From assembly GCA_001939945.1 (NCBI GenBank), contig MOEB01000017.1:1-64000 (forward strand): a stretch of 64,000 nt of DNA, in the 5' to 3' direction. The position numbers and the translations under genes are program-made. The stretch comes from Aerophototrophica crusticola. GTDB taxonomy: Bacteria > Pseudomonadota > Alphaproteobacteria > Azospirillales > Azospirillaceae. Positions 1 to 64,000 of this stretch are shown here, in pieces (position 1 is the first letter of the stretch; the number at the start of each line of letters is the position of its first letter). The notes below the pieces were generated by a model. It did no database searches and was not told the DNA's origin. It saw only the letters and a program-made list of their open reading frames with translations.

Positions 1-92
1 AGTCGCACTTCAATCCTGAATCCGCCCCGAAAGGCGACCTTACGCTGATAACCAGGCTTATGGAAATTCGGCCCTGGCGGCCGACTGCCCCG

Positions 93-1118
93 TCACGCCC
101 CGTCGTCGGCGCTCCCTTGCAGCGGCAGGTCAATGCTGCACGCCAGTCCCTCCGGGCGCCAGTCCATGTGGACGCGGCCGCCCGCCTGGTTCTCGATGCC
201 CAGCATCAGCAGCTCGGTGCCCACGCCTTCATGCTGCGGCCTGCTCACCGGCGGGCCGCCAGTTTCCTGCCAGACCACCCGCACCTCCGGCCCGGCCAGG
301 GCCCAGGTCACAGAAACGGCGCCCGTGGCACAGGACAGCGCGCCGTATTTGGCGGCGTTGGTCGCCAGCTCATGCAGGGCCAGGGCGAAGGGCTGGACGA
401 TCTCCACGGGCAGCCGCACCGGCGGACCGTCCGTCCGCACCCGGCCCTCCCAGGCCAGCAGCTCGTCCTTGACCAGGGAGCCCAGGTCGCCGCCGGACCA
501 GCGGTTGGTGGCCAGCAGCGTGTGGGCCTTGGCCATGGCCTGGATGCGGCCGATCAGGGCCGTCCGAAAGTCCCGCACGGACTCGGCTGCGGTCAGCATG
601 GCGATGGCCTGCACCGCCGCCAGCACGTTCTTGGCGCGGTGGTCCACCTCCCGCGCCAGCAGCAAGCGCGCCTCCTCCGCGCGCTTGCGCGCGGTGATGT
701 CCGTGGAGATGCCGCCCACGGCGACGATGGTGCCGCGGCTGTCCCGCAAGGGGAACTTGGACGAGATGTAGGTGCGGAGCCCGTCCGCGAACGTCGCGGT
801 CTCCTCCACCTCCAGGGGCTGGCCGGTCCGGAGCACTTCCCGGTCGTTGGCGGTCCAGTCCACGGCATGGCCGAACCGGTCCATGTCCGTCAGTCCCAGC
901 AGCTCATCCTGCGAGCCATAGCCGAAAAGCTTCAGGTAGGCGTCATTCGCCAGGATGTATCGGCCATCCAGGTCCTTGGCGTACATGTAGCTGCTGGAAT
1001 GGTCGATGAAGCTGCGGAAGCGTGCCTCGCTGTCCCGCAACGCCAGCTCCGCCACCTCCGCGCGGGCAAGGGCGTCGGCATGGGCATCATCGCGGTCCTG
1101 GTGCAGAACGGGGGCCAT
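93..1118 (-). CDS. PAS-domain HWE-family sensor histidine kinase
   Basis: Soluble sensor kinase of about 341 residues with no membrane segment. A PAS domain lies at about residues 30-145 (SEARFRSFIDHSSSYMYAKD at its start, DITARKRAEEARLL at its end). The HWE-type phospho-acceptor box EVDHRAKNVLAAVQAI follows, with the histidine near residue 160, then the N-box ALHELATNAAKYGAL and a degenerate G-box typical of HWE/HisKA_2 kinases. It probably phosphorylates a separate response regulator, which is not adjacent. It lies downstream of ispH on the same strand after a gap of about 175 bases. The ATG at 1118 is preceded directly by an in-frame GTG at 1121; neither has a strong ribosome site, so the start is uncertain by one codon. 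Confidence 0.9.
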   Translation of the reverse strand: MAPVLHQDRDDAHADALARAEVAELALRDSEARFRSFIDHSSSYMYAKDLDGRYILANDAYLKLFGYGSQDELLGLTDMDRFGHAVDWTANDREVLRTGQPLEVEETATFADGLRTYISSKFPLRDSRGTIVAVGGISTDITARKRAEEARLLLAREVDHRAKNVLAAVQAIAMLTAAESVRDFRTALIGRIQAMAKAHTLLATNRWSGGDLGSLVKDELLAWEGRVRTDGPPVRLPVEIVQPFALALHELATNAAKYGALSCATGAVSVTWALAGPEVRVVWQETGGPPVSRPQHEGVGTELLMLGIENQAGGRVHMDWRPEGLACSIDLPLQGSADDGA

Positions 1119-1294
1119 CACATCTCGGAAGGTGGGCTGCGCGCCGCATTATTGCAGGCTGTACCCCTCCGGGGGCAAGGGACATCAACCCGACCGCCAT
1201 GCTGGCGCAATCTTTACCCTGCCGGAAAGCCGATTCCATTCCATCATCGAAACGACCTCGGGCCGTGACCGGGCTGCGAGCCGCCGCCCTCCGG

Positions 1295-2218
1295 TCAGGC
1301 CACCGCGGCCGGAAGCCGGAACTGCACGTCCTCCCGCAGCCCGTCCATGATGGAGACCTGCACCCGGCCGACGATCCGGCGCAGCGCGTCCAGCACGTCG
1401 TCGACCAGCTCGTCCGGGGCGGAGGCGCCGGCGGTCAGGCCCACGGTGGCGACGCCGCGGAACCAGGCAGGGTCCAGGGCGCTGCCGTCCGCCACCAGGA
1501 AGCTCGGCTTGCCCAATTCCTCCCCGATCTCCCTCAACCGGTTGGAATTGCTGCTGTTGGCGGCGCCCACCACCAGAAGCAGCTCCGCCCGCTCGCACAG
1601 GATCCGCACGGCCGCCTGCCGGTTCTGGGTGGCGTAGCAGATGTCCCGCGTCTCCGGCCCCGCCACGTCGCTGAACCGTTCCCGCAGGGCGGCGATGATG
1701 GCCTTGGTGTCGTCCACGCTGAGGGTGGTCTGGGTGACATAGGCGACGGGCGTGTCGGCGGGCAGGTCCAGCCCCGCCACGTCGGCGACGCTGCCCACCA
1801 GATGGACCGGCCCGGGGATCTGGCCCATGGTGCCCTCCACCTCCGGGTGGCCGGCATGGCCGATCAGGATCACCGCCCTGCCCTGTTCCTGGTAGCGGCG
1901 GCCCTGCACATGCACCTTGGTGACCAGCGGGCAGGTGGCGTCCACCACGTTCAGGCCCCGCCGCACCCCGTCCTGCTCCACCGCCCGGCTGACGCCGTGG
2001 GCGCTGAAGATGGTGACGGCCCCTGCCGGCACCGCCGCCAGATCCTCCACGAAGCGGGCGCCCAGCCGCTCCAGCCGTTCCACCACATGGCGGTTGTGCA
2101 CGATCTCATGCCGGACATAGACGGGGCTGCCGAACCGCCGCAACGCGCGCTCCACGATCTCGATGGCGCGGGTCACCCCGGCACAGAAACCGCGGGGCTG
2201 GGCGAGGATCACCTGCAT
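1295..2218 (-). CDS. ispH: 4-hydroxy-3-methylbut-2-enyl diphosphate reductase
   Basis: Last enzyme of the MEP isoprenoid pathway. It reduces HMBPP to IPP and DMAPP with a [4Fe-4S] cluster in the cytoplasm. The 307-residue product has the usual family length. The three cluster cysteines are visible in [20 protein letters not shown] (Cys12), [13 protein letters not shown] (about 95) and [11 protein letters not shown] (about 190). The substrate-site motifs [29 protein letters not shown] and [15 protein letters not shown] are all present. The open frame continues upstream to 2563, but the extension is low-quality sequence and [14 protein letters not shown] is the conserved family start. The spacing from the divergent glutathione transferase gene leaves room for two promoters. 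Confidence 0.97.
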
Positions 2219-2555
2219 CAAGCGCTCCCAACGGGACGGGACGGAAGGCAGGCCGCTGACCGGCCTGCCCTTGCTGAGATTGGCCCGACAGGCCGGAAGC
2301 CAAGGCGACAGCCCGAAATTGCAAGGCACAGCGTCGCACAGGCACAGGGGCCCACCAAGGCCGGTGGCGGTGCGCGGTGGGGTTCGGGTAATCGGGGTGC
2401 CGCTTTCGCGTCCCGCGTCGGCAGCAGCATTGTTCCATTTCGGGGAATAAAGACTTGCTGACCCTGGGCATTCCGCTGGAATTGGGAAACAGCCATCCTC
2501 CGTGGCGAAAGGCGCGACGGCACCCCCGTCACGCCCCTGTTCCCGGAGAGAAACA
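2219..2555. other. Divergent intergenic region, ispH / glutathione transferase
   Basis: About 337 bases between two divergently transcribed genes. The stretch around 2430-2460 is locally less G+C-rich (cggggaataaagacttgc) and could hold a promoter, but I cannot assign -35/-10 boxes with confidence. GGAGAG at 2545-2550 is the ribosome site of the plus-strand gene. No RNA gene or repeat was recognised. Confidence 0.5.
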
Positions 2556-3182
2556 ATGCCCATCCGCCTTCACGACTTCCCCCTGTCCGGCCATTCCCAT
2601 CGGGCCCGGCTGTTCCTGTCGCTGCTCGGCCTGCCGCATGAGATCGTGCCCGTGGACCTGAAGGCCGGTGCCCACAAGCAGCCGGGGTTCCTGGCCCTGA
2701 ACCCCTTCGGCCAGGTGCCGGTGCTGCAGGACGGGGACGCCACCGTGTTCGACAGCAACGCCATCCTGGTCTACCTGGCGAAGACCTACGACAAGTCCGG
2801 CGCCTGGTACCCGGAGGAGCCGGTGAAGGCCGCCGCCGTGCAACAATGGCTGAGCGTGGCCGCCGGTCTGGTGGCTTTCGGTCCGGCCACGGCGCGGCTG
2901 GTCAACGTCTTCGGCGCCAAGCGCGACCATGAGGGCGCCAAGGCCCTGGCCCACGGACTGTTCCAGGTTCTGGACGGGCACCTGACTGGTGATGGCTTCG
3001 TCACGGGGGCCACGCCCACCATCGCCGACGTGGCAATGTACAGCTATGTCGCCGCGGCGCCGGAGGGTGACGTGTCGCTGGAGCCCTACCCCGCCATCCG
3101 CGCCTGGCTGGCCCGGGTGGAAGCGCTGCCGGGCTTCGTGCCCATGCCGGTGACACCTGTCGGCCTGCGCGCCGCCGCCTGA
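2556..3182 (+). CDS. Glutathione S-transferase family protein
   Basis: A 208-residue cytosolic glutathione transferase. The N-terminal thioredoxin-like domain contains the probable catalytic [19 protein letters not shown], the cis-proline region [13 protein letters not shown] and the glutathione gamma-glutamyl contact [13 protein letters not shown]. The helical C-terminal domain carries the N-capping motif [18 protein letters not shown]. Family members conjugate glutathione to electrophiles or reduce peroxides; the substrate cannot be predicted. The ATG at 2556 follows GGAGAG by five bases, which favours it over the longer in-frame start at 2502. The fusion oxidoreductase starts 41 bases downstream, and the two may be cotranscribed. 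Confidence 0.93.
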
Positions 3183-3223
3183 CCGCGCGCCGACCAACCC
3201 GCCCAAGCCTGGAGGGCCCTACC

Positions 3224-5320
3224 ATGTCCGTCCTTGACAGCACCGACCCCGCCGCTGTGCCGGTCCCGCCGGGATCGCCGTTCCATGCGGGGGAAATCGC
3301 GCTCCAGGCCCGGGCGGGAGTTCGGGACCGGATCGAGCAGCAGGGACGGCGCGCGGTCCGCGACCACATGCCGGACCAGCACCGCAGTTTCTTCGCCCAG
3401 CTCCCCTTCCTGGTGGTGGGCAGCCTGGATGGGCGGGGCCGCCCCTGGGCCTCCCTGCTCACCGGCCGGCCCGGCTTCGCCCGGTCCCCCGACCCGCGCA
3501 CCCTGTCTATCGGCGCGCAGCCCCTGCCCGGCGACCCGCTGGCGGCCAACCTGCGGGAAGGCGCGCCGCTGGGGCTGCTGGGGATCGAACTGGAGACCCG
3601 CCGCCGCAACCGGATGAACGGCACGGTCACGGCACTCGGCACCGGCGGCTTCGACGTGGCGGTGGGGCAGAGCTTCGGCAACTGCCCGCAATACATCCAG
3701 GTCCGCCGGCACCGCTTCGTGGACCAGGGCACCACCCCCGCCCCTGCCGCCAGCGAAGGCCCGCTGCTCAGCGACGGTGCCGCCGCCCTGGTGCGGGCGG
3801 CGGACACGTTCTTCATCGCCACCGCGGCACCGGGGGCCATGGGTGGGCAGGCCGCGGGCGGGGTCGATGTCTCCCACCGCGGCGGCAAGCCAGGCTTCGT
3901 GCGGGTGACGGTGGAGGATGGTGCGACCGTCCTCACCTCCCCCGACTTCCTGGGCAACTTCCATTTCAACACCTTCGGCAACATTGCCGTGAACCCCGTG
4001 GCCGGGCTGGTTTTCCCGGACTTCGCCACGGGCGACCTGCTGACCCTGACCGGCACGGCGGAGGTCGTCTGGGACGGGCCTGAGCTGGCCGCCTTCATCG
4101 GCGCGGAGCGGCTGCTGCGTTTCCGGGTGGCGGAGGGGGTGTTCCTGCCAGCCGCCCTGCCCCTGCGCTGGGACGCGCCCGACTTGTCGCCCTTCCTGGA
4201 CGGGACAGGCAGTTGGGAGGCGGTGGAGGCCGCCCTGTCTGCCGCCGCCGACCGCAATACCCTGCGCCCGCTTCGGGTGGCGCGGGTGGTGGATGAGAGC
4301 GCCACCATCCGCTCCCTCTACCTGGAGCCCGCCGATGGCGGCCCCGTCCCGCCCCACGCCGCCGGCCAGTTCCTGCCGCTGGAGATCGACATCTCCGGGG
4401 GGAAGCCGCTGCGCCGGACCTACACCTTGTCCCATGCCGCCAACGGCAAATGGTACCGGGTCAGCGTCAAGTGCGACGGCGCCGCCTCAAGTTGGCTGCA
4501 CGACCATGCAAGGGTGGGCACGGTGCTGCGGGCCCTGGCGCCGCGGGGCGACTTCACCCTGGACCATGGCACGGCCCGGCCCGTGCTGCTGCTGTCCGCC
4601 GGGGTGGGCATCACGCCCATGCTGGCCATGCTGGAGGAATTGCTGGGTCCCACCGGGCGCACCCGCTTGCCCCAACGCCGCGTCCACTTCATCCACGCCG
4701 CCCGCGACGGGCGGGAACATGCCTTCGGCGAGACCCTGCGACGGTTGGCGGGCCTGCACCGCACCCTGTCCCTGCATGTGCGCTTCAGCGCGCCGGGGCC
4801 GGATGACGCGCTTGGCCGGACCCATGACAGTGTCGGCCGCATCGACGCAGACCTGCTGCGCAGCCTGCTGCCCCTGGACGATTACGAGGCCTATCTCTGC
4901 GGGCCGCCGGCCTTCATGCAGGCCATGTACGACGCCCTGCGCTCCCTCGGCGTGCGGGACGGGCGCATCCATGCGGAGGCCTTCGGCCCGGCGGCACTGG
5001 CCCGGCAAGCGGATGCGGGGGCGGTCATCGCCCCGCCGGAACCGCCCGCCGCCACGGAAGCCGTTCCCGTCACCTTCACCCGATCCGGCAAGGCGGCATC
5101 CTGGACGCCGGGGGCCGGCAGCCTGCTGGACCTGGCGGAGGCGTCCGGGGTGGTCGCCCCCTATGGCTGCCGGTCCGGTACCTGCGGCACCTGCGCCGCG
5201 CGCCTGACCCGGGGCCAGGCCCGCCACGACCCCGGCGCCACGGCCACCCGCGTGCCGGGTGAGGCCCTGCTCTGCTCCGCCGTCCCCGCCCTGGGCGGCC
5301 CCCTGGAGATCGACCTGTGA
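3224..5320 (+). CDS. PPOX-like / FAD reductase / 2Fe-2S ferredoxin fusion oxidoreductase
   Basis: A 698-residue three-part redox protein. Residues about 50-330 form a pyridoxamine-phosphate-oxidase-like (split-barrel flavin) region, including FFAQLPFLVVGSLDGRGRPW and DFLGNFHFNTFGNIAVNPVA. Residues about 345-590 are a ferredoxin-NADP-reductase module, with FAD motif RRTYTLSHA, nucleotide motif LLLSAGVGITPMLAMLEEL and YLCGPPAFMQAMYDAL. Residues about 615-698 are a plant-type ferredoxin with cluster cysteines in YGCRSGTCGTCAARL and a later LLCSAVPAL. The layout implies electron flow NAD(P)H to FAD to 2Fe-2S, with the PPOX region as acceptor or sensor; this is inference. No signal peptide is present, so it acts in the cytoplasm. 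GGAGGG precedes the ATG. The stop codon overlaps the GTG start of the next gene. Confidence 0.9.
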   Translation: MSVLDSTDPAAVPVPPGSPFHAGEIALQARAGVRDRIEQQGRRAVRDHMPDQHRSFFAQLPFLVVGSLDGRGRPWASLLTGRPGFARSPDPRTLSIGAQPLPGDPLAANLREGAPLGLLGIELETRRRNRMNGTVTALGTGGFDVAVGQSFGNCPQYIQVRRHRFVDQGTTPAPAASEGPLLSDGAAALVRAADTFFIATAAPGAMGGQAAGGVDVSHRGGKPGFVRVTVEDGATVLTSPDFLGNFHFNTFGNIAVNPVAGLVFPDFATGDLLTLTGTAEVVWDGPELAAFIGAERLLRFRVAEGVFLPAALPLRWDAPDLSPFLDGTGSWEAVEAALSAAADRNTLRPLRVARVVDESATIRSLYLEPADGGPVPPHAAGQFLPLEIDISGGKPLRRTYTLSHAANGKWYRVSVKCDGAASSWLHDHARVGTVLRALAPRGDFTLDHGTARPVLLLSAGVGITPMLAMLEELLGPTGRTRLPQRRVHFIHAARDGREHAFGETLRRLAGLHRTLSLHVRFSAPGPDDALGRTHDSVGRIDADLLRSLLPLDDYEAYLCGPPAFMQAMYDALRSLGVRDGRIHAEAFGPAALARQADAGAVIAPPEPPAATEAVPVTFTRSGKAASWTPGAGSLLDLAEASGVVAPYGCRSGTCGTCAARLTRGQARHDPGATATRVPGEALLCSAVPALGGPLEIDL

Positions 5321-5898
5321 AGCCCGACCTGCCGACCCGGGCCGCCAGGGCCGACGGTCCCGACATCGCCCGCGTTGCGGAGGGGGAGCCCGCCCCCCTC
5401 ACCCTCCCCCGCCTGCCGGCCAGCGGTGCCCCACCGGTGCCGCCGGCGCGGACACTGCTGCTGGCCGGGCTGGGGGCGGGCCTCGCGATCCTGGCGCTCT
5501 GCCTGCTGGCCCGGGCGACGGATACCGTGCTGCTGATGGCGCCGTTCGGGGCCAGCGCCGTGCTGCTGTTTGCCCTGCCGGACGCCCCGTTGTCGCAGCC
5601 CCGCGCCGTCATCGGCGGGCACATGGTGGCGACGGCCGTGGGGCTGCTGGTGGCGCAGGCCCTGGGGACGGGCCCCTTCGCCATGGCCCTGGCGGTGGGC
5701 CTTGCCGTCACCGCCATGCTGCTGACCCGCACCACCCACGCCCCCGCGGGCGCCGACCCGCTGCTGGTGATGCTGACGGGCCAGGGCTGGGCGTTCCTGG
5801 CGACCCCGGTGGGTGCCGGCGCCCTGCTGCTGGTCCTGGCCGCCTGGCTCTGCCACCGGGCCATGGGCACGGCGCGGTATCCCCGCTACTGGTACTGA
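5317..5898 (+). CDS. HPP-family integral membrane protein
   Basis: A 193-residue inner-membrane protein whose GTG start lies inside the stop region of the preceding gene (GTGA overlap), which implies translational coupling. After a proline-rich cytoplasmic N-terminus of about 45 residues there are about four hydrophobic segments (TLLLAGLGAGLAILALCLLA, TVLLMAPFGASAVLLFALP, MVATAVGLLVAQALG, the segment ending AAWLCHRAMG). PFGASAVLLFALPDAPLSQP and ADPLLVMLTGQGW match the HPP family, but the name-giving HPP triplet reads as HAPAGADP here. Some HPP proteins have been linked to nitrite transport, but that activity cannot be inferred here. Coupling to a redox fusion suggests a shared pathway. The gene ends two bases before the convergent kinase gene. 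Confidence 0.85.
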   Translation: MKPDLPTRAARADGPDIARVAEGEPAPLTLPRLPASGAPPVPPARTLLLAGLGAGLAILALCLLARATDTVLLMAPFGASAVLLFALPDAPLSQPRAVIGGHMVATAVGLLVAQALGTGPFAMALAVGLAVTAMLLTRTTHAPAGADPLLVMLTGQGWAFLATPVGAGALLLVLAAWLCHRAMGTARYPRYWY

Positions 5899-5900
5899 CC

Positions 5901-8900
5901 TCAGCCCAGGTTCTTCAGCCTGATCCTGAAGCTCGTCCCCCGCCCGGCGGCGCTGTCCAGCTCGATGCTGCCCGCCAGCACGCCGGACACGATGTTGTGC
6001 ACGATGTGCAGCCCCAACCCCGTGCCGCCCAGGTCCCGCCGGGTGGTGAAGAAGGGGTCGAAGGCGCGGGCGCGGACCTCGGGCGGCATGCCCTTGCCGT
6101 TGTCGCTGACCGTCACCTCCGCCCAGCCCGGCCGCTGGCCGGCGGCGATGGTGATGCGGATCTCCGGCGGGGCGCCGGGGGGCGAGGTGGTGGGTTGCTG
6201 CTCCCCGCTGGGGGCGCCGCTTTCCCCCAGCGCCAAGCCGAAGCCGTGGATGATGGCGTTCTGCACCAGGTTGGTGACCACCTGGGCCAGGGGCCCGGGG
6301 AAGGTGGTCAGGCGGATGCCCTCATCCCCCGTCAGGGTCACCGCCACGCCGGAGCGGCGGGTCATCGGCTCCACCGTCCGCAGCACGTAGCCCACATAGC
6401 CCAGCAGCTCCAGGCTGCGGGACCCCTCCGAGGTGCGGTCCGCCGCCACCTGCTTGAAGCTGGCCACCAGCTCCGCCGCGCGGGTCAGGTTGGCGGTGAG
6501 CAGGGCCACCCCCTCCTGCCCCGTCTCCAGGAAGTGGCTGAGCTGGGAGCGTTTCAGCGTCTGGGTGCCCGCCGCCGCGGAGACGGCCGACAACTCGGTC
6601 CCCAGGTGCGTCGCCGTGGTGATGGCGATGCCCAGCGGCGTGTTGATCTCATGCGCCACGCCGGCGACGAGCTGGCCGAGGCTCGCCAGCTTCTCCTGCT
6701 GGATCAGCTGGTCCTGGGCGGAGCGCAGGCTGGCCATGGCCGCGGCGGTGGCGGCCTCCGCGGCTTCCGCCTTGTGCCGGGCCTCCTCCGCCGCCTGGAA
6801 GGCCTGGGCATTGGCGATGGCGGACGCGGCGAAGGTGGCGGCGGAGCGGAACAGCTCCAGGTCCCCTTCCCCGTAGGCGTTTTCCCGGTGGCTCTGGATG
6901 GTGATCACGCCCACCGGCCGCCCCCGGTGCATCAGTGGCCGGAAGACGAGGGAACGCAGCGGCGCCTCCATCTCCGTCTCGAACGGGTCGGGGGCGGCGC
7001 GGGCCTGGTCCTCGTCGAAGACCAGCACGTCCCGCCCCTCCCGCAGGCAGCGGGGGCCCAGGGCCGTGGGGTGGTCAAGCGGGTAGGACAGGGGCTCCTC
7101 CGGCCGCTTGCCGTCCTCCACATAGTACACATAGGTCAGGGTCGTGCCCGCGGGGTCCAGCAGGGCCACGCCGAAGCAGTCCGCCGACAGGTGCTGCGCC
7201 AGCCCCTCATGCAGGGCGCCGCAGATCCAGTCCAGGTCCAGGCTGGAGGTCAGCTCCCGCCCGATGTCGCCGATGCGGGCCAGGGTGTCGTTGGCGGCGG
7301 CCAGGTCCGCCTGCCGGCGCTCCAGCTCCGCCGTGCGCTCCGCCACCAGGTCGCGCAGCTCCTGCTCCCGCCGCTTGTAGGCCAGGGTGCGCTGGCGGCC
7401 GATGGCCCAGGCCAGGACCAGGGCCAGCACCACCACGCCGAAGCCGAGCAGCGCCTTGAACCACAGCGTCTGGTGCCAGGCCGGCAGGACGGTGACCGCC
7501 AGCACCGCCGGCGCCTCCGTCCACTGCCCGACCCGGTTGGAGCCCCGGAGCAGCAGCCGATAACTTCCCGGCGGCAGGTTGGAATAGGCGGCGAGGCGCC
7601 GGTTGGCGTCCGTCACCTGCCAGTTCTCGTCATAGCCGTCCAGCTTCACCGCGTAACGGTTCTGGCCGGGGGCGGAGAAGTCCAGGGCGGCAAACTCCAC
7701 CTGGATGTCCCGCTCATGGGGCTGGAGCGTCAGGGTGTCCGGCACCGGCACGGGGCGGCCGTCCACCCGCACCTCCGTCACCCGCACCTGGGGCACATAG
7801 GTCCAGTCCGACAGCCGGTCCGGCCGGACCACCGTCAGCCCCCCCGCCCCGCCGAACAGCAGGGTCCCGTCCGGCAGCCGCGCGGCGGAGTTGACCCAGT
7901 AGGTGCGGATGCTGACGCCGTCCGCCGGGCGGAAGGGGCGCACCACCAGGGTCTCGGGGTCGATCACCGCCAGCCCGTCCGCGGTGCTGGCCCAGACGCG
8001 GCCCTGCGCGTCCTCCAGCAGGGCGCCCACGTTCCCGCTGGGCAGGCCCTCCGCCGTGCCCAGGCGGCGGAACCCGGACAGGTCAGGGGCCAGGATGCCG
8101 ATGCCCCCGCCCAGCGTGCCCACCCACAGCCGCCCGCCGCGGTCCAGCATCAGGGTGGAGACGACGGCGCTGGGCAAGCTGCCCTTGTCGGCCGGGTCGC
8201 TCATGAAGCGGCGGAACCGGCCGGTGGCGGGGTCCAGCAGGTTCAGCCCGTTCTCCGTCCCCACCCACAGGCCGCGGGCGGGGTCCCGCAGCAAGGCGGC
8301 GACGCTGTTGTCGGACAGGCTGGCCGGGTCGCCGGGCACCATGGTGAAGACGGCCGGCGCCTTGGCGCCCTTGTCGAACCGGTACAGCCCCTTGGCCCCG
8401 GTGCCGGCCCACAGGGTGCCCTGGTCATACAGCAGGCCGTCGATGCGGGCGTCGGCCAGGGCCTCCACCGGCTGCACCCTGGTGCCGCCGGGCAGCAGCC
8501 GGTACAGCCCGCGGGCCGTGCCGATCCAGCCTTCCCGCGGGCCGTTCAGGGCAAAGGCGAAGACCGGGCCCGTGGCCGGCAGGGTGCCGCCGGGCCCGGA
8601 CGGGATGGGCGACAGGCGGCCCGCCACCGGGTCGAACAGCTCCACCAGCCCGCGCTGGAAGCCCAGCATCACCAACCCCTCGGACGTGGGCGCGATGGAC
8701 ATCACGTCCTTGCCGCCCAGCCCGCCATCGCCCATGCCGGGCTGCAGGGTCAGGGCCGCCTCGTTCCGCGGGTTGTGCCAGCCCACCCCCGCCTGCCCGC
8801 CCGCCCAGAGCAGGCCCGACCGGTCCACCAGCAGGGCCGTGGTGGTGTCATCGGCCACGCCCTGGGGCCGCAGCGGGTCGTAACGGTGGCGGACGATGCT

Positions 8901-9776
8901 GTCGGCCCTGCTGTCCACCTTGATCAGGCCGGACTCGATGGCGGACACCCAGTACAGCCCCGGCCGTGCCTCGGCCAGGTCGGTGATGGCGGGGGTGCCC
9001 AGCCGGGCCAGCACCCTGGCGGCCCTGTCGCCGTTGGGCACCACCCCCATGACCCCGTCCCGGGTGCCGAACAGCACGCCGCCGTTCAGGCCGTTGCGCA
9101 AGCGGCGCACGGCCAGCCCCTCGGCGCCGGCCACGGGCTGGAACTCCCGCGCGCCCGCGACCCGCCGGACCAGGCCCCCCTCCGTAGCCACCAGAAGGGC
9201 GCCGGACCCGTCCAGCGCCAGGCCGAACACCCGGCCCACGGGCAGGCCGTCGTCGACGGGCCGGTAATGCCGCCAGGTGCCGGCGCGCAGGTCATAGCCG
9301 TGCAGGCCGCTCGCCCCGCCCACATACAGCATGTCCGACCCGTCCAGGGCCAGCCGGGGGCGGGAGCCCAGCCCTTCCGGCGGCAGGGGCAGCGGCACGA
9401 ACCGCTCCGCCGCCCGGTCGTACCGCACCACCTGGCCGGAGTTGGTGGCGGCCCAGAGCTGTCCCGCGCTGTCCACCGCCAGTTCGAACACCGCGTTGTC
9501 CGGCAGGGACCCGGGCAGGGCCGGGTCGTTCTGGAAGACCCGCAGCCGGTAGCCGTCCCACCGCGCCAGCCCGCCCTGGGTGCCGATCCACAGGAACCCG
9601 GCCCCGTCCTGGGCCAGGGCCGTGACGAACTGGTGCGGCAGTCCGCTTTCCCGGCCCAGATGGGTGAACAGGGGCGTGGACAGCCCTTCCCACGGCGGCG
9701 TCGCCGCGCGGGCCGGCACGAGGGCCAGCCAGAACAGCAGGCCCAGCAGCAGGAATGCCCGGGGAAGACGCGCCAA
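5901..9776 (-). CDS. Propeller (Reg_prop/Y_Y_Y) GAF sensor histidine kinase
   Basis: A 1291-residue transmembrane sensor. A signal peptide (RLPRAFLLLGLLFWLALVPA) is followed by about 600 residues of two-component propeller repeats (FLWIGTQGGLARWDGYRL, LWAGTGAKGLYRF, LWVGTENGLNLLDP). A Y_Y_Y domain comes next (FAALDFSAPGQNRYAVKLDG), then one membrane helix (ALLGFGVVVLALVLAWAIG), a coiled coil and a GAF domain at about 850-990. The HisKA box is GQLVAGVAHEINTPLGIAI with phospho-acceptor His1042, and the C-terminal ATPase contains VSDNGKGMPPEVRARAFDPF. Unlike the Bacteroidetes hybrids, it has no receiver or DNA-binding domain. The first codon is TTG at 9776, chosen because AAAGGGA sits just upstream and no in-frame ATG is nearby. 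Confidence 0.9.
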   Translation of the reverse strand: MARLPRAFLLLGLLFWLALVPARAATPPWEGLSTPLFTHLGRESGLPHQFVTALAQDGAGFLWIGTQGGLARWDGYRLRVFQNDPALPGSLPDNAVFELAVDSAGQLWAATNSGQVVRYDRAAERFVPLPLPPEGLGSRPRLALDGSDMLYVGGASGLHGYDLRAGTWRHYRPVDDGLPVGRVFGLALDGSGALLVATEGGLVRRVAGAREFQPVAGAEGLAVRRLRNGLNGGVLFGTRDGVMGVVPNGDRAARVLARLGTPAITDLAEARPGLYWVSAIESGLIKVDSRADSIVRHRYDPLRPQGVADDTTTALLVDRSGLLWAGGQAGVGWHNPRNEAALTLQPGMGDGGLGGKDVMSIAPTSEGLVMLGFQRGLVELFDPVAGRLSPIPSGPGGTLPATGPVFAFALNGPREGWIGTARGLYRLLPGGTRVQPVEALADARIDGLLYDQGTLWAGTGAKGLYRFDKGAKAPAVFTMVPGDPASLSDNSVAALLRDPARGLWVGTENGLNLLDPATGRFRRFMSDPADKGSLPSAVVSTLMLDRGGRLWVGTLGGGIGILAPDLSGFRRLGTAEGLPSGNVGALLEDAQGRVWASTADGLAVIDPETLVVRPFRPADGVSIRTYWVNSAARLPDGTLLFGGAGGLTVVRPDRLSDWTYVPQVRVTEVRVDGRPVPVPDTLTLQPHERDIQVEFAALDFSAPGQNRYAVKLDGYDENWQVTDANRRLAAYSNLPPGSYRLLLRGSNRVGQWTEAPAVLAVTVLPAWHQTLWFKALLGFGVVVLALVLAWAIGRQRTLAYKRREQELRDLVAERTAELERRQADLAAANDTLARIGDIGRELTSSLDLDWICGALHEGLAQHLSADCFGVALLDPAGTTLTYVYYVEDGKRPEEPLSYPLDHPTALGPRCLREGRDVLVFDEDQARAAPDPFETEMEAPLRSLVFRPLMHRGRPVGVITIQSHRENAYGEGDLELFRSAATFAASAIANAQAFQAAEEARHKAEAAEAATAAAMASLRSAQDQLIQQEKLASLGQLVAGVAHEINTPLGIAITTATHLGTELSAVSAAAGTQTLKRSQLSHFLETGQEGVALLTANLTRAAELVASFKQVAADRTSEGSRSLELLGYVGYVLRTVEPMTRRSGVAVTLTGDEGIRLTTFPGPLAQVVTNLVQNAIIHGFGLALGESGAPSGEQQPTTSPPGAPPEIRITIAAGQRPGWAEVTVSDNGKGMPPEVRARAFDPFFTTRRDLGGTGLGLHIVHNIVSGVLAGSIELDSAAGRGTSFRIRLKNLG

Positions 9777-10114
9777 GATTCCCTTTCCGTAACCACGGTC
9801 TTGTTCCAGGCACGCTAAACCAAAGAGGTACGACCACGCAAACCCACGCAGGGATAGTCGGTCCCGGGCAGGCCGTGGCCGGGATGGTCATGCTGTCGCA
9901 GCGGGAAGGCCGAGCCGCGGCGTGGGCACTGCCGCCGGATGTCCAGGCCGGGCATAGCCTGGCAAGCGGCGGGTCCCACCCCGTAGGGCTTTGGGCCTAT
10001 GCGCCACGACCCCGCGGGTCTGTAGTTCGTAGACATAACCATTCGTATAGGGTGGCGCGCGCATTCTCGCCCCTAATTGAGCGAGCCTCTGACGTAAACA
10101 CGTTTAGGCACCCG
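9777..10114. other. Divergent intergenic region, propeller kinase / small membrane gene
   Basis: About 338 bases between divergent genes. The segment 10020-10110 is less G+C-rich (gtctgtagttcgtagacata, ctctgacgtaaacacgttta) and is the likely location of the plus-strand promoter for the small gene and chemoreceptor. A short near-palindrome is visible around gtagttcgtagac. No RNA gene was recognised. Confidence 0.4.
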
Positions 10115-10402
10115 ATGCGCTCCCTCCTCCCCGCGGCAGCCCTGGGCCTCCTCGGCCTGCTTGCCCTGCTGCCCACCGCCCTGCAACCCCGCCCCGGCGC
10201 GGCAGTGCTGGCCCTGTTCCCGCCCGGCTACGGGTCCGCCGCCGCCTTCTCCGCGGCGGCGGAGGCCGGGTGGCATCCGGTGGAGGGGATACGCCCCAAC
10301 CTGCTGCTGCTCCAGCCCACGGCGGCGGCACGCCGGCCGGCCGGGGCGTGGCTGGTGGTGGACGCGGCGGGCGCGCGCGGCTGCGTGGGGAGGATCGTCT
10401 GA
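10115..10402 (+). CDS. Small membrane-anchored or secreted hypothetical protein
   Basis: A 95-residue product of unknown function. It begins with a strongly hydrophobic segment, [18 protein letters not shown], that could be a signal anchor. An Ala/Gly-rich region follows, ending in [21 protein letters not shown] recognise no family. Its stop codon overlaps the ATG of the chemoreceptor gene (TGATG), so the two are probably translationally coupled, which is the main reason to believe it is real. The ribosome site upstream is weak (TTAGG). If expressed, it may be a periplasmic partner of the receptor; that is inference from position only. Confidence 0.55.
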
Positions 10403-11862
10403 TGGAACGGCTGCACCGCCTTCGCCTGGACATGGCGCGCTTCACCCTGGGCCTGCTCTGGGCCCACCTGCCCTTGCTCGGCCTGCTGGGCTGGGCCCAG
10501 GGGCTGGACGGGGTCTGGGGTCCCGCCCTGGCCGTGGCGGCCGTCTCGGCCATCGCCACCGCCGTCGCGTCCCGTGACGCGGGCGGGGAGCCGGCGCGCC
10601 TCGCCATCGCCGCCGCCCTGGTGGTGGCCGTCTCCGCCGTGGTCTTCGCCTACCGGGGGCATCCCTGGCAGATCGACTGGCACATGTACTACTTCGCCGC
10701 GCTGGCCGTGCTGGCCGGGTTCTGCTGCCAGAAGACCATCCTGCTTGGGGCCGGGCTGATCGCCGTCCACCACCTGTCCCTGAACGTCCTGCTGCCCCTG
10801 GCCGTGTTTCCCGGCGGCGCGGATTTCGGCCGGGTTGTGCTCCATGCCCTGGTGGTGGTGCTGGAGACGGGGGTGCTGGTCTGGCTCGCCCGCACGCTGG
10901 GCACCGCCCTGCTGTCCAGCGAGGCCGCCCTGCGGGAGGCCAGGTCCGCCCAGGCGGAGGCCGCCCGCCTCGCCGCCGCCCGCCAGGCGGAGGAAGGTGC
11001 GGCAGCCGACCGCCGCCGGCAGGAGATGCTGGCCCTGGCCGACGGGTTCGAGCGCACGGTGGGGGAGGCCCTGCTGGCCCTGACGCGTGCCACGACCCTG
11101 TCCCGGCAGGAGGCCGACCGGCTGGCCGGAACCGCCGCCGCCACCCTGGAGGAGGCCGGCCGCGCCGATGCCGCCGCCGGGTCCGCTGCCGGCGGGGTCC
11201 AGGCCATGGCCGCGGCGACAGAGCAGCTCACCGCCTCCATCGCGGAGATCAGCCGGCGGATCAACGAGGCGGCGGGCATGACCGATGGCGCCGCCCGCCA
11301 GGCCCGCTCCGCCGCCGGCACGGTGGAGGCCCTGACCCGCAGCGCCACGGCCATCGGCGACGTGGTCCGCCTGATCCAGGAGATCGCGGGCCAGACCAAC
11401 CTGCTGGCCCTGAACGCCACCATCGAGGCCGCCCGCGCCGGGGAGGCCGGCAAGGGCTTCGCCGTGGTGGCCAACGAGGTGAAGAGCCTCGCCAACCAGA
11501 CGGCCCGCGCCACGGAGGACATCGGCGCCCGCATCGCGGAGATGCAGGCCGCCACGCGGGGTGCCGTGGCGGCCATCGCCGGCATCGCCGATACCGTCGG
11601 CTCCATCGACACGGTGACCACCACCATCGCCTCCGCCGTGGAGCAGCAGGACGCCGCCACGCGGGACATCGCCGCCACCGCCCAGCGCGTCGCCGGGGAC
11701 GTGGGCGACACGGCCACCGGCATCCAGCGCCTGCGCGCTGCCACCGGGGACACGGGCCGCGCCGCTGGCACGGTCAACGGCCTCGCCGCCGACCTGTCGC
11801 GGGAGGTGGAGGCGCTGGAGCAGGGGGTAAGCCGGTTCCTCGCCACCGTCCGCGCGGCCTGA
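10402..11862 (+). CDS. Methyl-accepting chemotaxis protein
   Basis: A 486-residue chemoreceptor. The N-terminal 180 residues are hydrophobic with about five or six membrane helices ([59 protein letters not shown]) and very short loops, so there is no large periplasmic ligand domain. A helical linker rich in Ala, Arg and Glu leads to a signalling domain whose hairpin tip reads [20 protein letters not shown], followed by [20 protein letters not shown]. This class signals to CheA/CheW; a receptor with a membrane-embedded sensor may detect redox state or a lipophilic ligand, which is inference. No CheA, CheW, CheR or CheB gene is nearby. The start overlaps the previous stop by one base. Confidence 0.92.
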
Positions 11863-11980
11863 CCCCACATTCCCGCAGGGCCGACCGGCGCCCAGGGGGC
11901 TGGCGCGGGGGGATGGGCGTGATGATCTGTGGAGGGCGGGCCGCCGGTGGCCCGTCCGGATTGACCGACCGCAGGCTGCC

Positions 11981-12757
11981 ATGCTCCCGACCCTCTTCCT
12001 GTCCCACGGCGCCCCCACCCTGGTGCTGGAGGATGTCCCCGCCCGAGGCTTCCTGGCCGGCCTCGGCACGCGGCTGGGCCGGCCCAAGGCCGTGCTGGTC
12101 GTCTCCGCCCATTGGGAGACGGATCGGCCGCTGGTCAGCGCCGTGCCCCGCAACGGCACCATCCATGACTTCCACGGCTTCCCCCGCGCCCTTTATGAGC
12201 TGTCCTATCCCGCCCCCGGCGACGTCGCCCTGGCGGAACGGGTGGCCGGGCTGCTGCGCGGGGCGGGACTGGGCGCCGGGCTGGACACGGCCCGCGGCCT
12301 GGACCATGGCGCCTGGGTGCCGCTGCTGCTGATGTACCCGGAGGCGGACATCCCCGTTCTCCAGCTTTCCATCCAGACCCGGCAGGGCCCCGCCTACCAT
12401 CTGGCCCTGGGCAAGGCCCTGCGCCCCCTGCGGGAGGATGGCGTGCTGGTGATCGGCAGCGGCAGCTTCACCCATGACCTGACCAGCTTCCGTGGCCAAG
12501 GGCTGGACGCGCCTGAGCCGGGCTGGGTGTCGGCGTTCGCGGACTGGACGGACAGGGCGCTGGTGGAGGGGCGGACGGACGACCTGCTGTCCTACCGCCG
12601 CCTCGCCCCACACGCCGCCCGCAACCACCCGACGGAGGAGCACCTGCTGCCCCTGTTCGCCGCCCTGGGCGCCGGGACAGAGGGCGGCAAGGCCGAACGC
12701 CTGCACCGCAGCGCGACCTTCGGCATCCTGCGCATGGACGCGTACGCGTTCGGGTGA
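11981..12757 (+). CDS. DODA-type extradiol ring-opening dioxygenase family protein
   Basis: A 258-residue member of the class III (LigB-like) dioxygenase family that includes YgiD and plant DOPA dioxygenase. Metal-binding histidines are visible in LFLSHGAPTLVLED near the N-terminus, VVSAHWETDRPLV at about 45-55, and SGSFTHDLTSF at about 165; RNHPTEEHLLPLFAALG matches the conserved C-terminal motif. Family members cleave catechol-type rings with a single active-site metal. The substrate is unknown. It is monocistronic, with 118 bases upstream, and is followed by a strong hairpin shared with a convergent gene. Confidence 0.9.
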   Translation: MLPTLFLSHGAPTLVLEDVPARGFLAGLGTRLGRPKAVLVVSAHWETDRPLVSAVPRNGTIHDFHGFPRALYELSYPAPGDVALAERVAGLLRGAGLGAGLDTARGLDHGAWVPLLLMYPEADIPVLQLSIQTRQGPAYHLALGKALRPLREDGVLVIGSGSFTHDLTSFRGQGLDAPEPGWVSAFADWTDRALVEGRTDDLLSYRRLAPHAARNHPTEEHLLPLFAALGAGTEGGKAERLHRSATFGILRMDAYAFG

Positions 12758-12786
12758 GGGGCACCGGCGCGCCAGGGAACGTGTCC

Positions 12787-12813
12787 CCCCCTCACCCCGC
12801 TGGGATGAGGGGG
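12787..12813. terminator. Rho-independent-like hairpin between convergent genes
   Basis: CCCCCTCA (12787-12794) and TGAGGGGG (12806-12813) form a perfect 8-bp stem with an 11-base loop, followed by AAAACAA. It lies between the convergent dioxygenase and VOC genes. On the minus strand the stem is preceded by T-rich sequence, so it can serve both directions. Confidence 0.65.
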
Positions 12814-12853
12814 AAAACAACGGTTGGTCACCAGTGATAGTCTGGAAGCCGTC

Positions 12854-13321
12854 CTATTTGCTCGGTGCCGCCAGGGCCCAGGTGACGCCGAACGGGTCGC
12901 GGAGCTGGCCATAGCGGTCGCCCCAGAACATGTCCTCCAGCGGGTGCAGCACCTCCGCCCCCGCCGCCACGGCCCGGTCCCACCAAGCCTGCACGTCGTC
13001 TACGTGGAGAAGTAGGTTGTAGCCCTGGTGCGGCACCTTGGTCTGGCCGTACTCGGCATAATAGTCGGCCAGCATCAGCGACCCGCCATTGATCACCAGA
13101 TGCACATGCATGGTCCGGCCCTGCTCGTCCTCCGGATGGTGCGCCACCTTGGTGGCCCCGAAGGCCCGGACATAGAAGTCGGCCGCCTTGCCCGCCCCGT
13201 CCACCGTCAGGTAGGGGCAGACGCCGCCCAGCACCGGCGGGGCGGGGGGCAGGTCCTTGGCGTACTCCGGCATCCAGACATCCTTGCCGCAGCCGCCCTC
13301 GACCGTCGTGGTGGCATCCAT
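12854..13321 (-). CDS. VOC-family (glyoxalase/PhnB-like) protein
   Basis: A 155-residue protein of the vicinal-oxygen-chelate fold. CPYLTVDGAGKAADFYVRAF opens the first beta-alpha-beta unit, MHVHLVINGGSLMLADYYAE is the central strand, and LLLHVDDVQAWWDRAVAAGA plus DMFWGDRYGQLRDPFGVTWA form the second unit. The last motif is characteristic of PhnB-type proteins. Members range from metalloenzymes to resistance proteins, so no reaction is assigned. The ATG at 13321 is preceded by GGGAGAG at proper spacing; a longer open frame reaching 13720 is rejected because it runs into the TetR gene. It lies 97 bases downstream of the TetR gene on the same strand. Confidence 0.88.
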   Translation of the reverse strand: MDATTTVEGGCGKDVWMPEYAKDLPPAPPVLGGVCPYLTVDGAGKAADFYVRAFGATKVAHHPEDEQGRTMHVHLVINGGSLMLADYYAEYGQTKVPHQGYNLLLHVDDVQAWWDRAVAAGAEVLHPLEDMFWGDRYGQLRDPFGVTWALAAPSK

Positions 13322-13418
13322 GGTGGCTCTCCCTGGGATCAGTGGTTTGTGTCCCCAGGACGGGCGGCCCGCCGCGGCGCCGACAAGCCTCCGTGAAAAT
13401 TCTTCCGCAAGGCGTCGG

Positions 13419-14042
13419 TCAGGTCTTCCCCGCCCGCAGCCCCAGCCCCCGGCCGACCCGCGCCAGCATCTCCTCCAGCACGGTCTCCACCGGGACCGCC
13501 ACCTGCACCAGGCCGCCCGTCGCCTGGCCGCGCAGGATGCCGGCGAGGCCATGCAGGGTGGACCAGACATACAGGGCGTCGGCATCCAGGTCCTGCCCCT
13601 CCACCGTTCGGCCCTCCGCCGCGTGGGCCCGGGCGATGCCCTGGCGCAGCATGTCGAAGGCATGGCAGGCGAGGCGCAGCATGTCCGGGTGGTCCGCCGG
13701 GTTGGGCAGGGGCGTGCCAAACATCAGCCGGTAATCCAGCGGCCGGGACAGGGCATAATCCATATAGGCCCGCCCCATGGCCGCGAGGTCCTCGTGGGGC
13801 GGGTTGCCGGGGGGGCGGCTTTCCAGGTGCCCGGCAAAGGCGGCGAAGGCGCGCGCCGCCATCTCCGCCAGGATGTGGTCACGGCTGGGGAAATGCTTGT
13901 ACGGGGCCTGGTGGGAGACGCCGAGCCGCCGCGCCACCTCACGCAGGCTCAACCCTTCCACCCCCTGCTCGGCCACGATGGCCAAGGCCTCGCGCACACA
14001 GGCTTCCCTCAGGTCTTCCGGTCGTCCCCTGCCCGCCGCCAT
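13419..14042 (-). CDS. TetR/AcrR-family transcriptional regulator
   Basis: A 207-residue repressor. The N-terminal helix-turn-helix reads LSLREVARRLGVSHQAPYKH, followed by FPSRDHILAEMAARAFAAF. The C-terminal half (about residues 80-195, with DYRLMFGTPLP and ALYVWSTLHGLAGILRG) resembles the WHG/TetR_C_33 ligand domain. It lies 26 bases downstream of the monooxygenase-like gene on the same strand, so the pair is probably one transcript. Two matching palindromic operators lie upstream of that gene at 14585-14637, which suggests autoregulation. The ligand is unknown. Confidence 0.93.
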   Translation of the reverse strand: MAAGRGRPEDLREACVREALAIVAEQGVEGLSLREVARRLGVSHQAPYKHFPSRDHILAEMAARAFAAFAGHLESRPPGNPPHEDLAAMGRAYMDYALSRPLDYRLMFGTPLPNPADHPDMLRLACHAFDMLRQGIARAHAAEGRTVEGQDLDADALYVWSTLHGLAGILRGQATGGLVQVAVPVETVLEEMLARVGRGLGLRAGKT

Positions 14043-14068
14043 GCCTTGCCCGACATCCTTGTTCCCGG

Positions 14069-14578
14069 TCAGTCATAGGCATACCCGTCCCGCTCCAGGA
14101 TTTCGAGGGCCTCGCGCCAGCCCAGGGGCACCTTGTCCCGCCCCAGGCTGGCGCGGGCGAACAGCATGCCGTCCAGCGCGGCGCGCTGTTCCCGCACGGC
14201 CGCGCGGTGGGCGGGGGACCGGGCGAAGGCCCTCAGGCTCTCCTCATCCTGCCACACGGTCAGGGTCCAGGCCCTCCGCCCCAGCAGTTCCGTGCGCAGG
14301 CTATATCCGACCAAGCCCGGCTGCCGGTCCATGTCGGCCTCCACCCGCCGCACATGCCGGATGAAGGCGGCACGGGCGCCCGGCTTCAGGGTCGCCTCCG
14401 TCACGGCCACCACCACCGGGCCGGCGCCGGGTGCCGTGACGCCCAGGGTCGGGTCATAGCCCGGCCCCTTGAACCCGTTGGACACGGTGCAGGCCGCCAG
14501 GGCCGGCAGGGAGAACACCAGCGCCGCCCGTGTCCTGGCAAGAACGGAAAGACGGGCGGGAACGGCGGGCGCAGGCAT
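14069..14578 (-). CDS. Antibiotic-biosynthesis-monooxygenase-like lipoprotein
   Basis: A 169-residue product with an N-terminal hydrophobic segment ending in a lipobox-like LPALAACT, which suggests export and lipidation. Residues about 50-150 form a ferredoxin-like ABM fold: VVVAVTEATLKPGARAAFIR, QPGLVGYSLRTELLGRRAWT and LTVWQDEESLRAFARSPAH. ABM-fold proteins include small quinone or aromatic monooxygenases. A lipidated form is unusual because most are cytoplasmic; if the true start were internal, the protein would be cytosolic. It shares a transcript with the TetR gene, and the promoter region carries the double operator, so it is the probable target of that repressor. Confidence 0.75.
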   Translation of the reverse strand: MPAPAVPARLSVLARTRAALVFSLPALAACTVSNGFKGPGYDPTLGVTAPGAGPVVVAVTEATLKPGARAAFIRHVRRVEADMDRQPGLVGYSLRTELLGRRAWTLTVWQDEESLRAFARSPAHRAAVREQRAALDGMLFARASLGRDKVPLGWREALEILERDGYAYD

Positions 14579-14584
14579 GACGGG

Positions 14585-14637
14585 GCTCCATGGTTGACGC
14601 TGTCAACCATGGAGCAAGTCGGTAGACACTGTCAACC
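14585..14637 (-). promoter_or_regulatory. Two tandem TetR-type operators over the promoter
   Basis: Operator 1 (14585-14615) is a perfect inverted repeat with 14-base arms around GCT; its core is GGTTGAC-gct-GTCAACC. Operator 2 (14621-14637) is GGTAGAC-act-GTCAACC, the same core with one mismatch. Their centres are 29 bases apart. Read on the minus strand, operator 2 contains TTGACA, a good -35 box, and operator 1 then covers the expected -10 and start region. Binding would block transcription of the monooxygenase-like gene and the TetR gene. Confidence 0.8.
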
Positions 14638-14683
14638 CCGAACGCCGCAAAAAGGGGGCGGCCCCCCGCCCCCTTGCCCGAAC

Positions 14684-15490
14684 TCACCCCAGCCGCTTCC
14701 GCACCCGGTCCAGCACGGCCTTGCGGGCGGGATGGATGAACAGGAAGTTGTGGATGTAGTCGGGGGTATAGCCGCCCATGCCCGGCGGCTTGGCCAGTTC
14801 CGGCCTCTGGTGGATCTGGGGGTCGAACTCGCCGATGGGGCGCAGGCGGCCATGGTCGATGAACCAGCCGTCATAGCCCAGCCCTTCCAGGAACACGCGG
14901 ATGCGCTCCCGCGCGCCGGGGACGTGGCGTTCCTCGCTGCCCACCAGCAGGGTGGGGTGGCTGCGCACCAGGGTCTGGCCCGCGCCGCGCAGGGCCGGGA
15001 ACTCATGCCCCTCCACATGCACCTTCATGAAGGCCACATCCGTCAGGCCGTAGCTGTCCAGGCGCTTCACCGGCACGGACAGGGTGCGCCGGGCGAACTC
15101 CCTGTTCACCGTGGGCTCCAACGTGTTCCGGGTGGGCAGGTCGCCGCCGCCATGCTGGGGGATGACCAGCTCGGCCTGCCCGTCCGCATCGGACAGGGCC
15201 ACCGCCTCCACCTTCACCGCCGGGCCGAAGTCGGCGCGCAGCCTGTCGGCCAGGGCCGGGAACGGCTCGAACGCATAGACCAGGCGGGAGGCACGGGCCA
15301 TCTGCCAGGTGTACAGCCCCTTGTTGGCGCCGATGTCCACGGCGGTGCCGTCCCGCTCGCACAGGCTGGGCACCAGGGGCAATTCCAGCTCCGCCCCCAC
15401 CATGGCCTTGCGCATGTGCATGGCCTGGCGCCAGGAACGGGGGACGAAGGCCTTGGCGACGCGCTTGGCGGCGGTGATCACGGCTGGCAT
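14684..15490 (-). CDS. FkbM-family methyltransferase
   Basis: A 268-residue SAM-dependent methyltransferase. The SAM motif is TAVDIGANKGLYTWQMARAS, followed by VYAFEPFPALADRLRADFG, VALSDADGQAELV and the FkbM hallmark DVAFMKVHVEGHEFPALRGA. The usual substrates are hydroxyl groups of sugars or polyketides. It is the last of four closely packed minus-strand genes (five bases after the deacetylase gene), which suggests a role in O-methylation of a surface glycan. Confidence 0.9.
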   Translation of the reverse strand: MPAVITAAKRVAKAFVPRSWRQAMHMRKAMVGAELELPLVPSLCERDGTAVDIGANKGLYTWQMARASRLVYAFEPFPALADRLRADFGPAVKVEAVALSDADGQAELVIPQHGGGDLPTRNTLEPTVNREFARRTLSVPVKRLDSYGLTDVAFMKVHVEGHEFPALRGAGQTLVRSHPTLLVGSEERHVPGARERIRVFLEGLGYDGWFIDHGRLRPIGEFDPQIHQRPELAKPPGMGGYTPDYIHNFLFIHPARKAVLDRVRKRLG

Positions 15491-15495
15491 GGGTG

Positions 15496-16173
15496 TCAGT
15501 CCCGGGTCGGGGGTGGGAACAGGGTCAGTTTCTCGGCATAGAACCCCTCGGCCAGCCCGGTGGGGCTGGCCGCCTGGATGCCGCGCAGGCGCAGCAGGCC
15601 GTGGAAGGTGTCGGGCGTGAACCAGCCCTTGCCGCGCTGGCTTTCAAAGCCCGCCATCAGCGCGTCGACCTTGGCCTGCGCCTGCGCCCCGGTCAGGGGC
15701 ACGAACAGGTTGGGGTTGCCCAGGTCGCCGTCGAACTTCGGGATCTCGTAGGCCAGGACCAGGTGGTTGCGGAAACTGTTCCAGGTCAGCTCCGCCAAAG
15801 TGCGGTGGTCCTGGTGCCGGTCATGCCGGTTGTGGGTCAGCACCAGGTCCGGCCGGGCCCAGCCCTTCAGCTCCTCCACCGCCTGCTTCACCCCGGCGAA
15901 CTCCGCGGGGAAATAGCCGTCGCGGAAGCCGTGGAACCGGGTCTCGACCTTCCCGGCGCCGCGCAGCAGCACCGACGCCCCAGCCTCCGCCTCCGCGCGG
16001 CGCCGCTCGTCCCCAGCGGAAAAGACGGCCCAGTAGACCTCCACGTCCGGCAGCTCCGCCAGCAGCCGCAGCACCGTGCCGCCGCACCCGATCTCGATGT
16101 CATCGGAATGGGCGCCCAGGCAGAGCAGCCGGAACGGCCGCCCCGCCGGGCGCTCCGGGAGCAGGCCCAGCAT
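15496..16173 (-). CDS. PIG-L family deacetylase
   Basis: A 225-residue zinc-dependent deacetylase of the LmbE/PIG-L family. The metal motif AHSDD appears in LCLGAHSDDIEIGCGGTVLR, and the second metal histidine in LVLTHNRHDRHQDHRTLAEL. Family members remove acetyl groups from N-acetylated sugars. The ATG at 16173 is three bases after the stop of the cytidylyltransferase gene, so the genes form an operon and the likely substrate is an amino-sugar precursor or glycan. Confidence 0.92.
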   Translation of the reverse strand: MLGLLPERPAGRPFRLLCLGAHSDDIEIGCGGTVLRLLAELPDVEVYWAVFSAGDERRRAEAEAGASVLLRGAGKVETRFHGFRDGYFPAEFAGVKQAVEELKGWARPDLVLTHNRHDRHQDHRTLAELTWNSFRNHLVLAYEIPKFDGDLGNPNLFVPLTGAQAQAKVDALMAGFESQRGKGWFTPDTFHGLLRLRGIQAASPTGLAEGFYAEKLTLFPPPTRD

Positions 16174-16176
16174 GCC

Positions 16177-16986
16177 CTACTCCGCCGCCAGGATGGTGGG
16201 CGGCACCTCACGCCGGCGCCAGACCTCCCACGGGGCGGGCCCGCGGGCCTGGAGCGATTCCAGCGTCTGCAAGTCCTTGAAGGTGTCGCAGCCGCGCCAG
16301 AACCCGTCATGCCGCTCCGCCACCAGCCGCCGCTCCCGCATCAGGCGGGCGAAGGGTTCCTCCACCAGCTCCTCGCCGGGGCGGACATAGTTGAAGATCT
16401 CCTTGCGGAAGGCGAAGTAGCCGGCATTGACCCACAGGTCGGCGGAGACGACATCCTCCACCCGCTCCACCACCCCGTCACCGTCCTGGCAGACGAAGTG
16501 GAAGCTGGTGTTGGGCCGGGCGGCCAGGAAGGCACCCACCACGCCCGGCCGTTCCAGTTGCCGGACCACCCGCGGCAGGGGGAAGTCGGTCAGGCCGTCG
16601 CTGTAGTTGGCCAGGAACACATCCTCCCCTTCCAGGAAGGGCTTGGCGGCCAGCAGCCGCTCCCCGATGCTGGCATTGGTGCCGGTGTCAACGAAGGTGA
16701 TGCGCCAATCGTCGATGTCCCGGGCCAGCAGATCCACTCTGCGCCCGCCGCCCGACAGGACGAAGTCGTTGGAGGCGCACTCGTCATAGTTCAGGAAGAA
16801 GTCCTTGATGACATGGCCTTTGTGGCCCAGGCACAGGATGAAGTCCTTGTGCCCGAAATGCGCGTAATAGCGCATGACGTGCCACAGGATGGGCCGGTTG
16901 CCCAGCGGGACCATGGGCTTGGGGATGCTTTCCGAATAGTCGCGCATCCGCAGGCCAAGCCCGCCGCAGAACAGGACGACCTTCAT
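16177..16986 (-). CDS. Glucose-1-phosphate cytidylyltransferase-like nucleotidyltransferase
   Basis: A 269-residue nucleotidyltransferase close to RfbF. The nucleotide loop is VVLFCGGLGLRMRDYSESIP, followed by KPMVPLGNRPILWHVMRYYA, DFILCLGHKGHVIKDFFLNY and VFLANYSDGLTDFPL (metal aspartate). It would convert a sugar-1-phosphate plus CTP to a CDP-sugar. The usual CDP-glucose 4,6-dehydratase partner is absent from this window. Its ATG overlaps the stop of the upstream methyltransferase gene by four bases (ATGA). Confidence 0.88.
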   Translation of the reverse strand: MKVVLFCGGLGLRMRDYSESIPKPMVPLGNRPILWHVMRYYAHFGHKDFILCLGHKGHVIKDFFLNYDECASNDFVLSGGGRRVDLLARDIDDWRITFVDTGTNASIGERLLAAKPFLEGEDVFLANYSDGLTDFPLPRVVRQLERPGVVGAFLAARPNTSFHFVCQDGDGVVERVEDVVSADLWVNAGYFAFRKEIFNYVRPGEELVEEPFARLMRERRLVAERHDGFWRGCDTFKDLQTLESLQARGPAPWEVWRRREVPPTILAAE

Positions 16987-18299
16987 GGCGGGTTCCCTCC
17001 CTTGCTCGTGGTGCCGTCCACCAGTTCCGGCACCGGGATCGGGACGATGAACTTGCAGCCCCATTCGGCCGTGTAGGCAAGCTGGGCCATGATCTCCGCC
17101 TTCAGGTTCCAGGGCAGGATCAGCAGCACGTCCGGCTTCTCCTCCGCGATCCGGTCCGGTGGGTGGATCGGGATGCGGGTGCCCGGCAGCAGGCGCCCGT
17201 GCTTGTAGGGGTTGCGGTCCACGGTGAAGGCCACCAGGTCGGTGCGGATGCCGCAATAGTTCAGCAGCGTGTTGCCCTTGCCCGGCGCGCCATAGGCCGC
17301 GACGCGCTTCCCCGCCCGCTTCAGCCCGATCAGCAGTTCCAACAGCCGGTAGCGCGTCTCTGCCACCCGCGCCCCAAAATTGGCATAGGCGTCGGCCCGG
17401 CGCAGGCCTGCTGCCTCCTCGTCGCCCAGCACCTTGGCCACGGCGGGGGTCATCAGGTGCCCGGCCGTCTCCCGGCAGGCGAAGACCCGCAAGGACCCGC
17501 CGTGGGTCCACAGCTCCTCCACGTCGAACACCCGCAGGCCGTGCCGGTCCAGCAGGTCCCTCACCGTGCCCAGGGAGAAGTAGCTGAAATGCTCATGGTA
17601 GATCGTGTCGAACTGGTTTCCGTCCAGCAGCCGCAGCAGGTGCGGGAACTCCAGGGTCAGCACCCCCTCCGGCTTCAGCAGGGTGGCGAGGCCGCCCACG
17701 AAGTCGTTCAGGTCCGGCACCTGGGCCAGCACGTTGTTGCCGGCGACCAGGTCCGCCTGCCGGCCCTGCCCGGCCAGTTCCGCCGCCAGGGCCTGCCCGA
17801 AGAAGTTCACCAGGGTGGGCACGCCCAGACCTTGCGCCGCCTTGGCCACGTTGGCCGCCGGCTCGATGCCCAGGCACGGGATGCCCCGTTCCACGCAGTT
17901 GCGCAGCAGGTAGCCGTCATTGCTGGCCACCTCCACCACGAAGCTGTCCGGTCCCAGCCGGAACCGGTCCGCCATGGCCGCCACATACTCGGCGGCGTGG
18001 CGCAGCCAGTCCTTTGAGAAGCTGCTGAAATAGGCATACTCGGTGAAGATGTCGTGCACCGGCACGAACTCGCCCAGCTGCGCCAGCCAGCAATGCGGGC
18101 AGACACGCACGTCCAGGGGGTAGAAGCTCTCCCCCCGCATGGCTGCCGACGGGTGCACGAAGCTTTCACACAGGGGCGACAGCCCCAGGTCCACGAAGGG
18201 CAGCAGCCCGTGCTGCCCGCAGGCGCGGCAGACCTGCTGGCCCCGCGCCCCGTCCACCGCGGCCGACCCGGCCGGCTGCGGCGTCACCAACCCGTCCAT
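16983..18299 (-). CDS. Zinc-ribbon sugar C-methyltransferase-like protein
   Basis: About 438 residues in three parts. An N-terminal zinc-binding domain has CRACGQHGLLPFVDLG and VRVCPHCWLAQLG. A central SAM methyltransferase has FVVEVASNDGYLLRNCVERG and LVAGNNVLAQVPDLNDFVGG. A C-terminal nucleotide-binding-like domain has KRVAAYGAPGKGNTLLNYCG and ILPWNLKAEIMAQL. This order is that of NDP-sugar C-3 methyltransferases such as TylC3. First gene of the four-gene operon. An in-frame GTG exists at 18308, but AAGGTG six bases before the ATG at 18299 favours the latter. A second protein of the same plan is encoded at 19598-20788 on the other side. Confidence 0.88.
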   Translation of the reverse strand: MDGLVTPQPAGSAAVDGARGQQVCRACGQHGLLPFVDLGLSPLCESFVHPSAAMRGESFYPLDVRVCPHCWLAQLGEFVPVHDIFTEYAYFSSFSKDWLRHAAEYVAAMADRFRLGPDSFVVEVASNDGYLLRNCVERGIPCLGIEPAANVAKAAQGLGVPTLVNFFGQALAAELAGQGRQADLVAGNNVLAQVPDLNDFVGGLATLLKPEGVLTLEFPHLLRLLDGNQFDTIYHEHFSYFSLGTVRDLLDRHGLRVFDVEELWTHGGSLRVFACRETAGHLMTPAVAKVLGDEEAAGLRRADAYANFGARVAETRYRLLELLIGLKRAGKRVAAYGAPGKGNTLLNYCGIRTDLVAFTVDRNPYKHGRLLPGTRIPIHPPDRIAEEKPDVLLILPWNLKAEIMAQLAYTAEWGCKFIVPIPVPELVDGTTSKGGNPP

Positions 18300-18685
18300 G
18301 ATAGGCACCTTGAAACCCCGCTCCAGACATCAAGCATGCGCGGGCGGAAGGCCAGGGTGCCAACACCATGAAGGCGAATCCGACCGCCCGGTTGGCGGTC
18401 ACCCGTTCACCCCCGGGCCGAATCCAAAGAATTCGTGAACAATTCACCAAATGGTGTGAACCTACTTACCTGCCAAGCGGTCAACCCTCTGTGTTGTAAA
18501 GGATTTACGGCAAATAGAGGGATCGCTGGATGACTTCTGGTGTTGCGGGGAAGCAACGCGGTGGCGCGGCGCAGGGCCGATACGGGACCGAACCCGGCAG
18601 TGGAGGGAACCACCGGGCCGTGCGTCCCGTTACGTGTAATCAGCCCTCATCGGGGTGACGTGTTTCGGATCGTGGCGGGGGCATC
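18300..18685. other. Divergent promoter region of the surface-sugar block
   Basis: About 386 bases between divergent operons. Its middle (18420-18540) is clearly less G+C-rich than the surroundings (gaattcgtgaacaattcacc, gttgtaaaggatttacggca). An imperfect inverted repeat, gttcaccaaatggtgtgaac, lies about 18438-18460 and could be an operator. No coding or RNA gene was recognised. Confidence 0.5.
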
Positions 18686-19594
18686 ATGCCACTCATCTCG
18701 CTTGGCCTCCCGGTCTATAATGGGGAGCGCTACCTGGGCCAGGCCATCCGGTCGATCCTGGACCAGACCCATACGGACTTCGAGCTGGTGGTCTGCGACA
18801 ACGCTTCCACCGACGGCACGGCGGACATCCTGGCGGACTTCGCCCGGGCGGACGGCCGGGTCAAGGTCCACCGCAACCCCACCAACATCGGCGCCGCGCC
18901 GAACTGGAACCGGGCCTTCGCCCTGTCCCAGGGCCGGTACTTCAAGTGGATCGCCCACGACGACCTGCACGCCCCCACCTTCCTGGAGCACACGGTGGCC
19001 GTGTTGGAGAGCGACCCGGGCGTGATCCTCTGCCACACCGGCACGCGGCTGGTGGACGACCAGGGGGAGGAGCTGGCCTACGACCCCGTCTCCGGCAGCT
19101 ACCATGACCGGGCGGGCAACCGCCGGGTGGGGCCTCCGCCGGCCGGCCGGGCGACCTCTGCCGACCCGGTGCGGCGGTTCGAGGATCTGTTCCTGCGCAC
19201 CATCCGCTGCACGGACATCTTCGGCCTGATCCGGGCCGACGTGCTGCGCCAAACCCCGCTGCACCGCTCCTATTACAGCTCCGACAAGGCGCTGCTGGTG
19301 GAACTGGCCCTGCGCGGCCGCTTCCATGAGGTGCCGGAGACCCTGTTCATGAAACGGGACCACGTCTCCACCTCCCTTACCCTGTCGGCGGACGAGCAGC
19401 GGCGCTGGATCGACACCGCGGCCCCGCGCACCCGCTGGTCACCCAAGCGGCAGCAATATGTGCAGATCCTCGGCGCCGTCGCCCAGGTCCCAGGCTTGAC
19501 GCCCGCCCAGCGGCTGCGCTGCGCCGCCATGGTGGCGAACCGGGTGGACTGGGGCCATTTCCTGCGCAGCCGGCTGCACCTGCAGCACGCTTGA
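18686..19594 (+). CDS. Family 2 glycosyltransferase
   Basis: A 302-residue GT-A fold transferase. The N-terminus ISLGLPVYNGERYLGQAIRS, the nucleotide-binding VVCDNASTDGTADILADFA and the metal-binding FKWIAHDDLHAPTFLE are typical of GT2. YYSSDKALLVELALRGRF and a second acidic region follow. It would transfer a sugar from a nucleotide donor onto a growing glycan at the inner membrane face; donor and acceptor are unknown. First gene of the plus-strand pair, three bases before the next gene. Confidence 0.92.
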   Translation: MPLISLGLPVYNGERYLGQAIRSILDQTHTDFELVVCDNASTDGTADILADFARADGRVKVHRNPTNIGAAPNWNRAFALSQGRYFKWIAHDDLHAPTFLEHTVAVLESDPGVILCHTGTRLVDDQGEELAYDPVSGSYHDRAGNRRVGPPPAGRATSADPVRRFEDLFLRTIRCTDIFGLIRADVLRQTPLHRSYYSSDKALLVELALRGRFHEVPETLFMKRDHVSTSLTLSADEQRRWIDTAAPRTRWSPKRQQYVQILGAVAQVPGLTPAQRLRCAAMVANRVDWGHFLRSRLHLQHA

Positions 19595-19597
19595 CCC

Positions 19598-20788
19598 ATG
19601 GCGCCCACCCCGGACCCGGCGGCCATCCCCTGCCCCTGCTGCGACCATGCCGGCTCGGTGCCGGTGCTGGACGCCGGGCTGCTGCCCGCCAACACCACCG
19701 CCCCCGCCCCCACCCGTGGGGCGGCGTTGGCGGCGGCGCGGGGGCCCCTGCGCCTGTCCGTCTGCCCGGCCTGCGGCTTCCTCTACAACACCGCCTACGA
19801 CCCGGCCCTCATCCAGCTGGGCCCGGACCTGGAGGAGACGCAGGGTTTCTCCCCCACCTTCGTCCGCTTCCACGAGGGGCTGGCCGCCGACCTGGCCCGC
19901 CGCCACGACCTGTCCGGCAAGCGGGTGGTGGAGATCGGCTGCGGCAAGGGGGAGTTCCTGGCCATCCTGGCCCGGGTGGCCGACGGCACGGGCCTGGGCT
20001 TCGACCCCGGCTTCGTCCCCGGCCGGGCGGGCGCGGGGGAAGAACGCATCCGGGTGGAGCCCCGCCTGTTCGGCCCGGGGGACGCGGAGGCCGTGCGCGG
20101 CGACCTGTTCGCCTGCAAGATGACGCTGGAGCATATCCAGCACCCCCCCGCCTTCCTGGACCTGTTCCGCCGCGCCAGCCTGGCCAGCGGCGGGGCGCCG
20201 GTCTTCTTCATGGTGCCGGAGACGCGGGTGATCCTGGAGCGGATGCAGCTCTGGGACCTGTATTTCGAGCATTGCTCCAACTTCACGCCCGGCTCGCTGG
20301 CCCGGCTGTTCGCCCGTTGCGGCTTCACCCTCACCGACCTGCGCACCGTCTTCGACGGCCACTACCTGATAGCGGAGGCCGTGCCCGGCCCACCCTCCCC
20401 CCGCCACGACCTGGAAGAGGCAGCGGGGGAAACGGTCGCCATCGCCACCGCCTTCGGCCACGCGGCGGGGGAACGCCTGGCTGGCTGGCGGGCCCGCCAG
20501 GAAGGCTGGGGCCGTGACGGCCGGCGCGTGGTCCTGTGGGGCGCCGGGTCGCGCACCACCACCCTGATCAACATGGCGGGGCTGGATGAAAGGCTGGCGG
20601 GGGTGGTGGACATCAACCCCCACCGCCGCGGCACCTTCGTCCCCGGCACCGGCCACGCGGTGGTCGGGCCCGGTGACCTGCCGGACCTCAGGCCCGACCT
20701 GGTGGTGGTGATGAACCCGGTCTACCGGGAGGAAATCCGCGGCATGCTGGCCGCCCACGGCCTGCACCCGGTGCTGAAAGACGCCTAA
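19598..20788 (+). CDS. Zinc-ribbon class I SAM methyltransferase
   Basis: A 396-residue protein with the same three-part plan as the product of 16983-18299, but divergent in sequence. The N-terminal ribbon has IPCPCCDHAGSVPVLDAG and LSVCPACGFLYNTAYDP. The SAM domain has KRVVEIGCGKGEFLAILARV and ACKMTLEHIQHPPAFLDLF. The C-terminal domain has RRVVLWGAGSRTTTLINMAG and DLVVVMNPVYREEIRGMLA. It probably methylates a nucleotide sugar or glycan made by the neighbouring genes. Its stop overlaps the stop of the convergent 69-residue gene by four bases. Confidence 0.87.
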   Translation: MAPTPDPAAIPCPCCDHAGSVPVLDAGLLPANTTAPAPTRGAALAAARGPLRLSVCPACGFLYNTAYDPALIQLGPDLEETQGFSPTFVRFHEGLAADLARRHDLSGKRVVEIGCGKGEFLAILARVADGTGLGFDPGFVPGRAGAGEERIRVEPRLFGPGDAEAVRGDLFACKMTLEHIQHPPAFLDLFRRASLASGGAPVFFMVPETRVILERMQLWDLYFEHCSNFTPGSLARLFARCGFTLTDLRTVFDGHYLIAEAVPGPPSPRHDLEEAAGETVAIATAFGHAAGERLAGWRARQEGWGRDGRRVVLWGAGSRTTTLINMAGLDERLAGVVDINPHRRGTFVPGTGHAVVGPGDLPDLRPDLVVVMNPVYREEIRGMLAAHGLHPVLKDA

Positions 20789-20994
20789 CGCCGAACCTCT
20801 GCCGCCGCCAACATCTCGCCGCACCGCTGCTCCGCCTCCCGGCGCAGCGCGTCCAGGCGCTCCTGCATCTCCCAGGGGCGGAGGCTGCGGCCGGTGCCCA
20901 GCAGGGCGAGGCCCAGATCATCAAGGGCCGTCAGGTAGCCGCGCATCAGCAGCAGCATCTCGGGAAGGAATTCTTGGCCGTCCATGTCACTCAT
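20785..20994 (-). CDS. Small hypothetical helical protein
   Basis: A 69-residue acidic, mostly helical product: MLLLMRGYLTALDDLGLALL, then LRPWEMQERLDALRREAEQR, then CGEMLAAAEVRR. No family is recognised. The ribosome site is weak, and an internal ATG three codons in is possible. It fills the gap between a convergent gene and a non-coding stretch, and its stop overlaps that of the methyltransferase. The amphipathic helices suggest a real protein, but expression is uncertain. Confidence 0.5.
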   Translation of the reverse strand: MSDMDGQEFLPEMLLLMRGYLTALDDLGLALLGTGRSLRPWEMQERLDALRREAEQRCGEMLAAAEVRR

Positions 20995-21303
20995 CCGGTC
21001 GCTCAGGGGTATCGGGCTCGCCGGCTGCCGCCGGCAATCAGCGCGGATCAAGCCCGCCTTTCCCCTGTAATCCAGCCATAGGCTTGCCGGATGCGGCCCG
21101 CGCCGGGGCAGTTGGGGTAAGCCGCCCGGGGATAACCAGCGACCCCGCTGGAATCCAAGGGTTTCCTGCCGGCACGCGGGCCAGACCTGCGCGGGGCAGG
21201 GAACCCGTACCGGCGATCGTCCTGGAAATTTCACGATCCCTTGTCGGGAACGCCCGCCCTCCCCCGTCCTCGGCATGCGGACCAGAAACCAGGGAGGAAC
21301 CCC
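20995..21303. other. Intergenic region upstream of the DUF1428 gene
   Basis: About 309 bases between divergent genes. ACCAGGGAGGAACCCC just before 21304 is the ribosome site of the downstream gene. A slightly A+T-richer patch at 21220-21245 (ctggaaatttcacgatccct) may hold its promoter. I see no repeat or RNA gene. Confidence 0.4.
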
Positions 21304-21657
21304 ATGTCCTACGTCGATGGCTTCATCATCCCCGTTCACAAGGACCGGCTTGAGGATTACCGGGCCTTGGCCCGGTTGGGCGCGGAAGTCTTCAAGGACC
21401 ATGGCGCCCTGGCCGTGGTGGAATGCGTCGGCGACGACGTGCCCTACGGCACCCTCACCTCCTTCCCCCGCTCCGTCCAGGCGACGGAGGATGAGGTGGT
21501 GGTCTTCTCCTGGATCATCCATGCCTCGCGGGAGGCGCGGGACGCGACCAACGCCAAGGCCATGGCGGATGAGCGGCTGAAGGAATGCATGACCAACCCG
21601 CCCTTCGACGGCAAGCGCATGATCTGGGGCGGCTTCGTGCCCTTCCTGGAGGCCTGA
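21304..21657 (+). CDS. DUF1428 family protein
   Basis: A 117-residue protein matching the DUF1428/YbaA family, small ferredoxin-fold proteins of unknown function. The start MSYVDGFIIPVHKDRLEDYR, the middle VVFSWIIHASREARDATNAK and the end FDGKRMIWGGFVPFLEA are all characteristic, and the length is normal. It has a good GGAGG ribosome site. It lies 162 bases upstream of gnd on the same strand, with no evident functional link. Confidence 0.93.
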   Translation: MSYVDGFIIPVHKDRLEDYRALARLGAEVFKDHGALAVVECVGDDVPYGTLTSFPRSVQATEDEVVVFSWIIHASREARDATNAKAMADERLKECMTNPPFDGKRMIWGGFVPFLEA

Positions 21658-21819
21658 CAAGGCGGTACGAGCCCCTGGCCCATGCGGGCGTGAGCCAAAC
21701 CTGCCCGGCGTCTGAGGGGGCCGTTGGTCGGTCACGACCAGCGGCCACGGGATTGGGCCCTGGAACCCATCCCGCCCGCCCCCATTTCCCGCAGGGGAAC
21801 CCAGAGAGGGAGCGGCGGG

Positions 21820-22794
21820 ATGGAGATCGGGATCGTGGGCCTTGGCCGGATGGGCGGCAACATCGCCCGGCGGCTGATGCGGGCGGGCCACCGCTGCGTG
21901 GTGTTCGACCTGGACCGGGCCGCGGTGGAGTCCCTGGCCCGGGAGGGCGCCCAGCCCGCCCGCGACCTGGCGGACCTGGTCGCGGCCCTCGCCCCGCCCC
22001 GCGCCGTCTGGCTGATGCTGCCGGCGGGGGAGGTGACGGAGCGCACCCTGCTCGCCCTCGCCGACCGGATGGACCCGGGCGACATGCTGGTGGAGGGCGG
22101 CAACACCCACTACAAGGACGACCTTCGCCGGGCGGCGCTCCTGGCGCCCAGGGGCCTGCACCTCATCGACGTGGGCACGTCGGGCGGGGTCTGGGGGCTG
22201 GAGCGGGGCTATTGCCTGATGGTGGGCGGCGACGCCGCCATCGTGGGGCAGCTGGACCCCATCTTCGCGGCCCTGGCCCCCGGCCTAGGCGACATCCCCC
22301 GCACGCCGGGCCGCGATGGCCGTGACCCCCGGGTGGAGCGTGGCTATGTCCATGCCGGCCCCACCGGCGCCGGCCACTATGCCAAGATGGTGCACAACGC
22401 CATCGAGTACGGCCTGATGCAGGCCTATGCGGAGGGCTTCGAGCTGTTGCGGGCCGCCCCCGGCCTGTCCGGCCCCGACGGCCAGCCCTTCGTCTTCGAC
22501 CTCGCCGACTTGGCGGAGGTCTGGCGCCGCGGCAGCGTCATCCCCTCCTGGCTGCTGGACCTTGCCGCCACGTCCCTCGCCCGGGACGGGGACCTGTCGG
22601 ACCAAATCGGCTTCGTCCAGGATTCCGGCGAGGGCCGCTGGGCCGCCATGGCCGCCATCGAGTCCGCCGTCGCCGCCCCCGTCCTTTCCGCCGCCCTCTT
22701 CGCCCGCTTCCGCTCCCGCCAGGACCACACCTTCGCCGAGAAGCTCCTTTCCGCCATGCGCCAGGGCTTCGGCGGGCATGTGGAGCCGAAATAG
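21820..22794 (+). CDS. gnd: 6-phosphogluconate dehydrogenase (decarboxylating)
   Basis: A 324-residue short-form enzyme of the oxidative pentose phosphate pathway, converting 6-phosphogluconate to ribulose-5-phosphate with CO2 release. The Rossmann motif is IGIVGLGRMGGNIARRLMRA. The substrate motif is LIDVGTSGGVWGLERGYCLM, and the catalytic lysine region is GPTGAGHYAKMVHNAIEYGL. An acidic residue after the second strand (VVFDLDRAAV) hints at NAD preference, as in other short forms; that is inference. GAGAGGGAG precedes the ATG at 21820, so the longer frame from 21724 is rejected. Nearby SMP-30 may feed the same sugar-acid route. Confidence 0.93.
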   Translation: MEIGIVGLGRMGGNIARRLMRAGHRCVVFDLDRAAVESLAREGAQPARDLADLVAALAPPRAVWLMLPAGEVTERTLLALADRMDPGDMLVEGGNTHYKDDLRRAALLAPRGLHLIDVGTSGGVWGLERGYCLMVGGDAAIVGQLDPIFAALAPGLGDIPRTPGRDGRDPRVERGYVHAGPTGAGHYAKMVHNAIEYGLMQAYAEGFELLRAAPGLSGPDGQPFVFDLADLAEVWRRGSVIPSWLLDLAATSLARDGDLSDQIGFVQDSGEGRWAAMAAIESAVAAPVLSAALFARFRSRQDHTFAEKLLSAMRQGFGGHVEPK

Positions 22795-22812
22795 GGCTGA
22801 CGGGCAAACTAC

Positions 22813-22835
22813 CCCTCTTCCCACCGGGGAGAGGG
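22813..22835. terminator. Hairpin between convergent gnd and SMP-30 genes
   Basis: CCCTCTTCCC (22813-22822) pairs with GGGGAGAGGG (22826-22835) through 10 bp including one G-U, with a 3-base loop. No clear T-run follows on either strand, so termination is probable from position only. Confidence 0.5.
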
Positions 22836-22904
22836 CCAGGTGATGGGAACCGCAAGACCAGCGCGGAACCAACCGTTTCGTCTCAATATCTTAGAACCCT
22901 TTGC

Positions 22905-23753
22905 TCACCCGATCCCTGAGCCCAACACACCCGCCGCCACCCCCCTGGCCCCCACCTCTGCCCGATAGATCCCTCCGCCCCCGGCGGTGGTGATGAACAG
23001 CGTGGTGAGGTCCGGCCCGCCGAAGGCGCAGGAGGTCACGTCCGTCACCGGCAGCGTGACCCGGGCAAGCTCCCGCCCGTCCGCCCCATGTCGCGTCACG
23101 CAGCTTCCCCCATAATGCGCCTGCCACAGGAAGCCCTCCGCATCCACCGTCATCCCGTCCGGGTGCCCGTCCTGCTCCCCCAATTCCAGGAACAGGACCC
23201 GGCCCGCCACCCCCTCGGGCGTCCCGTCGAAGCGGTGGACCTTGCCGGTCGGGCTGTCCGCCAGGTACCCCGTGGACCCGTCAGCCGTGAAGGCCGGGCC
23301 GTTGGGGATGGTCAATCCCTCCGCCAGCCGCCGGGGGACACCCGTCCCCTCCCATAGCCACAGCACCCCGGCCCCTTCCCGCTGGTCCTCCGCCATGCTG
23401 CTGAACCAGAGCCGCCCTGACGGGTCCACCTTGCCGTCGTTCAGCCGGTGCCCTGGCGGCAGGTCGGGGATCGGAGCCAGCAGCGTCAGCCCGCCCCCGT
23501 CCAGGTCATGGCCATGCAGCCCCGTCGCCAGCCCCAGCAGCAGCCGGCCCGGTTCCGGCATCAGGGCCGCGAAGCCCGGCTTGGCCGGCAGGTCGCGCAT
23601 CACCCGTGCCCCCGTGCCCGGCTCCAGCCAGACCAGCCTCCGCCCCTCGATGTCCACGGCGTACAGCCGCCCCAGCCGCGGGTCCCACAGCGGCCCCTCC
23701 CCGAGCGTCAGGTCCACACCCCACAGCAGCTCCGCCGCGTCAGTCCCCACCAT
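22905..23753 (-). CDS. SMP-30/gluconolactonase family protein
   Basis: A 282-residue six-bladed propeller lactonase. LTLGEGPLWDPRLGRLYAVD carries the N-terminal metal glutamate, NDGKVDPSGRLWFSSMAED the central metal residues, and DGHPDGMTVDAEGFLWQAHY the Asp/Gly-rich last site. Members hydrolyse sugar lactones such as gluconolactone to sugar acids. GGGGGAAC sits seven bases before the ATG at 23753, so the longer frame to 23903 is not used. It is convergent with gnd, and a combined role in sugar-acid metabolism is plausible but unproven. Confidence 0.9.
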   Translation of the reverse strand: MVGTDAAELLWGVDLTLGEGPLWDPRLGRLYAVDIEGRRLVWLEPGTGARVMRDLPAKPGFAALMPEPGRLLLGLATGLHGHDLDGGGLTLLAPIPDLPPGHRLNDGKVDPSGRLWFSSMAEDQREGAGVLWLWEGTGVPRRLAEGLTIPNGPAFTADGSTGYLADSPTGKVHRFDGTPEGVAGRVLFLELGEQDGHPDGMTVDAEGFLWQAHYGGSCVTRHGADGRELARVTLPVTDVTSCAFGGPDLTTLFITTAGGGGIYRAEVGARGVAAGVLGSGIG

Positions 23754-24043
23754 GTCCAGTTCCCCCAACCGACCACTGTGCCCGAAGGCAAACACGCCTT
23801 CCGCCCGTTCGGTCCCTGATTGTCCAAGGTGTGGCGGGCTGGATTGTCTACGGCAGGACAGGCATTTCTTGACCATACGGAAAGGTATTCGGCAGATAGA
23901 CAATGTCTATTTCACATTTGCATGATGTTGTTGTTGCATTCCCACCACGAATGCGCTTTTGACCGGCCTGCCACCGTCAGTCAGCGTCTTCCCCGCACGC
24001 GCCCGCACCCCATGACGGGCGCCAGGACCTGGGGAGGATGGCC
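23754..24043. promoter_or_regulatory. Divergent regulatory region with a GntR-like palindrome
   Basis: About 290 bases between the divergent SMP-30 and phosphatase genes, markedly A+T-rich at 23860-23960. ATAGAC-aat-GTCTAT at 23896-23910 is a perfect 6-base-arm palindrome, and a related half-site, TTGTCTAC, lies near 23843. Such sites are typical of GntR/FadR-type regulators of sugar-acid genes, but no such regulator is in the window. The assignment is tentative. Confidence 0.45.
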
Positions 24044-24493
24044 ATGGATCGCATGCACGGCATCGACGGGAACCTGACGGTCGGGCGCCAGCCGGATCGG
24101 GAAGACCTCCGCCGCTTGGCGGAGCATGGCTACGGCACCGTGATCGACCTGCGCCACGCGGGGGAACCGGGCCACGCCTTGTCCCCGGCGGAGGAGCGGG
24201 AAGCCGCGGAGGGGGCGGGCCTGACCTACCTGCACCTGCCCGTTTCGCTGGACACCTTGACCCCCGCCGTCCTGGCCCGCTTCCGTGCGGCGGTGGCGGA
24301 GAGCGACGGCCGCACCTATGTGCACTGTGCCGCGGGCCAGCGGGCCGCCGCCCTGGCCCTGGCCACCCGCGCCGCCAGCCAGGGCCTGTCCGCCTATGCC
24401 GTCCTGGCGGAGGCGGAGGGCTCGGGCCTGATGGTCCACGATCCCCGCGCCCGGGACTTCATCCACCGCATCGCCAGCCCGCCGGACTTGTGA
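24044..24493 (+). CDS. DUF442-type protein phosphatase-like protein
   Basis: A 149-residue dual-specificity-like phosphatase. The P-loop is TYVHCAAGQRAAALALATRA, a CX4R rather than CX5R loop, as in the DUF442/Blh group. NLTVGRQPDREDLRRLAEHG and TVIDLRHAGEPGHALSPAE at the N-terminus also match that group, and LPVSLDTLTPAVLARFRAAV precedes the loop. Relatives are linked to sulfide or glutathione metabolism and to phosphohistidine or tyrosine removal; the substrate is unknown here. GGGGAGG lies six bases from the ATG at 24044 but touches the ATG at 24038, so the later start is preferred. Confidence 0.82.
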   Translation: MDRMHGIDGNLTVGRQPDREDLRRLAEHGYGTVIDLRHAGEPGHALSPAEEREAAEGAGLTYLHLPVSLDTLTPAVLARFRAAVAESDGRTYVHCAAGQRAAALALATRAASQGLSAYAVLAEAEGSGLMVHDPRARDFIHRIASPPDL

Positions 24494-24557
24494 TCCTGGA
24501 AGGGTCCGGGCGGGCCGGGGCGGCAGCCGCCGTCCCCGCCCGCCTGTCTCCCGGCCC

Positions 24558-27500
24558 CTACTCCGCCGGCACGGCCGCCGGGGCGGCCCCCCGCGGCTGC
24601 CGGCGGCGGGACAGCCGCTGCTGGACCCTGTCCAGGTACAGGTAGACCACGGGGGTGGAGTAGAGCGTGAGCACCTGGCTGACCAGCAGGCCGCCCACGA
24701 TGGACACGCCCAGCGGCGTGCGTAGCTCCGCCCCATAGCCGCCCGACAGGGCCAGCGGGATGCCGCCCAGGATGGCGGCGAAGCTGGTCATCATGATCGG
24801 CCGGAAGCGCAGCAGGCAGGCCTGCCTTATGCTCTCCTCCGGCGTCTTGCCGGCCCGTTCCTCCTGGATGGCGAAATCCACCATCATGATGGCGTTCTTC
24901 TTGACGATGCCGATCAGCATGACGATGCCGATGATGGCCACCACGCTCAGCTCCAGCCCCGTCACCCACAGCCCCAGCAAGGCGCCGAGCCCGGCCGACG
25001 GGATGGTGGACAGGATGGTGATGGGGTGGATGAAGCTCTCATACAGCACCCCCAGCACCACATAGACGGCGAACAGCGCCGCCGCGATCAGGATGGGCTG
25101 GCTGGCCAGGCTGCGCTGGAACTCCTGCGCCGTGCCCTCGAACAGGGTGGTGATGCTGCCCGGCGCCCCCACCTGGGCGGGGACCTGCTCGATCAGCGGC
25201 ACCACTTGGCCCAGGGACGTGCCGGGTTGCAGGTTGAAGGACAGGGTGACGGAGGGGAACTGCTGGCTGTGGTTCACCGACAGGGCCGCCACCGCCGGCT
25301 TGACCGAGGTGAATGCCGTCAGCGGCACCAGCCCGCCGGTGTTGGAGCGGACATACAGCCCCTCCAGTGCCGTCTCGTCCGTCTGGAACCGGTCGGCCAC
25401 GCCCATGACCACCCGGTACTGGTCGATGTCGGAATAGATGGTGGAGACGAAGCGGTCGCCGAAGGCGCCGTACAGCGCGTCGTCCACCGCCTGGGTCGTC
25501 ACCCCCAGCCGCCCCGCCTGCACCCGGTCGATGGTGATGGCCAGGCGCGGGCTGATGGTCTGCTGGTCCGTGGCCACGTCCACCACGCCGGGGACCTTGC
25601 GCAGTTCCTCCTCGATCCGCGGCGCCCATTCGTACAGCACCCCGCCGTCGATGGAGCGGAGGGTGAACTGGTACTGGGACCGGGTCTGCCGCCCGCCGAT
25701 GCGGATGTTCTGGGCGGCCTGCAGGAAGACCTTGACCCCCTGCATCTGCGCGAACTTCGGCCGCAGGTCGGCCAGCACCTCCTCCGCCCCCCGCTCCCGG
25801 TCACCGCGGGGCTTCAGGGTGATGAACATGCGCCCCGTGTTGCCGGAGCCGCCCCGCCCGCCCACGAAGGCGGCCACCCCGGTCACGTCCGGGTCCTGGG
25901 CGGCGATGCTCGCCGCCTCCCCCATCAGCTGGTACATGCGGGTGAAGCTGACGTCGGGCGGCGCCTCCACCTGGCCCTGGATGGACCCTGTGTCCTCCTG
26001 CGGGATGAAGCCCTTGGGCAGGTGGACGTACAGCGCCACCGTGCAGGCGATGACCACCAGCGTGCCCAGCAGCGTGGCGAGCTGGTGCCGCAGCACCACG
26101 TCCAGGGTGCGGCGATAGAAGCCCAGCATCCCGTCGAAGCCCCGCTCCGTGATGCGGTACAGCCGGCCCCGCGTCTCCGCCGGCGGCTCCGGCTTGACGT
26201 AGCGGGCGGCCAGCATGGGCGTCAGGGTCAGCGACACCACCATGCTGACGATCAGCGCCACCGTGACCGTGACCGCGAACTCCCGGAACAGGCGCCCGAC
26301 GATGCCGCCCATCAGCAGCAGCGGGATGAACACCGCCACCAGGCTGATGGTGATGGAGACGATGGTGAAGCCGATCTCCGACGCGCCCTTCAGGGCCGCC
26401 TCGAACGGCTTCATGCCGTCCTCGATGTGGCGGACGATGTTCTCCAGCATCACGATGGCGTCGTCCACCACCAGCCCCACCGCGATGGTCAGGCCCATGA
26501 GGCTGAGGTTGTTCAGGCTGAACCCGCAGGCCCACATGGCCGCGAAGGTGCCCACAAGCGACAGGGGCACCGCCGTGGCCGGGATCAGGGTGGCGGCCAG
26601 GTTGCGCAGGAACACCAGGATGGTCAGCACCACCAACCCGATTGTCAGGGCCAGGGTGAACTCCACCTCGTGCACGCTGTCGCGCACCGACAGGGATCGG
26701 TCGGACACGGTGGTGAGCTGGACCGTGGGCGGGATGCCCTGGGTCAGCTGGGGCACCTGGGCCAGGATGCGGTCCACCACGTCGATGACGTTGGCGTCGG
26801 CCTGGCGGGTCACCAGCAGGATGACGCCGGGCCGCCCGCCGAACAGGCCGCGCTGCCGCTCATCCTCCACCCCGTCATAGACGCGGGCGACGTCCTGCAA
26901 CTGCACGGCCGCCCCGTTGCGATAGGCGACCAGCACCTCCCGGAACTGCTGCGCGTCGCGGAGCTGGTCGTTGGCGTCCAGGCCCAGCGCCTTCTCCTGT
27001 CCCTGGAGCTGGCCCTTGGGCCGGTTCAGGTTGGTCTGCTGGATGGTGCTGGCCACCTCGTCGATGCCGATGCCCAGCGCAGCGAGGGCCGTGGGGTTCA
27101 CGTCCACCCGCACCGCGTACTTCTGCTCCCCCGCGATGCGGACCTCCGCCACGCCCTCCTCGGAGGAGATCTGCTGCGCCAGGATGTCGGCCCAGCGGCT
27201 GACCTCGTAGCTGGGCAGCTGGTCGGAGGTCAGGGCGAAGATCAGCACCGGCGCGTCCGCCGGGTTCACCTTGCGGTAGGTGGGCGGGTCCGGCAGGTCC
27301 GACGGCAGCCGCCCCTGCGCCGCCTGGATGGCGGCCGCCACGTCCTGGGCGCCCACGTCGATGTCGCGGCCCAGCTCGAACTGCAGGGTGATCTGCGTGC
27401 TGCCGGTGGAGCTGGTGGAGGAAAGCTGCGCCACCCCCTCGATGGTGGCGAGTTGGCGTTCCAGCGGGGCGGCGACGGACCGCGCCATCACCTCCGGGCT

Positions 27501-27740
27501 GGCCCCGGGCAGGTTGGCGCTGACCTGGATGGTGGGGAACTCCACCTGCGGCAGGGCCGCCACGGGCAGCAGGAAGAAGGCGGCGCCGCCGAACACCAGC
27601 AGGGCGGCGGACAACAGGAACGTGGCGATGGGCCGCCGGATGAAGGTCGCCGAGACGCTGCCATACTTCTCCCCCGGGAAGGGCGTCTCCCGCTCCGCCG
27701 GGTCCGCGCTGTCGTGGGGGTGGGTCTGGTGGTCGGTCAT
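24558..27740 (-). CDS. RND multidrug efflux permease (HAE1/MdtB-like)
   Basis: A 1060-residue inner-membrane proton antiporter. The first membrane helix and porter domain begin FIRRPIATFLLSAALLVFGG and PQVEFPTIQVSANLPGASPE. The proton-relay aspartate pair is in GLVVDDAIVMLENIVRHIED in helix 4. Twelve helices and two large periplasmic loops are evident, with the second half repeating the first (IGIVKKNAIMMVDFAIQEER). HAE1 pumps expel drugs, dyes or detergents through an outer-membrane TolC channel; no TolC gene is nearby. The start overlaps the adaptor stop (ATGA), so the two form an operon. Confidence 0.95.
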   Translation of the reverse strand: MTDHQTHPHDSADPAERETPFPGEKYGSVSATFIRRPIATFLLSAALLVFGGAAFFLLPVAALPQVEFPTIQVSANLPGASPEVMARSVAAPLERQLATIEGVAQLSSTSSTGSTQITLQFELGRDIDVGAQDVAAAIQAAQGRLPSDLPDPPTYRKVNPADAPVLIFALTSDQLPSYEVSRWADILAQQISSEEGVAEVRIAGEQKYAVRVDVNPTALAALGIGIDEVASTIQQTNLNRPKGQLQGQEKALGLDANDQLRDAQQFREVLVAYRNGAAVQLQDVARVYDGVEDERQRGLFGGRPGVILLVTRQADANVIDVVDRILAQVPQLTQGIPPTVQLTTVSDRSLSVRDSVHEVEFTLALTIGLVVLTILVFLRNLAATLIPATAVPLSLVGTFAAMWACGFSLNNLSLMGLTIAVGLVVDDAIVMLENIVRHIEDGMKPFEAALKGASEIGFTIVSITISLVAVFIPLLLMGGIVGRLFREFAVTVTVALIVSMVVSLTLTPMLAARYVKPEPPAETRGRLYRITERGFDGMLGFYRRTLDVVLRHQLATLLGTLVVIACTVALYVHLPKGFIPQEDTGSIQGQVEAPPDVSFTRMYQLMGEAASIAAQDPDVTGVAAFVGGRGGSGNTGRMFITLKPRGDRERGAEEVLADLRPKFAQMQGVKVFLQAAQNIRIGGRQTRSQYQFTLRSIDGGVLYEWAPRIEEELRKVPGVVDVATDQQTISPRLAITIDRVQAGRLGVTTQAVDDALYGAFGDRFVSTIYSDIDQYRVVMGVADRFQTDETALEGLYVRSNTGGLVPLTAFTSVKPAVAALSVNHSQQFPSVTLSFNLQPGTSLGQVVPLIEQVPAQVGAPGSITTLFEGTAQEFQRSLASQPILIAAALFAVYVVLGVLYESFIHPITILSTIPSAGLGALLGLWVTGLELSVVAIIGIVMLIGIVKKNAIMMVDFAIQEERAGKTPEESIRQACLLRFRPIMMTSFAAILGGIPLALSGGYGAELRTPLGVSIVGGLLVSQVLTLYSTPVVYLYLDRVQQRLSRRRQPRGAAPAAVPAE

Positions 27741-28933
27741 CGGGCATTCCCCCCTGCCGGCAGGGATGCCGCCTGGGCCGGCGCGCCGTTGCCTTGGGCC
27801 GGCGGCGGCGGTGCCTGTTCCCGCACCCGCACCTTGCCGCCGGGCACGACGCGGAGCTGGCCGTTCACGATCACCCGCTCCCCGCCCTGCAGGCCCTGGT
27901 CCACCACGGCCCGGCCCTCCGCCAGCACCGCCAGGGTGACGGGCCGCGCCTCCACCGTGTCGTCGGGGCGGACCAGGTAGACGTAGCGGCCGTCCGGGCC
28001 GGTGGCGACGGCCACCGCGTCCACCACCACCGCCTCCGGCCGGCGGTCCACCTCCAGGGCGACGGTCAGGAACTGGCCGGGCCAGAGGGCGTCATTCGGG
28101 TTCTTGAACCGGGCCTTCATGGCCACGGTCCCGGTGGCCGGGTCCACGGCGTTGTCAATGAAGGACAGCTCCCCCTCCGCCAGCCGCTGCCCGCCCTCCG
28201 CCTCCAGGGCGATGGCCGGTACCGGGCCCTTGGCCATGGCGGCGCGCACCTGCGGCAGGCGGTTCTGGGGGATGGAGAACTGCACGTCGATGGGGTCGAT
28301 CTGGTTGATGGTGGTCAGCGGCGTCGCCTGGCCCGGCCGGGCGATGTTGCCGAGGGTCAGTTGCGCCTGGCTGACCCGCCCGCCCACCGGCGCCACGATG
28401 CGGGTCCGTTCCAGGTCCACCCGCGTGGCGGCCACCCGCGCCTCGTCACCCCGGACCGTGGCCTCCAGCGCCTCCGTCCGGGCGCGCTGCTGGTCCAGGG
28501 ACTGCCGGCTTTGGAAGCTCTTGGCTGCCAGCTCCTGCGCCCGGGACAGGTCGCGCCGGGCGGACTCCAGGTTGGCCCGGTCCTGGGCCAGGGTGCCCTC
28601 CGCCTGGGCCAGGGCCGCCTCATAGGGCCGGGGGTCGATCTCGAACAGCAGGTCGCCCGGCTTCACCGCCTGCCCCTCGGTGAAGGCCACCTTGGTGATG
28701 GGCCCCTCCACCTGCGGCAGGATCTGCACGCTCTCCACCGGCCGCACCGTGCCCACCGCGGTGATGGAGACGGCGGCAGGCTCCCGGCGCACGGCGGCCA
28801 CGGTCACCTCCGGCGGCGGGGGTGGTCCTTTGGCCTCGCCGCCGGCCCCGCCGGCGCCGCGCCCGAACCAGTACCAGCCCCCGGCGGCAACCACCGCCAG
28901 CAGCACGAGCAGCAGCCAACCCCTGCCCCGCAT
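27737..28933 (-). CDS. RND efflux periplasmic adaptor subunit
   Basis: A 398-residue membrane-fusion protein. An N-terminal signal anchor (GWLLLVLLAVVAAGGWYWFG) precedes the barrel-sandwich region (VESVQILPQVEGPITKVAFT, GDLLFEIDPRPYEAALAQAE). A long coiled-coil hairpin follows (LAQDRANLESARRDLSRAQE), then the returning lipoyl strand RIVAPVGGRVSQAQLTLGNI. A C-terminal membrane-proximal domain ends in a Pro-rich tail. It links the permease to an outer-membrane channel. GAGGAGG lies just before the ATG. First gene of the efflux pair. Confidence 0.94.
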   Translation of the reverse strand: MRGRGWLLLVLLAVVAAGGWYWFGRGAGGAGGEAKGPPPPPEVTVAAVRREPAAVSITAVGTVRPVESVQILPQVEGPITKVAFTEGQAVKPGDLLFEIDPRPYEAALAQAEGTLAQDRANLESARRDLSRAQELAAKSFQSRQSLDQQRARTEALEATVRGDEARVAATRVDLERTRIVAPVGGRVSQAQLTLGNIARPGQATPLTTINQIDPIDVQFSIPQNRLPQVRAAMAKGPVPAIALEAEGGQRLAEGELSFIDNAVDPATGTVAMKARFKNPNDALWPGQFLTVALEVDRRPEAVVVDAVAVATGPDGRYVYLVRPDDTVEARPVTLAVLAEGRAVVDQGLQGGERVIVNGQLRVVPGGKVRVREQAPPPPAQGNGAPAQAASLPAGGNAR

Positions 28934-29489
28934 CGGACCTCCTCGATACCATCATCCGGCCATGCGACCGGGCATGCGGCCCGGCCTGCGGGGCGCCCCT
29001 GGTGAGGTAAGCTGGGACGACTCCGCGCCAATTGAACGATGGTCCGGCGGAAAACCTGCGCGCATAACGAAAGTCTAGGGCGTAAAAACGATCTGCCGCG
29101 CCAAGGGCTTAGGCCTGAACTGCTGGAATCCCCGGGTGTTTGCCGCCTGCCTAGGCCAGTCTGCCTACCGCTATCGAACGGGCTGCGCCCTTACTTCAAT
29201 AAGCCCAGGGTCATAGGCCTGCCTAGGCAGACTAGCTGGTTTTCCGACAAACTGTAGACTGCTAATTATGTCAACAGATTAACAAAACCGGTAGCCCGCA
29301 GGGAATAACGACCTGAATTCGTCGGCCTCGTCCGGGTAGTACCCTGGGCGGGATTGACGCTTGCCTGGACGTATGTTGGCGAACTCCTTGGACGCTCAAG
29401 ACTAGTCCCAGGATTACTACAACCGCCAGGACAGGAGCGGGTTACCCCTGAAGGCCCCCGACCGGTTTTCCCGCGCCAGGAGCCTTCCC
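28934..29489. other. Long divergent non-coding region before the poly-HAMP kinase
   Basis: About 556 bases without a gene. It is A+T-richer at 29230-29330 (tgtagactgctaattatgtc, acagattaacaaaaccggta), the likely promoter zone of the kinase. A cluster of CTGCCTA motifs lies at 29146-29232. AGGAG at 29478-29482 is the ribosome site of the kinase. I see no small RNA signature I can support. Confidence 0.5.
29146..29232. promoter_or_regulatory. CTGCCTAGG operator-like motif cluster
   Basis: CCTGCCTAGGCC at 29146-29157, CTGCCTA at 29161-29167 and the perfect palindrome CTGCCTAGGCAG at 29219-29230 share one core. Repetition in a promoter-sized region suggests a regulator site upstream of the kinase. 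The regulator is unknown. Confidence 0.4.
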
Positions 29490-32400
29490 GTGCAGCCCAT
29501 GCCCAGCACCGCCGCCGCCCTGCCCGCCACCGCGCTCGACGGGGCCGGGACGGAAGCCGCCTTCCTGGACGGCCGGCCGGTCACGCAGGCGGAGATGGTC
29601 CAACTGCTCCAGGCGCTCCAAGCGCTGAAGGTGGGTGACTTCTCGGTGCGCCTTGCCGGCGACCATGTGGGGCTGATGGGCAAGATCGCCGACAGCTTCA
29701 ATGAGATCGCCGCCGCGAACGAGCGCATGGCCCAGCAGCTGGAGCGGGTGGGCCAGGTGGTGGGGCGGGAGGGCCAGACCCGGCAGCGGGTGAAGTTCCA
29801 CCTGTCCCAGGGTGCCTGGGGCGACATGGAAAGCTCGGTCAACACGCTGATCGACGATTTGCTCTGGCCGACGACGGAGGTGACCCGCGCCATCACCGCC
29901 GTGGCCCGCGGCGACCTGTTGCAGACCGTGCCGCTTGACGTGGACGGTCGCCCGCTGAAGGGCGAGTTCCTGCGCTCCGCCACCATCGTCAACACGATGA
30001 TCAAGCAGTTGAACGTCTTCACCTCGGAAGTGACGCGCGTGGCGCGCGAGGTGGGCACCGACGGCAAGCTGGGCGGCCAGGCCCAGGTGCGGGAGGTGAC
30101 GGGCGTGTGGAAGGACCTGACGGAGTCCGTGAACTCCATGGCGTCCAACCTGACCGCCCAGGTGCGAAACATCGCGGAGGTGACCATCGCCGTGGCCAAC
30201 GGCGACCTGTCCAAGAAGATCACCGTGGACGTGCGGGGTGAGATCCTCCAGCTCAAGGAAGCCATCAACACGATGGTGGACCAGCTCCGCTCCTTCGCGT
30301 CGGAAGTGACCCGCGTGGCCCGTGAGGTGGGCACGGAGGGCAAGCTGGGCGGCCAGGCCATCGTGCCGGGCGTGGCGGGGACGTGGAAGGACCTGACGGA
30401 CTCCGTGAACGCCATGTGCGGCAACCTGACGGACCAGGTGCGCAACATCGCCCAGGTGACCACCGCCGTGGCCCGCGGCGACCTGTCCCGCAAGATCACC
30501 GTGGACGTGCGCGGCGAGATTTTGGAGCTGAAGGACACCATCAACACCATGGTGGACCAGCTCAACGCCTTCGCTGGTGAGGTGACGCGCGTGGCGCGTG
30601 AGGTGGGTACCGAGGGCAAGCTGGGCGGCCAGGCCATGGTGCCCGGCGTCGCCGGCACCTGGAAGGACCTGACCGACAACGTGAATTCCATGGCGGGCAA
30701 CCTGACGGCCCAGGTGCGCAACATCGCGGAGGTGGCGACCGCCATCGCCAACGGTGACCTGAGCCGCAAGATCACCGTGACCGTGTCCGGTGAGATCCTG
30801 CTGCTGAAGGAGACCATCAACACCATGGTGGACCAGCTCAACGCCTTCGCGGGCGAGGTGACCCGCGTGGCGCGAGAGGTGGGCACCGACGGGCGCCTGG
30901 GCGGCCAGGCCAACGTGCTGGGCGTGGCCGGTACGTGGAAGGACCTGACGGACTCCGTGAACTCCATGGCGTCCAACCTGACAGCGCAGGTCCGCAACAT
31001 CGCGGAGGTGTCCACCGCCATCGCCAACGGCGACCTGTCCAAGAAGATCACCGTGGACGTGCGGGGCGAGATCCTTCAGCTCAAGGAAACCATCAACACC
31101 ACCGTGGACCAGCTCAACGCTTTCGCGTCGGAGGTGACGCGCGTGGCGCGTGAGGTGGGCACGGAGGGCAAGCTGGGCGGCCAGGCGCAGGTGAAGGGCG
31201 TCGCCGGCACCTGGAAGGATTTGACTGACAGCGTGAACAGCATGGCGGGCAACCTGACCGCCCAGGTCCGCAACATCGCGGAGGTCGCCACCGCCGTGGC
31301 CCGCGGCGACCTCTCGAAGAAGATCACCGTGAACGTGTCCGGCGAGATCCTGCTGCTGAAGGAGACGCTGAACACCATGGTGGACCAGCTCAACGCCTTC
31401 GCGGCGGAGGTGACCCGCGTGGCGCGTGAGGTGGGCACCGACGGCAAGCTGGGCGGCCAGGCCACCGTGCCCGGCGTGGCGGGCACCTGGAAGGACCTGA
31501 CGGACAGCGTGAACTCCATGGCCGGCAACCTGACGGCCCAGGTCCGCAACATCGCGGAGGTGGCGACCGCCATCGCCGGCGGCGACCTGTCCCGCAAGAT
31601 CACCGTGGACGTGCGCGGCGAGATTTTGCAGCTCAAGGAAACCCTGAACACCATGGTGGACCAGCTCAACCGCTTCGCGGGTGAGGTGACCCGCGTGGCG
31701 CGTGAGGTGGGTACCGAGGGCAAGCTCGGCGGACAGGCCAACGTGCCGGGCGTCGCCGGTACGTGGAAGGACCTGACGGACTCCGTGAACTTCATGGCGT
31801 CCAACCTGACCGACCAGGTCCGCAACATCGCGGAGGTGACCACCGCCGTGGCCCGCGGCGACTTGAGCCGCAAGATCACCGTGGACGTGCGCGGCGAGAT
31901 TCTGGAGCTGAAGAACACCATCAACACCATGGTGGACCAGCTGAACGCCTTCGCCGGCGAGGTGACCCGCGTGGCCCGCGAGGTGGGCACCGAAGGGAAA
32001 CTGGGCGGCCAGGCGCAGGTGCCCGGGGTGGCCGGCACCTGGAAGGATTTGACGGACAGCGTGAACTCCATGGCGGGCAACCTGACCGCCCAGGTCCGCA
32101 ACATCGCGGAGGTGGCGACCGCCATCGCCGGCGGCGACCTGTCCAAGAAGATCACCGTGGACGTGCGTGGCGAAATCCTCCTCCTCAAGGAGACGCTGAA
32201 CACCATGGTGGAGCAGCTCCGCTCCTTCGCGGCGGAGGTGACCCGCGTGGCGCGTGAGGTGGGCACGGAGGGGCGCTTGGGCGGACAGGCTGTCGTGCCG
32301 GGCGTGGGCGGTACCTGGAAGGACCTGACCGACAACGTGAACCTTCTGGCGGCGAACCTGACCACCCAGGTCCGCAACATCGCGGAGGTGACCACGGCGG

Positions 32401-35400
32401 TGGCGCGCGGCGACCTGTCCCGCAAGATCACCGTGGACGTGAAGGGCGAGATTCTGGAGCTGAAGAACACCATCAACACCATGGTGGACCAGCTCAACGC
32501 CTTCGCCGGCGAGGTGACCCGCGTGGCGCGCGAGGTGGGCACCGAAGGGAAACTGGGCGGCCAGGCGCAGGTGCCCGGGGTGGCCGGCACCTGGAAGGAT
32601 TTGACGGACAGCGTGAACTCCATGGCGGGCAACCTGACCGCCCAGGTCCGCAACATCGCGGAGGTGGCGACCGCCATCGCCGGCGGCGACCTGTCCAAGA
32701 AGATCACCGTGGACGTGCGTGGCGAAATCCTCCTCCTCAAGGAGACGCTGAACACCATGGTGGAGCAGCTCCGCTCCTTCGCGGCGGAGGTGACCCGCGT
32801 GGCGCGTGAGGTGGGCACGGAGGGGCGCTTGGGCGGACAGGCTGTCGTGCCGGGCGTGGGCGGTACCTGGAAGGACCTGACCGACAACGTGAACCTTCTG
32901 GCGGCGAACCTGACCACCCAGGTCCGCAACATCGCGGAGGTGACCACGGCGGTGGCGCGCGGCGACCTGTCCCGCAAGATCACCGTGGACGTGAAGGGCG
33001 AGATTCTGGAGCTGAAGAACACCATCAACACCATGGTGGACCAGCTCAACGCCTTCGCCGGCGAGGTGACCCGCGTGGCGCGCGAGGTGGGTACCGAAGG
33101 AAAGCTCGGTGGTCAGGCGCAGGTGCCGGGCGTCGCCGGCACCTGGAAGGACCTGACCGACACGGTGAACGTCATGGCCGCCAACCTGACGGAGCAGGTG
33201 CGCGGCATCGTGAAGGTGGTGACCGCCGTGGCGAACGGCGACCTGAAGCAGTCCCTGACCGTGAAGTCGAAGGGTGAGGTGGCCGCCCTGGCGGAGACCA
33301 TCAACAACATGACGGCGACCCTGGCCACCTTCGCCGACCAGGTGACCACCGTGGCCCGCGAGGTGGGCGTGGAAGGCCGCCTGGGCGGGCAGGCCAACGT
33401 GCCCGGTGCCGCGGGCACCTGGAAGGACCTGACCGGCAACGTGAACCTGCTGGCCGCCAACCTGACCACCCAGGTGCGCGCCATCGCCGAGGTGGCCACC
33501 GCCGTGACCAAGGGCGACCTGACCCGCTCCATCCAGGTGGACGCCCGCGGCGAGGTGGCGGAGCTGAAGGACAACATCAACACGATGATCGACAACCTCC
33601 GCCTGACGACGGAGCGGAACACCGAGCAGGACTGGCTTAAGACGAACCTCGCCCGCTTCACCAACATGCTCCAGGGCCAGCGCGACCTGTCCACCGTGGG
33701 CCGGCTGCTGCTGTCGGAGCTGACCCCCCTGGTGGGCGCGCACCAGGGCGTCATCTACCAGATGGAGGGGGAGGAGGAACCCGGCATGCGGCTGGTGTCG
33801 GCTTACGCCGACGACCTTCCCGCCGGCCACCCGCTGCGCCTGGCAGTGGGCGAGGGGCTGGTGGGCCAGTGCGCCGCCGACCGCAAGCGCATCCTGATCA
33901 CGGAGGTGCCCAGCAACGTGGTGCCCATCCGCTCCGGCCTGTTCAAGGCGGTGCCGAAGAGCGTGGTGGTCTTCCCCGTGCTGTTCGAGGGCCAGGTCAA
34001 GGCGGTGATCGAGCTGGCCAGCATGACCGCCTTCACCGGCCTGCAACTGGCCTTCCTGGAGCAGCTCACCGCCAGCATCGGCATCGTGCTGAACTCCATC
34101 GAGGCGACCATGCAGACGGAGTCCCTGCTGCAACAGTCCCAGCAGCTCGCCGCTGAGCTGCAGTCCCAGCAGGGCGAGCTGCAGCAGACCAACGAGCAGC
34201 TGGAGCAGAAGGCCCAGCAGCTCGCCGAGCGCAACGTGGAGGTGGAGCGCAAGAACCAGGAGATCGAGCAGGCCCGCCGCGCGCTGGAGGAAAAGGCCAC
34301 CGAGCTGGCCCTGACGTCCAAGTACAAGTCGGAGTTCCTGGCTAACATGAGCCATGAGCTGCGCACGCCGCTGAACTCCATCCTCATCCTCGGCCAGCAG
34401 CTGGTGGACAACCCGGAGGGCAACCTGTCGGCCCGGCAGGTGGAGTTCGCGCGCACCATCCATGGCGCCGGCACCGACCTGCTGAACCTGATCAGCGACA
34501 TCCTGGACCTGTCGAAGATCGAGTCCGGCACCGTCAGCGTGGAGGCGGAGGAAATCCATGTGGGCACGCTGGTGGAGACGGTGGCCCGTCCCTTCCGGCA
34601 TGAGGCGGAAAACCGGCAGCTCGCCTTCGACGTGCAGGTGGACCCGCACCTGGGCCGCAACCTGTCCACCGACGCCAAGCGGTTGCAGCAGGTGCTGAAG
34701 AACCTGCTGTCCAACGCCTTCAAGTTCACCGACCAGGGCCGGGTGCGCCTGTCCGTCTCCGCCCGCGTGTCCGGCTGGACGCCGGACCACCCGGTCCTGT
34801 CCCAGGCGCCCCAGGTGGTGGCGTTCGAGGTGTCCGACAGCGGCATCGGCATCCCGGCGGAAAAGCAGCGCATCATCTTCGAGGCGTTCCAGCAGGCCGA
34901 CGCCAGCACCAGCCGCAAGTACGGCGGCACGGGCCTGGGCCTCGCCATCAGCCGCGAGCTGGCGAACCTGCTGGGCGGTGAGATCCAGTTGCGCTCCACC
35001 CCCGGCGTGGGCAGCGTCTTCACCCTGTTCATCCCCACCCGCTATCTGGGCCCCGGCTCGGGCCTGCGGCTGGTGACCAGCCCGGAGCCGCGGCCCCAGG
35101 CCCTGCTGCCGGTGGAGGCCGCCTGGCAGGCCGCCAAGGCGGAGCGGACCATCGAGGCGGTGACCGACGACCGGCACACCATCGAGAAGGGCGACCGCAT
35201 CCTGCTGGTGGTGGAGGACGACCCCCACTATGCCCGCATCGTCGCCGACCTGGCCCGGGACAAGGGGTTCAAGGTGCTGGTGGCGGCCCGGGGTGTGGAC
35301 GCGCTGGACCTCGCCAAGCGGTTCCAGCCGTCCGCCGTGTCGCTGGACGTGTTCCTGCCGGACATGCTGGGCTGGACGGTGCTGAGCCAGCTCAAGCACA

Positions 35401-36365
35401 ACCCGGCCACCCGGCACATCCCCGTGCAGATCGTGACCTTGGAGGAGGACCGCCGCCACGGCCTGTCCCGCGGCGCCTTCGCCTTCCTGACCAAGCCCAC
35501 CACGGCGGATGGGCTGGGGGCCGCCCTGGCTCGGATCAAGGAGTTCGCCCAGCCCCGCCGCAAGCGCCTGCTGGTCGTGGAGGACGACGCCGCCGAGCTG
35601 ATGTCCATCACCGAGCTGCTGGGCCATGACGACATCGAGGTGGTGCCCGCCGGCACCGGCCGGGAGGCCCTGCGCATACTGCGGGAGGAGCCCTGCGACT
35701 GCGTCGTGCTGGACCTGCGCCTGCCCGACATGACCGGGTTCGAGGTGCTGGAGAGCATCAGCGCCGACGCCGACCTGTCCGACCTGCCGGTGGTGGTCTT
35801 CACCGGCCGGGAGCTGTCGGCGGAGGAGGACGCCCGCCTGCACGCCATGGCCCGCAGCATCGTGGTCAAGGGGGTGGAGAGCCCGGAGCGGCTGCTGGAT
35901 GAGACCAGCCTGTTCCTGCACCGGGTGGTGGCCGAATTGCCGGAGCACAAGCGGCGCATGCTGGAGCGGCTGCATGGTTCCGACGACGATTTGGTCGGCC
36001 GCACCGTCCTGCTGGTGGACGACGACGCCCGCAACATCTTCGCCCTGTCGAGCGTGCTGGAGCGGCGGGGCATGCGGGTGCTGACCGCCACCACGGGCCG
36101 TGAGGCCATCGGCCTGATCGAGCAGACGCCCGACATCGCCCTGGTCCTGATGGACATCATGATGCCGGAGATGGACGGCTACCAGACCATGGGCGTGATC
36201 CGCGCCAACCCCGCCTTCCGGCGCCTGCCCATCCTCGCCCTGACGGCCAAGGCCATGAAGGGCGACCGGGAAAAGTGCTTGGAGGCCGGGGCTTCCGACT
36301 ACCTCGCCAAGCCGGTCAACACCGAACAGCTCCTGTCGGCGTTGCGCATGTGGCTGCACCGCTGA
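29490..36365 (+). CDS. Giant poly-HAMP hybrid histidine kinase with three receivers
   Basis: A 2291-residue soluble kinase with no signal peptide or membrane helix. Residues 38-176 hold divergent HAMP-like units. Residues 177-1372 are 13 tandem 92-residue units, each a HAMP pair ([58 protein letters not shown]). A GAF domain spans about 1390-1545 and a Gln-rich coiled coil about 1545-1610. HisKA has His1622 in [20 protein letters not shown], then an ATPase domain ([20 protein letters not shown]). Three receivers carry phospho-acceptors Asp1953, Asp2075 and Asp2222. The units closely match the repeats of fungal group III (Nik1/Os-1) osmosensing kinases, but those have about five or six. The first codon is GTG, seven bases after AGGAG; an ATG at 29499 is the alternative. 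The next gene starts 13 bases downstream. Confidence 0.95.
30018..33605 (+). repeat. 13 tandem 276-bp in-frame HAMP-pair repeats
   Basis: Units begin every 276 bases from 30018 (30018, 30294, 30570, 30846, 31122, 31398, 31674, 31950, 32226, 32502, 32778, 33054, 33330), each starting at a Phe codon. The first 11 are highly similar in protein. The last two are more diverged and lead into the GAF domain. Third-codon positions differ between most units, so the array is old apart from the 552-bp duplication. Confidence 0.95.
31950..33053 (+). repeat. Near-identical 552-bp tandem duplication inside the kinase
   Basis: Units 8-9 (31950-32501) and units 10-11 (32502-33053) encode identical proteins, and by eye differ at a single base, near the start (GCC versus GCG Ala codon). 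Neighbouring units differ at many silent sites. This indicates a very recent in-frame duplication or an assembly effect. Confidence 0.9.
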
Positions 36366-36378
36366 GGGGCCGGCAACA

Positions 36379-38286
36379 GTGGACGCACACCAGAAGGTCA
36401 ACATCCTCCTCGTCGACGACCAGCCGGCCAAGCTGCTGTCCTACGAGGTGATCCTGGCGGAGCTGGGGGAGAACCTGGTCAAGGCCGGCTCCGCCCGCGA
36501 GGCCTTGGAGCAGTTGCTGCGCCACGACATCGCCGTGGTGCTGGTGGACGTGGTCATGCCCGACCTGGACGGCTTCCAGCTCGCAGCATTGATCCGGGAG
36601 CACCCGCGCTTCGAGAAGACGCCGATCATCTTCATCTCCGCCATCATGATGTCGGACATGGACCGGCTGCGGGGCTACCAGGCGGGGGCCGTGGACTATG
36701 TCCCCGTGCCCGTGGTGCCGGAGGTGCTGCGCGCCAAGGTCCGCGTCTTCGCCGAGCTGCACCGCAAGACCAAGCAACTGGAAGCCCTGAACCGGGATCT
36801 GGAGCGGCGGGTCAGCGAGCGGACGGAGGCGCTGGAGGCATCCGGCGAGCGCCTGCGGCAGAGCGAGGAGCGGCGGTCCCTGGCGCTGGCCGCCGGGCAG
36901 ATGGGGTCATGGGACTGGAACCTGGCCGCCGGCACCATGGCCTGGGACGCCGGCCAGTGCCGCATCTTCGGCGTGGACCCCGACCGCTTCAGGCCGACGC
37001 CCACGTCCCTGGAGGCCCTGATCCACGCGGAGGACCGGGAGCGGATGCGGACCCTGCACCGGGAGGTGGCCGAGACGGGCGAGCCCCGGCAGGAGGAGTT
37101 CCGCATCGTCCGCCCCGACGGGGAGGTGCGCTGGTGCTTCGGCACCGTCGTTGCCACCGGCGGTGCCGTGGGCGGCGGCAGCCAGGCGGGGGAACGGGCC
37201 ACCGGCCTGTCCGGCGTCGTGCTGGACATCACCGAGCGCAAGAAGGCCGAGCACCGCCAGTCCCTGCTGGTGCGGGAGGTGGACCACCGGGCCAAGAACG
37301 CCCTGGCCGTCGTCCAGTCCGTCCTGCGCCTGACCAAGGCGGACGACCTGAACGGTTTCGTCCAGGCGGTGGAGGGGCGCATCCGCGCCATCGCCTCCGT
37401 CCACACCCTGTTGTCGGAAAGCCGGTGGGAAGGCGCCGACCTAGCCCGCCTGGCGCGGGACGAACTGGCCCCCTACCAGACCGACCAGGTGAACCGGCTG
37501 AAATGCCAGGGCCCCGCGCTGGTGCTGCGGCCCGCCACGGCCCAGACCCTGGCCCTGGCGCTGCATGAGCTGGCGACCAACGCCGCCAAGTACGGCGCCC
37601 TGTCCGTGCCCGCGGGCAAGGTCTCCCTCACCTGGGCCCTGGCGGGGGAGGAACTGCGCCTGTCCTGGCGGGAGTCCGGCGGCCCGGCCACCACCCAGCC
37701 CCGGGCCAAGGGCTTCGGCCTGCGGGTGATCAGCGCCAGCATCGAGCGGCAGCTTTCCGGCAAGGTGGTCTTCGACTGGTTGGCTGACGGGCTGTCCTGC
37801 ACCATCACCCTTCCCGCCACCGACGTGGTCACCCCGCCGGAGGAGCCCCCCGGGACCACCGAGGACGCCCAGGTGGGCGGGACGGCGGAAGCCACCCCCG
37901 CCCTGCCCCCGGCCCCCCGGGTGCTGTTGGTGGAGGACGAGGCCCTGGTGGGGCTGATGATGGAGCAGGTGCTGGCCGACTTCGGGGCGGAGGTGGACGG
38001 CCCCGTGGGCAACCTGCCCCAGGCCCTGGCCCGGGCCGGCAGCGCCAGCCTCGACTGCGCCATCCTGGACGTGAACCTGGATGGCGCCGCGGTCTATCCC
38101 GTGGCCGACGTGCTGGCCGACCGCGGCATCCCCTTCGTCTTCCTCACCGGCTACGACGCCGGCGTGGTGGAGGGCCGCCACGCCCGGGCCCCCGTGCTCC
38201 AGAAGCCCGTCGAGGCCGCCGCCCTGCGAACCACCCTGGCCACCCTGCTGGCCCCGCGGGAGGCGAAACGGCTGGCGGTGGGGTGA
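36379..38286 (+). CDS. REC-PAS-HWE kinase-REC hybrid sensor
   Basis: A 635-residue soluble protein. The N-terminal receiver (about 7-125) has Asp57 in VVLVDVVMPDLDGFQ, but where receivers carry a conserved Lys it reads GAVDYVPVPVVPEVL. A coiled coil leads to a PAS domain (about 160-285). The HWE box REVDHRAKNALAVVQSVLRL holds His303, followed by LALHELATNAAKYGAL. A C-terminal receiver (about 520-630) has LDCAILDVNLDG and the lysine in PVLQKPVE. It starts with GTG 13 bases after the giant kinase stop and has GAGGGG upstream, so it is very likely cotranscribed. It is a plausible phosphotransfer partner of the upstream kinase, inferred from the operon. Confidence 0.92.
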   Translation: MDAHQKVNILLVDDQPAKLLSYEVILAELGENLVKAGSAREALEQLLRHDIAVVLVDVVMPDLDGFQLAALIREHPRFEKTPIIFISAIMMSDMDRLRGYQAGAVDYVPVPVVPEVLRAKVRVFAELHRKTKQLEALNRDLERRVSERTEALEASGERLRQSEERRSLALAAGQMGSWDWNLAAGTMAWDAGQCRIFGVDPDRFRPTPTSLEALIHAEDRERMRTLHREVAETGEPRQEEFRIVRPDGEVRWCFGTVVATGGAVGGGSQAGERATGLSGVVLDITERKKAEHRQSLLVREVDHRAKNALAVVQSVLRLTKADDLNGFVQAVEGRIRAIASVHTLLSESRWEGADLARLARDELAPYQTDQVNRLKCQGPALVLRPATAQTLALALHELATNAAKYGALSVPAGKVSLTWALAGEELRLSWRESGGPATTQPRAKGFGLRVISASIERQLSGKVVFDWLADGLSCTITLPATDVVTPPEEPPGTTEDAQVGGTAEATPALPPAPRVLLVEDEALVGLMMEQVLADFGAEVDGPVGNLPQALARAGSASLDCAILDVNLDGAAVYPVADVLADRGIPFVFLTGYDAGVVEGRHARAPVLQKPVEAAALRTTLATLLAPREAKRLAVG

Positions 38287-38589
38287 GGTTTCCCGAGCCG
38301 TTACAGCAACTTCCGCAGGCAGCACCGCCGCCGCGCAGCGGTGGCAGGGAGTGGGGAAAAGGGGGTTCAGGATCAGGATCGTTGGAGCCCGGCCTGCTGT
38401 CCTGGCCGCACGCCTTTTTCCCTCCCACGGACTTCATCCGCGGACCCCACTCCCCCTCTTAAGATGGGAGATGGGAAACCAGGCACTGTACCGACTCATC
38501 TCAGCGCCCATGGGGTTGCCCCCAGGGTTTGCCCCTTTCGTTTGGCATGGTATCGTCTTCCGTCGGGCCATCACCCTCGGGAGCATGTC
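38287..38589. other. Intergenic region after the kinase operon
   Basis: About 303 bases. A GC-rich hairpin (CACCGC with GCGGTG, around 38325-38345) may end the kinase transcript. TTGCCC, 16 bases, TATCGT near 38529-38556 is a possible promoter for the secreted-protein gene, and GGGAG lies six bases before its GTG. No gene is seen inside. Confidence 0.4.
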
Positions 38590-39114
38590 GTGAAGCGTTT
38601 CGCCACCCTGGCCGTCCTGGCCCTGTCCGTCATGCTGGGGACTGCCCCTGCGGTGGGTGCGGAGACCCTGGCCCAAGTGGCCCAGACCGCCAGCCATGGC
38701 TTCAACATCCGGATGCCCGGAACGCCCCAATCCCAGTTCCAGGACGTGCAGATCCCGGGCGGCAAGGTTTCCACCGGCGCCTGGACCACCCAGACGGCGG
38801 AAGGCGTCATCTATTCCGTCAGCTTCGCCGACTACCCGGAACCGGTCGCCAAGGCGAGGCCCGCCAAGGACTTCCTGGATGAGGGGGAGGCCGGGCTGGC
38901 AAACCAGCTCCGCGGCACGGTGCGCAGCAAGCGCGACGTGGCCCTGGACGGCAACCCCGGGCGGGAGTTCACCGTCAGTTCCGAGAACGGGGAGGTCAAG
39001 GCCCGCAACTACATGGTGGGGCGGCGCCTCTATACCCTGCTGGTCCTCTACAACCCCTCCATCGGCGCCCCCGACGCGGACAAGTTCCTGGGGTCGCTGG
39101 CGCTGCGGAAGTAG
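38590..39114 (+). CDS. Secreted hypothetical protein
   Basis: A 174-residue exported protein of unknown function. A signal peptide, KRFATLAVLALSVMLGTAPA, ends before about residue 24 (VGAETLAQ). The mature part is small and beta-rich: GVIYSVSFADYPEPVAKARP, LDGNPGREFTVSSENGEVKA, RNYMVGRRLYTLLVLYNPS. I recognise no defined family. The GTG start at 38590 has GGGAG at proper spacing and begins exactly at the signal peptide, while the longer frame from 38341 lacks one. It stands alone between the kinase operon and the autotransporter gene. Confidence 0.8.
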   Translation: MKRFATLAVLALSVMLGTAPAVGAETLAQVAQTASHGFNIRMPGTPQSQFQDVQIPGGKVSTGAWTTQTAEGVIYSVSFADYPEPVAKARPAKDFLDEGEAGLANQLRGTVRSKRDVALDGNPGREFTVSSENGEVKARNYMVGRRLYTLLVLYNPSIGAPDADKFLGSLALRK

Positions 39115-39121
39115 GGGTACT

Positions 39122-39148
39122 GGCGTCCTGGCCTGTAGGGCCGGACGA
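39122..39148. repeat. Dispersed hairpin repeat, copy 1
   Basis: A 27-base element able to fold around GGCC-tgtag-GGCC with GTCC/GGAC outer pairs. A second copy at 42374-42400 differs at three positions. Both are intergenic, which suggests a REP-like element or a shared termination structure. Confidence 0.5.
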
Positions 39149-39228
39149 CCCGCACGCGGCAAAGGGGCAGGAAACCGGGGTCCGGCCAGCGAAGGCCGGG
39201 CGTTCCGAAACATCCGGTTTCCGCACCC

Positions 39229-41169
39229 ATGACCGACATGTCATCGTCCCGGCCCACCCGCGCCGTCCTGGCCGCCGGGGTGGCCGCCCTGGCCCTTGCC
39301 CTGCCCGCCACCTCCCGGGCCGACGGCCCGCCCGCCACGGTGCCCTCGGGCGTCGGCGTCTTCGCCTTCGGCGACAGCGCAATGGAGATGGGCAACCTCT
39401 ACCTCCTGCCCGGCCAGCCCAACCCCTATGCCGCCGCCAATTTCCGCGACAAGGGCTGGCAGCGTGACAGCAACGGCCCCGTCTGGGTCGAGCGGCTGGC
39501 CCCCGGCCTGCGCCCCGTCAATGCCGGGACCCCTTATGGTCGGCGGCTGAGCTTCGCCCACAGCGGGGCCACCACGGGCCTGGGCGATCCCACCGCCAGC
39601 CCGGCGGACGTGGGCGTGCTGTCCCAGGTGGAGGGGTTCCGGCAGCTCACCGCCGCGGGGGCCGTGAAGGTGGAGCGGGCCGACCTGTTCTTCCTGGAGG
39701 CCGGGCCCAACGACATCATGAACGCCCTGCTGCTGGGCCAGGGCGACCTGTCCACCGTCACCCGCGACCTGTCGGCCAACCTGGCGGAGGCGGCGCGGCG
39801 GCTGGCCGGTCTGGGGGCCAAGACCATCTTCGTCAACGACATCCCCGACATCCAGTCTGCCCCCGCCTTCAACGGCGACCTGGACCTGGGCGGGCAGGAG
39901 GCGGCCGTGCGCACGGCCCTGGGTGTGCTGTCCGCCAACGGCCGCCGCGACCTGCGCGCCGCCCTCGGCACGCTGAACGGCAAGTTGGGCGCCGACACCA
40001 GCGTGGTCACGGTGAAGCTGAACGAGCTGCTGGCGCATGTGGCGGGCAACGCCAAGGCCCTGGGCTTCACCCAGCCGCTGACGAAATCCTGCCTGAACCT
40101 GGAGACGGGAGCCCTGTGCTCCACCGACCGGGCGGTGCAGGACCAGTACCTGTTCTTCGACAGCCTGCACCTGACCGGCCGCGGCCAGGCGCTGGAAGCC
40201 GCCTATGTGGCGAGCCTGGTGGACCAGGTACGGGGCGGTGCCAACCTGCGCTTCGCCCGGCTGGCGGATTGGAGCATGGATGCGGGCAGCCGGGCCGCGG
40301 ACCTGGCTCACGCCGGCCTGGAGGGCGCGCCCCGGGACGGGTTCGGCCTGTTCGCCCAAGTCATGGCCGGCCGGCGGCAGGCCAAGGGCGGGGCGGGCTC
40401 CGCCGCCGCCGACCTCAGCCACCATGGCGGGCTGGCGGGGATCAGCTATGGCGACGGGGAGGGCTGGCGCGTCGCCGTCGGCGCCGGTGTGCTGAACGGC
40501 CAGGGCAGCTTCGCCGCGGGCGGCGGCTTCAAGGCCCGCAAGGGCGGCATCGCCGCGGCGGCGGGGGAGCGACGCTTCGGGGATTTCGTGCTGGGCGCCA
40601 GCACCGCCTATGCCTGGACCGACCTGAAAAACATCACCCGCGCCACCGGCATCCCCACCCTGCGCCCCCGCGGGCAGACGGAAGGCGAGGCGCACCGGAT
40701 CGGCCTGGCGGCCGGCTGGTCCCTGCGGGGCGACGGCTGGTTCATGCTGCCCGCCCTCGAGCTGGCCTGGCAGAAGGCGAAGGTGCTGGGCTACCGCGAG
40801 ACGGACGCCGCGGGCCTGGGCATGGACTATGGCACCACCCGCCGCACCGACTGGACGGCGGGGCTGAGCCTGCGGGCGGGGCTTGAGCCGGTGTCGCTGG
40901 GCCGGGGCGTCAGCCTCCAGCCGCTGCTGTCCGCCCGCTATGTCCGCGCCCTGGACGCACCCGACACCGACGTGACCGCCACCCTGACAGACAACACCGC
41001 CCGCCCCGTGCGGGTGACGGCGACGGACGGCGGTCGAGACCGGGGCGAGGTGGCGCCGGAACTGCGCCTGGGCTTGGGCCAGTCCCTGGACCTGTCCCTG
41101 TCCTACGCCCGCGGCTTCGGTGCGGGCGCTGAGGACAAGGCGCGGCTAGGGCTGAACTTCCGGTTCTAA
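39229..41169 (+). CDS. GDSL esterase autotransporter
   Basis: A 646-residue outer-membrane esterase. A signal peptide (AVLAAGVAALALALPATSRA) precedes a GDSL hydrolase passenger with the nucleophile in VGVFAFGDSAMEMGNLYLLP, the oxyanion-type FLEAGPNDIMNALLLG, and the catalytic Asp/His in YLFFDSLHLTGRGQALEAAY. From about residue 370 a beta-barrel follows with alternating aromatic strands (GWSLRGDGWFMLPALELAWQ), ending in RLGLNFRF, the expected C-terminal Phe signature. This type anchors a lipase/esterase on the cell surface. The start is uncertain because no clear ribosome site precedes 39229 or the ATG at 39238. The 3' end overlaps the convergent AraC gene by 24 bases. Confidence 0.92.
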   Translation: MTDMSSSRPTRAVLAAGVAALALALPATSRADGPPATVPSGVGVFAFGDSAMEMGNLYLLPGQPNPYAAANFRDKGWQRDSNGPVWVERLAPGLRPVNAGTPYGRRLSFAHSGATTGLGDPTASPADVGVLSQVEGFRQLTAAGAVKVERADLFFLEAGPNDIMNALLLGQGDLSTVTRDLSANLAEAARRLAGLGAKTIFVNDIPDIQSAPAFNGDLDLGGQEAAVRTALGVLSANGRRDLRAALGTLNGKLGADTSVVTVKLNELLAHVAGNAKALGFTQPLTKSCLNLETGALCSTDRAVQDQYLFFDSLHLTGRGQALEAAYVASLVDQVRGGANLRFARLADWSMDAGSRAADLAHAGLEGAPRDGFGLFAQVMAGRRQAKGGAGSAAADLSHHGGLAGISYGDGEGWRVAVGAGVLNGQGSFAAGGGFKARKGGIAAAAGERRFGDFVLGASTAYAWTDLKNITRATGIPTLRPRGQTEGEAHRIGLAAGWSLRGDGWFMLPALELAWQKAKVLGYRETDAAGLGMDYGTTRRTDWTAGLSLRAGLEPVSLGRGVSLQPLLSARYVRALDAPDTDVTATLTDNTARPVRVTATDGGRDRGEVAPELRLGLGQSLDLSLSYARGFGAGAEDKARLGLNFRF

Positions 41170-42288
41170 GCCAGTCCTGGCGGGCACCCCGTCACCGTCG
41201 CGCCAAGCGGTGGGCGTGGTGCCCGTCTGTTTCTTGAAGGCGGCGTTGAAGGCCGACTTGCTGTTGAAGCCGACGGCCAGGCCGATCTCCAGCACCGTCC
41301 GGCCCGCCTCTGTCGGGTCGCGCAACAGTCGGCAGGCCTCGGCCACCCGCTGGCCGTTCACGAAGTCCCGGAAGCTGGTGCCCAGGTGGGCGTTCAGGGT
41401 CTGCGACACGTCATTAGGGCTGGCCCCCACCGCCTTCGCGAGGGTGGGCAGGGACAGGTCGGGGTCCTGGTACAGGTCCTCGCGGGCGATCTCCCGCCGC
41501 AGCTTGGCGGCGATGCGCCGCATGTCCTCCTCGGCCAGGGCGGACTTGGCGTATTTCGGGCCGGGCAGCAAGGCGGCCGCCACCTCTGCCGGACGGGGCA
41601 GGAAGACCCCGGGCCGCACCAGGGCAAGCAGGCCCAGCCCATAGGTCACCAGCACCTGCACCAGTCCCAGCCAGCGCTCCACGCTGTCGCCCCGATCCGG
41701 CAGGGCGATGCCCACGGCGATGGTCACCAGATAGGCCAGCCAGACCGCCGTGGCCGCCCGCAGCAACAGCCGCACCCACTCCAGCCGAGCCGTCCCCTCC
41801 GCCCCGTCAAGGCGCCCCAAGGCCGCTGCCACCTCCCGCCGCGCCCAGCGCAGGCACAGCCCCGCCTGCACGGCCGTGCCCACCACCGCCAGGAAAGGCG
41901 GCAAGTCCAGCAGGACGGCCCGCAGCTCCGTCTCCCCCGCCCAGGCCAGCGGACGGGTGCCCAGGACGGACAATGCGATGAAGGCCGGGAACAGCAGGTG
42001 GCCCACACCGACCCGCGGCGCGGGCGGCCCACCGCCCACCAGCGTGCGCACATGGAACAGCAGCAGGGGACCGTAGAGGGGCAGCAGCACATGGCCAAGG
42101 TCGGTCCACGGCCCCTCCCCCCAACCCAGCCGGGCCGCGTCGAAGGCGCCGTTCCCGGCGGAGACCAGCAGCAGGGCCAGCAAGAAGCGGTTGGACGGGG
42201 CGGACCGGTCCGCCTTCCAGGCCAGCAGCCCGGCCAGGAACAGGCCCTGCAACGCGCCCAGCAGGATCAGCGCGGTGAGGAGGTCCAT
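41146..42288 (-). CDS. Membrane-anchored AraC-family regulator
   Basis: A 380-residue protein. The N-terminal about 230 residues carry some six or seven membrane helices (LLTALILLGALQGLFLAGLL, VTYGLGLLALVRPGVFL) with no other domain. The C-terminus is an AraC helix-turn-helix pair (LPTLAKAVGASPNDVSQTLN and VLEIGLAVGFNSKSAFNAAF, then KKQTGTTPTAWR). This architecture suggests direct coupling of a membrane signal to DNA binding; the target is unknown. The ATG at 42288 begins directly at the first helix; a longer frame to 42330 adds hydrophilic residues of low quality. Confidence 0.88.
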   Translation of the reverse strand: MDLLTALILLGALQGLFLAGLLAWKADRSAPSNRFLLALLLVSAGNGAFDAARLGWGEGPWTDLGHVLLPLYGPLLLFHVRTLVGGGPPAPRVGVGHLLFPAFIALSVLGTRPLAWAGETELRAVLLDLPPFLAVVGTAVQAGLCLRWARREVAAALGRLDGAEGTARLEWVRLLLRAATAVWLAYLVTIAVGIALPDRGDSVERWLGLVQVLVTYGLGLLALVRPGVFLPRPAEVAAALLPGPKYAKSALAEEDMRRIAAKLRREIAREDLYQDPDLSLPTLAKAVGASPNDVSQTLNAHLGTSFRDFVNGQRVAEACRLLRDPTEAGRTVLEIGLAVGFNSKSAFNAAFKKQTGTTPTAWRDGDGVPARTGLEPEVQP

Positions 42289-42373
42289 GGGTCGGGTGCC
42301 AAATCCGTTGTGCCGGTCAGGGCATGCCAAGGGGCGGGGTGGGTGTCAAGCCGGCTTGCCGGAGTGGTCCCGC

Positions 42374-42400
42374 GGCGTCCTGGCCTACAGGACCGGACGA
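42374..42400. repeat. Dispersed hairpin repeat, copy 2
   Basis: Second copy of the 27-base element at 39122-39148, differing at three positions in the loop and inner stem. It lies between the membrane AraC gene and the lipoprotein gene. Confidence 0.5.
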
Positions 42401-42483
42401 TTGGCGATGCCCGCCGCGGCAGGGTGGCGGCACGGCGCGACGCCGAAACGCGACTTTCGAACTCGAAACCCGAGCGAAGAACC

Positions 42484-42876
42484 ATGACCCGTCCCATCGC
42501 CGCCCTCGCCCTCACCGCCCTCTTGCTGCTGCCCGCCTGCACCACCCTGGCCGACGCGGTGGATGCCCGGGGCACCGGCACGAGGCAGGAGTTCGCCCCC
42601 GCCCCCGACCGGATGTTTGCCGTCGTCGTGACCGCCCTGGACCGGGCCGGCCTGGAGGTGGTGTCCGCCGACCGGGCCACCGGCACCATCCTGGCCCAAC
42701 GCCGCGCCACCTGGCCCGGCGACGACGGGGAGAACGTGGCCGTCTTCGTGCAGCCCGCGCCGGGCGGTCGCACGGCGGTGGAGGTGGTGGGCAAGCGCGC
42801 CACCACGACCCAGGTCTGGAACGGGACCTCGGAAGCCAAAATCATGCGCGCCATCGCCGAGGGGCTGGCGGGCTGA
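42484..42876 (+). CDS. Small lipoprotein of unknown function
   Basis: A 130-residue lipoprotein. The signal RPIAALALTALLLLPACTTL ends in a clear lipobox LPAC. The mature part (FAVVVTALDRAGLEVVSADR, GTILAQRRATWPGDDGENVA, RTAVEVVGKRATTTQVW) has the strand-helix-strand look of small periplasmic lipoproteins that bind peptidoglycan or assembly machines, but I recognise no named family. It lies 52 bases upstream of the acetyltransferase-like gene on the same strand. Confidence 0.82.
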   Translation: MTRPIAALALTALLLLPACTTLADAVDARGTGTRQEFAPAPDRMFAVVVTALDRAGLEVVSADRATGTILAQRRATWPGDDGENVAVFVQPAPGGRTAVEVVGKRATTTQVWNGTSEAKIMRAIAEGLAG

Positions 42877-42928
42877 GGGGCCGCTGGTGTAGGGCTTTCC
42901 CCGGGCACGAGTCCGCCCGGGGGATGCC

Positions 42929-43555
42929 ATGTTCACGCGCCAGAGCCTTGTCGACCTGTTCTCCGGCTATGACCTGCCGGTGGTCAACATCACCGCGGTG
43001 GCAGAGTGCCGGGATTTCGTCACCCCGGCCAAGGCGCTGGGCCTGCCGCCCTTCGCCCTGTTGCTGCACGGGATCGCCAGGGCGAGCCTGACGGTGCCGG
43101 CCTTCAGGTGGCGGCTGCTGGACGGCAAGCCGGTGGAGGTGCGCGGCCTGACCGTGTCCTACACGGTGGTCGGGGCCGACGGGAACCTTAACTTCTCCAC
43201 CTTCCGCCACGACGACGACCGGGCGGTGTTCCTGGAGCGCTACCTTGCGGACCGGGAGGTCGCGCGGGCAGCCACGGCGGAGAAGCTGCGCCTCGACCCG
43301 TTGGAAGGGCGCGACTACGTGTTCGTCACCTGCATGCCCTGGCTGCGCTTCACCCAGATCCAGCACCCGTTGGCAAGGCGCGGGGATTGCTCCATCCCCA
43401 ACGTCGCCATCGGCAGGTTCCGGCACGAGGGCGGCCGGGTCAGCTTCCCCTTCTCCGTCCAGGCCCACCACGGGCTGGTGGACGGGTTCCATGTCCACCA
43501 GCTCATCCAAGCCGTCGAGGCCGGGATGGATGCCCTGGTCGAGGAGCTGGGCTAA
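42929..43555 (+). CDS. Chloramphenicol-acetyltransferase-like protein
   Basis: A 208-residue CAT-family acyltransferase. The catalytic loop HHGLVDGFHVHQLIQAVEAG is intact (HHxxxDG), and VSFPFSVQAHHGLVDG precedes it. Other conserved parts are FRWRLLDGKPVEV and YVFVTCMPWLRFTQIQHPL. Classic enzymes acetylate chloramphenicol; many chromosomal homologues act on other hydroxyl or amine substrates, so antibiotic resistance should not be assumed. The length is typical. It is convergent with the 51-residue membrane gene, 10 bases apart. Confidence 0.88.
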   Translation: MFTRQSLVDLFSGYDLPVVNITAVAECRDFVTPAKALGLPPFALLLHGIARASLTVPAFRWRLLDGKPVEVRGLTVSYTVVGADGNLNFSTFRHDDDRAVFLERYLADREVARAATAEKLRLDPLEGRDYVFVTCMPWLRFTQIQHPLARRGDCSIPNVAIGRFRHEGGRVSFPFSVQAHHGLVDGFHVHQLIQAVEAGMDALVEELG

Positions 43556-43565
43556 GGCCGGAGGG

Positions 43566-43721
43566 TCAGGCCGCGCGCTGGCGCTGCGGGATGGCGACGG
43601 TGATCGGCTGTGGCCGCACCGCACTCGCCACGCCACAAAGCGCGGTCAAGGCCAGCAGGCCCAGGCAGGCCAGGAAGCCGCCGGTGACGAGGAAGAGCAG
43701 GGCGAAGACCAGGGTTTCCAT
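43566..43721 (-). CDS. 51-residue single-helix membrane protein
   Basis: A 51-codon gene. The product begins METLVFALLFLVTGGFLACL, continues GLLALTALCGVASAV, and ends in a short basic tail RPQPITVAIPQRQRAA. It is one long hydrophobic segment with a cytoplasmic tail. GGGAG lies eight bases before the ATG at 43721. It sits alone between the CAT-like gene and the inverted-repeat element. No family is recognised; it resembles other tiny membrane proteins that modulate transporters or kinases, but no role can be assigned. Confidence 0.6.
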   Translation of the reverse strand: METLVFALLFLVTGGFLACLGLLALTALCGVASAVRPQPITVAIPQRQRAA

Positions 43722-43836
43722 GATGGGGCTCCCGTGTTCGAGATGCCCTGAGGGTGCGCCCGTATCCGCATCGTCGCCCTGATGTGGGTCAAGAGCCCTT
43801 CGATGTCACAGGGGTTGGGGGATGCAGAGCACGGGA

Positions 43837-43975
43837 GTCACCCCGGGCTTGACCCGGGGCCCTTGGGAAAGCGGACCTGCCAAGGGGCGGCAGCGGGGTG
43901 CAGGGCGAAGAAAACAGGGCTTCCGGTGCCCTGCATCGACCGATCCCGAGGGCCCCGGGTCAAGCCCGGGGTGAC
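43837..43975. repeat. 139-bp element with 27-bp perfect terminal inverted repeats
   Basis: The ends 43837-43863 and 43949-43975 are perfect 27-base inverted repeats containing CCCCGGGCTTGACCCGGGG. Two further nested stems lie inside: CCTTGG (43861-43866) with CCAAGG (43880-43885), and GCAGGGC with GCCCTGC. The whole can fold as a long cruciform. Similar CCCCGGG...CCCGGGG repeats are common between genes of alphaproteobacteria. No flanking target duplication is seen. Confidence 0.75.
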
Positions 43976-44002
43976 ATCATGTGCCCTGCAAAAATGCTGA
44001 CA

Positions 44003-45388
44003 CTATACCGTGTGCCGGTACAGCGCGTAGTCCAGGTCCGTCACCGTGGATTCCCACCGCGCCAGTTCCGCCCGTTTGATGGCCAGGAAGCTGCGGTGCA
44101 GCGGCTCGCCCAGGGCGGCGGTGAGGAACTGGGAAGCGTCGGCCTCCGCCATGGCGCTCCGCCAGTCGGGCGGCAGGGGCTCGCAGGAGGGCGCCTCCTC
44201 CCCCGGTTGGGTCGGGGGGCCGGGGTCGGCCCGTGTGTCCAGGCCGTGCAGGATGCCGGCGAGGATGGCGGTGCCCACCAGGTAGGGGTTGGCGTCAACG
44301 CCGGCCACCCGGTGCTCCACCCGCCGCGCCTTGGCCGGGCCGGCGGGGACGCGCAACGCGGCGTCGCGGGTGTTCACGCCCCAGCAGGCGGTGACGGGGG
44401 CATAGCTGCGGGCCACGAAACGGCGCCAGGAATTGGCGTGGGGCGCCAGCAGCAGCATGGAGTCCGGCAGGGTCTCCAGCAAGCCGCCGATGGCGTGGCG
44501 CAGGGTCGGGGCGATGGCGCCGGCTGGGCCGTCCGGGGTTTCGGTGAAGACGTTGTGCCCTTCCCGGTCGGCCAATGAGACGTGCAGGTGCATGCCGGAG
44601 CCTGCCTGCCCCGCCAAGGGCTTGGCCATGAAACAGGCCTCCACCCCGTGCCGCCGGGCCACGGCGCGGACCAGCCGCTTCAGCATCACCAAGTCGTCCG
44701 CGGCGCGCAGGATGTCGTCGCGGTAATGCAGGGTCAGCTCGAACTGGCCGGGGGCGTACTCGGAGATCAGGGTCTCCAGCGGCAGGCCCTGCGCCGCCGC
44801 GGCCCGGTAGATGGCCCCGAACAGGGGTTGCATGCCATCCGCCTCCTCCAGCCCATAGGCCTGGATCTGGCCGCCGCGGCGGCCGTCCAGCAGGCAGGCG
44901 GCGGGGCGTGGGCGCCCGTCGGGGCCGGGCTGCGGGTCCAGCAGGTAGAATTCCAGCTCGAACGCCGCCCTCGGGTGCAGGCCGCGGGCGGCGAGGGCCG
45001 CCTGTTGCCGGGCGAGGGCGGCGCGGGGGTCGTGGGGGCTGGGGCTGCCGTCAAGGCCATGCAGGGTCAGCAGCACCTGGGCCCGGGGCGGGTCGGTCCA
45101 CGGCATGGGCACCAGGGTGCCGGGCACCGGCCAGGCCCGCTGGTCGGCGTCGCCCACCTGCCAGACCAGGCCCGTCTCCTCCACGTCCTCCCCCGTCACG
45201 TCCAGGCCGAGGATGGAGCTGGGCAGGTGCCGCCCGTCCCGGTACAGGGACGGCAGCTCATGCCGGCGGATCACCTTGCCCCGGCCGATGCCGTTGGGGT
45301 CCATCAGGACGATGTCGATGGCCTCCACCTCCGGGTGGCGGGCCAGGAACTCCTCGGCCTCCGCCGGGTCGGCGCCCAGGAAGCTCAT
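44003..45388 (-). CDS. Glutamine-synthetase-family (PuuA-like) ligase
   Basis: A 461-residue ATP-dependent ligase. FELEFYLLDPQPGPDG gives the ExE metal site, LISEYAPGQFELTLHY the second acidic site, GSGMHLHVSLADREGH the glutamate/ATP histidines, and VDANPYLVGTAILAGILHGL the C-terminal active-site region. The N-terminus (VLMDPNGIGRGKVIRRHEL) and length match gamma-glutamylpolyamine or gamma-glutamyl-amine synthetases rather than true GlnA. It would join glutamate to an amine. The start overlaps the aminotransferase stop by four bases (ATGA), so they form one operon, probably for amine catabolism. Confidence 0.9.
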   Translation of the reverse strand: MSFLGADPAEAEEFLARHPEVEAIDIVLMDPNGIGRGKVIRRHELPSLYRDGRHLPSSILGLDVTGEDVEETGLVWQVGDADQRAWPVPGTLVPMPWTDPPRAQVLLTLHGLDGSPSPHDPRAALARQQAALAARGLHPRAAFELEFYLLDPQPGPDGRPRPAACLLDGRRGGQIQAYGLEEADGMQPLFGAIYRAAAAQGLPLETLISEYAPGQFELTLHYRDDILRAADDLVMLKRLVRAVARRHGVEACFMAKPLAGQAGSGMHLHVSLADREGHNVFTETPDGPAGAIAPTLRHAIGGLLETLPDSMLLLAPHANSWRRFVARSYAPVTACWGVNTRDAALRVPAGPAKARRVEHRVAGVDANPYLVGTAILAGILHGLDTRADPGPPTQPGEEAPSCEPLPPDWRSAMAEADASQFLTAALGEPLHRSFLAIKRAELARWESTVTDLDYALYRHTV

Positions 45389-46761
45389 GCCGCACCCCCG
45401 GTGGCCAGGGCCTCCACCACGTCCGCGACGGCGGTGCATAGGCCGTCCACCTGGTCGGCGGTCGTGGCCGGGCAGCACAGCATCATGCTGTGGAACGGGG
45501 TGACCAGGAAGCCGCGGTTCAGCAGGGCCAGGTGCAGCACCTGCTCCAGCGGGTGCACGTCCAGCGCCTCCGCCTGTCCGCCGTTCAGCAGGGGCTCCGG
45601 CGTGAAGACCAACTCCGCCCGCGCGCCGACCCGCGCCACGTGCCAGGGCAGGCCGTGGCGGGCGATGACGGCGTTCAGGCCGCTTTCCAGCCGCGCCGCC
45701 AGCGCCTCCATGTGCCGGTAGGCGTCTGGCGTCGCCACCTCTTCCAAGGTCGCCCGCATGGCGGCGAGGGCCAGGGCGTTGGCGGACAAGGTGGTGCCCA
45801 TGCCGGAATGGCCGGGGGGCAGCTCGGCGCGGGCAGCGTCCAACCGTTCCCCCACGTCGTCCGTGAAGCCCCAGACGGCGGCGGGCACGCCGCCGGCGAT
45901 GGGCTTGCCCACGACCAGGATGTCCGGCTCCAGCCCATGCGCCCTTGTGTAGCCGCCAGGGCCGGTGGAGATGGTGTGCGTCTCATCGATCAGCAGCAGG
46001 GTGCCCGCCTCCCGCGTCATGCGGCGGACGGCGTCCAGGAAGCCTGGTTGCGGCAGCACCATGGCACAGTTGGTCAGCACCGGCTCGGTGATGACGCAGG
46101 CCACATCGCGGGCGGACAGGGCCTCGGCCAGGGCGGCCTCATCGTTGAACTCAACCACGCGGGTATTGGCGGTCAGGTCCACGGCTTGGCCCAGCAGGCC
46201 GGGGCGGTGGGCGGGCCTGCCGTCGATCAGGCGCACGAACGTCTCGTCCACCGTGCCGTGGTAGCAGCCGTTGAAGACCAGCACCTTGGGCCGGCCGGTG
46301 ACGGCGCGGGCCACGCGCAGGGCGAAGCGGTTGGCGTCCGTCGCCGTGGCGGCCACCTGCCAGCGGGGCAGGCCGAACCGTTCCCGCAGCAGGGCGCCCA
46401 CCACCCGCGCGTCGGGGCCGGGCAGCATGGTGGTCAGGCCGCGGGCCACTTGCGCCTGCACCGCGCGCACCACCGGCGGCGGGGAATGGCCGAACATGGC
46501 GCCCGTGTCGCCCAGGCAGAAGTCGGCCAGGGCGATGCCGTCCGCGTCCCACAGGGTGGCACCCTCCGCCCGCTCCACCAGCAGGGGGAAGGGCAGCGGC
46601 CAATCGCGCATCCAGTGCATCGGCACGCCGCCATGGAACCCCGGCAGTCCCGGCCCGGCCGATGCCCGCCCCTTCGGCCTTGCCTCGGCAAAGCGGCGTG
46701 TCTCTGTCTCCAGGAGGGCTTGGATGGCGGGTAGCGGAACCCCGCCCATGCGGTCGGCCAT
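45385..46761 (-). CDS. Class III PLP-dependent aminotransferase
   Basis: About 458 residues (469 if the in-frame ATG at 46794 is used). PLP-site motifs: FCLGDTGAMFGHSPPPVVRA, FNGCYHGTVDETFVRLIDG, TLLLIDETHTIS (Asp that holds the pyridine) and ILVVGKPIAGGVPAAVWGF (Schiff-base Lys). The N-terminal PMHWMRDWPLPFPLLVERAE is typical of this glutamate-1-semialdehyde-aminomutase-like group. It likely transaminates an omega-amine or amino acid. Coupling with the glutamine-synthetase-like gene and an upstream AraC gene suggests a small inducible amine pathway. The start is unresolved because no candidate has a good ribosome site. Confidence 0.87.
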   Translation of the reverse strand: MADRMGGVPLPAIQALLETETRRFAEARPKGRASAGPGLPGFHGGVPMHWMRDWPLPFPLLVERAEGATLWDADGIALADFCLGDTGAMFGHSPPPVVRAVQAQVARGLTTMLPGPDARVVGALLRERFGLPRWQVAATATDANRFALRVARAVTGRPKVLVFNGCYHGTVDETFVRLIDGRPAHRPGLLGQAVDLTANTRVVEFNDEAALAEALSARDVACVITEPVLTNCAMVLPQPGFLDAVRRMTREAGTLLLIDETHTISTGPGGYTRAHGLEPDILVVGKPIAGGVPAAVWGFTDDVGERLDAARAELPPGHSGMGTTLSANALALAAMRATLEEVATPDAYRHMEALAARLESGLNAVIARHGLPWHVARVGARAELVFTPEPLLNGGQAEALDVHPLEQVLHLALLNRGFLVTPFHSMMLCCPATTADQVDGLCTAVADVVEALATGGAA

Positions 46762-46836
46762 GATGGGACCCGGTGTCGTGGACGATGGCCGCATGAAAGC
46801 ACGCCCCGCGGGCAGCCGACAACGTGCCCGATCAGC

Positions 46837-47742
46837 TCAGCCCCGGCACTGGCGCCGGTACTGGCTGGGGGAGCAGCCCAGGGACAGGGCAAAGGCGGCG
46901 GACAGGGCATCTGCCGTGGGGTAGCCCGCGGCGCCCGCCGCTTCCGCCACCCCGGCGCCGGACTCCAGCAGCAAGCGGGCCTTGCGCAGGCGGCTGTCGG
47001 CCAGCAGGCGGGACAGGCGGTGGCCGTCGGCGGCCAGGAACCCGTCCACCAGCGCCGCCCGGTCCAGGCCGGCGGCGGCAGCCAGGTCGCCCAGGCCGAA
47101 TTCCTCCGCGATGCTGGCGTCCAGGAAATCCTCCACCCGCGACGCTTCCGCCGGGGTAAAGGGGCGCGGCATCCCGGGGCCGCCCGGGGCGTGGCGGCGG
47201 AGCAGGTGGGCGGCGACCGCGAAGGCCACCAACTCGTCACACAGCCGGTTGTCCAGCCCCTGGGCGTGCTGGCGCAGCAGCCCCTGGGCCAGCAAGGCCA
47301 GGAACGGGTCCACGAAGCCCAGCCGGGGCAGCAGCCCGGCACTGGCGTGGCCCTCCTCCCCGTCCCGCACGGCGGACAGGATCTCGGGGTCCAGGTAGAG
47401 CTGGATGCTGCGTGCCGGCCCGTCCCAGCGCCAGCTTGTGGCTTGCCCGGCCGGGATGATGGTCAGGCTGCCCGGGGCCATGGCCGCCGTGTCGGACAGC
47501 GTGCCCATCCGCCGTTCCAACCGGTGCAGCCGGCCCACGGTGACCACCAGCAGGTGGCGGTCCAGGGCGGGGGTGCTGGCCTGCCCCGGCCCGCCATGAT
47601 TGAAGCGCGCGGCGGCCAGGGGCGTGCCGCTGAACCCGGCTTCCCGCCGGCCCACCACGCTCTGCAGCCAGGAAGGGAGGCCCACCGGCGGGTCGCTGGC
47701 GGGTGACGCGGCGGGGCCGGTAGGGGCGCGGGAAAGGGCCAT
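46837..47742 (-). CDS. AraC-family transcriptional regulator
   Basis: A 301-residue regulator with a cupin-like N-terminal sensor (LLVVTVGRLHRLERRMGTL, GSLTIIPAGQATSWRWDGPA) and a C-terminal pair of helix-turn-helix motifs (FGLGDLAAAAGLDRAALVDG and AAGAAGYPTADALSAAFALS). GGAGA lies five bases before the ATG at 47742, so the longer frame to 47769 is not used. It lies directly upstream of the aminotransferase/ligase pair on the same strand and is its probable activator. Confidence 0.9.
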   Translation of the reverse strand: MALSRAPTGPAASPASDPPVGLPSWLQSVVGRREAGFSGTPLAAARFNHGGPGQASTPALDRHLLVVTVGRLHRLERRMGTLSDTAAMAPGSLTIIPAGQATSWRWDGPARSIQLYLDPEILSAVRDGEEGHASAGLLPRLGFVDPFLALLAQGLLRQHAQGLDNRLCDELVAFAVAAHLLRRHAPGGPGMPRPFTPAEASRVEDFLDASIAEEFGLGDLAAAAGLDRAALVDGFLAADGHRLSRLLADSRLRKARLLLESGAGVAEAAGAAGYPTADALSAAFALSLGCSPSQYRRQCRG

Positions 47743-47884
47743 GGGGTCTCCTGCGGGGCGCTGTGCCAACCGCTGGGCCGGGACTGTAACAAGACTTTCG
47801 CATTACCGGACCCATCCGGGCGTATGGGTGCGGCAGATCGTGTTCCTTCGATGGTGAGCGTTCCCCGGCGACTGCCCGGTTCCC

Positions 47885-50251
47885 TCAGGCCGGCACCGCG
47901 TCCCAGCGCGCGCCGACCGCCAGCGCGGCCAGGTCCGCCGCGGGCATGGGGCGGCCCATGTGGTAACCCTGGGCCAGGTCGCAGCCCATGCCGGCCAGCA
48001 GGGCGAAGGCGCCGGCATCCTCCACCCCCTCCGCCACCACCGAAAGGTCCAGGGCATGGCCCAGCTCCACCACCGCCTTGACCACCGCTTGGTCGGTGGG
48101 GGAGCTGGCGAGCTTCAGCACGAAGGACTTGTCCACCTTCAGCTCCGACACGGGCAGCTTGCGAAGGTAGGCCAGGGAGGAATGGCCGGTGCCGAAATCG
48201 TCCACCGACACCCGCGCGCCGGCATCGGCCATGCGGCGCAGCACGGCGACGGCGGCGTCCGGGTCGCGCATCACCGCCCCTTCCGTCACCTCCACCGTCA
48301 CGTTTCGCGGCGGCAGGCGAAGGTCGCCCATCAAGCCACGCACCAGGTCCGCCATGCCCGCGTCGGCCAGGTCGCGGGCGGAGACGTTGACCGCCACGCC
48401 CAGATCCAGCCCGGCGGTGCGCCACGCCGCCGCCTGGGCCAAGGCGGTGGACAGGGCCCAGCGGGTCAGGTGGCGGATGTTGCCCGTCTCCTCCGCCAGG
48501 GGGATGAAGCGGTCGGGCGGCAGGAAGCCGTGGCGCGGGTGGGTCCAGCGGGCCAGCGCCTCCGCCCCCACCACCCGGCCGCCGCGCAAATCCACCTTGG
48601 GCTGGTAGCGCAGCGCCATCTCCCCCCGCTCCACCCCGGCGCGCAGCTCGCTCATCAATGAGACGTCCTCCGGCCGGTAGGGGTCCAGGCCGGGGGCATA
48701 GGTGGTGACGCCGTGGTCGTGCTGCAGGGCCAGGTACAGGGCCACGTCGGCCCTGCGCAGCAGCTCCCGCGGGGTCAGGGCCGGGTCCCGCCCGGCCACG
48801 CCGGCGCCGGCCTGCACGTCGATAGCCAGGCCGTCCAGGGCCACGGGCGCGTCGAACACCCCCACCAGCCGCCGGGCGGCCTCGGCAGCCTGCTCCTCCC
48901 CTGCCGGCAGGGCGACGGCAAAGCGGTTGTCCGCCACCCGGGCGACCAGCGCGCCCGGCCCGGCCGCGTCGCGAAGCAGGTCGCCGACCCGCGCCACCAG
49001 CCGGTCGCCCAGCCCGTGGCCCAGGGTGTTGTTCAGCTCCGCCAAGCGGGCGAGGCCCAGCAGGACGATGGACAGGGGCGCGGCCCCCTGCCCCGCCCGC
49101 TCCGCCAGCAGGCGGTCCAGCTCCTGCCGGTTGGGCAGGCCGGTGACGCCGTCATGGGCGGCCTGGTGGCGGACCTGGCGTTCGCGGTCGGAGACGGCGC
49201 CGGCCATCTGGCGGAAGGCCTGCATGGCGCGGCCCACCTCGTCCGCCGGCACGGCGGGCTCCGCCCCTGCCAGGGTGGGTAGGTCGTAGCGCCCCGCCTC
49301 CACGTCCCTCGCGGCCTTGGCGAGCTGGCCCAGGGGCCGCGCCGCCGTCCGCGCCGCCAGCACCCCGCCGCCCAAGCCCGCGGCAAGCCCGGTGAGGATC
49401 ACGCCCAGCAGGGCGTAGACCAGCGGCTCATAGGCTTCCAGCGCCGTGTCCGCCCGGTGGCGCAGCAACAGGCCCACGGGCGGGCTGCCCGCCGCCACCG
49501 GGAAGGTGCCCAGGTACTGCACCGCGTCGCCATCGGCATCCGCCCGCAACATCGGCACAGCGGGTTCCAGGGCGGCGGCCGTGGCCGGGATGGTGGCCGC
49601 AAGGGCCTGGTCCAGGGAGGTGCCCGCCGCCCGCCAGCCATCGTCGGACTGCCAGACGAAGGACACGTCGATGTCCACGGGGGACAGGGCCTTCAGCGCC
49701 GCCGCGTCCTCCGCCCCCAGGGGCAGGACAGCGACCACCCAGCCCACCGCCCGGGGTGCCAGCACGGGCACATAGGCCAGCCGCGACGGCTGGCCGTCCA
49801 GCACCGCCAGGGCCGTGCCGCCCTTGCGCAGGGCGGGGCCCCCCAGCAGGGATCTGTAGGCGAAGCTGGCCGCCGGGCCGGACGGGGGCGGCTGGCTGTC
49901 GGCCATGACATGCCCGTCCAGGGACACCAGCAGCATGCGGGCGCCGTTCAGCCGCTGGCCATAGTTGCGCAGGGCGGACAGCGCCGTCTCATGCTCCCCG
50001 GTCGCCACAGCCTCCCGCAGGGCGAAGTCCAGGGATAGGATCCGGGCCGTCTCCCCCAGCTGCTCCGTCGCCACCTGGACGCGGCCATTGAAGATTTCCG
50101 CCGCACGGGCCAGCTCCGTCCCGGTGCGGGTCAGCACGGCGTTGCGCACCACCCAGTACTGGGCCACGGCGTTGAAGGCCTGGACCGCACCGATGGCAGC
50201 GGCCAGCAGCACCACCACGCGGCCGCGGAAGGAAAGGCCGTGCCGCCTCAT
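47885..50251 (-). CDS. Cache-HAMP-degenerate GGDEF-EAL c-di-GMP phosphodiesterase
   Basis: A 788-residue inner-membrane protein. Two membrane helices flank a periplasmic Cache-like sensor (about 36-275; ILSLDFALREAVATGEHETA, RMLLVSLDGHVMADSQPP). A HAMP domain, a GGDEF domain and an EAL domain follow. In the GGDEF domain the active-site loop reads RVADNRFAVALP, so cyclase activity is probably lost. The EAL domain keeps its key residues: GAEALARW, VNVSARDL, VTVEVTEGAV, SVDDFGTGHSSLAYL, ELKVDKSFV, VAEGVED, QGYHMGRP. It should hydrolyse c-di-GMP in response to a periplasmic signal. Its start overlaps the stop of the cupredoxin gene (ATGA). Confidence 0.93.
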   Translation of the reverse strand: MRRHGLSFRGRVVVLLAAAIGAVQAFNAVAQYWVVRNAVLTRTGTELARAAEIFNGRVQVATEQLGETARILSLDFALREAVATGEHETALSALRNYGQRLNGARMLLVSLDGHVMADSQPPPSGPAASFAYRSLLGGPALRKGGTALAVLDGQPSRLAYVPVLAPRAVGWVVAVLPLGAEDAAALKALSPVDIDVSFVWQSDDGWRAAGTSLDQALAATIPATAAALEPAVPMLRADADGDAVQYLGTFPVAAGSPPVGLLLRHRADTALEAYEPLVYALLGVILTGLAAGLGGGVLAARTAARPLGQLAKAARDVEAGRYDLPTLAGAEPAVPADEVGRAMQAFRQMAGAVSDRERQVRHQAAHDGVTGLPNRQELDRLLAERAGQGAAPLSIVLLGLARLAELNNTLGHGLGDRLVARVGDLLRDAAGPGALVARVADNRFAVALPAGEEQAAEAARRLVGVFDAPVALDGLAIDVQAGAGVAGRDPALTPRELLRRADVALYLALQHDHGVTTYAPGLDPYRPEDVSLMSELRAGVERGEMALRYQPKVDLRGGRVVGAEALARWTHPRHGFLPPDRFIPLAEETGNIRHLTRWALSTALAQAAAWRTAGLDLGVAVNVSARDLADAGMADLVRGLMGDLRLPPRNVTVEVTEGAVMRDPDAAVAVLRRMADAGARVSVDDFGTGHSSLAYLRKLPVSELKVDKSFVLKLASSPTDQAVVKAVVELGHALDLSVVAEGVEDAGAFALLAGMGCDLAQGYHMGRPMPAADLAALAVGARWDAVPA

Positions 50252-50907
50252 GGCAGGGGGAAGCCTTGCTCGGGGTCGTCATAGGCGCCGGGCTCGGCCG
50301 ACTTGGGCTCCACCACCAGGGAATAGCTGGCGCTCGCCCCGGACGCCGCCACCTCCAGCTTGCCCGGCTCGTCCCAGCGGCTGCCGCGCGGGTGCCAGAG
50401 GCGGACCGTGTAGGCGCCCGCGGGGGCCTCCAGGGTGACCTTTCCCTCCGGCCCGGTCACCCCGGCAACGGGCGCGTCCACCACCACGGCATAGGCCAGC
50501 ATGCCGTCATGCAAGTTGCAGCCGATGGCCACCTCCCCCACCGCCGGCAGGGCCACCTCCGGCCCCGGGCTGTTCGGCCCCATCTCCGCCGAGAATTTGG
50601 CCATGGGGGTGAAGGAATAGCTGTGGTGCTTCTTGGCGTCGCCGTTGCGCACCGCCAGCGTGTCCCCCGGGCGGGCCACCAGCACGTGGGGGCGGAAGAT
50701 CTCCTTCCGCTGGTCCAGCACCACCGTGCGCGGCGGCGGGGCGGGCACGCTGGTCCCGGCGGCGGGCACCAGGGCCACCACCGCGTGGGGAAGGGCATTC
50801 CCGGCGCTGTCCGTCACGGCCACCTGCACCGGCGCCGCGAAGGCGGGGAACGGCGCCAGGGCCAACGCCAGGGCGGTCAGCAGGGCGGGCCGGGAAAAAC
50901 TTTGCAT
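50248..50907 (-). CDS. Periplasmic cupredoxin (methylamine-utilization-like)
   Basis: A 219-residue exported copper protein. The signal peptide (LLTALALALAPFPAFA) is followed by a beta-sandwich with type 1 copper ligands: a His in AKKHHSYSFTPMAKF, then GCNLHDGML, giving Cys-x2-His-x2-Met. That ligand loop has the short spacing of amicyanin. A C-terminal carboxypeptidase-regulatory-like domain (GKVTLEAPAGAYTVRLWHPR) follows. It could bind copper and carry or sense electrons in the periplasm. GGAAAGG precedes the ATG at 50907. First gene of a two-gene operon with the EAL protein, which makes it a candidate signal partner of the Cache domain. Confidence 0.85.
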   Translation of the reverse strand: MQSFSRPALLTALALALAPFPAFAAPVQVAVTDSAGNALPHAVVALVPAAGTSVPAPPPRTVVLDQRKEIFRPHVLVARPGDTLAVRNGDAKKHHSYSFTPMAKFSAEMGPNSPGPEVALPAVGEVAIGCNLHDGMLAYAVVVDAPVAGVTGPEGKVTLEAPAGAYTVRLWHPRGSRWDEPGKLEVAASGASASYSLVVEPKSAEPGAYDDPEQGFPLP

Positions 50908-50994
50908 GGCGCACCTTTCCGGTTGGCAACCGCTCACTAACCTTGAAGGCTTAAAGAGGTACTTATGAAGTAGATCGGCGGCCGAGGATAACAC

Positions 50995-51903
50995 GTGCGG
51001 ACGAGAGGAATTAAACGAGAAACCGCCCTGGCGCTCATCCCCGCCTTGGCACTGGTCCTCGCGGCGCCCCTGGCGGCCGCGTCGGAGAAGCCAGTCAGGG
51101 CCGCGGCGGGCGGGAAGCTGGTGGCCACCGGTGGGGTCAGCACCATCGAGGGGGCCGCGGGCGGCGGGATCGTGCCCTGGGCGGTGATCGGCGGCTATGG
51201 CAGCCGCGGGCAGGTGGGGGCGAACGCCTTCTACACCCGGGTGGACGTGGCCGATTACCATTTGGACGTGGTGGGCGGGCTGGTCGGCATCGATGACCGG
51301 ATCGAGCTGTCGTTCGCCCGCCAGCGCTTCGACACGGAGGCCGTGGGCGCGGCCCTGGGCCTGGGCAAGGGCTACGCGATCCGGCAGGACGTGGCCGGGC
51401 TGAAGGTCAGGCTGTTCGGTGACGCGGTGCTGGACCAGGACACCTGGCTGCCGCAGGTGGCGGCCGGGGTGCAGTACAAGTGGAACGACCGGGGCGGCCT
51501 GCTGTCCGCCATCGGCGCGCGGCGGGACGCGGACGCCGACTTTTACGCCAGCGCCACCAAGCTGTTCCTGGAGCCGGGCATCCTGGCCACCGCCACCCTG
51601 CGCTACACCCGCGCCAACCAGGGCGGCATCCTGGGCTTCGGTGGCGACAAGGGCGACGGCCGCACCCTGCACCCGGAGGTCAGCGTGGCCTGGCTCGCCT
51701 CCCGCAACTGGGTCTTCGGGGCGGAGTACCGGTCCAAGCCGGACAAGCTTGGCATCGCCAAGGAGGATGACTGGTGGGACGCCTTCGTGGCCTGGGTCCC
51801 GAACCGCCACCTCTCCGTCACCCTCGCCTACGCCAACCTCGGCAGCATCGTGAACCAGAAGGGCCAGGACGGTATCTATGCGTCGCTCCAGATCGGGTTT
51901 TAG
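50995..51903 (+). CDS. DUF3034 family outer-membrane protein
   Basis: A 302-residue exported protein of the DUF3034 family. A signal peptide (ALALIPALALVLAAPLAAAS) precedes a beta-rich body with repeated hairpins (SRGQVGANAFYTRVDVADYH, KGYAIRQDVAGLKVRLFGDA, NRHLSVTLAYANLGSIV), ending in IYASLQIGF, like an outer-membrane barrel. The function is unknown. The GTG start has GAGG seven bases upstream. Divergent from the cupredoxin gene with only 87 bases between, and overlapping the globin gene by 26 bases. Confidence 0.85.
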   Translation: MRTRGIKRETALALIPALALVLAAPLAAASEKPVRAAAGGKLVATGGVSTIEGAAGGGIVPWAVIGGYGSRGQVGANAFYTRVDVADYHLDVVGGLVGIDDRIELSFARQRFDTEAVGAALGLGKGYAIRQDVAGLKVRLFGDAVLDQDTWLPQVAAGVQYKWNDRGGLLSAIGARRDADADFYASATKLFLEPGILATATLRYTRANQGGILGFGGDKGDGRTLHPEVSVAWLASRNWVFGAEYRSKPDKLGIAKEDDWWDAFVAWVPNRHLSVTLAYANLGSIVNQKGQDGIYASLQIGF

Positions 51904-52303
51904 CCTCCTCCTGGCAGGGTCCCTGCTGTTCTCCGCCCCCGCCCTGGCCAACGACCCCCTGGCGGCGTTCGGCGGGTACGAGGGGCTGCACCGCATCGCC
52001 ATCGACACGCTGGACCGCTCCATGGCGGACCCGCGGCTGCGACCCTTTTTCGTGGAGCAGGACCGGCCGGACATCGCCAAGAAGCTGGCCGACCAGTTCT
52101 GCCAGGAGCTGGGCGGCCCCTGCACCTACAAGGGCAAGGACATGAAGAAGGCCCATGCCAAGCAGGAGATCGGCATGCAGCACTTCAACGCCCTGGTGGA
52201 GGTCTTGCAGGACAGCATGGATGCGGCGGGCGTGCCCTTCCGCGACCAGAACCGCCTGCTGGCGCGGCTGGCGCCCATGTACCGGGACATGGTGCGGGAT
52301 TAA
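51878..52303 (+). CDS. Periplasmic group 1 truncated hemoglobin
   Basis: A 141-residue truncated globin with a signal peptide (FSLLLAGSLLFSAPALA), unusual because most truncated globins are cytoplasmic. The globin fold runs from YEGLHRIAIDTLDRSMADPR through FCQELGGPCTYKGKDMKKAH; the His in MKKAHAKQEIGMQHF is in the usual distal/proximal region. It probably binds O2, NO or related ligands in the periplasm. The ATG lies inside the 3' end of the DUF3034 gene, so the two are translationally coupled. Confidence 0.88.
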   Translation: MRRSRSGFSLLLAGSLLFSAPALANDPLAAFGGYEGLHRIAIDTLDRSMADPRLRPFFVEQDRPDIAKKLADQFCQELGGPCTYKGKDMKKAHAKQEIGMQHFNALVEVLQDSMDAAGVPFRDQNRLLARLAPMYRDMVRD

Positions 52304-52377
52304 TTTCGACAAACGTCGAAATGTGAGGCTTGACAGGAAACCGCTGTGCTGGCACGTTTCGAGAAAATTCGAAACGT
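52303..52377. promoter_or_regulatory. ArsR-like double palindrome around a promoter
   Basis: ATTTCGAC-aaac-GTCGAAAT at 52303-52322 has perfect 8-base arms. ACGTTTCGA-gaaaat-TCGAAACGT at 52354-52377 has perfect 9-base arms. TTGACA at 52330-52335 lies between them, and the second palindrome would cover the -10 and start region. TTCGA/TCGAA cores are typical of ArsR/SmtB sites. The probable regulator is the ArsR-type product of 54987-55406. Confidence 0.75.
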
Positions 52378-52388
52378 CAGAGGCAGCC

Positions 52389-53672
52389 ATGGATAAGCAA
52401 GACACCCTTCCCGTCGTCGTCATCGGGGCCGGCCCGGTGGGCTTGGCCGCCGCCGCCCACCTGCTGGCCCGCGGGCTGGAGCCGCTGGTGCTGGAGGCGG
52501 CGGATGACGTGGCCGCCAACGTGCGGGACTGGGGCCATGTGCGGGTTTTCAGCCCCTGGCAGTTCAACATCGACAAGGAGGCCCGCCGCCTGCTGGAGGC
52601 GGAGGGCTGGCAGGCTCCCAACCCGAAGGCCCTACCCACCGGCGCGGAGATCGTGGAGCAGTACCTCCGCCCCCTGTCCCGGGTCCCGTCCATCGCCAAG
52701 GCGCTGCGCCTCGGCCACCGCGTCACCGCCATCACCCGCTTGTCCCAGGACAAGGTGAAGACGGCGGGGCGGGAGGCAACCCCCTTCCTGCTGCGAGTCC
52801 TGGCCGGGGGCAAGGAGACAGAGCTGCTGGCGAGCGCGGTGCTGGATGCGTCCGGCACCTGGGCCACGCCGAACCCGCTGGGCGCCAACGGCCTGCCCGC
52901 CATCGGGGAGCGGGAGGCCGCGGCGCGCATCGCCTACCGCATCCCGGACGCCACGGGCGCCGACCGGGCCCGGTATGCGGGAAAGCACACGGCCGTGGTG
53001 GGCGCCGGCCACTCCGCCGCCAATACGCTGCTGGACCTCGCGAGGCTGGCGGAGGAGGTTCCCGGCACGCGGTTGAGTTGGGTGGTACGCTCCGGCGACC
53101 TGGACCGCGCCTTCGGCGGGGGTGAGGCGGACGGGCTGGCGGCCCGCGGCGCCCTGGGCACGGCCTTGCGGCGCTTGCAGGAATCCGGCCGGCTGGAGCT
53201 GATGAACGGCTTCGCCGTGGCGCGGGTGGAGCAGACAGGCGGCAAACTCGCCCTGGTGGCCGGCGACGGTCGCCGGCTGGAGGGGGTGGATGAGGTGGTG
53301 GCCCTCACCGGCCAGCGCCCTGACCTGTCCCCGACGCGGGAGCTGCGGCTGAGGCTGGACCCCTGGCTGGAATGCACGGAGGCGCTGGGGCCGCTGATCG
53401 ACCCCAACCTGCACAGCTGCGGCACCGTCCGGCCCCACGGCGCGACGGAGCTGGCCCACCCGGAGCCGGGCTTCTTCACCGTCGGCATCAAAAGTTATGG
53501 CCGCGCCCCCACCTTCCTGATGGCCACGGGCTATGAGCAGGTCCGCTCCGTCGCCGCCTACCTGGCCGGGGACCTGGAGGCGGCGCGGGAGGTGCGGCTG
53601 GAACTGCCGGAGACGGGGGTCTGCAACAGCCGGCCGTCACCCGTGGCCAAGGCGAAGGGGTGTTGTGGTTGA
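52389..53672 (+). CDS. FAD/NAD(P)-dependent flavoprotein, arsenic-associated
   Basis: A 427-residue flavoprotein monooxygenase-like protein. The FAD motif is VVVIGAGPVGLAAAAHLLAR, followed by VRVFSPWQFNIDKEARRLLE. The NAD(P) motif is HTAVVGAGHSAANTLLDLAR, and EVVALTGQRPDL gives the conserved ATG-like motif. A Cys-rich tail, KAKGCCG, could bind a soft metal. Similar proteins sit in arsenic operons (ArsO-like); the reaction is not established. The promoter carries the double ArsR-like palindrome. It lies 20 bases upstream of the MFS transporter gene. Confidence 0.85.
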   Translation: MDKQDTLPVVVIGAGPVGLAAAAHLLARGLEPLVLEAADDVAANVRDWGHVRVFSPWQFNIDKEARRLLEAEGWQAPNPKALPTGAEIVEQYLRPLSRVPSIAKALRLGHRVTAITRLSQDKVKTAGREATPFLLRVLAGGKETELLASAVLDASGTWATPNPLGANGLPAIGEREAAARIAYRIPDATGADRARYAGKHTAVVGAGHSAANTLLDLARLAEEVPGTRLSWVVRSGDLDRAFGGGEADGLAARGALGTALRRLQESGRLELMNGFAVARVEQTGGKLALVAGDGRRLEGVDEVVALTGQRPDLSPTRELRLRLDPWLECTEALGPLIDPNLHSCGTVRPHGATELAHPEPGFFTVGIKSYGRAPTFLMATGYEQVRSVAAYLAGDLEAAREVRLELPETGVCNSRPSPVAKAKGCCG

Positions 53673-53692
53673 TGGCGGTGTAGGCTGCCGCC

Positions 53693-54904
53693 ATGGCCAC
53701 TGCCGCATCCCCCCTCCCCGCCCCGCCGCACCACGGTTTCGTCACCGGGCTCGGGGTCGCCCAGATCGTCGCGTGGGGCACCCTGCTCTACGCCTTCCCT
53801 TTGCTGGCCGGGCCCATGGCGGCGGAGCTGGGCTGGTCGAAGGCGGAGACGTACCTGCTGGCCTCCCTGTCGCTGGCCGTGTCGGGCTTGGCGGCGGTGC
53901 CGGTAGGCACGGCCATCGACAGGGGGCACGGGCGCGCGGTGATGGCCGGCGGGTCGGCCCTGGCGGCCCTGATGCTCTGGGGCTGGGGGCAGGCGACGGA
54001 AACCTGGCAGCTGGTGCTGGTCTTCGTCGGCATCGGGCTGGCCCAGGCCATGACGCTGTACGAGCCGGGCTTTGCCGTCATTGCCCGGCGGTTCGGGGCC
54101 CGGGCGCGGCAGGGCATCACCGCGCTGACCCTGTGGGGGGGCTTCGCCAGCACGGTCTTCATCCCCGTCACCCAGGCGATGCTGGACCGGGTGGGTTGGC
54201 GGGGGACGCTGGAAGGGTTGGCCCTGGCCACCCTGGTGCTGTGCCTGCCCTTGCACCTGCTGGTGGTTCGCCCCGACCTGGACCCGCCGCCGGAGCCGCC
54301 GGCACCGGGCGCGGGCGACGGCAGGGCCCTGCCCTGGGCCTTGCGGCAGCCGGCCTTCTGGGGCCTCGCCCTGGCCTTCACCGTCTATTACGCCACCTTC
54401 ACGGGGCTCACCTACCACCTCTACCCCCTGCTGGCCGAGCGGGGGCTGGAGTCGGCGGCCATCGTCGGGGCCCTGGCCCTGGTGGGGCCGGCCCAGGTGG
54501 CGGGCCGGGTGGCCGTGGCGGCCCTGGCGGCACGGGCGAGCATCCGGGCCGTGGGCGTCGCCTCCACCCTGGTGCTGCCGCTGGTGCTCACCGCCCTGCT
54601 GCTGCTGGGGAACAACCTTGTCCTGCTGGCGGCCTTCGCCCTGGCCTATGGGGCAGTGAACGGGATCATGACCATCGTCCGGGGCGCCGCCGTGCCGGAG
54701 ATGCTGACCCGCCAGGCCTATGGCGCCATCAACGGCGCGCTGACCCTACCCACCGCCGTGGTCCGCGCCCTGGCACCCATGCTGGCGGCGCTGCTGTGGG
54801 AGGCCAGCGGTTCCTATGACGGGGTGCTGGCGGCCTGCATCGCCGCCATGGCCGTGGTGGCGGCGTCCTTCTGGCTGGCGGCGCGGGCAAGCCCGAGGCC
54901 CTGA
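53693..54904 (+). CDS. MFS transporter, candidate arsenical efflux
   Basis: A 403-residue 12-helix major facilitator. The signature loop between helices 2 and 3 reads VGTAIDRGHGRAVMAGGSAL; other helices include LVLVFVGIGLAQAMTLYEPG and WGLALAFTVYYATFTGLTYH. It could export arsenite or methylated arsenicals, as MFS proteins such as ArsK or ArsJ do in other bacteria; here that rests on the ArsR-type operators and the ArsR gene, not on sequence proof. A perfect terminator follows. Confidence 0.85.
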   Translation: MATAASPLPAPPHHGFVTGLGVAQIVAWGTLLYAFPLLAGPMAAELGWSKAETYLLASLSLAVSGLAAVPVGTAIDRGHGRAVMAGGSALAALMLWGWGQATETWQLVLVFVGIGLAQAMTLYEPGFAVIARRFGARARQGITALTLWGGFASTVFIPVTQAMLDRVGWRGTLEGLALATLVLCLPLHLLVVRPDLDPPPEPPAPGAGDGRALPWALRQPAFWGLALAFTVYYATFTGLTYHLYPLLAERGLESAAIVGALALVGPAQVAGRVAVAALAARASIRAVGVASTLVLPLVLTALLLLGNNLVLLAAFALAYGAVNGIMTIVRGAAVPEMLTRQAYGAINGALTLPTAVVRALAPMLAALLWEASGSYDGVLAACIAAMAVVAASFWLAARASPRP

Positions 54905-54908
54905 CCTG

Positions 54909-54938
54909 GACCTGTTCCCAGCAGTTGGGAACAGGTTT
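54909..54938. terminator. Strong intrinsic terminator after the MFS gene
   Basis: CCTGTTCCCA (54911-54920) and TGGGAACAGG (54926-54935) form a perfect stem with loop GCAGT, extended by an A-T pair, followed by TTTAG. It separates the plus-strand ars-like genes from the convergent regulator gene. Confidence 0.85.
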
Positions 54939-54986
54939 AGCCATTCAAGTTCCTCAGCCGCTGGCGCCACTCAGCGGCACCACGCT

Positions 54987-55406
54987 CTAGCAGCACTGCT
55001 TCGCGGAGTCGGCCGGGCGCGGCACGGGCCTCGCGCAGCATTCCTCCCGCAGGAAGGCCAGCAGGGCGTCCATCCGGGGATAGATGGGGCGGCAGTACAG
55101 GATGCGGCCGTCCCTCTGCTGGCTGATCAGCCCGGCCTCCAGCAACTGCTTCACATGGTGGGACAGGGTAGAGGGGATGACGCCCAGCTCCTCCCCCAGC
55201 GCCCCCACGGGCATCCCGTCGTCCCCCGCCTGCACCAGCCGCCGATAGATGGCGAGGCGCGTGGGGTGGCCCAGCTCGGCGAAGCAGCGGGCGGCCGTCT
55301 CAAGGTCCATGGGCGCCATGGCGGGAAGTCCGGGATTGGTGCTGTGGTCCGCGGAATATGGCGTGGCCGGGGCGGTGATGCCAGCCATCCAGGCTTGGCC
55401 GGTCAT
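54987..55406 (-). CDS. arsR: ArsR-family metalloregulator
   Basis: A 139-residue winged-helix repressor. The core begins ARCFAELGHPTRLAIYRRLV; the recognition helix is in LGVIPSTLSHHVKQLLEAGL, then the wing SQQRDGRILYCRPIYPRMDA. The C-terminal tail carries cysteine pairs (LREECCARPVPR and SAKQCC) that could hold As(III), as in ArsR variants with a C-terminal site. AAGGGG lies eight bases before the ATG at 55406, which gives an extra 29-residue N-terminus; starts at 55388 and 55319 lack a good ribosome site. Convergent with the transporter gene. Confidence 0.88.
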   Translation of the reverse strand: MTGQAWMAGITAPATPYSADHSTNPGLPAMAPMDLETAARCFAELGHPTRLAIYRRLVQAGDDGMPVGALGEELGVIPSTLSHHVKQLLEAGLISQQRDGRILYCRPIYPRMDALLAFLREECCARPVPRPADSAKQCC

Positions 55407-55475
55407 GCACTTGCCCCTTGGCAGGGACGCGGGTGAACGGTATCCAGCTAGCCAACACCTCAAGGGAGCCAGCCA

Positions 55476-55691
55476 ATGCGTTCGTTCGACGGACAGCGAT
55501 CCGACAACCAGCCGATCCGCCGCACGCCCGACCAGAAGCGCCGGGCCCTGCTGCAGATGGAGACCGAGCTGGCGGCCTTGCCGGCCAAGGCCACCCCCAC
55601 CCTGCGCGCCAGCCTGGAAGCCCGCATCAAGGCGTTGAAGGAAGAGCTGGCCAATGGCGGCCCGCCCCGGCGGGAGCGTGACCGGGACTGA
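55476..55691 (+). CDS. Small charged helical protein
   Basis: A 71-residue hydrophilic product. IRRTPDQKRRALLQMETELA and KATPTLRASLEARIKALKEE form amphipathic helices. It is charged throughout and lacks a membrane segment. Unknown family. It has AAGGGAG at good spacing, its own ATG at 55476, and is divergent from the ArsR gene by 69 bases, so the region holds two divergent promoters. It may be a small DNA- or protein-binding factor. Confidence 0.65.
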   Translation: MRSFDGQRSDNQPIRRTPDQKRRALLQMETELAALPAKATPTLRASLEARIKALKEELANGGPPRRERDRD

Positions 55692-55742
55692 CCGCCCGGC
55701 CCGACCCTGCCCACCCCGGCCCCGTCGCGGGCCGGGCCCGAT

Positions 55743-55771
55743 GGGGTGACGCCGCGGCCGGCGGTCACCCC
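55743..55771. terminator. Hairpin at the 3' end of the HisKA_2 kinase gene
   Basis: GGGGTGAC (55743-55750) and GTCACCCC (55764-55771) form a perfect 8-bp stem. It includes the stop codon of the minus-strand kinase and faces the end of the small plus-strand gene. There is no clear T-run, so termination is likely but not certain. Confidence 0.45.
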
Positions 55772-57081
55772 AGGGGGAACTCCAGCCGCACGGACGTGCC
55801 CCCCGGCCCCGTCTCCAGCGACAGTTTCCCATCCACCTGGTCCGCCAGGCTTTCCAGCAGCCGCATCCCCATGCCGGAACCCCGGTTTTCCCGCGGCATC
55901 CCGACCCCGTCATCCGACACCAGCAGGTGGCCCAGCACCCCCTTTGGGCTGCGCCCCAGCCGCACCGTCACCTGCCCGCCCCGTCCCGCCGGGAAGGCGT
56001 GCTTCAGGGCGTTGGCCACCGCCTCGTTGACGATCAGGCCGATGGCGACGGCATTGTCGAGGGTGCCCGGCACCGCCTCCACCCGGCAATCCAGCAGCAC
56101 GTCGTCGCGACCCGCCAACCCGTGCGCGGCCGTGGCCACGTCGCCCAGGAAGCTGTCGAAGCCCAGCTCGGACAGGCAGCGTGATCCCAGCAGCCGGCGC
56201 TGCACCGCTGCCACGGCCCCCAGACGCCCGGCCAGCCGGCGCAGCGGCCCGGCCAGCGCTTCCTCCGTCCCCGGCCCCAGTTCCATGTCCACCAGCGTCA
56301 GGGCGAGCTGCAGGTTGTTGTAGACCCGGTGCACCACCTCCCGCATCAGCAGGTCCCGTTCCCCCAGGGCACGGCGCAGGGCGGTGACGTCGGTGGCCAA
56401 CCCTTCCACCCGGTCCGGCCCGGGACGGACGTCCAGCAGCACGTGGAGGGTGCGGCCGTCGGCGCCGCGGAACTCCACCTCCGCCCCGCGCAGGCCGTCT
56501 TCGGTCATCTCATGCCAGACGCCCGGGGCGCCGGCGCCCTGCATCAGGGACACAAGGTTCGTTCCCGCCAAATCGTCAAAGCCCAGCAGGCGATGCAGGG
56601 CGGGGTTGGCCTCCAGCAAGGTCCCGTCGCGGCGGGACAGGAAGACGCCCACCCCCACCCGGCTGAACAGGGACCGGTAACGGTCCTCCGCCTCCCTCAG
56701 CGATCGCCGCTCCGCCTGCCGGCGCACCAGCCCTTCCAGCGCGCCCCGCAGGCGCGGCATGCGCTCCCGGCCCTTCAGGACATAGTCGTCGATGCCGGCC
56801 TTCATGGCTTCCACCGCGCCTTCCTCCCCCTGGCTGCCGGTGAACAGCACGGCGGCGCAGTCGGGGTTGGCGGCCTTCAGACGGCGGAACACTTCCAGCC
56901 CCGTGGACCAGCCGAGGGAGAAGTCAAGCACGGCCACGTCCGGTGCGCCGTCTGCCAGGGCTTGGTCCAGTTCCTCCGGCGTGCCGACGGCGGCGATGTC
57001 CGCCCCGGGCAGGGCCTGTGCCACGGTCCGCCCGGTCAGGAACCGGTCATCCGGATTGTCGTCCACCACAAGGACACGCAT
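55765..57081 (-). CDS. REC-PAS-HisKA_2 sensor kinase
   Basis: A 438-residue protein with the receiver at the N-terminus (MRVLVVDDNPDDRFLTGRTV, Asp53 in VAVLDFSLGWSTGLEVF, Lys in DDYVLKGRERM), a PAS domain (about 140-225) and a HisKA_2 box (LLMREVVHRVYNNLQLALTL, His241), then an ATPase domain (LIVNEAVANALKHAFPA, SDDGVGMPRENRGSGMGMRL). A receiver fused ahead of its own kinase suggests a phosphorelay input. GGAGGTG lies seven bases before the ATG at 57081; a longer frame to 57498 is rejected. About 247 bases separate it from the divergent cytochrome gene. Confidence 0.92.
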   Translation of the reverse strand: MRVLVVDDNPDDRFLTGRTVAQALPGADIAAVGTPEELDQALADGAPDVAVLDFSLGWSTGLEVFRRLKAANPDCAAVLFTGSQGEEGAVEAMKAGIDDYVLKGRERMPRLRGALEGLVRRQAERRSLREAEDRYRSLFSRVGVGVFLSRRDGTLLEANPALHRLLGFDDLAGTNLVSLMQGAGAPGVWHEMTEDGLRGAEVEFRGADGRTLHVLLDVRPGPDRVEGLATDVTALRRALGERDLLMREVVHRVYNNLQLALTLVDMELGPGTEEALAGPLRRLAGRLGAVAAVQRRLLGSRCLSELGFDSFLGDVATAAHGLAGRDDVLLDCRVEAVPGTLDNAVAIGLIVNEAVANALKHAFPAGRGGQVTVRLGRSPKGVLGHLLVSDDGVGMPRENRGSGMGMRLLESLADQVDGKLSLETGPGGTSVRLEFPLG

Positions 57082-57328
57082 CAGCGGCACCTCCCACCCT
57101 GGCGAGCCAACACCGGAAGCCCCGGCGCGGTTGCGCCCTCCCCCACCGGAGTGGGAGGCGGAGCGGGATTGCGGCAGGACGAAGCGAGCCGGCCTATGCC
57201 AGAACCCGATAATGCGGTGTGCAGAAAATTCGACCTCACGCTTATGGGGTAGATTAACTATTGCCAAGGGGAACGCCTTCTGCTGAAGTCCTACGACCAA
57301 TAATGCATTCGCGAGTAGGGGGAGAGCG

Positions 57329-59818
57329 ATGCATCTGAAAAAGGTTGTGGTTGGCGCCGGTATGGCGCTTGGCGTCCTGGCATTGGCCGGGTGTGGGGAT
57401 GACAATCCGAAGCCTGGGCACGTGCTGGACGAGGCCAAGCGGGCCGGTCGCACGGTGGCATCCTTCCCGGCGGCTGACGAGGACTTCTTCAAGGACATGG
57501 ACGGGGGTTACCGGGGGGTGAACCTGTCCAAGGCGGAGGTCCAGGGGCGCAACAACTGGATCATCTGGACCGGTGGCAACGACCGGCTCTGGGACCATCT
57601 GACCAACAGCGCCTTCGGCACCTTCGACCTGCTGAAGACCATCAGCAACCATCCCAGCCTGAAGGCCAGCCGCGACAACCGCTGGGGCTACCTTGGCCTG
57701 GTGAACGAGCCCTGCTTCAAGAAGGCCGAGAAGGGCGACCCCGACCGGTTCGGCCTATGGCTTGACGTGCGCGACCCGTCCTGCGCCCCCGACCCCTTCG
57801 CCGACGAGGCCAAGTACCCCGGCGTGAAGATCGGCGCCCGCGGCCAGGACCTCGGCAAGGGCAAGACCCTGCCGGTGGGCTCCTACTACGGCTATCCCAC
57901 GGGCATCGTCGGCTTGCGCCTGTTCCCCAACCCGGACTTCGACGCCAAGGCGGCGGCCGAGTGGGACGCGGAGCGGTACTACACCGACCCGAGCTATTAC
58001 AACCGCAAGGACCTGGTCCGGCCCTACAGGGTCGGAATGGGCTGCGGTTTCTGCCATGTGGGCCCGGACCCGGTTAACCCGCCGGCCGATCCGGAAAACC
58101 CAAAGTGGGAGAATTTGAGCAGCGTCGTCGGCGCCCAGTTCTTCTGGATCGACCGCATCTTCGCCTGGAACGCGGACCAGAAGAACTTCATGGTCCAGCT
58201 GGTGCACACCTCGCGGCCGGGCACGCTGGACACGTCGCTGGTCTCCACCGACTACATCAACAACCCACGCACCATGAATGCCGTCTACATGACGGCGGAA
58301 CGGCTGGAGACGGCGCTGAAGCTGGGCAAGGAGCGGCTGGCCGGGGGCGCCCTGAACAACAAGCAGTTCCAGGACTTCCAGGGTTATGAGGACTTCAACA
58401 AGTTCTACAAGGCCCCGGACACGGTCTGGACACCCCATGTGCTGAAGGACGGGGCCGACAGCGTCGGCGTGCTGGGCGCGCTGAACCGCGTCTACATCAA
58501 CATCGGCCTGTTCAGCGAGGAGTGGCTGCTGCACTTCAACCCGTTGGTGGGCGGCAAGACGGTCAGCCCCATCAAGATCGAGGACGGCCGCAAGAACTCC
58601 GTTTACTGGCAGGCGACCGAAGCGCAGACGCCGCTGGTGGCCCAGTTCTTCCTGAACAAGGACATCGGCGCCCCGCACAAGCTGGCCGACGCCCCCGGCG
58701 GCAAAGCCCACATGACCGCGGACCCCGCGGTCCTGGAGCAGGGCAAGGTGGTTTTCGCCGAGAACTGCGCCGCCTGCCATTCCAGCAAGCAACCCGACCT
58801 TCCCGCCGGTGTGGACCCGCGGGACAGCGCCGGGCCCGACTACCTGAAACGGTTCGATGCCTGGTGGGCCCATGTGCAAACCGAAGGCTACAAGGCCAAG
58901 ATGCGGGAGATCGTGCTGGCACCCGACTTCCTGAACGGCAATTACCTGTCCACCGACAAGCGCGTGCCGGTGACGCTGCTGGAAACGAACGCCTGCAGCC
59001 CGCTGGCCACCAACGCCATCGCCAACAACATCTGGGACAACTTCTCCAGCCAGTCCTACAAGGACCTGCCGTCGGTGGGCACCATCACGGTGCGCCACCC
59101 CATCACGGGTGAGCCGAGCAGCTACCAGATGCCGGCGGGCGGTCGCGGCTATACCCGCGTGCCCAGCTTGGCGAGCCTGTGGTCGACGGCACCCTACCTG
59201 TTGAACAACACCGTCGGGCCGGACATGGGGGCTTACAGCCCGAACCCGACCGTGGAGTACCGGGTGCAGACCTTCGAGGCCTCCATGCGCCAGATGCTCT
59301 GGCCGGAGACACGCAAGAAGGACAAGGTCCTGGGCGACAAGGGCGTGGGTGAGATCTACCGCACCACGGCGCAGAGCTACCTATCCGTCCCTGCCGGCTA
59401 CCTGCCCGAGGGGCTGCAAGGCCTGCTGAACCCGCTGAACCGCTGGTTCCCCTGGCTGTTCGGCGAGGGTGGCGTGCGGATCGGCCCGATCCCGGCCGGC
59501 ACCCCGGTGAACCTGCTGTCGAACCTGGAACTCCGCCTGGACGACGCCAGCCTGGGCGAGAACCTGAAGCAGGACGCCAAGCTGCTGGAACTGCTGCTGA
59601 AGGGTACCAAGGACCTGAAGGCGCTGCCGGAGAACGCGACGGACGAGCAGGCGCGGGCGGTCTTCGCCAACCTGGTCAACCCCCTGCTGAAGCTGAGCAA
59701 ATGCCCGGACTTCGAGGTGAACCGGGGCCACTATTTCGGCACCGGCCGGGTGCCGGGGACCAAGGCGCTGACCGATCAGGAAAAGGACGCCCTGATCGAG
59801 TTCCTGAAGACCTTCTGA
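57329..59818 (+). CDS. Large diheme c-type cytochrome lipoprotein
   Basis: An 829-residue exported lipoprotein. The signal ends in LALAGCGDD, with Cys22 the lipidation site. Two heme c motifs are seen: CGFCH at residues 239-243 and CAACH at 480-484. Long stretches around them (GSYYGYPTGIVGLRLFPNPD, GGYRGVNLSKAEVQGRNNWI) are not those of small cytochromes. It recalls the RoxA/RoxB class of large diheme oxygenases, but I cannot place it firmly. The periplasmic or outer-leaflet position and the GMC gene 78 bases downstream suggest it accepts electrons from that oxidoreductase. A terminator-like hairpin follows. Confidence 0.85.
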   Translation: MHLKKVVVGAGMALGVLALAGCGDDNPKPGHVLDEAKRAGRTVASFPAADEDFFKDMDGGYRGVNLSKAEVQGRNNWIIWTGGNDRLWDHLTNSAFGTFDLLKTISNHPSLKASRDNRWGYLGLVNEPCFKKAEKGDPDRFGLWLDVRDPSCAPDPFADEAKYPGVKIGARGQDLGKGKTLPVGSYYGYPTGIVGLRLFPNPDFDAKAAAEWDAERYYTDPSYYNRKDLVRPYRVGMGCGFCHVGPDPVNPPADPENPKWENLSSVVGAQFFWIDRIFAWNADQKNFMVQLVHTSRPGTLDTSLVSTDYINNPRTMNAVYMTAERLETALKLGKERLAGGALNNKQFQDFQGYEDFNKFYKAPDTVWTPHVLKDGADSVGVLGALNRVYINIGLFSEEWLLHFNPLVGGKTVSPIKIEDGRKNSVYWQATEAQTPLVAQFFLNKDIGAPHKLADAPGGKAHMTADPAVLEQGKVVFAENCAACHSSKQPDLPAGVDPRDSAGPDYLKRFDAWWAHVQTEGYKAKMREIVLAPDFLNGNYLSTDKRVPVTLLETNACSPLATNAIANNIWDNFSSQSYKDLPSVGTITVRHPITGEPSSYQMPAGGRGYTRVPSLASLWSTAPYLLNNTVGPDMGAYSPNPTVEYRVQTFEASMRQMLWPETRKKDKVLGDKGVGEIYRTTAQSYLSVPAGYLPEGLQGLLNPLNRWFPWLFGEGGVRIGPIPAGTPVNLLSNLELRLDDASLGENLKQDAKLLELLLKGTKDLKALPENATDEQARAVFANLVNPLLKLSKCPDFEVNRGHYFGTGRVPGTKALTDQEKDALIEFLKTF

Positions 59819-59826
59819 TCGTGACG

Positions 59827-59856
59827 GCGGGGCCGGCCCGGGGGGACCGGCCCCGC
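59827..59856 (+). terminator. GC-rich hairpin after the cytochrome gene
   Basis: GCGGGGCCGG (59827-59836) and CCGGCCCCGC (59847-59856) form a perfect 10-bp stem with a 10-base loop, followed by TTCCTTCC. It may be a partial terminator or mRNA-processing signal, reducing expression of the downstream GMC gene relative to the cytochrome. Confidence 0.65.
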
Positions 59857-59896
59857 TTCCTTCCACCTGACAATCGACTGAACCGGGGGACGGGCC

Positions 59897-61792
59897 ATGT
59901 CGGGCGCGGACAAGGGATACGAGTACATCGTCGTGGGTTCCGGTGCCGGCGGCGGCACGCTGGCAGCCCGGCTGGCGGAGGCGGGCAAGCGCGTGGTCCT
60001 GCTGGAGGCCGGCGGCGACCCGCGCAAGCTGCGGGGGGGTGACCCCACCAGCGACGGGGTGAACCGGCTGCCGGAGGACTATGACGTCCCGGCCTTCCAC
60101 CCCTTCGCCTCGGAGAACGAGGCGATGCGCTGGGACTTCTTCGTCCGCCACTATGCCGACACCGCACAGCAGGAGCGGGACCCGAAATATGTGCGGGAGT
60201 TCGAGGGCAAGCCCGTGGACGGCGTGCTGTACCCGCGCGCCGGCACCCTGGGCGGCTGCACCGCCCACAATGCCCAGATCATGGTCTACCCGCACAATGA
60301 CGACTGGGACAACATCGCCCGACTGACGGGCGACACGTCCTGGTCGGCCAAGAACATGCGCAAGGTGTTCGAGCGCATGGAGAATTGCCAGTACCGCTTC
60401 TTCCTGTATCGCTGGCTGGCCAAGCTGGGCATCAACCCCACCCGGCACGGCTGGGGTGGCTGGATGCATACCCAGAAGGCCATCCCCATCGAGGCCCTGG
60501 GCGACGAGGACCTGGTCACCACCATCGTGGACAGCGCCGCCAAGGCCATCAAGGCCCAGCCCGACAAGGAGAAAGGCCTGGAATGGCTGCTGCAGGGCCA
60601 GGGCGACCCCAATGACTGGCGGCTGGTGAAGCAGAACGCGACCGGCCTGCGCTACCCGCCCCTGTCGAACCGCAACCACCAGCGCATGGGCGCCCGGGAA
60701 CGGGTGATCGAGGTGCAGGAGCGGTTCCCGGACCGGCTCACCGTCATCCTGGACGCGCTGGTCACCCGCGTGCTGTTCGCCGAGGACGACCCGACACGGG
60801 CGGTCGGCGTGGAATACATGCAGGGACAGCGCCTGTACCGCGCCCACTGGAACCCGTCAGAGGGTGAGCCGGAGCGGAAGGCGCTCTATTGCACAGGGGA
60901 GGTGATCCTCTGTGGCGGTGCCTTCAACACGCCGCAGCTGCTGATGCTGTCGGGTATCGGCCCGGTGGACCACCTTGCCCAACACGGGATCACGCCGCGG
61001 GTGGACCTGCCCGGCGTGGGCAGCAACATGCAGGACCGCTACGAGGTCGGCGTCGTCAACGAGATGAAGGACGATTGGGAAGTGCTGAAGGGCGCCAAGT
61101 TCGCCCCCGGCGACCCCCAGTTCCGGGAGTGGGAGGACGGGCGCGGCGGCGTCTACACCACCAACGGGGCGGTGCTGGCGGTGATCAAGCGCTCCTTCGC
61201 GGACCGGCCCCTGCCCGACCTGTTCTGCTTCGCCCTGCTGGGCTTGTTCAAGGGCTACTTCCCAGGCTATTCCAAGCTGTTCCCGGAGCACCTGAACTAC
61301 ATGACCTGGGCCATCCTGAAGGCCCACACCAACAACCGCGCCGGGACGGTCCGGCTGCGTTCCGCCGACCCGCGGGACACGCCGCTGATCGACTTCCACT
61401 ACTTCGAGGAAGGCACTCCCGATGGCGGGGAGGACCTGGATTCGGTGGTGGCGGGGATCAAGTTCGTCCGCACCATGACCAAGCCCCTGAAGAAGGCCGG
61501 CCTGATCGTCAAGGAACACCTGCCTGGCGAGCACCTGGAGACGGACGAGGAGTTGCGCCAGTTCGTGCGTGACGTGGCCTGGGGCCACCATGCCTCCTGC
61601 ACCTGCCCCATTGGCAATCGGGAGGATGGCGGCGTGCTGACCAGCGACTTCCGGGTGCACGGGACCAAGGGCCTGCGGGTGGTGGATGCCAGCGTCTTCC
61701 CCCGCATCCCCGGCTTCTTCATCGTCAGCGCCGTCTACATGGTGGCGGAAAAGGCCGCCGACGTGATCCTGCAACAGTCCGGCCAGGCCTGA
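59897..61792 (+). CDS. GMC-family FAD oxidoreductase
   Basis: A 631-residue flavoprotein. The FAD motif is IVVGSGAGGGTLAARLAEAG with LLEAGGDPRKLRGGDPTS. The GMC signature is AGTLGGCTAHNAQIMVYPHN and CGGAFNTPQLLMLSGIG. The active-site His is in VAWGHHASCTCPIG, with DASVFPRIPGFFIVSAVYM at the C-terminus. Members oxidise alcohols or cholesterol-type substrates. No signal peptide is seen, so it may act in the cytoplasm or be carried with a partner. Neighbours are the diheme cytochrome and the patatin, suggesting a membrane-linked oxidation of a lipid-derived alcohol; that is inference. Confidence 0.92.
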   Translation: MSGADKGYEYIVVGSGAGGGTLAARLAEAGKRVVLLEAGGDPRKLRGGDPTSDGVNRLPEDYDVPAFHPFASENEAMRWDFFVRHYADTAQQERDPKYVREFEGKPVDGVLYPRAGTLGGCTAHNAQIMVYPHNDDWDNIARLTGDTSWSAKNMRKVFERMENCQYRFFLYRWLAKLGINPTRHGWGGWMHTQKAIPIEALGDEDLVTTIVDSAAKAIKAQPDKEKGLEWLLQGQGDPNDWRLVKQNATGLRYPPLSNRNHQRMGARERVIEVQERFPDRLTVILDALVTRVLFAEDDPTRAVGVEYMQGQRLYRAHWNPSEGEPERKALYCTGEVILCGGAFNTPQLLMLSGIGPVDHLAQHGITPRVDLPGVGSNMQDRYEVGVVNEMKDDWEVLKGAKFAPGDPQFREWEDGRGGVYTTNGAVLAVIKRSFADRPLPDLFCFALLGLFKGYFPGYSKLFPEHLNYMTWAILKAHTNNRAGTVRLRSADPRDTPLIDFHYFEEGTPDGGEDLDSVVAGIKFVRTMTKPLKKAGLIVKEHLPGEHLETDEELRQFVRDVAWGHHASCTCPIGNREDGGVLTSDFRVHGTKGLRVVDASVFPRIPGFFIVSAVYMVAEKAADVILQQSGQA

Positions 61793-61873
61793 CCCTGCCT
61801 GCCCCCCGCGTCCCCCGCGCGGCGGCGGGGGAGCGGTTCCCCGACCAGCCGCCGCCAAGAAACGGGGGCAATC

Positions 61874-64000
61874 ATGGTGTATGACTGGCGCAAGGGGCCG
61901 CCCGTGCCGGGCCAGCCCTGGACGACGGAGCAGGTGCTGCGGCACGAGGTGTCGGAAATCCACGGGAAACGGATTCCCGACGATGTGGGCGGGGTGGAAC
62001 TGAACCGGCAGTTGAACGGGTTGGACAGCGCCGCGCTGTGCATTTCCGGCGGCGGCATACGCAGCGCCACTTTCGCCCTGGGCATGATCCAGGCCCTGGC
62101 CGCCAACCCGCGCAAGCCTGACGGGGATCCCGCGGACCCATCCCGTTCCCTGTTGGGCCGGTTCAACTACCTGTCCACCGTATCCGGCGGCGGCTATATC
62201 GGGAGCTGGCTGACGGCTTGGCTGGGGCGTCGGCCCTTCCCGGAGGTGGTCCGGCAGCTTTCTGGTCGGCCCGACGGCCCCGATGTGGAGCCCTCCCCCA
62301 TTGAGGACCTCCGCCGGGACAGCAACTACCTGACCCCGCAGGTGGGCATCGCCTCCGTCGACACCTGGGCGGCCGGGGCCATGGTGGTGCGGAACCTGTT
62401 CCTGATCTGGGGGCTGGTGCTGACCATCCTGGGCACGCTGGTGCTGGTGTTGAAGCTGGGATTCTCCATCCTTGCCACCATCCCAACCAGTGAGGCGGTG
62501 TATGGGAACCTGGGCCTGCTGGTCTTCATCCTCTTGACCGGTGTCGGGCTGGTGCTGCTCGGGCAACGCTTCACCCTGGTCAACTACGCCGGCGGACCCG
62601 GCAGCGCGAACCAGGCGAGGTTCTGGAGCCATGGCGTTGCCATCACCCTGCTGGGGGCGCTGCTCTGGACGGCGTGGTTGGCAACGCCCCTGGGCCAGAT
62701 CCTGATGTTGCTGCCTTTCTGGTTCCTGGGGCCGGCGATGGGGATCGGAGGCTTGGTCCTGTTCACCGCCTCTTACCTGCTCGCGACCTTCACCGGCCTG
62801 CCGCTCAAGGTCCACAAGGGGCTGACGCTGGCCAAGTGGTCCCTCGCGGGCGTGGCATATGGCGTTTTCCTGGCTGCCGGCATCCTGCTGCTGGGCGGGG
62901 TGGAGTACAGGCCCCTGCGCTTCCTGCTTGTCGCCTTGCTGGGCCCGGGCTGGATGGTGGCCGCCCAGCTGACGGCGGAGACGGTGTTCGTCGCCCTGAC
63001 CAGCCGAGCATCCCGTTCCGACGCCGAGCGGGAATGGCTGGCCCGCTCCGCAGGCTGTTACGCCTTCTGCGGCATCGTTTGGACCTTGACCGCCACGCTG
63101 GTGCTGCTGGGCTCCCGCCTGACGGACGAGCTGTTCCATGAGGCCGGGCAACTCTGGGAGATGGCAACCGCCGGCGGCTTCGTCACCACGGCCGCCCTGA
63201 CGCTGCTTGCCGGGTCCAGTTCCAAGACCCCTGCCCAAGGGGCGCCGGATAGCAAGATCGGCCAGGCCCTGACGATCATCCAGTCCATCGGCGGGCCTGT
63301 GTTCTTCATCATCCTGCTGGTGCTGGTGTCGGGGCTGGTGGATGCGGTCGTGCTAGGGGGATCGCTGCTGGACCTGCTGCTGGGCCCGTCCCGCGACGCG
63401 CGGGAGGAGGCGTCGGCCCTGTCCGTGCTGATCTTCGGGACCAGCCCGCCCTATACGGAGTACCGGCCGACCCTGAAGCCGCTGTCGGTCGCCCTGTTGC
63501 TCACCGCATTTGCGGGATGGGGGGTGTCGCGCGCCGTCAACATCAACCGCTTCTCCCTGCACGACCTTTATCGTAACCGGCTGGTCCGCGCCTATCTGGG
63601 CGCCACCCACCGGGACCGCAAGCCGAACCCCTTCACCGGGTTCGACATGGCCGACAACCCGCCCATCTGGAAGATCTGGCCGGGCCGCGGGGGAAAGGGC
63701 GCGGGCGCGACGCACAAGCGGCTGTACCACGTGCTCAACATGACCCTGAACCTGGTCTCCACCCGGAACTTGGCCTGGCAGCAACGCAAGGCCATGTCCT
63801 TCGTCGTCACTCCCCGCCACGCCGGTGCCGCGGACCTGGAGCCGGTGACCGACCGGCAAGGCCAGCCGCTGGACTACCATGGCGCCTACCGCCCGTCGGA
63901 CGAGTATGGTGGGAATACCGGCATCACCCTCGGCACGGCCATGGCCGTCTCCGGTGCCGCGGCAAACCCGAACATGGGCTACAACTCGTCCCCCTCGGTC
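61874..64000 (+). CDS. Membrane-spanning patatin-like phospholipase (partial)
   Basis: Open reading frame from the ATG at 61874 that stays open to the last base (709 codons seen), so the 3' end is missing. The N-terminus has the patatin glycine-rich oxyanion loop ALCISGGGIRSATFALGMIQ and the nucleophile in YLSTVSGGGYIGSWLTAWLG. At least six membrane helices follow (LFLIWGLVLTILGTLVLVLK, LLVFILLTGVGLVLLGQ, IGGPVFFIILLVLVSGLV). The last residues (TAMAVSGAAANPNMGYNS) match a conserved part of large membrane patatins, which places the catalytic Asp beyond the window. It would hydrolyse acyl lipids. It starts 82 bases after the GMC gene. Confidence 0.9.
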   Translation, partial: MVYDWRKGPPVPGQPWTTEQVLRHEVSEIHGKRIPDDVGGVELNRQLNGLDSAALCISGGGIRSATFALGMIQALAANPRKPDGDPADPSRSLLGRFNYLSTVSGGGYIGSWLTAWLGRRPFPEVVRQLSGRPDGPDVEPSPIEDLRRDSNYLTPQVGIASVDTWAAGAMVVRNLFLIWGLVLTILGTLVLVLKLGFSILATIPTSEAVYGNLGLLVFILLTGVGLVLLGQRFTLVNYAGGPGSANQARFWSHGVAITLLGALLWTAWLATPLGQILMLLPFWFLGPAMGIGGLVLFTASYLLATFTGLPLKVHKGLTLAKWSLAGVAYGVFLAAGILLLGGVEYRPLRFLLVALLGPGWMVAAQLTAETVFVALTSRASRSDAEREWLARSAGCYAFCGIVWTLTATLVLLGSRLTDELFHEAGQLWEMATAGGFVTTAALTLLAGSSSKTPAQGAPDSKIGQALTIIQSIGGPVFFIILLVLVSGLVDAVVLGGSLLDLLLGPSRDAREEASALSVLIFGTSPPYTEYRPTLKPLSVALLLTAFAGWGVSRAVNINRFSLHDLYRNRLVRAYLGATHRDRKPNPFTGFDMADNPPIWKIWPGRGGKGAGATHKRLYHVLNMTLNLVSTRNLAWQQRKAMSFVVTPRHAGAADLEPVTDRQGQPLDYHGAYRPSDEYGGNTGITLGTAMAVSGAAANPNMGYNSSPSV

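Follow-up and report, generated by a model that had tools for sequence, protein, structure and literature searches.

The genes for a dihaem protein (CYT) and a GMC flavoprotein of Aerophototrophica crusticola form a pair that close relatives conserve; some members of the family add a third gene, encoding a membrane protein of the cPLA2/patatin fold, either directly 3' of the GMC gene or fused to it. The three-gene set may constitute an unnamed system, of putative function, that cuts and oxidises lipids; the statement of the initial annotation that no named pathway has this set was not contradicted by a full-text literature search. We read the trio tentatively, with confidence that falls somewhat short of even, as an accessory lipid-acyl oxidation module that has probably spread horizontally.

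The window, that is, the whole stretch of 64,000 nucleotides analysed, carries the three open reading frames (ORFs) on the + strand in the order already claimed for them, and the ORF coordinates agree with the small gaps described: 78 bp between CYT and GMC and 81 bp between GMC and the hydrolase (Table 1). The hydrolase ORF crosses the window end and stops at contig base 64780, giving 968 aa (L002:6875-9781). Since the genome itself contains only two GMC_oxred_C genes, adjacency of CYT and GMC by chance is unlikely.

Table 1. Coordinates of the genes and sequence features in the window (counts include the window's own sequence where stated)
Feature	Residues	Position	Strand	Remark
CYT, dihaem lipoprotein gene		57329-59818	+	829 aa ORF
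First haem site CGFCH	239-243	58043-58057	+	C239, C242, H243 in 56/56 (own included)
Second haem site CAACH	480-484	58766-58780	+	C480, C483, H484 in 56/56 (own included)
MauG-motif position APYLLNN	621-627	59189-59209	+	Leu625 vs RoxA His517
CYT His801, aligned to RoxA axial ligand His641	801	59729-59731	+	invariant, 56/56
GC-rich hairpin, CYT-GMC gap		59826-59857	+	-31.1 kcal/mol, z -1.6
GMC flavoprotein gene		59897-61792	+	631 aa ORF; no signal peptide seen
GMC His564-His565	564-565	61586-61591	+	kept in 30/30 (own included); His565 at choline oxidase His466 position
GMC Phe608	608	61718-61720	+	Phe in 30/30, at choline oxidase Asn510 position
Hydrolase gene		61874-64000 (window part)	+	first 709 of 968 aa
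Oxyanion-type SGGGIR	58-63	62045-62062	+	S58, G59-G61, R63 in 17/17 (own included)
Putative nucleophile motif VSGGGY, Ser104	103-108	62180-62197	+	17/17
Membrane helix bundle within hydrolase domain	162-575	62357-63598	+

Conservation of the locus among relatives

The neighbourhood survey covered the best 80 of 462 relatives, hence close ones, many belonging to Variovorax or Acidobacteria. CYT and GMC share a locus in 74 of these 80, and in 55 of the 74 they lie on the same strand less than 400 bp apart. The 74 include four GMC genes cut by contig ends (L034, L041, L053, L085) and one locus with a C-terminal GMC fragment only (L042); L055, whose dihaem gene is split and whose GMC lies downstream, was counted as another arrangement. 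Pair-bearing records come from Alpha- and Betaproteobacteria, Acidobacteria, Nitrospira, Sorangium and Candidatus Binatia, and the pair persists whether GMC is downstream, upstream or divergent of CYT. Rare adjacency, which the initial annotation had named as the finding that would speak against it, is thus not what the survey returned for these two genes. Divergent CYT relatives without a clear GMC neighbour exist (L018 among them); of the three divergent CYT matches in the class, all but G457 were inspected.

The hydrolase gene was found in 18 of the best 80 loci, 13 of them with the order CYT-GMC-hydrolase, and Nitrospirillum viridazoti and Rhizobium halophytocola are among the bacteria with all three genes; some of the 62 loci that lack it sit on short contigs, and the hydrolases of L027 and L098 are cut. 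On two rhizobial plasmids (L013, L014), GMC and hydrolase are fused beside CYT in ORFs of 1562 and 1537 aa that contain no stops, and on plasmid pRL11 of Rhizobium johnstonii the hydrolase slot is occupied by a different, Pfam-positive patatin without BLAST similarity to the hydrolase (5 of 21 plasmid records were examined, one of these without annotation). The proposed three-gene module therefore stands as regards the recurrent pair and the fusions, whereas the lipase is facultative. Pairwise distances, with kinship ignored, correlate between CYT and GMC (r 0.77), CYT and hydrolase (r 0.88, 17 loci) and GMC and hydrolase (r 0.78), with 0 of 2000 permutations in the Mantel test on each; these correlations are uncorrected for shared descent and are not taken as proof.

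The same counts bear on whether the lipase-like gene merely hitch-hikes, independently, beside a CYT-GMC pair that is functional on some unspecified substrate. Its limited occurrence agrees with this, as do its relatives in four other genomes without a CYT-profile match at E 1e-30 (250 class genomes; thresholds unequal, with E 1e-30 for CYT, 1e-20 for the hydrolase and 1e-100 for GMC). Fusion to GMC on two plasmids, the dissimilar patatin that fills this slot in R. johnstonii and the CYT/hydrolase distance correlation, shared descent included, argue the other way, and we regard such hitch-hiking as distinctly unlikely.

The hairpin in the CYT-GMC gap is possibly an attenuator or a processing stem. 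In the window, 14 of 200 dinucleotide shuffles of a 56-base stretch fold as well, and a scan of positions 55600-62200 for terminators came back empty, against 3.6 expected by chance. Several alphaproteobacterial relatives have a hairpin of other sequence at this place; the terminator scan returned 2 against 0.4 expected in L019 (Allorhizobium terrae), which is above chance, and 1 against 0.6 in L020, which is not. The hairpin scan took only same-strand gaps longer than 25 bp (38 of 55), of which 12 have a stem and 26, some of them long, do not. Out of 200 mononucleotide shuffles each, the observed stem was reached by 0 for the window and L023, 1 for L019, 3 for L022 and L031, 6 for L024, 10 for L020, 11 for L033 and 13 for L030, and outside the alphaproteobacterial group by 0 for L096, 3 for L052, 34 for L034 and 42 for L053.

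The dihaem protein

The description of the first protein as a diheme lipoprotein was borne out, both CxxCH sites and a lipobox-like LAGC with Cys22 being found in the ORF. At the position of Cys22, 41 of 56 aligned CYT sequences have C, and a lipobox-like pattern occurs in 66 of the 89 scored; CYT is predicted from these signals to be an exported, mostly lipid-anchored protein. The generic Cytochrom_C model is the only Pfam entry above cut-off (28.3 vs 21.3 bits); Cytochrome_CBB3 remains below its Pfam cut-off, as do RoxA-like_Cyt-c (PF21419; 13.3 vs 26.7 bits), NF040606 (40.9 vs 150 bits) and RoxC (13.2 vs 900 bits), and the RoxA/RoxB equivalog models do not match. No full-length family model scored above cut-off in the three CYT members checked (window, L013, L015). 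The histidine of the MauG motif PY(F/L)HNGSVP is found in 0 of 56 aligned CYT sequences and in two of the eight rows of profile A1 (L013, L017). Membership of CYT in the RoxA or NF040606 families was rejected, given scores under the cut-offs and the absent motif histidine.

The AF2 model of CYT (pLDDT 84.0, pTM 0.88) aligns with MauG at Z 9.7 (4.3 Å, 269 residues). All of the top five structural rows are MauG and the following rows have Z of 3.0 or less; since this structure comparison often gives best Z values of 7-8, 9.7 is moderate. Foldseek alone gave no significant match with the model, and RoxA was not among the rows aligned by VIA. As judged from the model, the fold is MauG-like at a moderate Z and differs from that of a simple electron-transfer cytochrome.

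The sequence link between CYT and RoxA is weak. Profile A1, built on CYT, matches RoxA (4b2n) at E 0.0019 and places H801 on RoxA H641, a haem axial ligand (PMC6311187). The alignment blocks are singly non-significant (i-E 4.7 and 3.1), a cbb3-oxidase subunit outscores RoxA with the same profile (E 9.2e-05), and RoxA is missing from the matches of the deeper profile A2 at E 0.5. Small RoxA-like dihaem proteins (profile A9) match RoxA strongly (E 4e-20); the A2-A9 profile-profile comparison was discarded as a link to CYT, only 27 columns around the second haem being aligned. Like RoxA and RoxB, CYT has sites for two covalent haems, and the C-terminal axial His and the GY..P.L..W.TAP block align; unlike them, it scores under the RoxA-like Pfam cut-off and lacks the motif histidine. 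We know of no GMC or lipase partner of RoxA or RoxB.

The oleate-diol synthases of Pseudomonas aeruginosa (PA2077/PA2078; 10S-DOX, 7,10-DS; FadCcp) resemble CYT in being exported and in having two CxxCH sites. In the original report (PMC4496055) they are grouped with RoxA, PA2077 with its two CxxCH sites converts oleate to 10-H(P)OME with both haems needed, and the genes of the operon are unevenly expressed. The operon consists of two genes, with no GMC or lipase partner described in the available parts of two reports (PMC4496055, PMC5155153). Going by these published descriptions, PA2077/PA2078 keep the MauG-motif histidine and are set apart by it from CYT.

The GMC flavoprotein and the membrane hydrolase

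The identity of the second protein as a GMC oxidoreductase is certain, with GMC_oxred_N (PF00732, 65.2 bits) and GMC_oxred_C (PF05199, 102.9 bits) both above the Pfam cut-off and a GxGxxG FAD motif near the N-terminus. Its closest PDB relatives are choline-oxidase-like (best E 2.6e-43). As in GMC enzymes of the choline oxidase/dehydrogenase type, the position of the catalytic His466 of choline oxidase is kept as His565; unlike in these enzymes, Phe608 replaces the His/Asn partner, Asn510 in choline oxidase, and PRK02106 and betA score far under cut-off. The catalytic pair is thus incomplete, and alcohol oxidation is not assured because the Asn510 equivalent is Phe throughout the aligned sequences.

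This substitution also weakens the assumption behind an electron-acceptor role for CYT, in which, as the initial annotation had it, GMC would oxidise a lipid alcohol and CYT would accept the electrons in the manner of GMC dehydrogenase-cytochrome complexes. Such a role would suit the tight CYT-GMC pairing, and some GMC enzymes do have a cytochrome subunit, such as that of Collimonas (PMC12542777); in these and in gluconate 2-dehydrogenase-type complexes, as in the trio, the GMC gene adjoins a c-type cytochrome gene. The Collimonas enzyme has a Tat-signalled small subunit, whereas the three ORFs include no small Tat subunit, the cytochrome is MauG-like in its modelled fold, and GMC begins directly at the FAD motif. 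A hydrophobic leader is absent from 75 of 77 GMC sequences scored, the window's own included, in a simple hydropathy test, and GMC and CYT are predicted to lie on opposite sides of the inner membrane. Because GMC lacks a leader and CYT is exported, direct electron transfer between them is topologically doubtful, and we consider the electron-acceptor role improbable.

The third protein is a putative acyl hydrolase whose model shows a cPLA2/patatin fold with an inserted membrane bundle. The full 968-aa sequence has no Pfam match at E 1, patatin (PF01734) included, and none in NCBIfam at E 0.001; its profile against PDB sequences gives a best E of 0.15, among membrane and designed proteins. The model aligns with cPLA2alpha at Z 22.8 (3.8 Å, 392 residues), the Z values being 21.0-22.8 for cPLA2 entries, 12.1-16.2 for patatin-fold entries and 6.0 or less for structures outside the family, and Foldseek returned nothing at E 0.001 (best, cPLA2delta at E 0.017). 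The protein shares its fold and the SGGG.R, S-G-G and DGG motifs with group IV cPLA2 and patatin-fold hydrolases (PlpD, CapV, CapE, VipD, patatin); unlike in these, the membrane bundle splits the domain. A second catalytic-type motif, DGGHF (Asp766), lies past the window end and is kept in 17/17, while the strict GXSXG pattern is broken by Thr102 in the window and by Thr or Ser in all 17. The earlier label of a membrane patatin or multi-helix phospholipase accordingly survives as to fold and membrane bundle, but not as a patatin by Pfam.

Partner genes and the proposed pathway

Other loci carry DyP-like or catalase/allene-oxide-synthase-like genes in place of the hydrolase; the neighbour families c2-c5 derive from other loci and not from the window. 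One DyP-like neighbour matches Dyp_perox_C above the Pfam cut-off and TIGR01413 at E 1.4e-22, below that model's cut-off. The catalase-related neighbour matches 1u5u (profile A5, E 1e-4) and has Asn at the place of the catalase distal His in 12/12 sequences, in an alignment made by eye. The c3 neighbour family (profile A6) has no match in the PDB, and profiles A5 and A8 had no match in the window's own genome, in a search with no positive control. Among the best 80 of 462 relatives, 18 loci have the hydrolase, 36 have c3 and/or DyP-like genes and one has both; the Fisher p of 9e-5 for mutual exclusion is uncorrected for shared descent and is not taken as proof. Further dihaem relatives adjoin CYT in some loci.

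These partners would also fit the repair of oxidised lipids, in which the hydrolase would remove peroxidised chains, CYT would act as a lipid-hydroperoxide peroxidase and GMC would handle hydroxy or keto chains, so that membranes are protected and no signal is made. The MauG-like fold of CYT, the peroxidase-like and catalase-like character of the alternative partners and the scant overlap of the partner sets favour repair; CYT, however, is without the motif histidine conserved in RoxA and PA2077/PA2078. We rate repair as unlikely.

The lipid-acyl oxidation module is favoured because of the CYT-GMC pairing, the position of the hydrolase, the fusions and the patatin in the same slot, together with the cPLA2 and MauG folds, the RoxA alignment, the lipid- and peroxide-type partners and the chemistry of PA2077. 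Counted against it are the weak RoxA link, the missing MauG-motif histidine, the moderate MauG Z, the Phe at the Asn510 place and the predicted location of CYT and GMC on opposite membrane sides, as well as the hydrolase being missing from most loci and found without CYT elsewhere, the divergent CYT proteins without a clear GMC, the Asn of the catalase-like neighbour and the CYT-GMC hairpin. In the module, the hydrolase would release acyl chains of membrane lipids on the cytoplasmic side. GMC could be held beside it, since a GMC-hydrolase fusion exists, and would oxidise an oxygenated chain or hand electrons to quinone. The exported CYT would, on the periplasmic side, carry out haem chemistry with O2 or peroxide on acyl chains, by analogy with RoxA acting on polyisoprene and the P. 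aeruginosa 10S-DOX on oleate. The net result may be either the formation of oxylipins or the handling of oxidised lipids, with a slight preference for oxylipin-type oxygenation. Of the original proposal, the recurrent module is supported; a constant lipase and direct electron transfer to the cytochrome are, as written, not supported. A bolder version, a prokaryotic counterpart of the eicosanoid cascade spread horizontally across phyla, would have the hydrolase free unsaturated chains, CYT oxygenate them, and GMC, in some cases joined covalently to the hydrolase, or in further lineages catalase/allene-oxide-synthase-like and DyP-like enzymes, make signalling oxylipins; we think this quite unlikely.

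To our knowledge, few bacterial enzymes oxygenate fatty acids, and these have been little placed in pathways; PA2077/PA2078 are one dihaem example. The gene set contributes a cPLA2-fold protein whose hydrolase domain encloses a membrane bundle, a fusion of GMC with this hydrolase, and a dihaem family lacking a full-length model above cut-off in the members checked. With its interchangeable partners, some linked to lipids and some to peroxides, the conserved CYT-GMC pair provides a concrete, testable gene set in soil and plant-associated bacteria.

The three genes and their neighborhoods

As described in the initial annotation, three large open reading frames (ORFs) are present in the order exported diheme lipoprotein (CYT), GMC flavoprotein and putative hydrolase, with small gaps between them (81 bp between the last two), on a contig of 103323 bases in a 6.06 Mb genome. 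The hydrolase has no Pfam match at E 1 and no NCBIfam match at E 0.001.

Coordinates of the module genes and of other features, in the window unless a locus or genome is named
Feature	Position	Strand	Description
CYT ORF	57329-59818	+	Lipobox-like signal and two CxxCH motifs
GMC ORF	59897-61792	+	Above both Pfam cut-offs
Third ORF (hydrolase)	61874 to contig base 64780, beyond the window end	+	968 aa
Hairpin after CYT	59826-59857		No U-run
Hairpin, relative's locus L019	12429-12452		
Hairpin, relative's locus L020	12454-12481		
Response regulator-PAS-HisKA_2 kinase	55765-57498	-	Divergent from CYT gene
Bacterial-like globin (PF01152)	51878-52303		Leader looks signal-like by eye
Very long ORF	29442-36431	-	~2300 aa; overlaps the next on the opposite strand; DNA matches in Rhizobium plasmids carry the annotation HAMP-domain sensor kinase/response regulator hybrid
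Very long ORF	29490-36365	+	~2300 aa
Open frame elsewhere in the genome (G000:C203)	34525-35268		617 aa; matches profile A9 of small RoxA-like diheme proteins (E 1.2e-16 and 3.9e-12)
Module patatin gene, Sinorhizobium fredii CCBAU 45436 (L011)	14466-17355		Two overlapping ORFs, possibly broken

A profile built from eight CYT proteins (A1) and scanned over the genome collection matched 526 stretches, 462 of them encoding relatives; locus counts rest on the best 80 of these 462. Of the best 80 loci, 74 carry a GMC gene from the same subfamily, including four genes cut by contig ends and one fragment (L042); the survey supports the core of the proposed module. In 55 of the 80, GMC comes after CYT in the same orientation at a distance under 400 bp, and in 19 it lies upstream, divergently or a few genes off, or CYT is split (L055). 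The six of the 80 without a GMC gene comprise L035, L059, L062 and L094, whose contigs are short or end close by, and L054 (Sorangium So ce26) and L080, where it is missing although about 10 kb is available on both sides. L032, L038 and L025 carry another CYT paralogue downstream of the first (as two ORFs in L025), recalling the PA2077/PA2078 pair.

The hydrolase, the third member of the originally proposed set, is far less constant than the CYT-GMC pair: its profile (A3) matches in only 18 of the best 80 loci, 13 of which (five rhizobial, four Chromobacterium, three Nitrospirillum and one Terriglobia MAG) have the order seen in the window. It directly follows CYT in L078, L092 and the GMC-less L080, is divergent in L040 and lies about 8 kb away in L098.

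The hydrolase and the GMC protein

The AF2 model of the hydrolase (pLDDT 74.9) is matched by VIA to cPLA2alpha (1cjy; Z 22.8, 392 residues, 3.8 A), cPLA2delta (22.4), PlpD (16.2), CapE (14.9), CapV (14.3), VipD (12.9) and patatin (12.2), other scores being at most 6.0; cPLA2delta is also the top Foldseek match (E 0.017). The Ser104 and Asp766 motifs flank a helix bundle (162-575), for which the model shows ten helices at least 20 residues long, so both halves of the hydrolase would lie on one side of the membrane.

Plasmids of Mesorhizobium onobrychidis and Rhizobium sp. CCGE532 carry GMC and hydrolase as a single ORF adjoining CYT (1562 and 1537 aa, without stops), each holding the FAD motif, WGHHA, both SGGG motifs and DGGHF, with FPRIPG found only in the 1537-aa ORF. 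In R. johnstonii pRL11 the set consists of an NADH:flavin oxidoreductase, two small diheme proteins separated by a small ORF, CYT, GMC and a patatin (Pfam 5e-11); BLAST at E 1e-5 does not link this patatin to the window hydrolase. Sinorhizobium sp. B11 has this set minus the patatin. The occupation of one slot by two unlike lipase-type proteins, together with the fusion, argues for a lipid role.

GMC His565 is conserved, and Phe608 occupies the position of choline oxidase Asn510, in 30 of 30 sequences. A hydrophobic leader is missing in 75 of the 77 sequences scored (own included, three with a GPGG variant left out), the exceptions being those of L017 and L096. The direct electron route from GMC to the cytochrome that had been proposed is disfavored by topology.

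Transcript and distribution

A terminator scan of 55600-62200 returned none (3.6 expected by chance), and the stem of the window hairpin is equalled by no mononucleotide shuffle. Folding of chosen gaps placed a hairpin at the same place in L019, L020, L021, L022, L023, L024, L030 and L031 and none in the short CYT-GMC gaps of L026 and L029. In several alphaproteobacterial relatives the place recurs and the sequence does not, with a T-run in some. Among 38 gaps scanned, a stem was found in 12 and none in 26, some stems being common in shuffles; terminator scans gave 2 sites against 0.4 expected in L019, and 1 against 0.6 expected in L020, the latter not above chance. The hairpin is possibly under selection as an attenuator or processing element. 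GMC-hydrolase spacing is at most about 45 bp in L019, L020, L022, L030 and L031 and more than 81 bp in L029. Uneven expression is possible, with CYT transcribed alone and GMC-hydrolase reached by read-through or a separate start; the PA2078-PA2077 operon is likewise unevenly expressed (PMC4496055).

CYT was found in 5 of 398 phylum genomes, own included (E 1e-20); of the other four, three have an adjacent GMC gene and the distant G078 has none in view. G042 also carries the hydrolase, divergent from CYT. Among 250 class genomes, own included each time, 4 have a CYT match (E 1e-30), 5 a hydrolase match (E 1e-20) and 1 a match to the GMC subfamily (E 1e-100), the thresholds differing; hydrolase and CYT co-occur in no other of the 250, and all three are missing in the one same-genus genome sampled. 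Two of the three divergent CYT genes in the class (G481 and G544, the third being in G457) adjoin two small RoxA-like diheme proteins, and the window-type GMC subfamily was not found in these two neighborhoods, G544 having only a weak GMC match (3.3e-07). Given this sporadic occurrence across sampled genomes, the module is accessory and has probably spread horizontally. In rhizobia and Nitrospirillum, L013, L019, L020, L024, L031 and L033 are flanked on the opposite strand by DUF4331-like, DUF4198-like and HupE/UreJ-like genes, each name coming from one member or annotation.

The cytochrome, its alternative partners and a proposed role in lipid oxidation

The AF2 model of CYT (pLDDT 84.0, pTM 0.88) matches MauG in VIA at Z 9.7 over 269 residues (4.3 A; next rows at most 3.0), to be weighed against VIA's caution that a best Z of 7-8 is common; Foldseek alone returned nothing. 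Profile A1 matches RoxA (4b2n) at E 0.0019, ranked after a cbb3-oxidase subunit (9.2e-05), in two blocks, neither significant alone, that align H801 with axial H641 and L625 with the MauG-motif residue H517 (roles from PMC6311187 and PMC4496055); RoxA is not among the matches of the deeper CYT profile, A2, at E 0.5. Both heme sites and H801 are conserved in all 56 aligned CYT sequences, own included, and the MauG-motif His is missing in all 56, although it occurs in two divergent rows of A1.

Other neighbor families recur in the best 80 of the 462 loci: c2 (profile A8) in 41, c3 (A6) in 36, DyP-like proteins (A7) in 32 and c5 (A5) in 31. For one A7 member the Dyp_perox_C score exceeds the Pfam cut-off, and the DyP_N and TIGR01413 scores fall short of theirs. 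The c5 family matches coral catalase-related allene oxide synthase (AOS; 1u5u, E 1e-4) and, by our own reading of the alignment, shows Asn in place of the catalase distal His in 12 of 12 sequences. Neither c2 nor c3 has a family match above cut-off, and c3 has none in a PDB search. Among the best 80 loci, relatedness ignored, the hydrolase and c3/DyP sets overlap in L098 alone.

The substrate of RoxA is polyisoprene and that of PA2077 is oleate, with O2; PA2077 requires both hemes and makes a hydroperoxide that is toxic when PA2078 is missing (PMC4496055, PMC6311187, PMC6797691, PMC5155153). No description of the CYT-GMC-hydrolase combination was found in searches of open-licence PMC text, which does not imply absence from print. 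With a cPLA2-fold partner in some lineages and peroxidase- or AOS-like partners in others, the gene set is best read as a lipid-acyl oxidation module, within which we infer the assignment of individual steps to CYT, GMC and the hydrolase.
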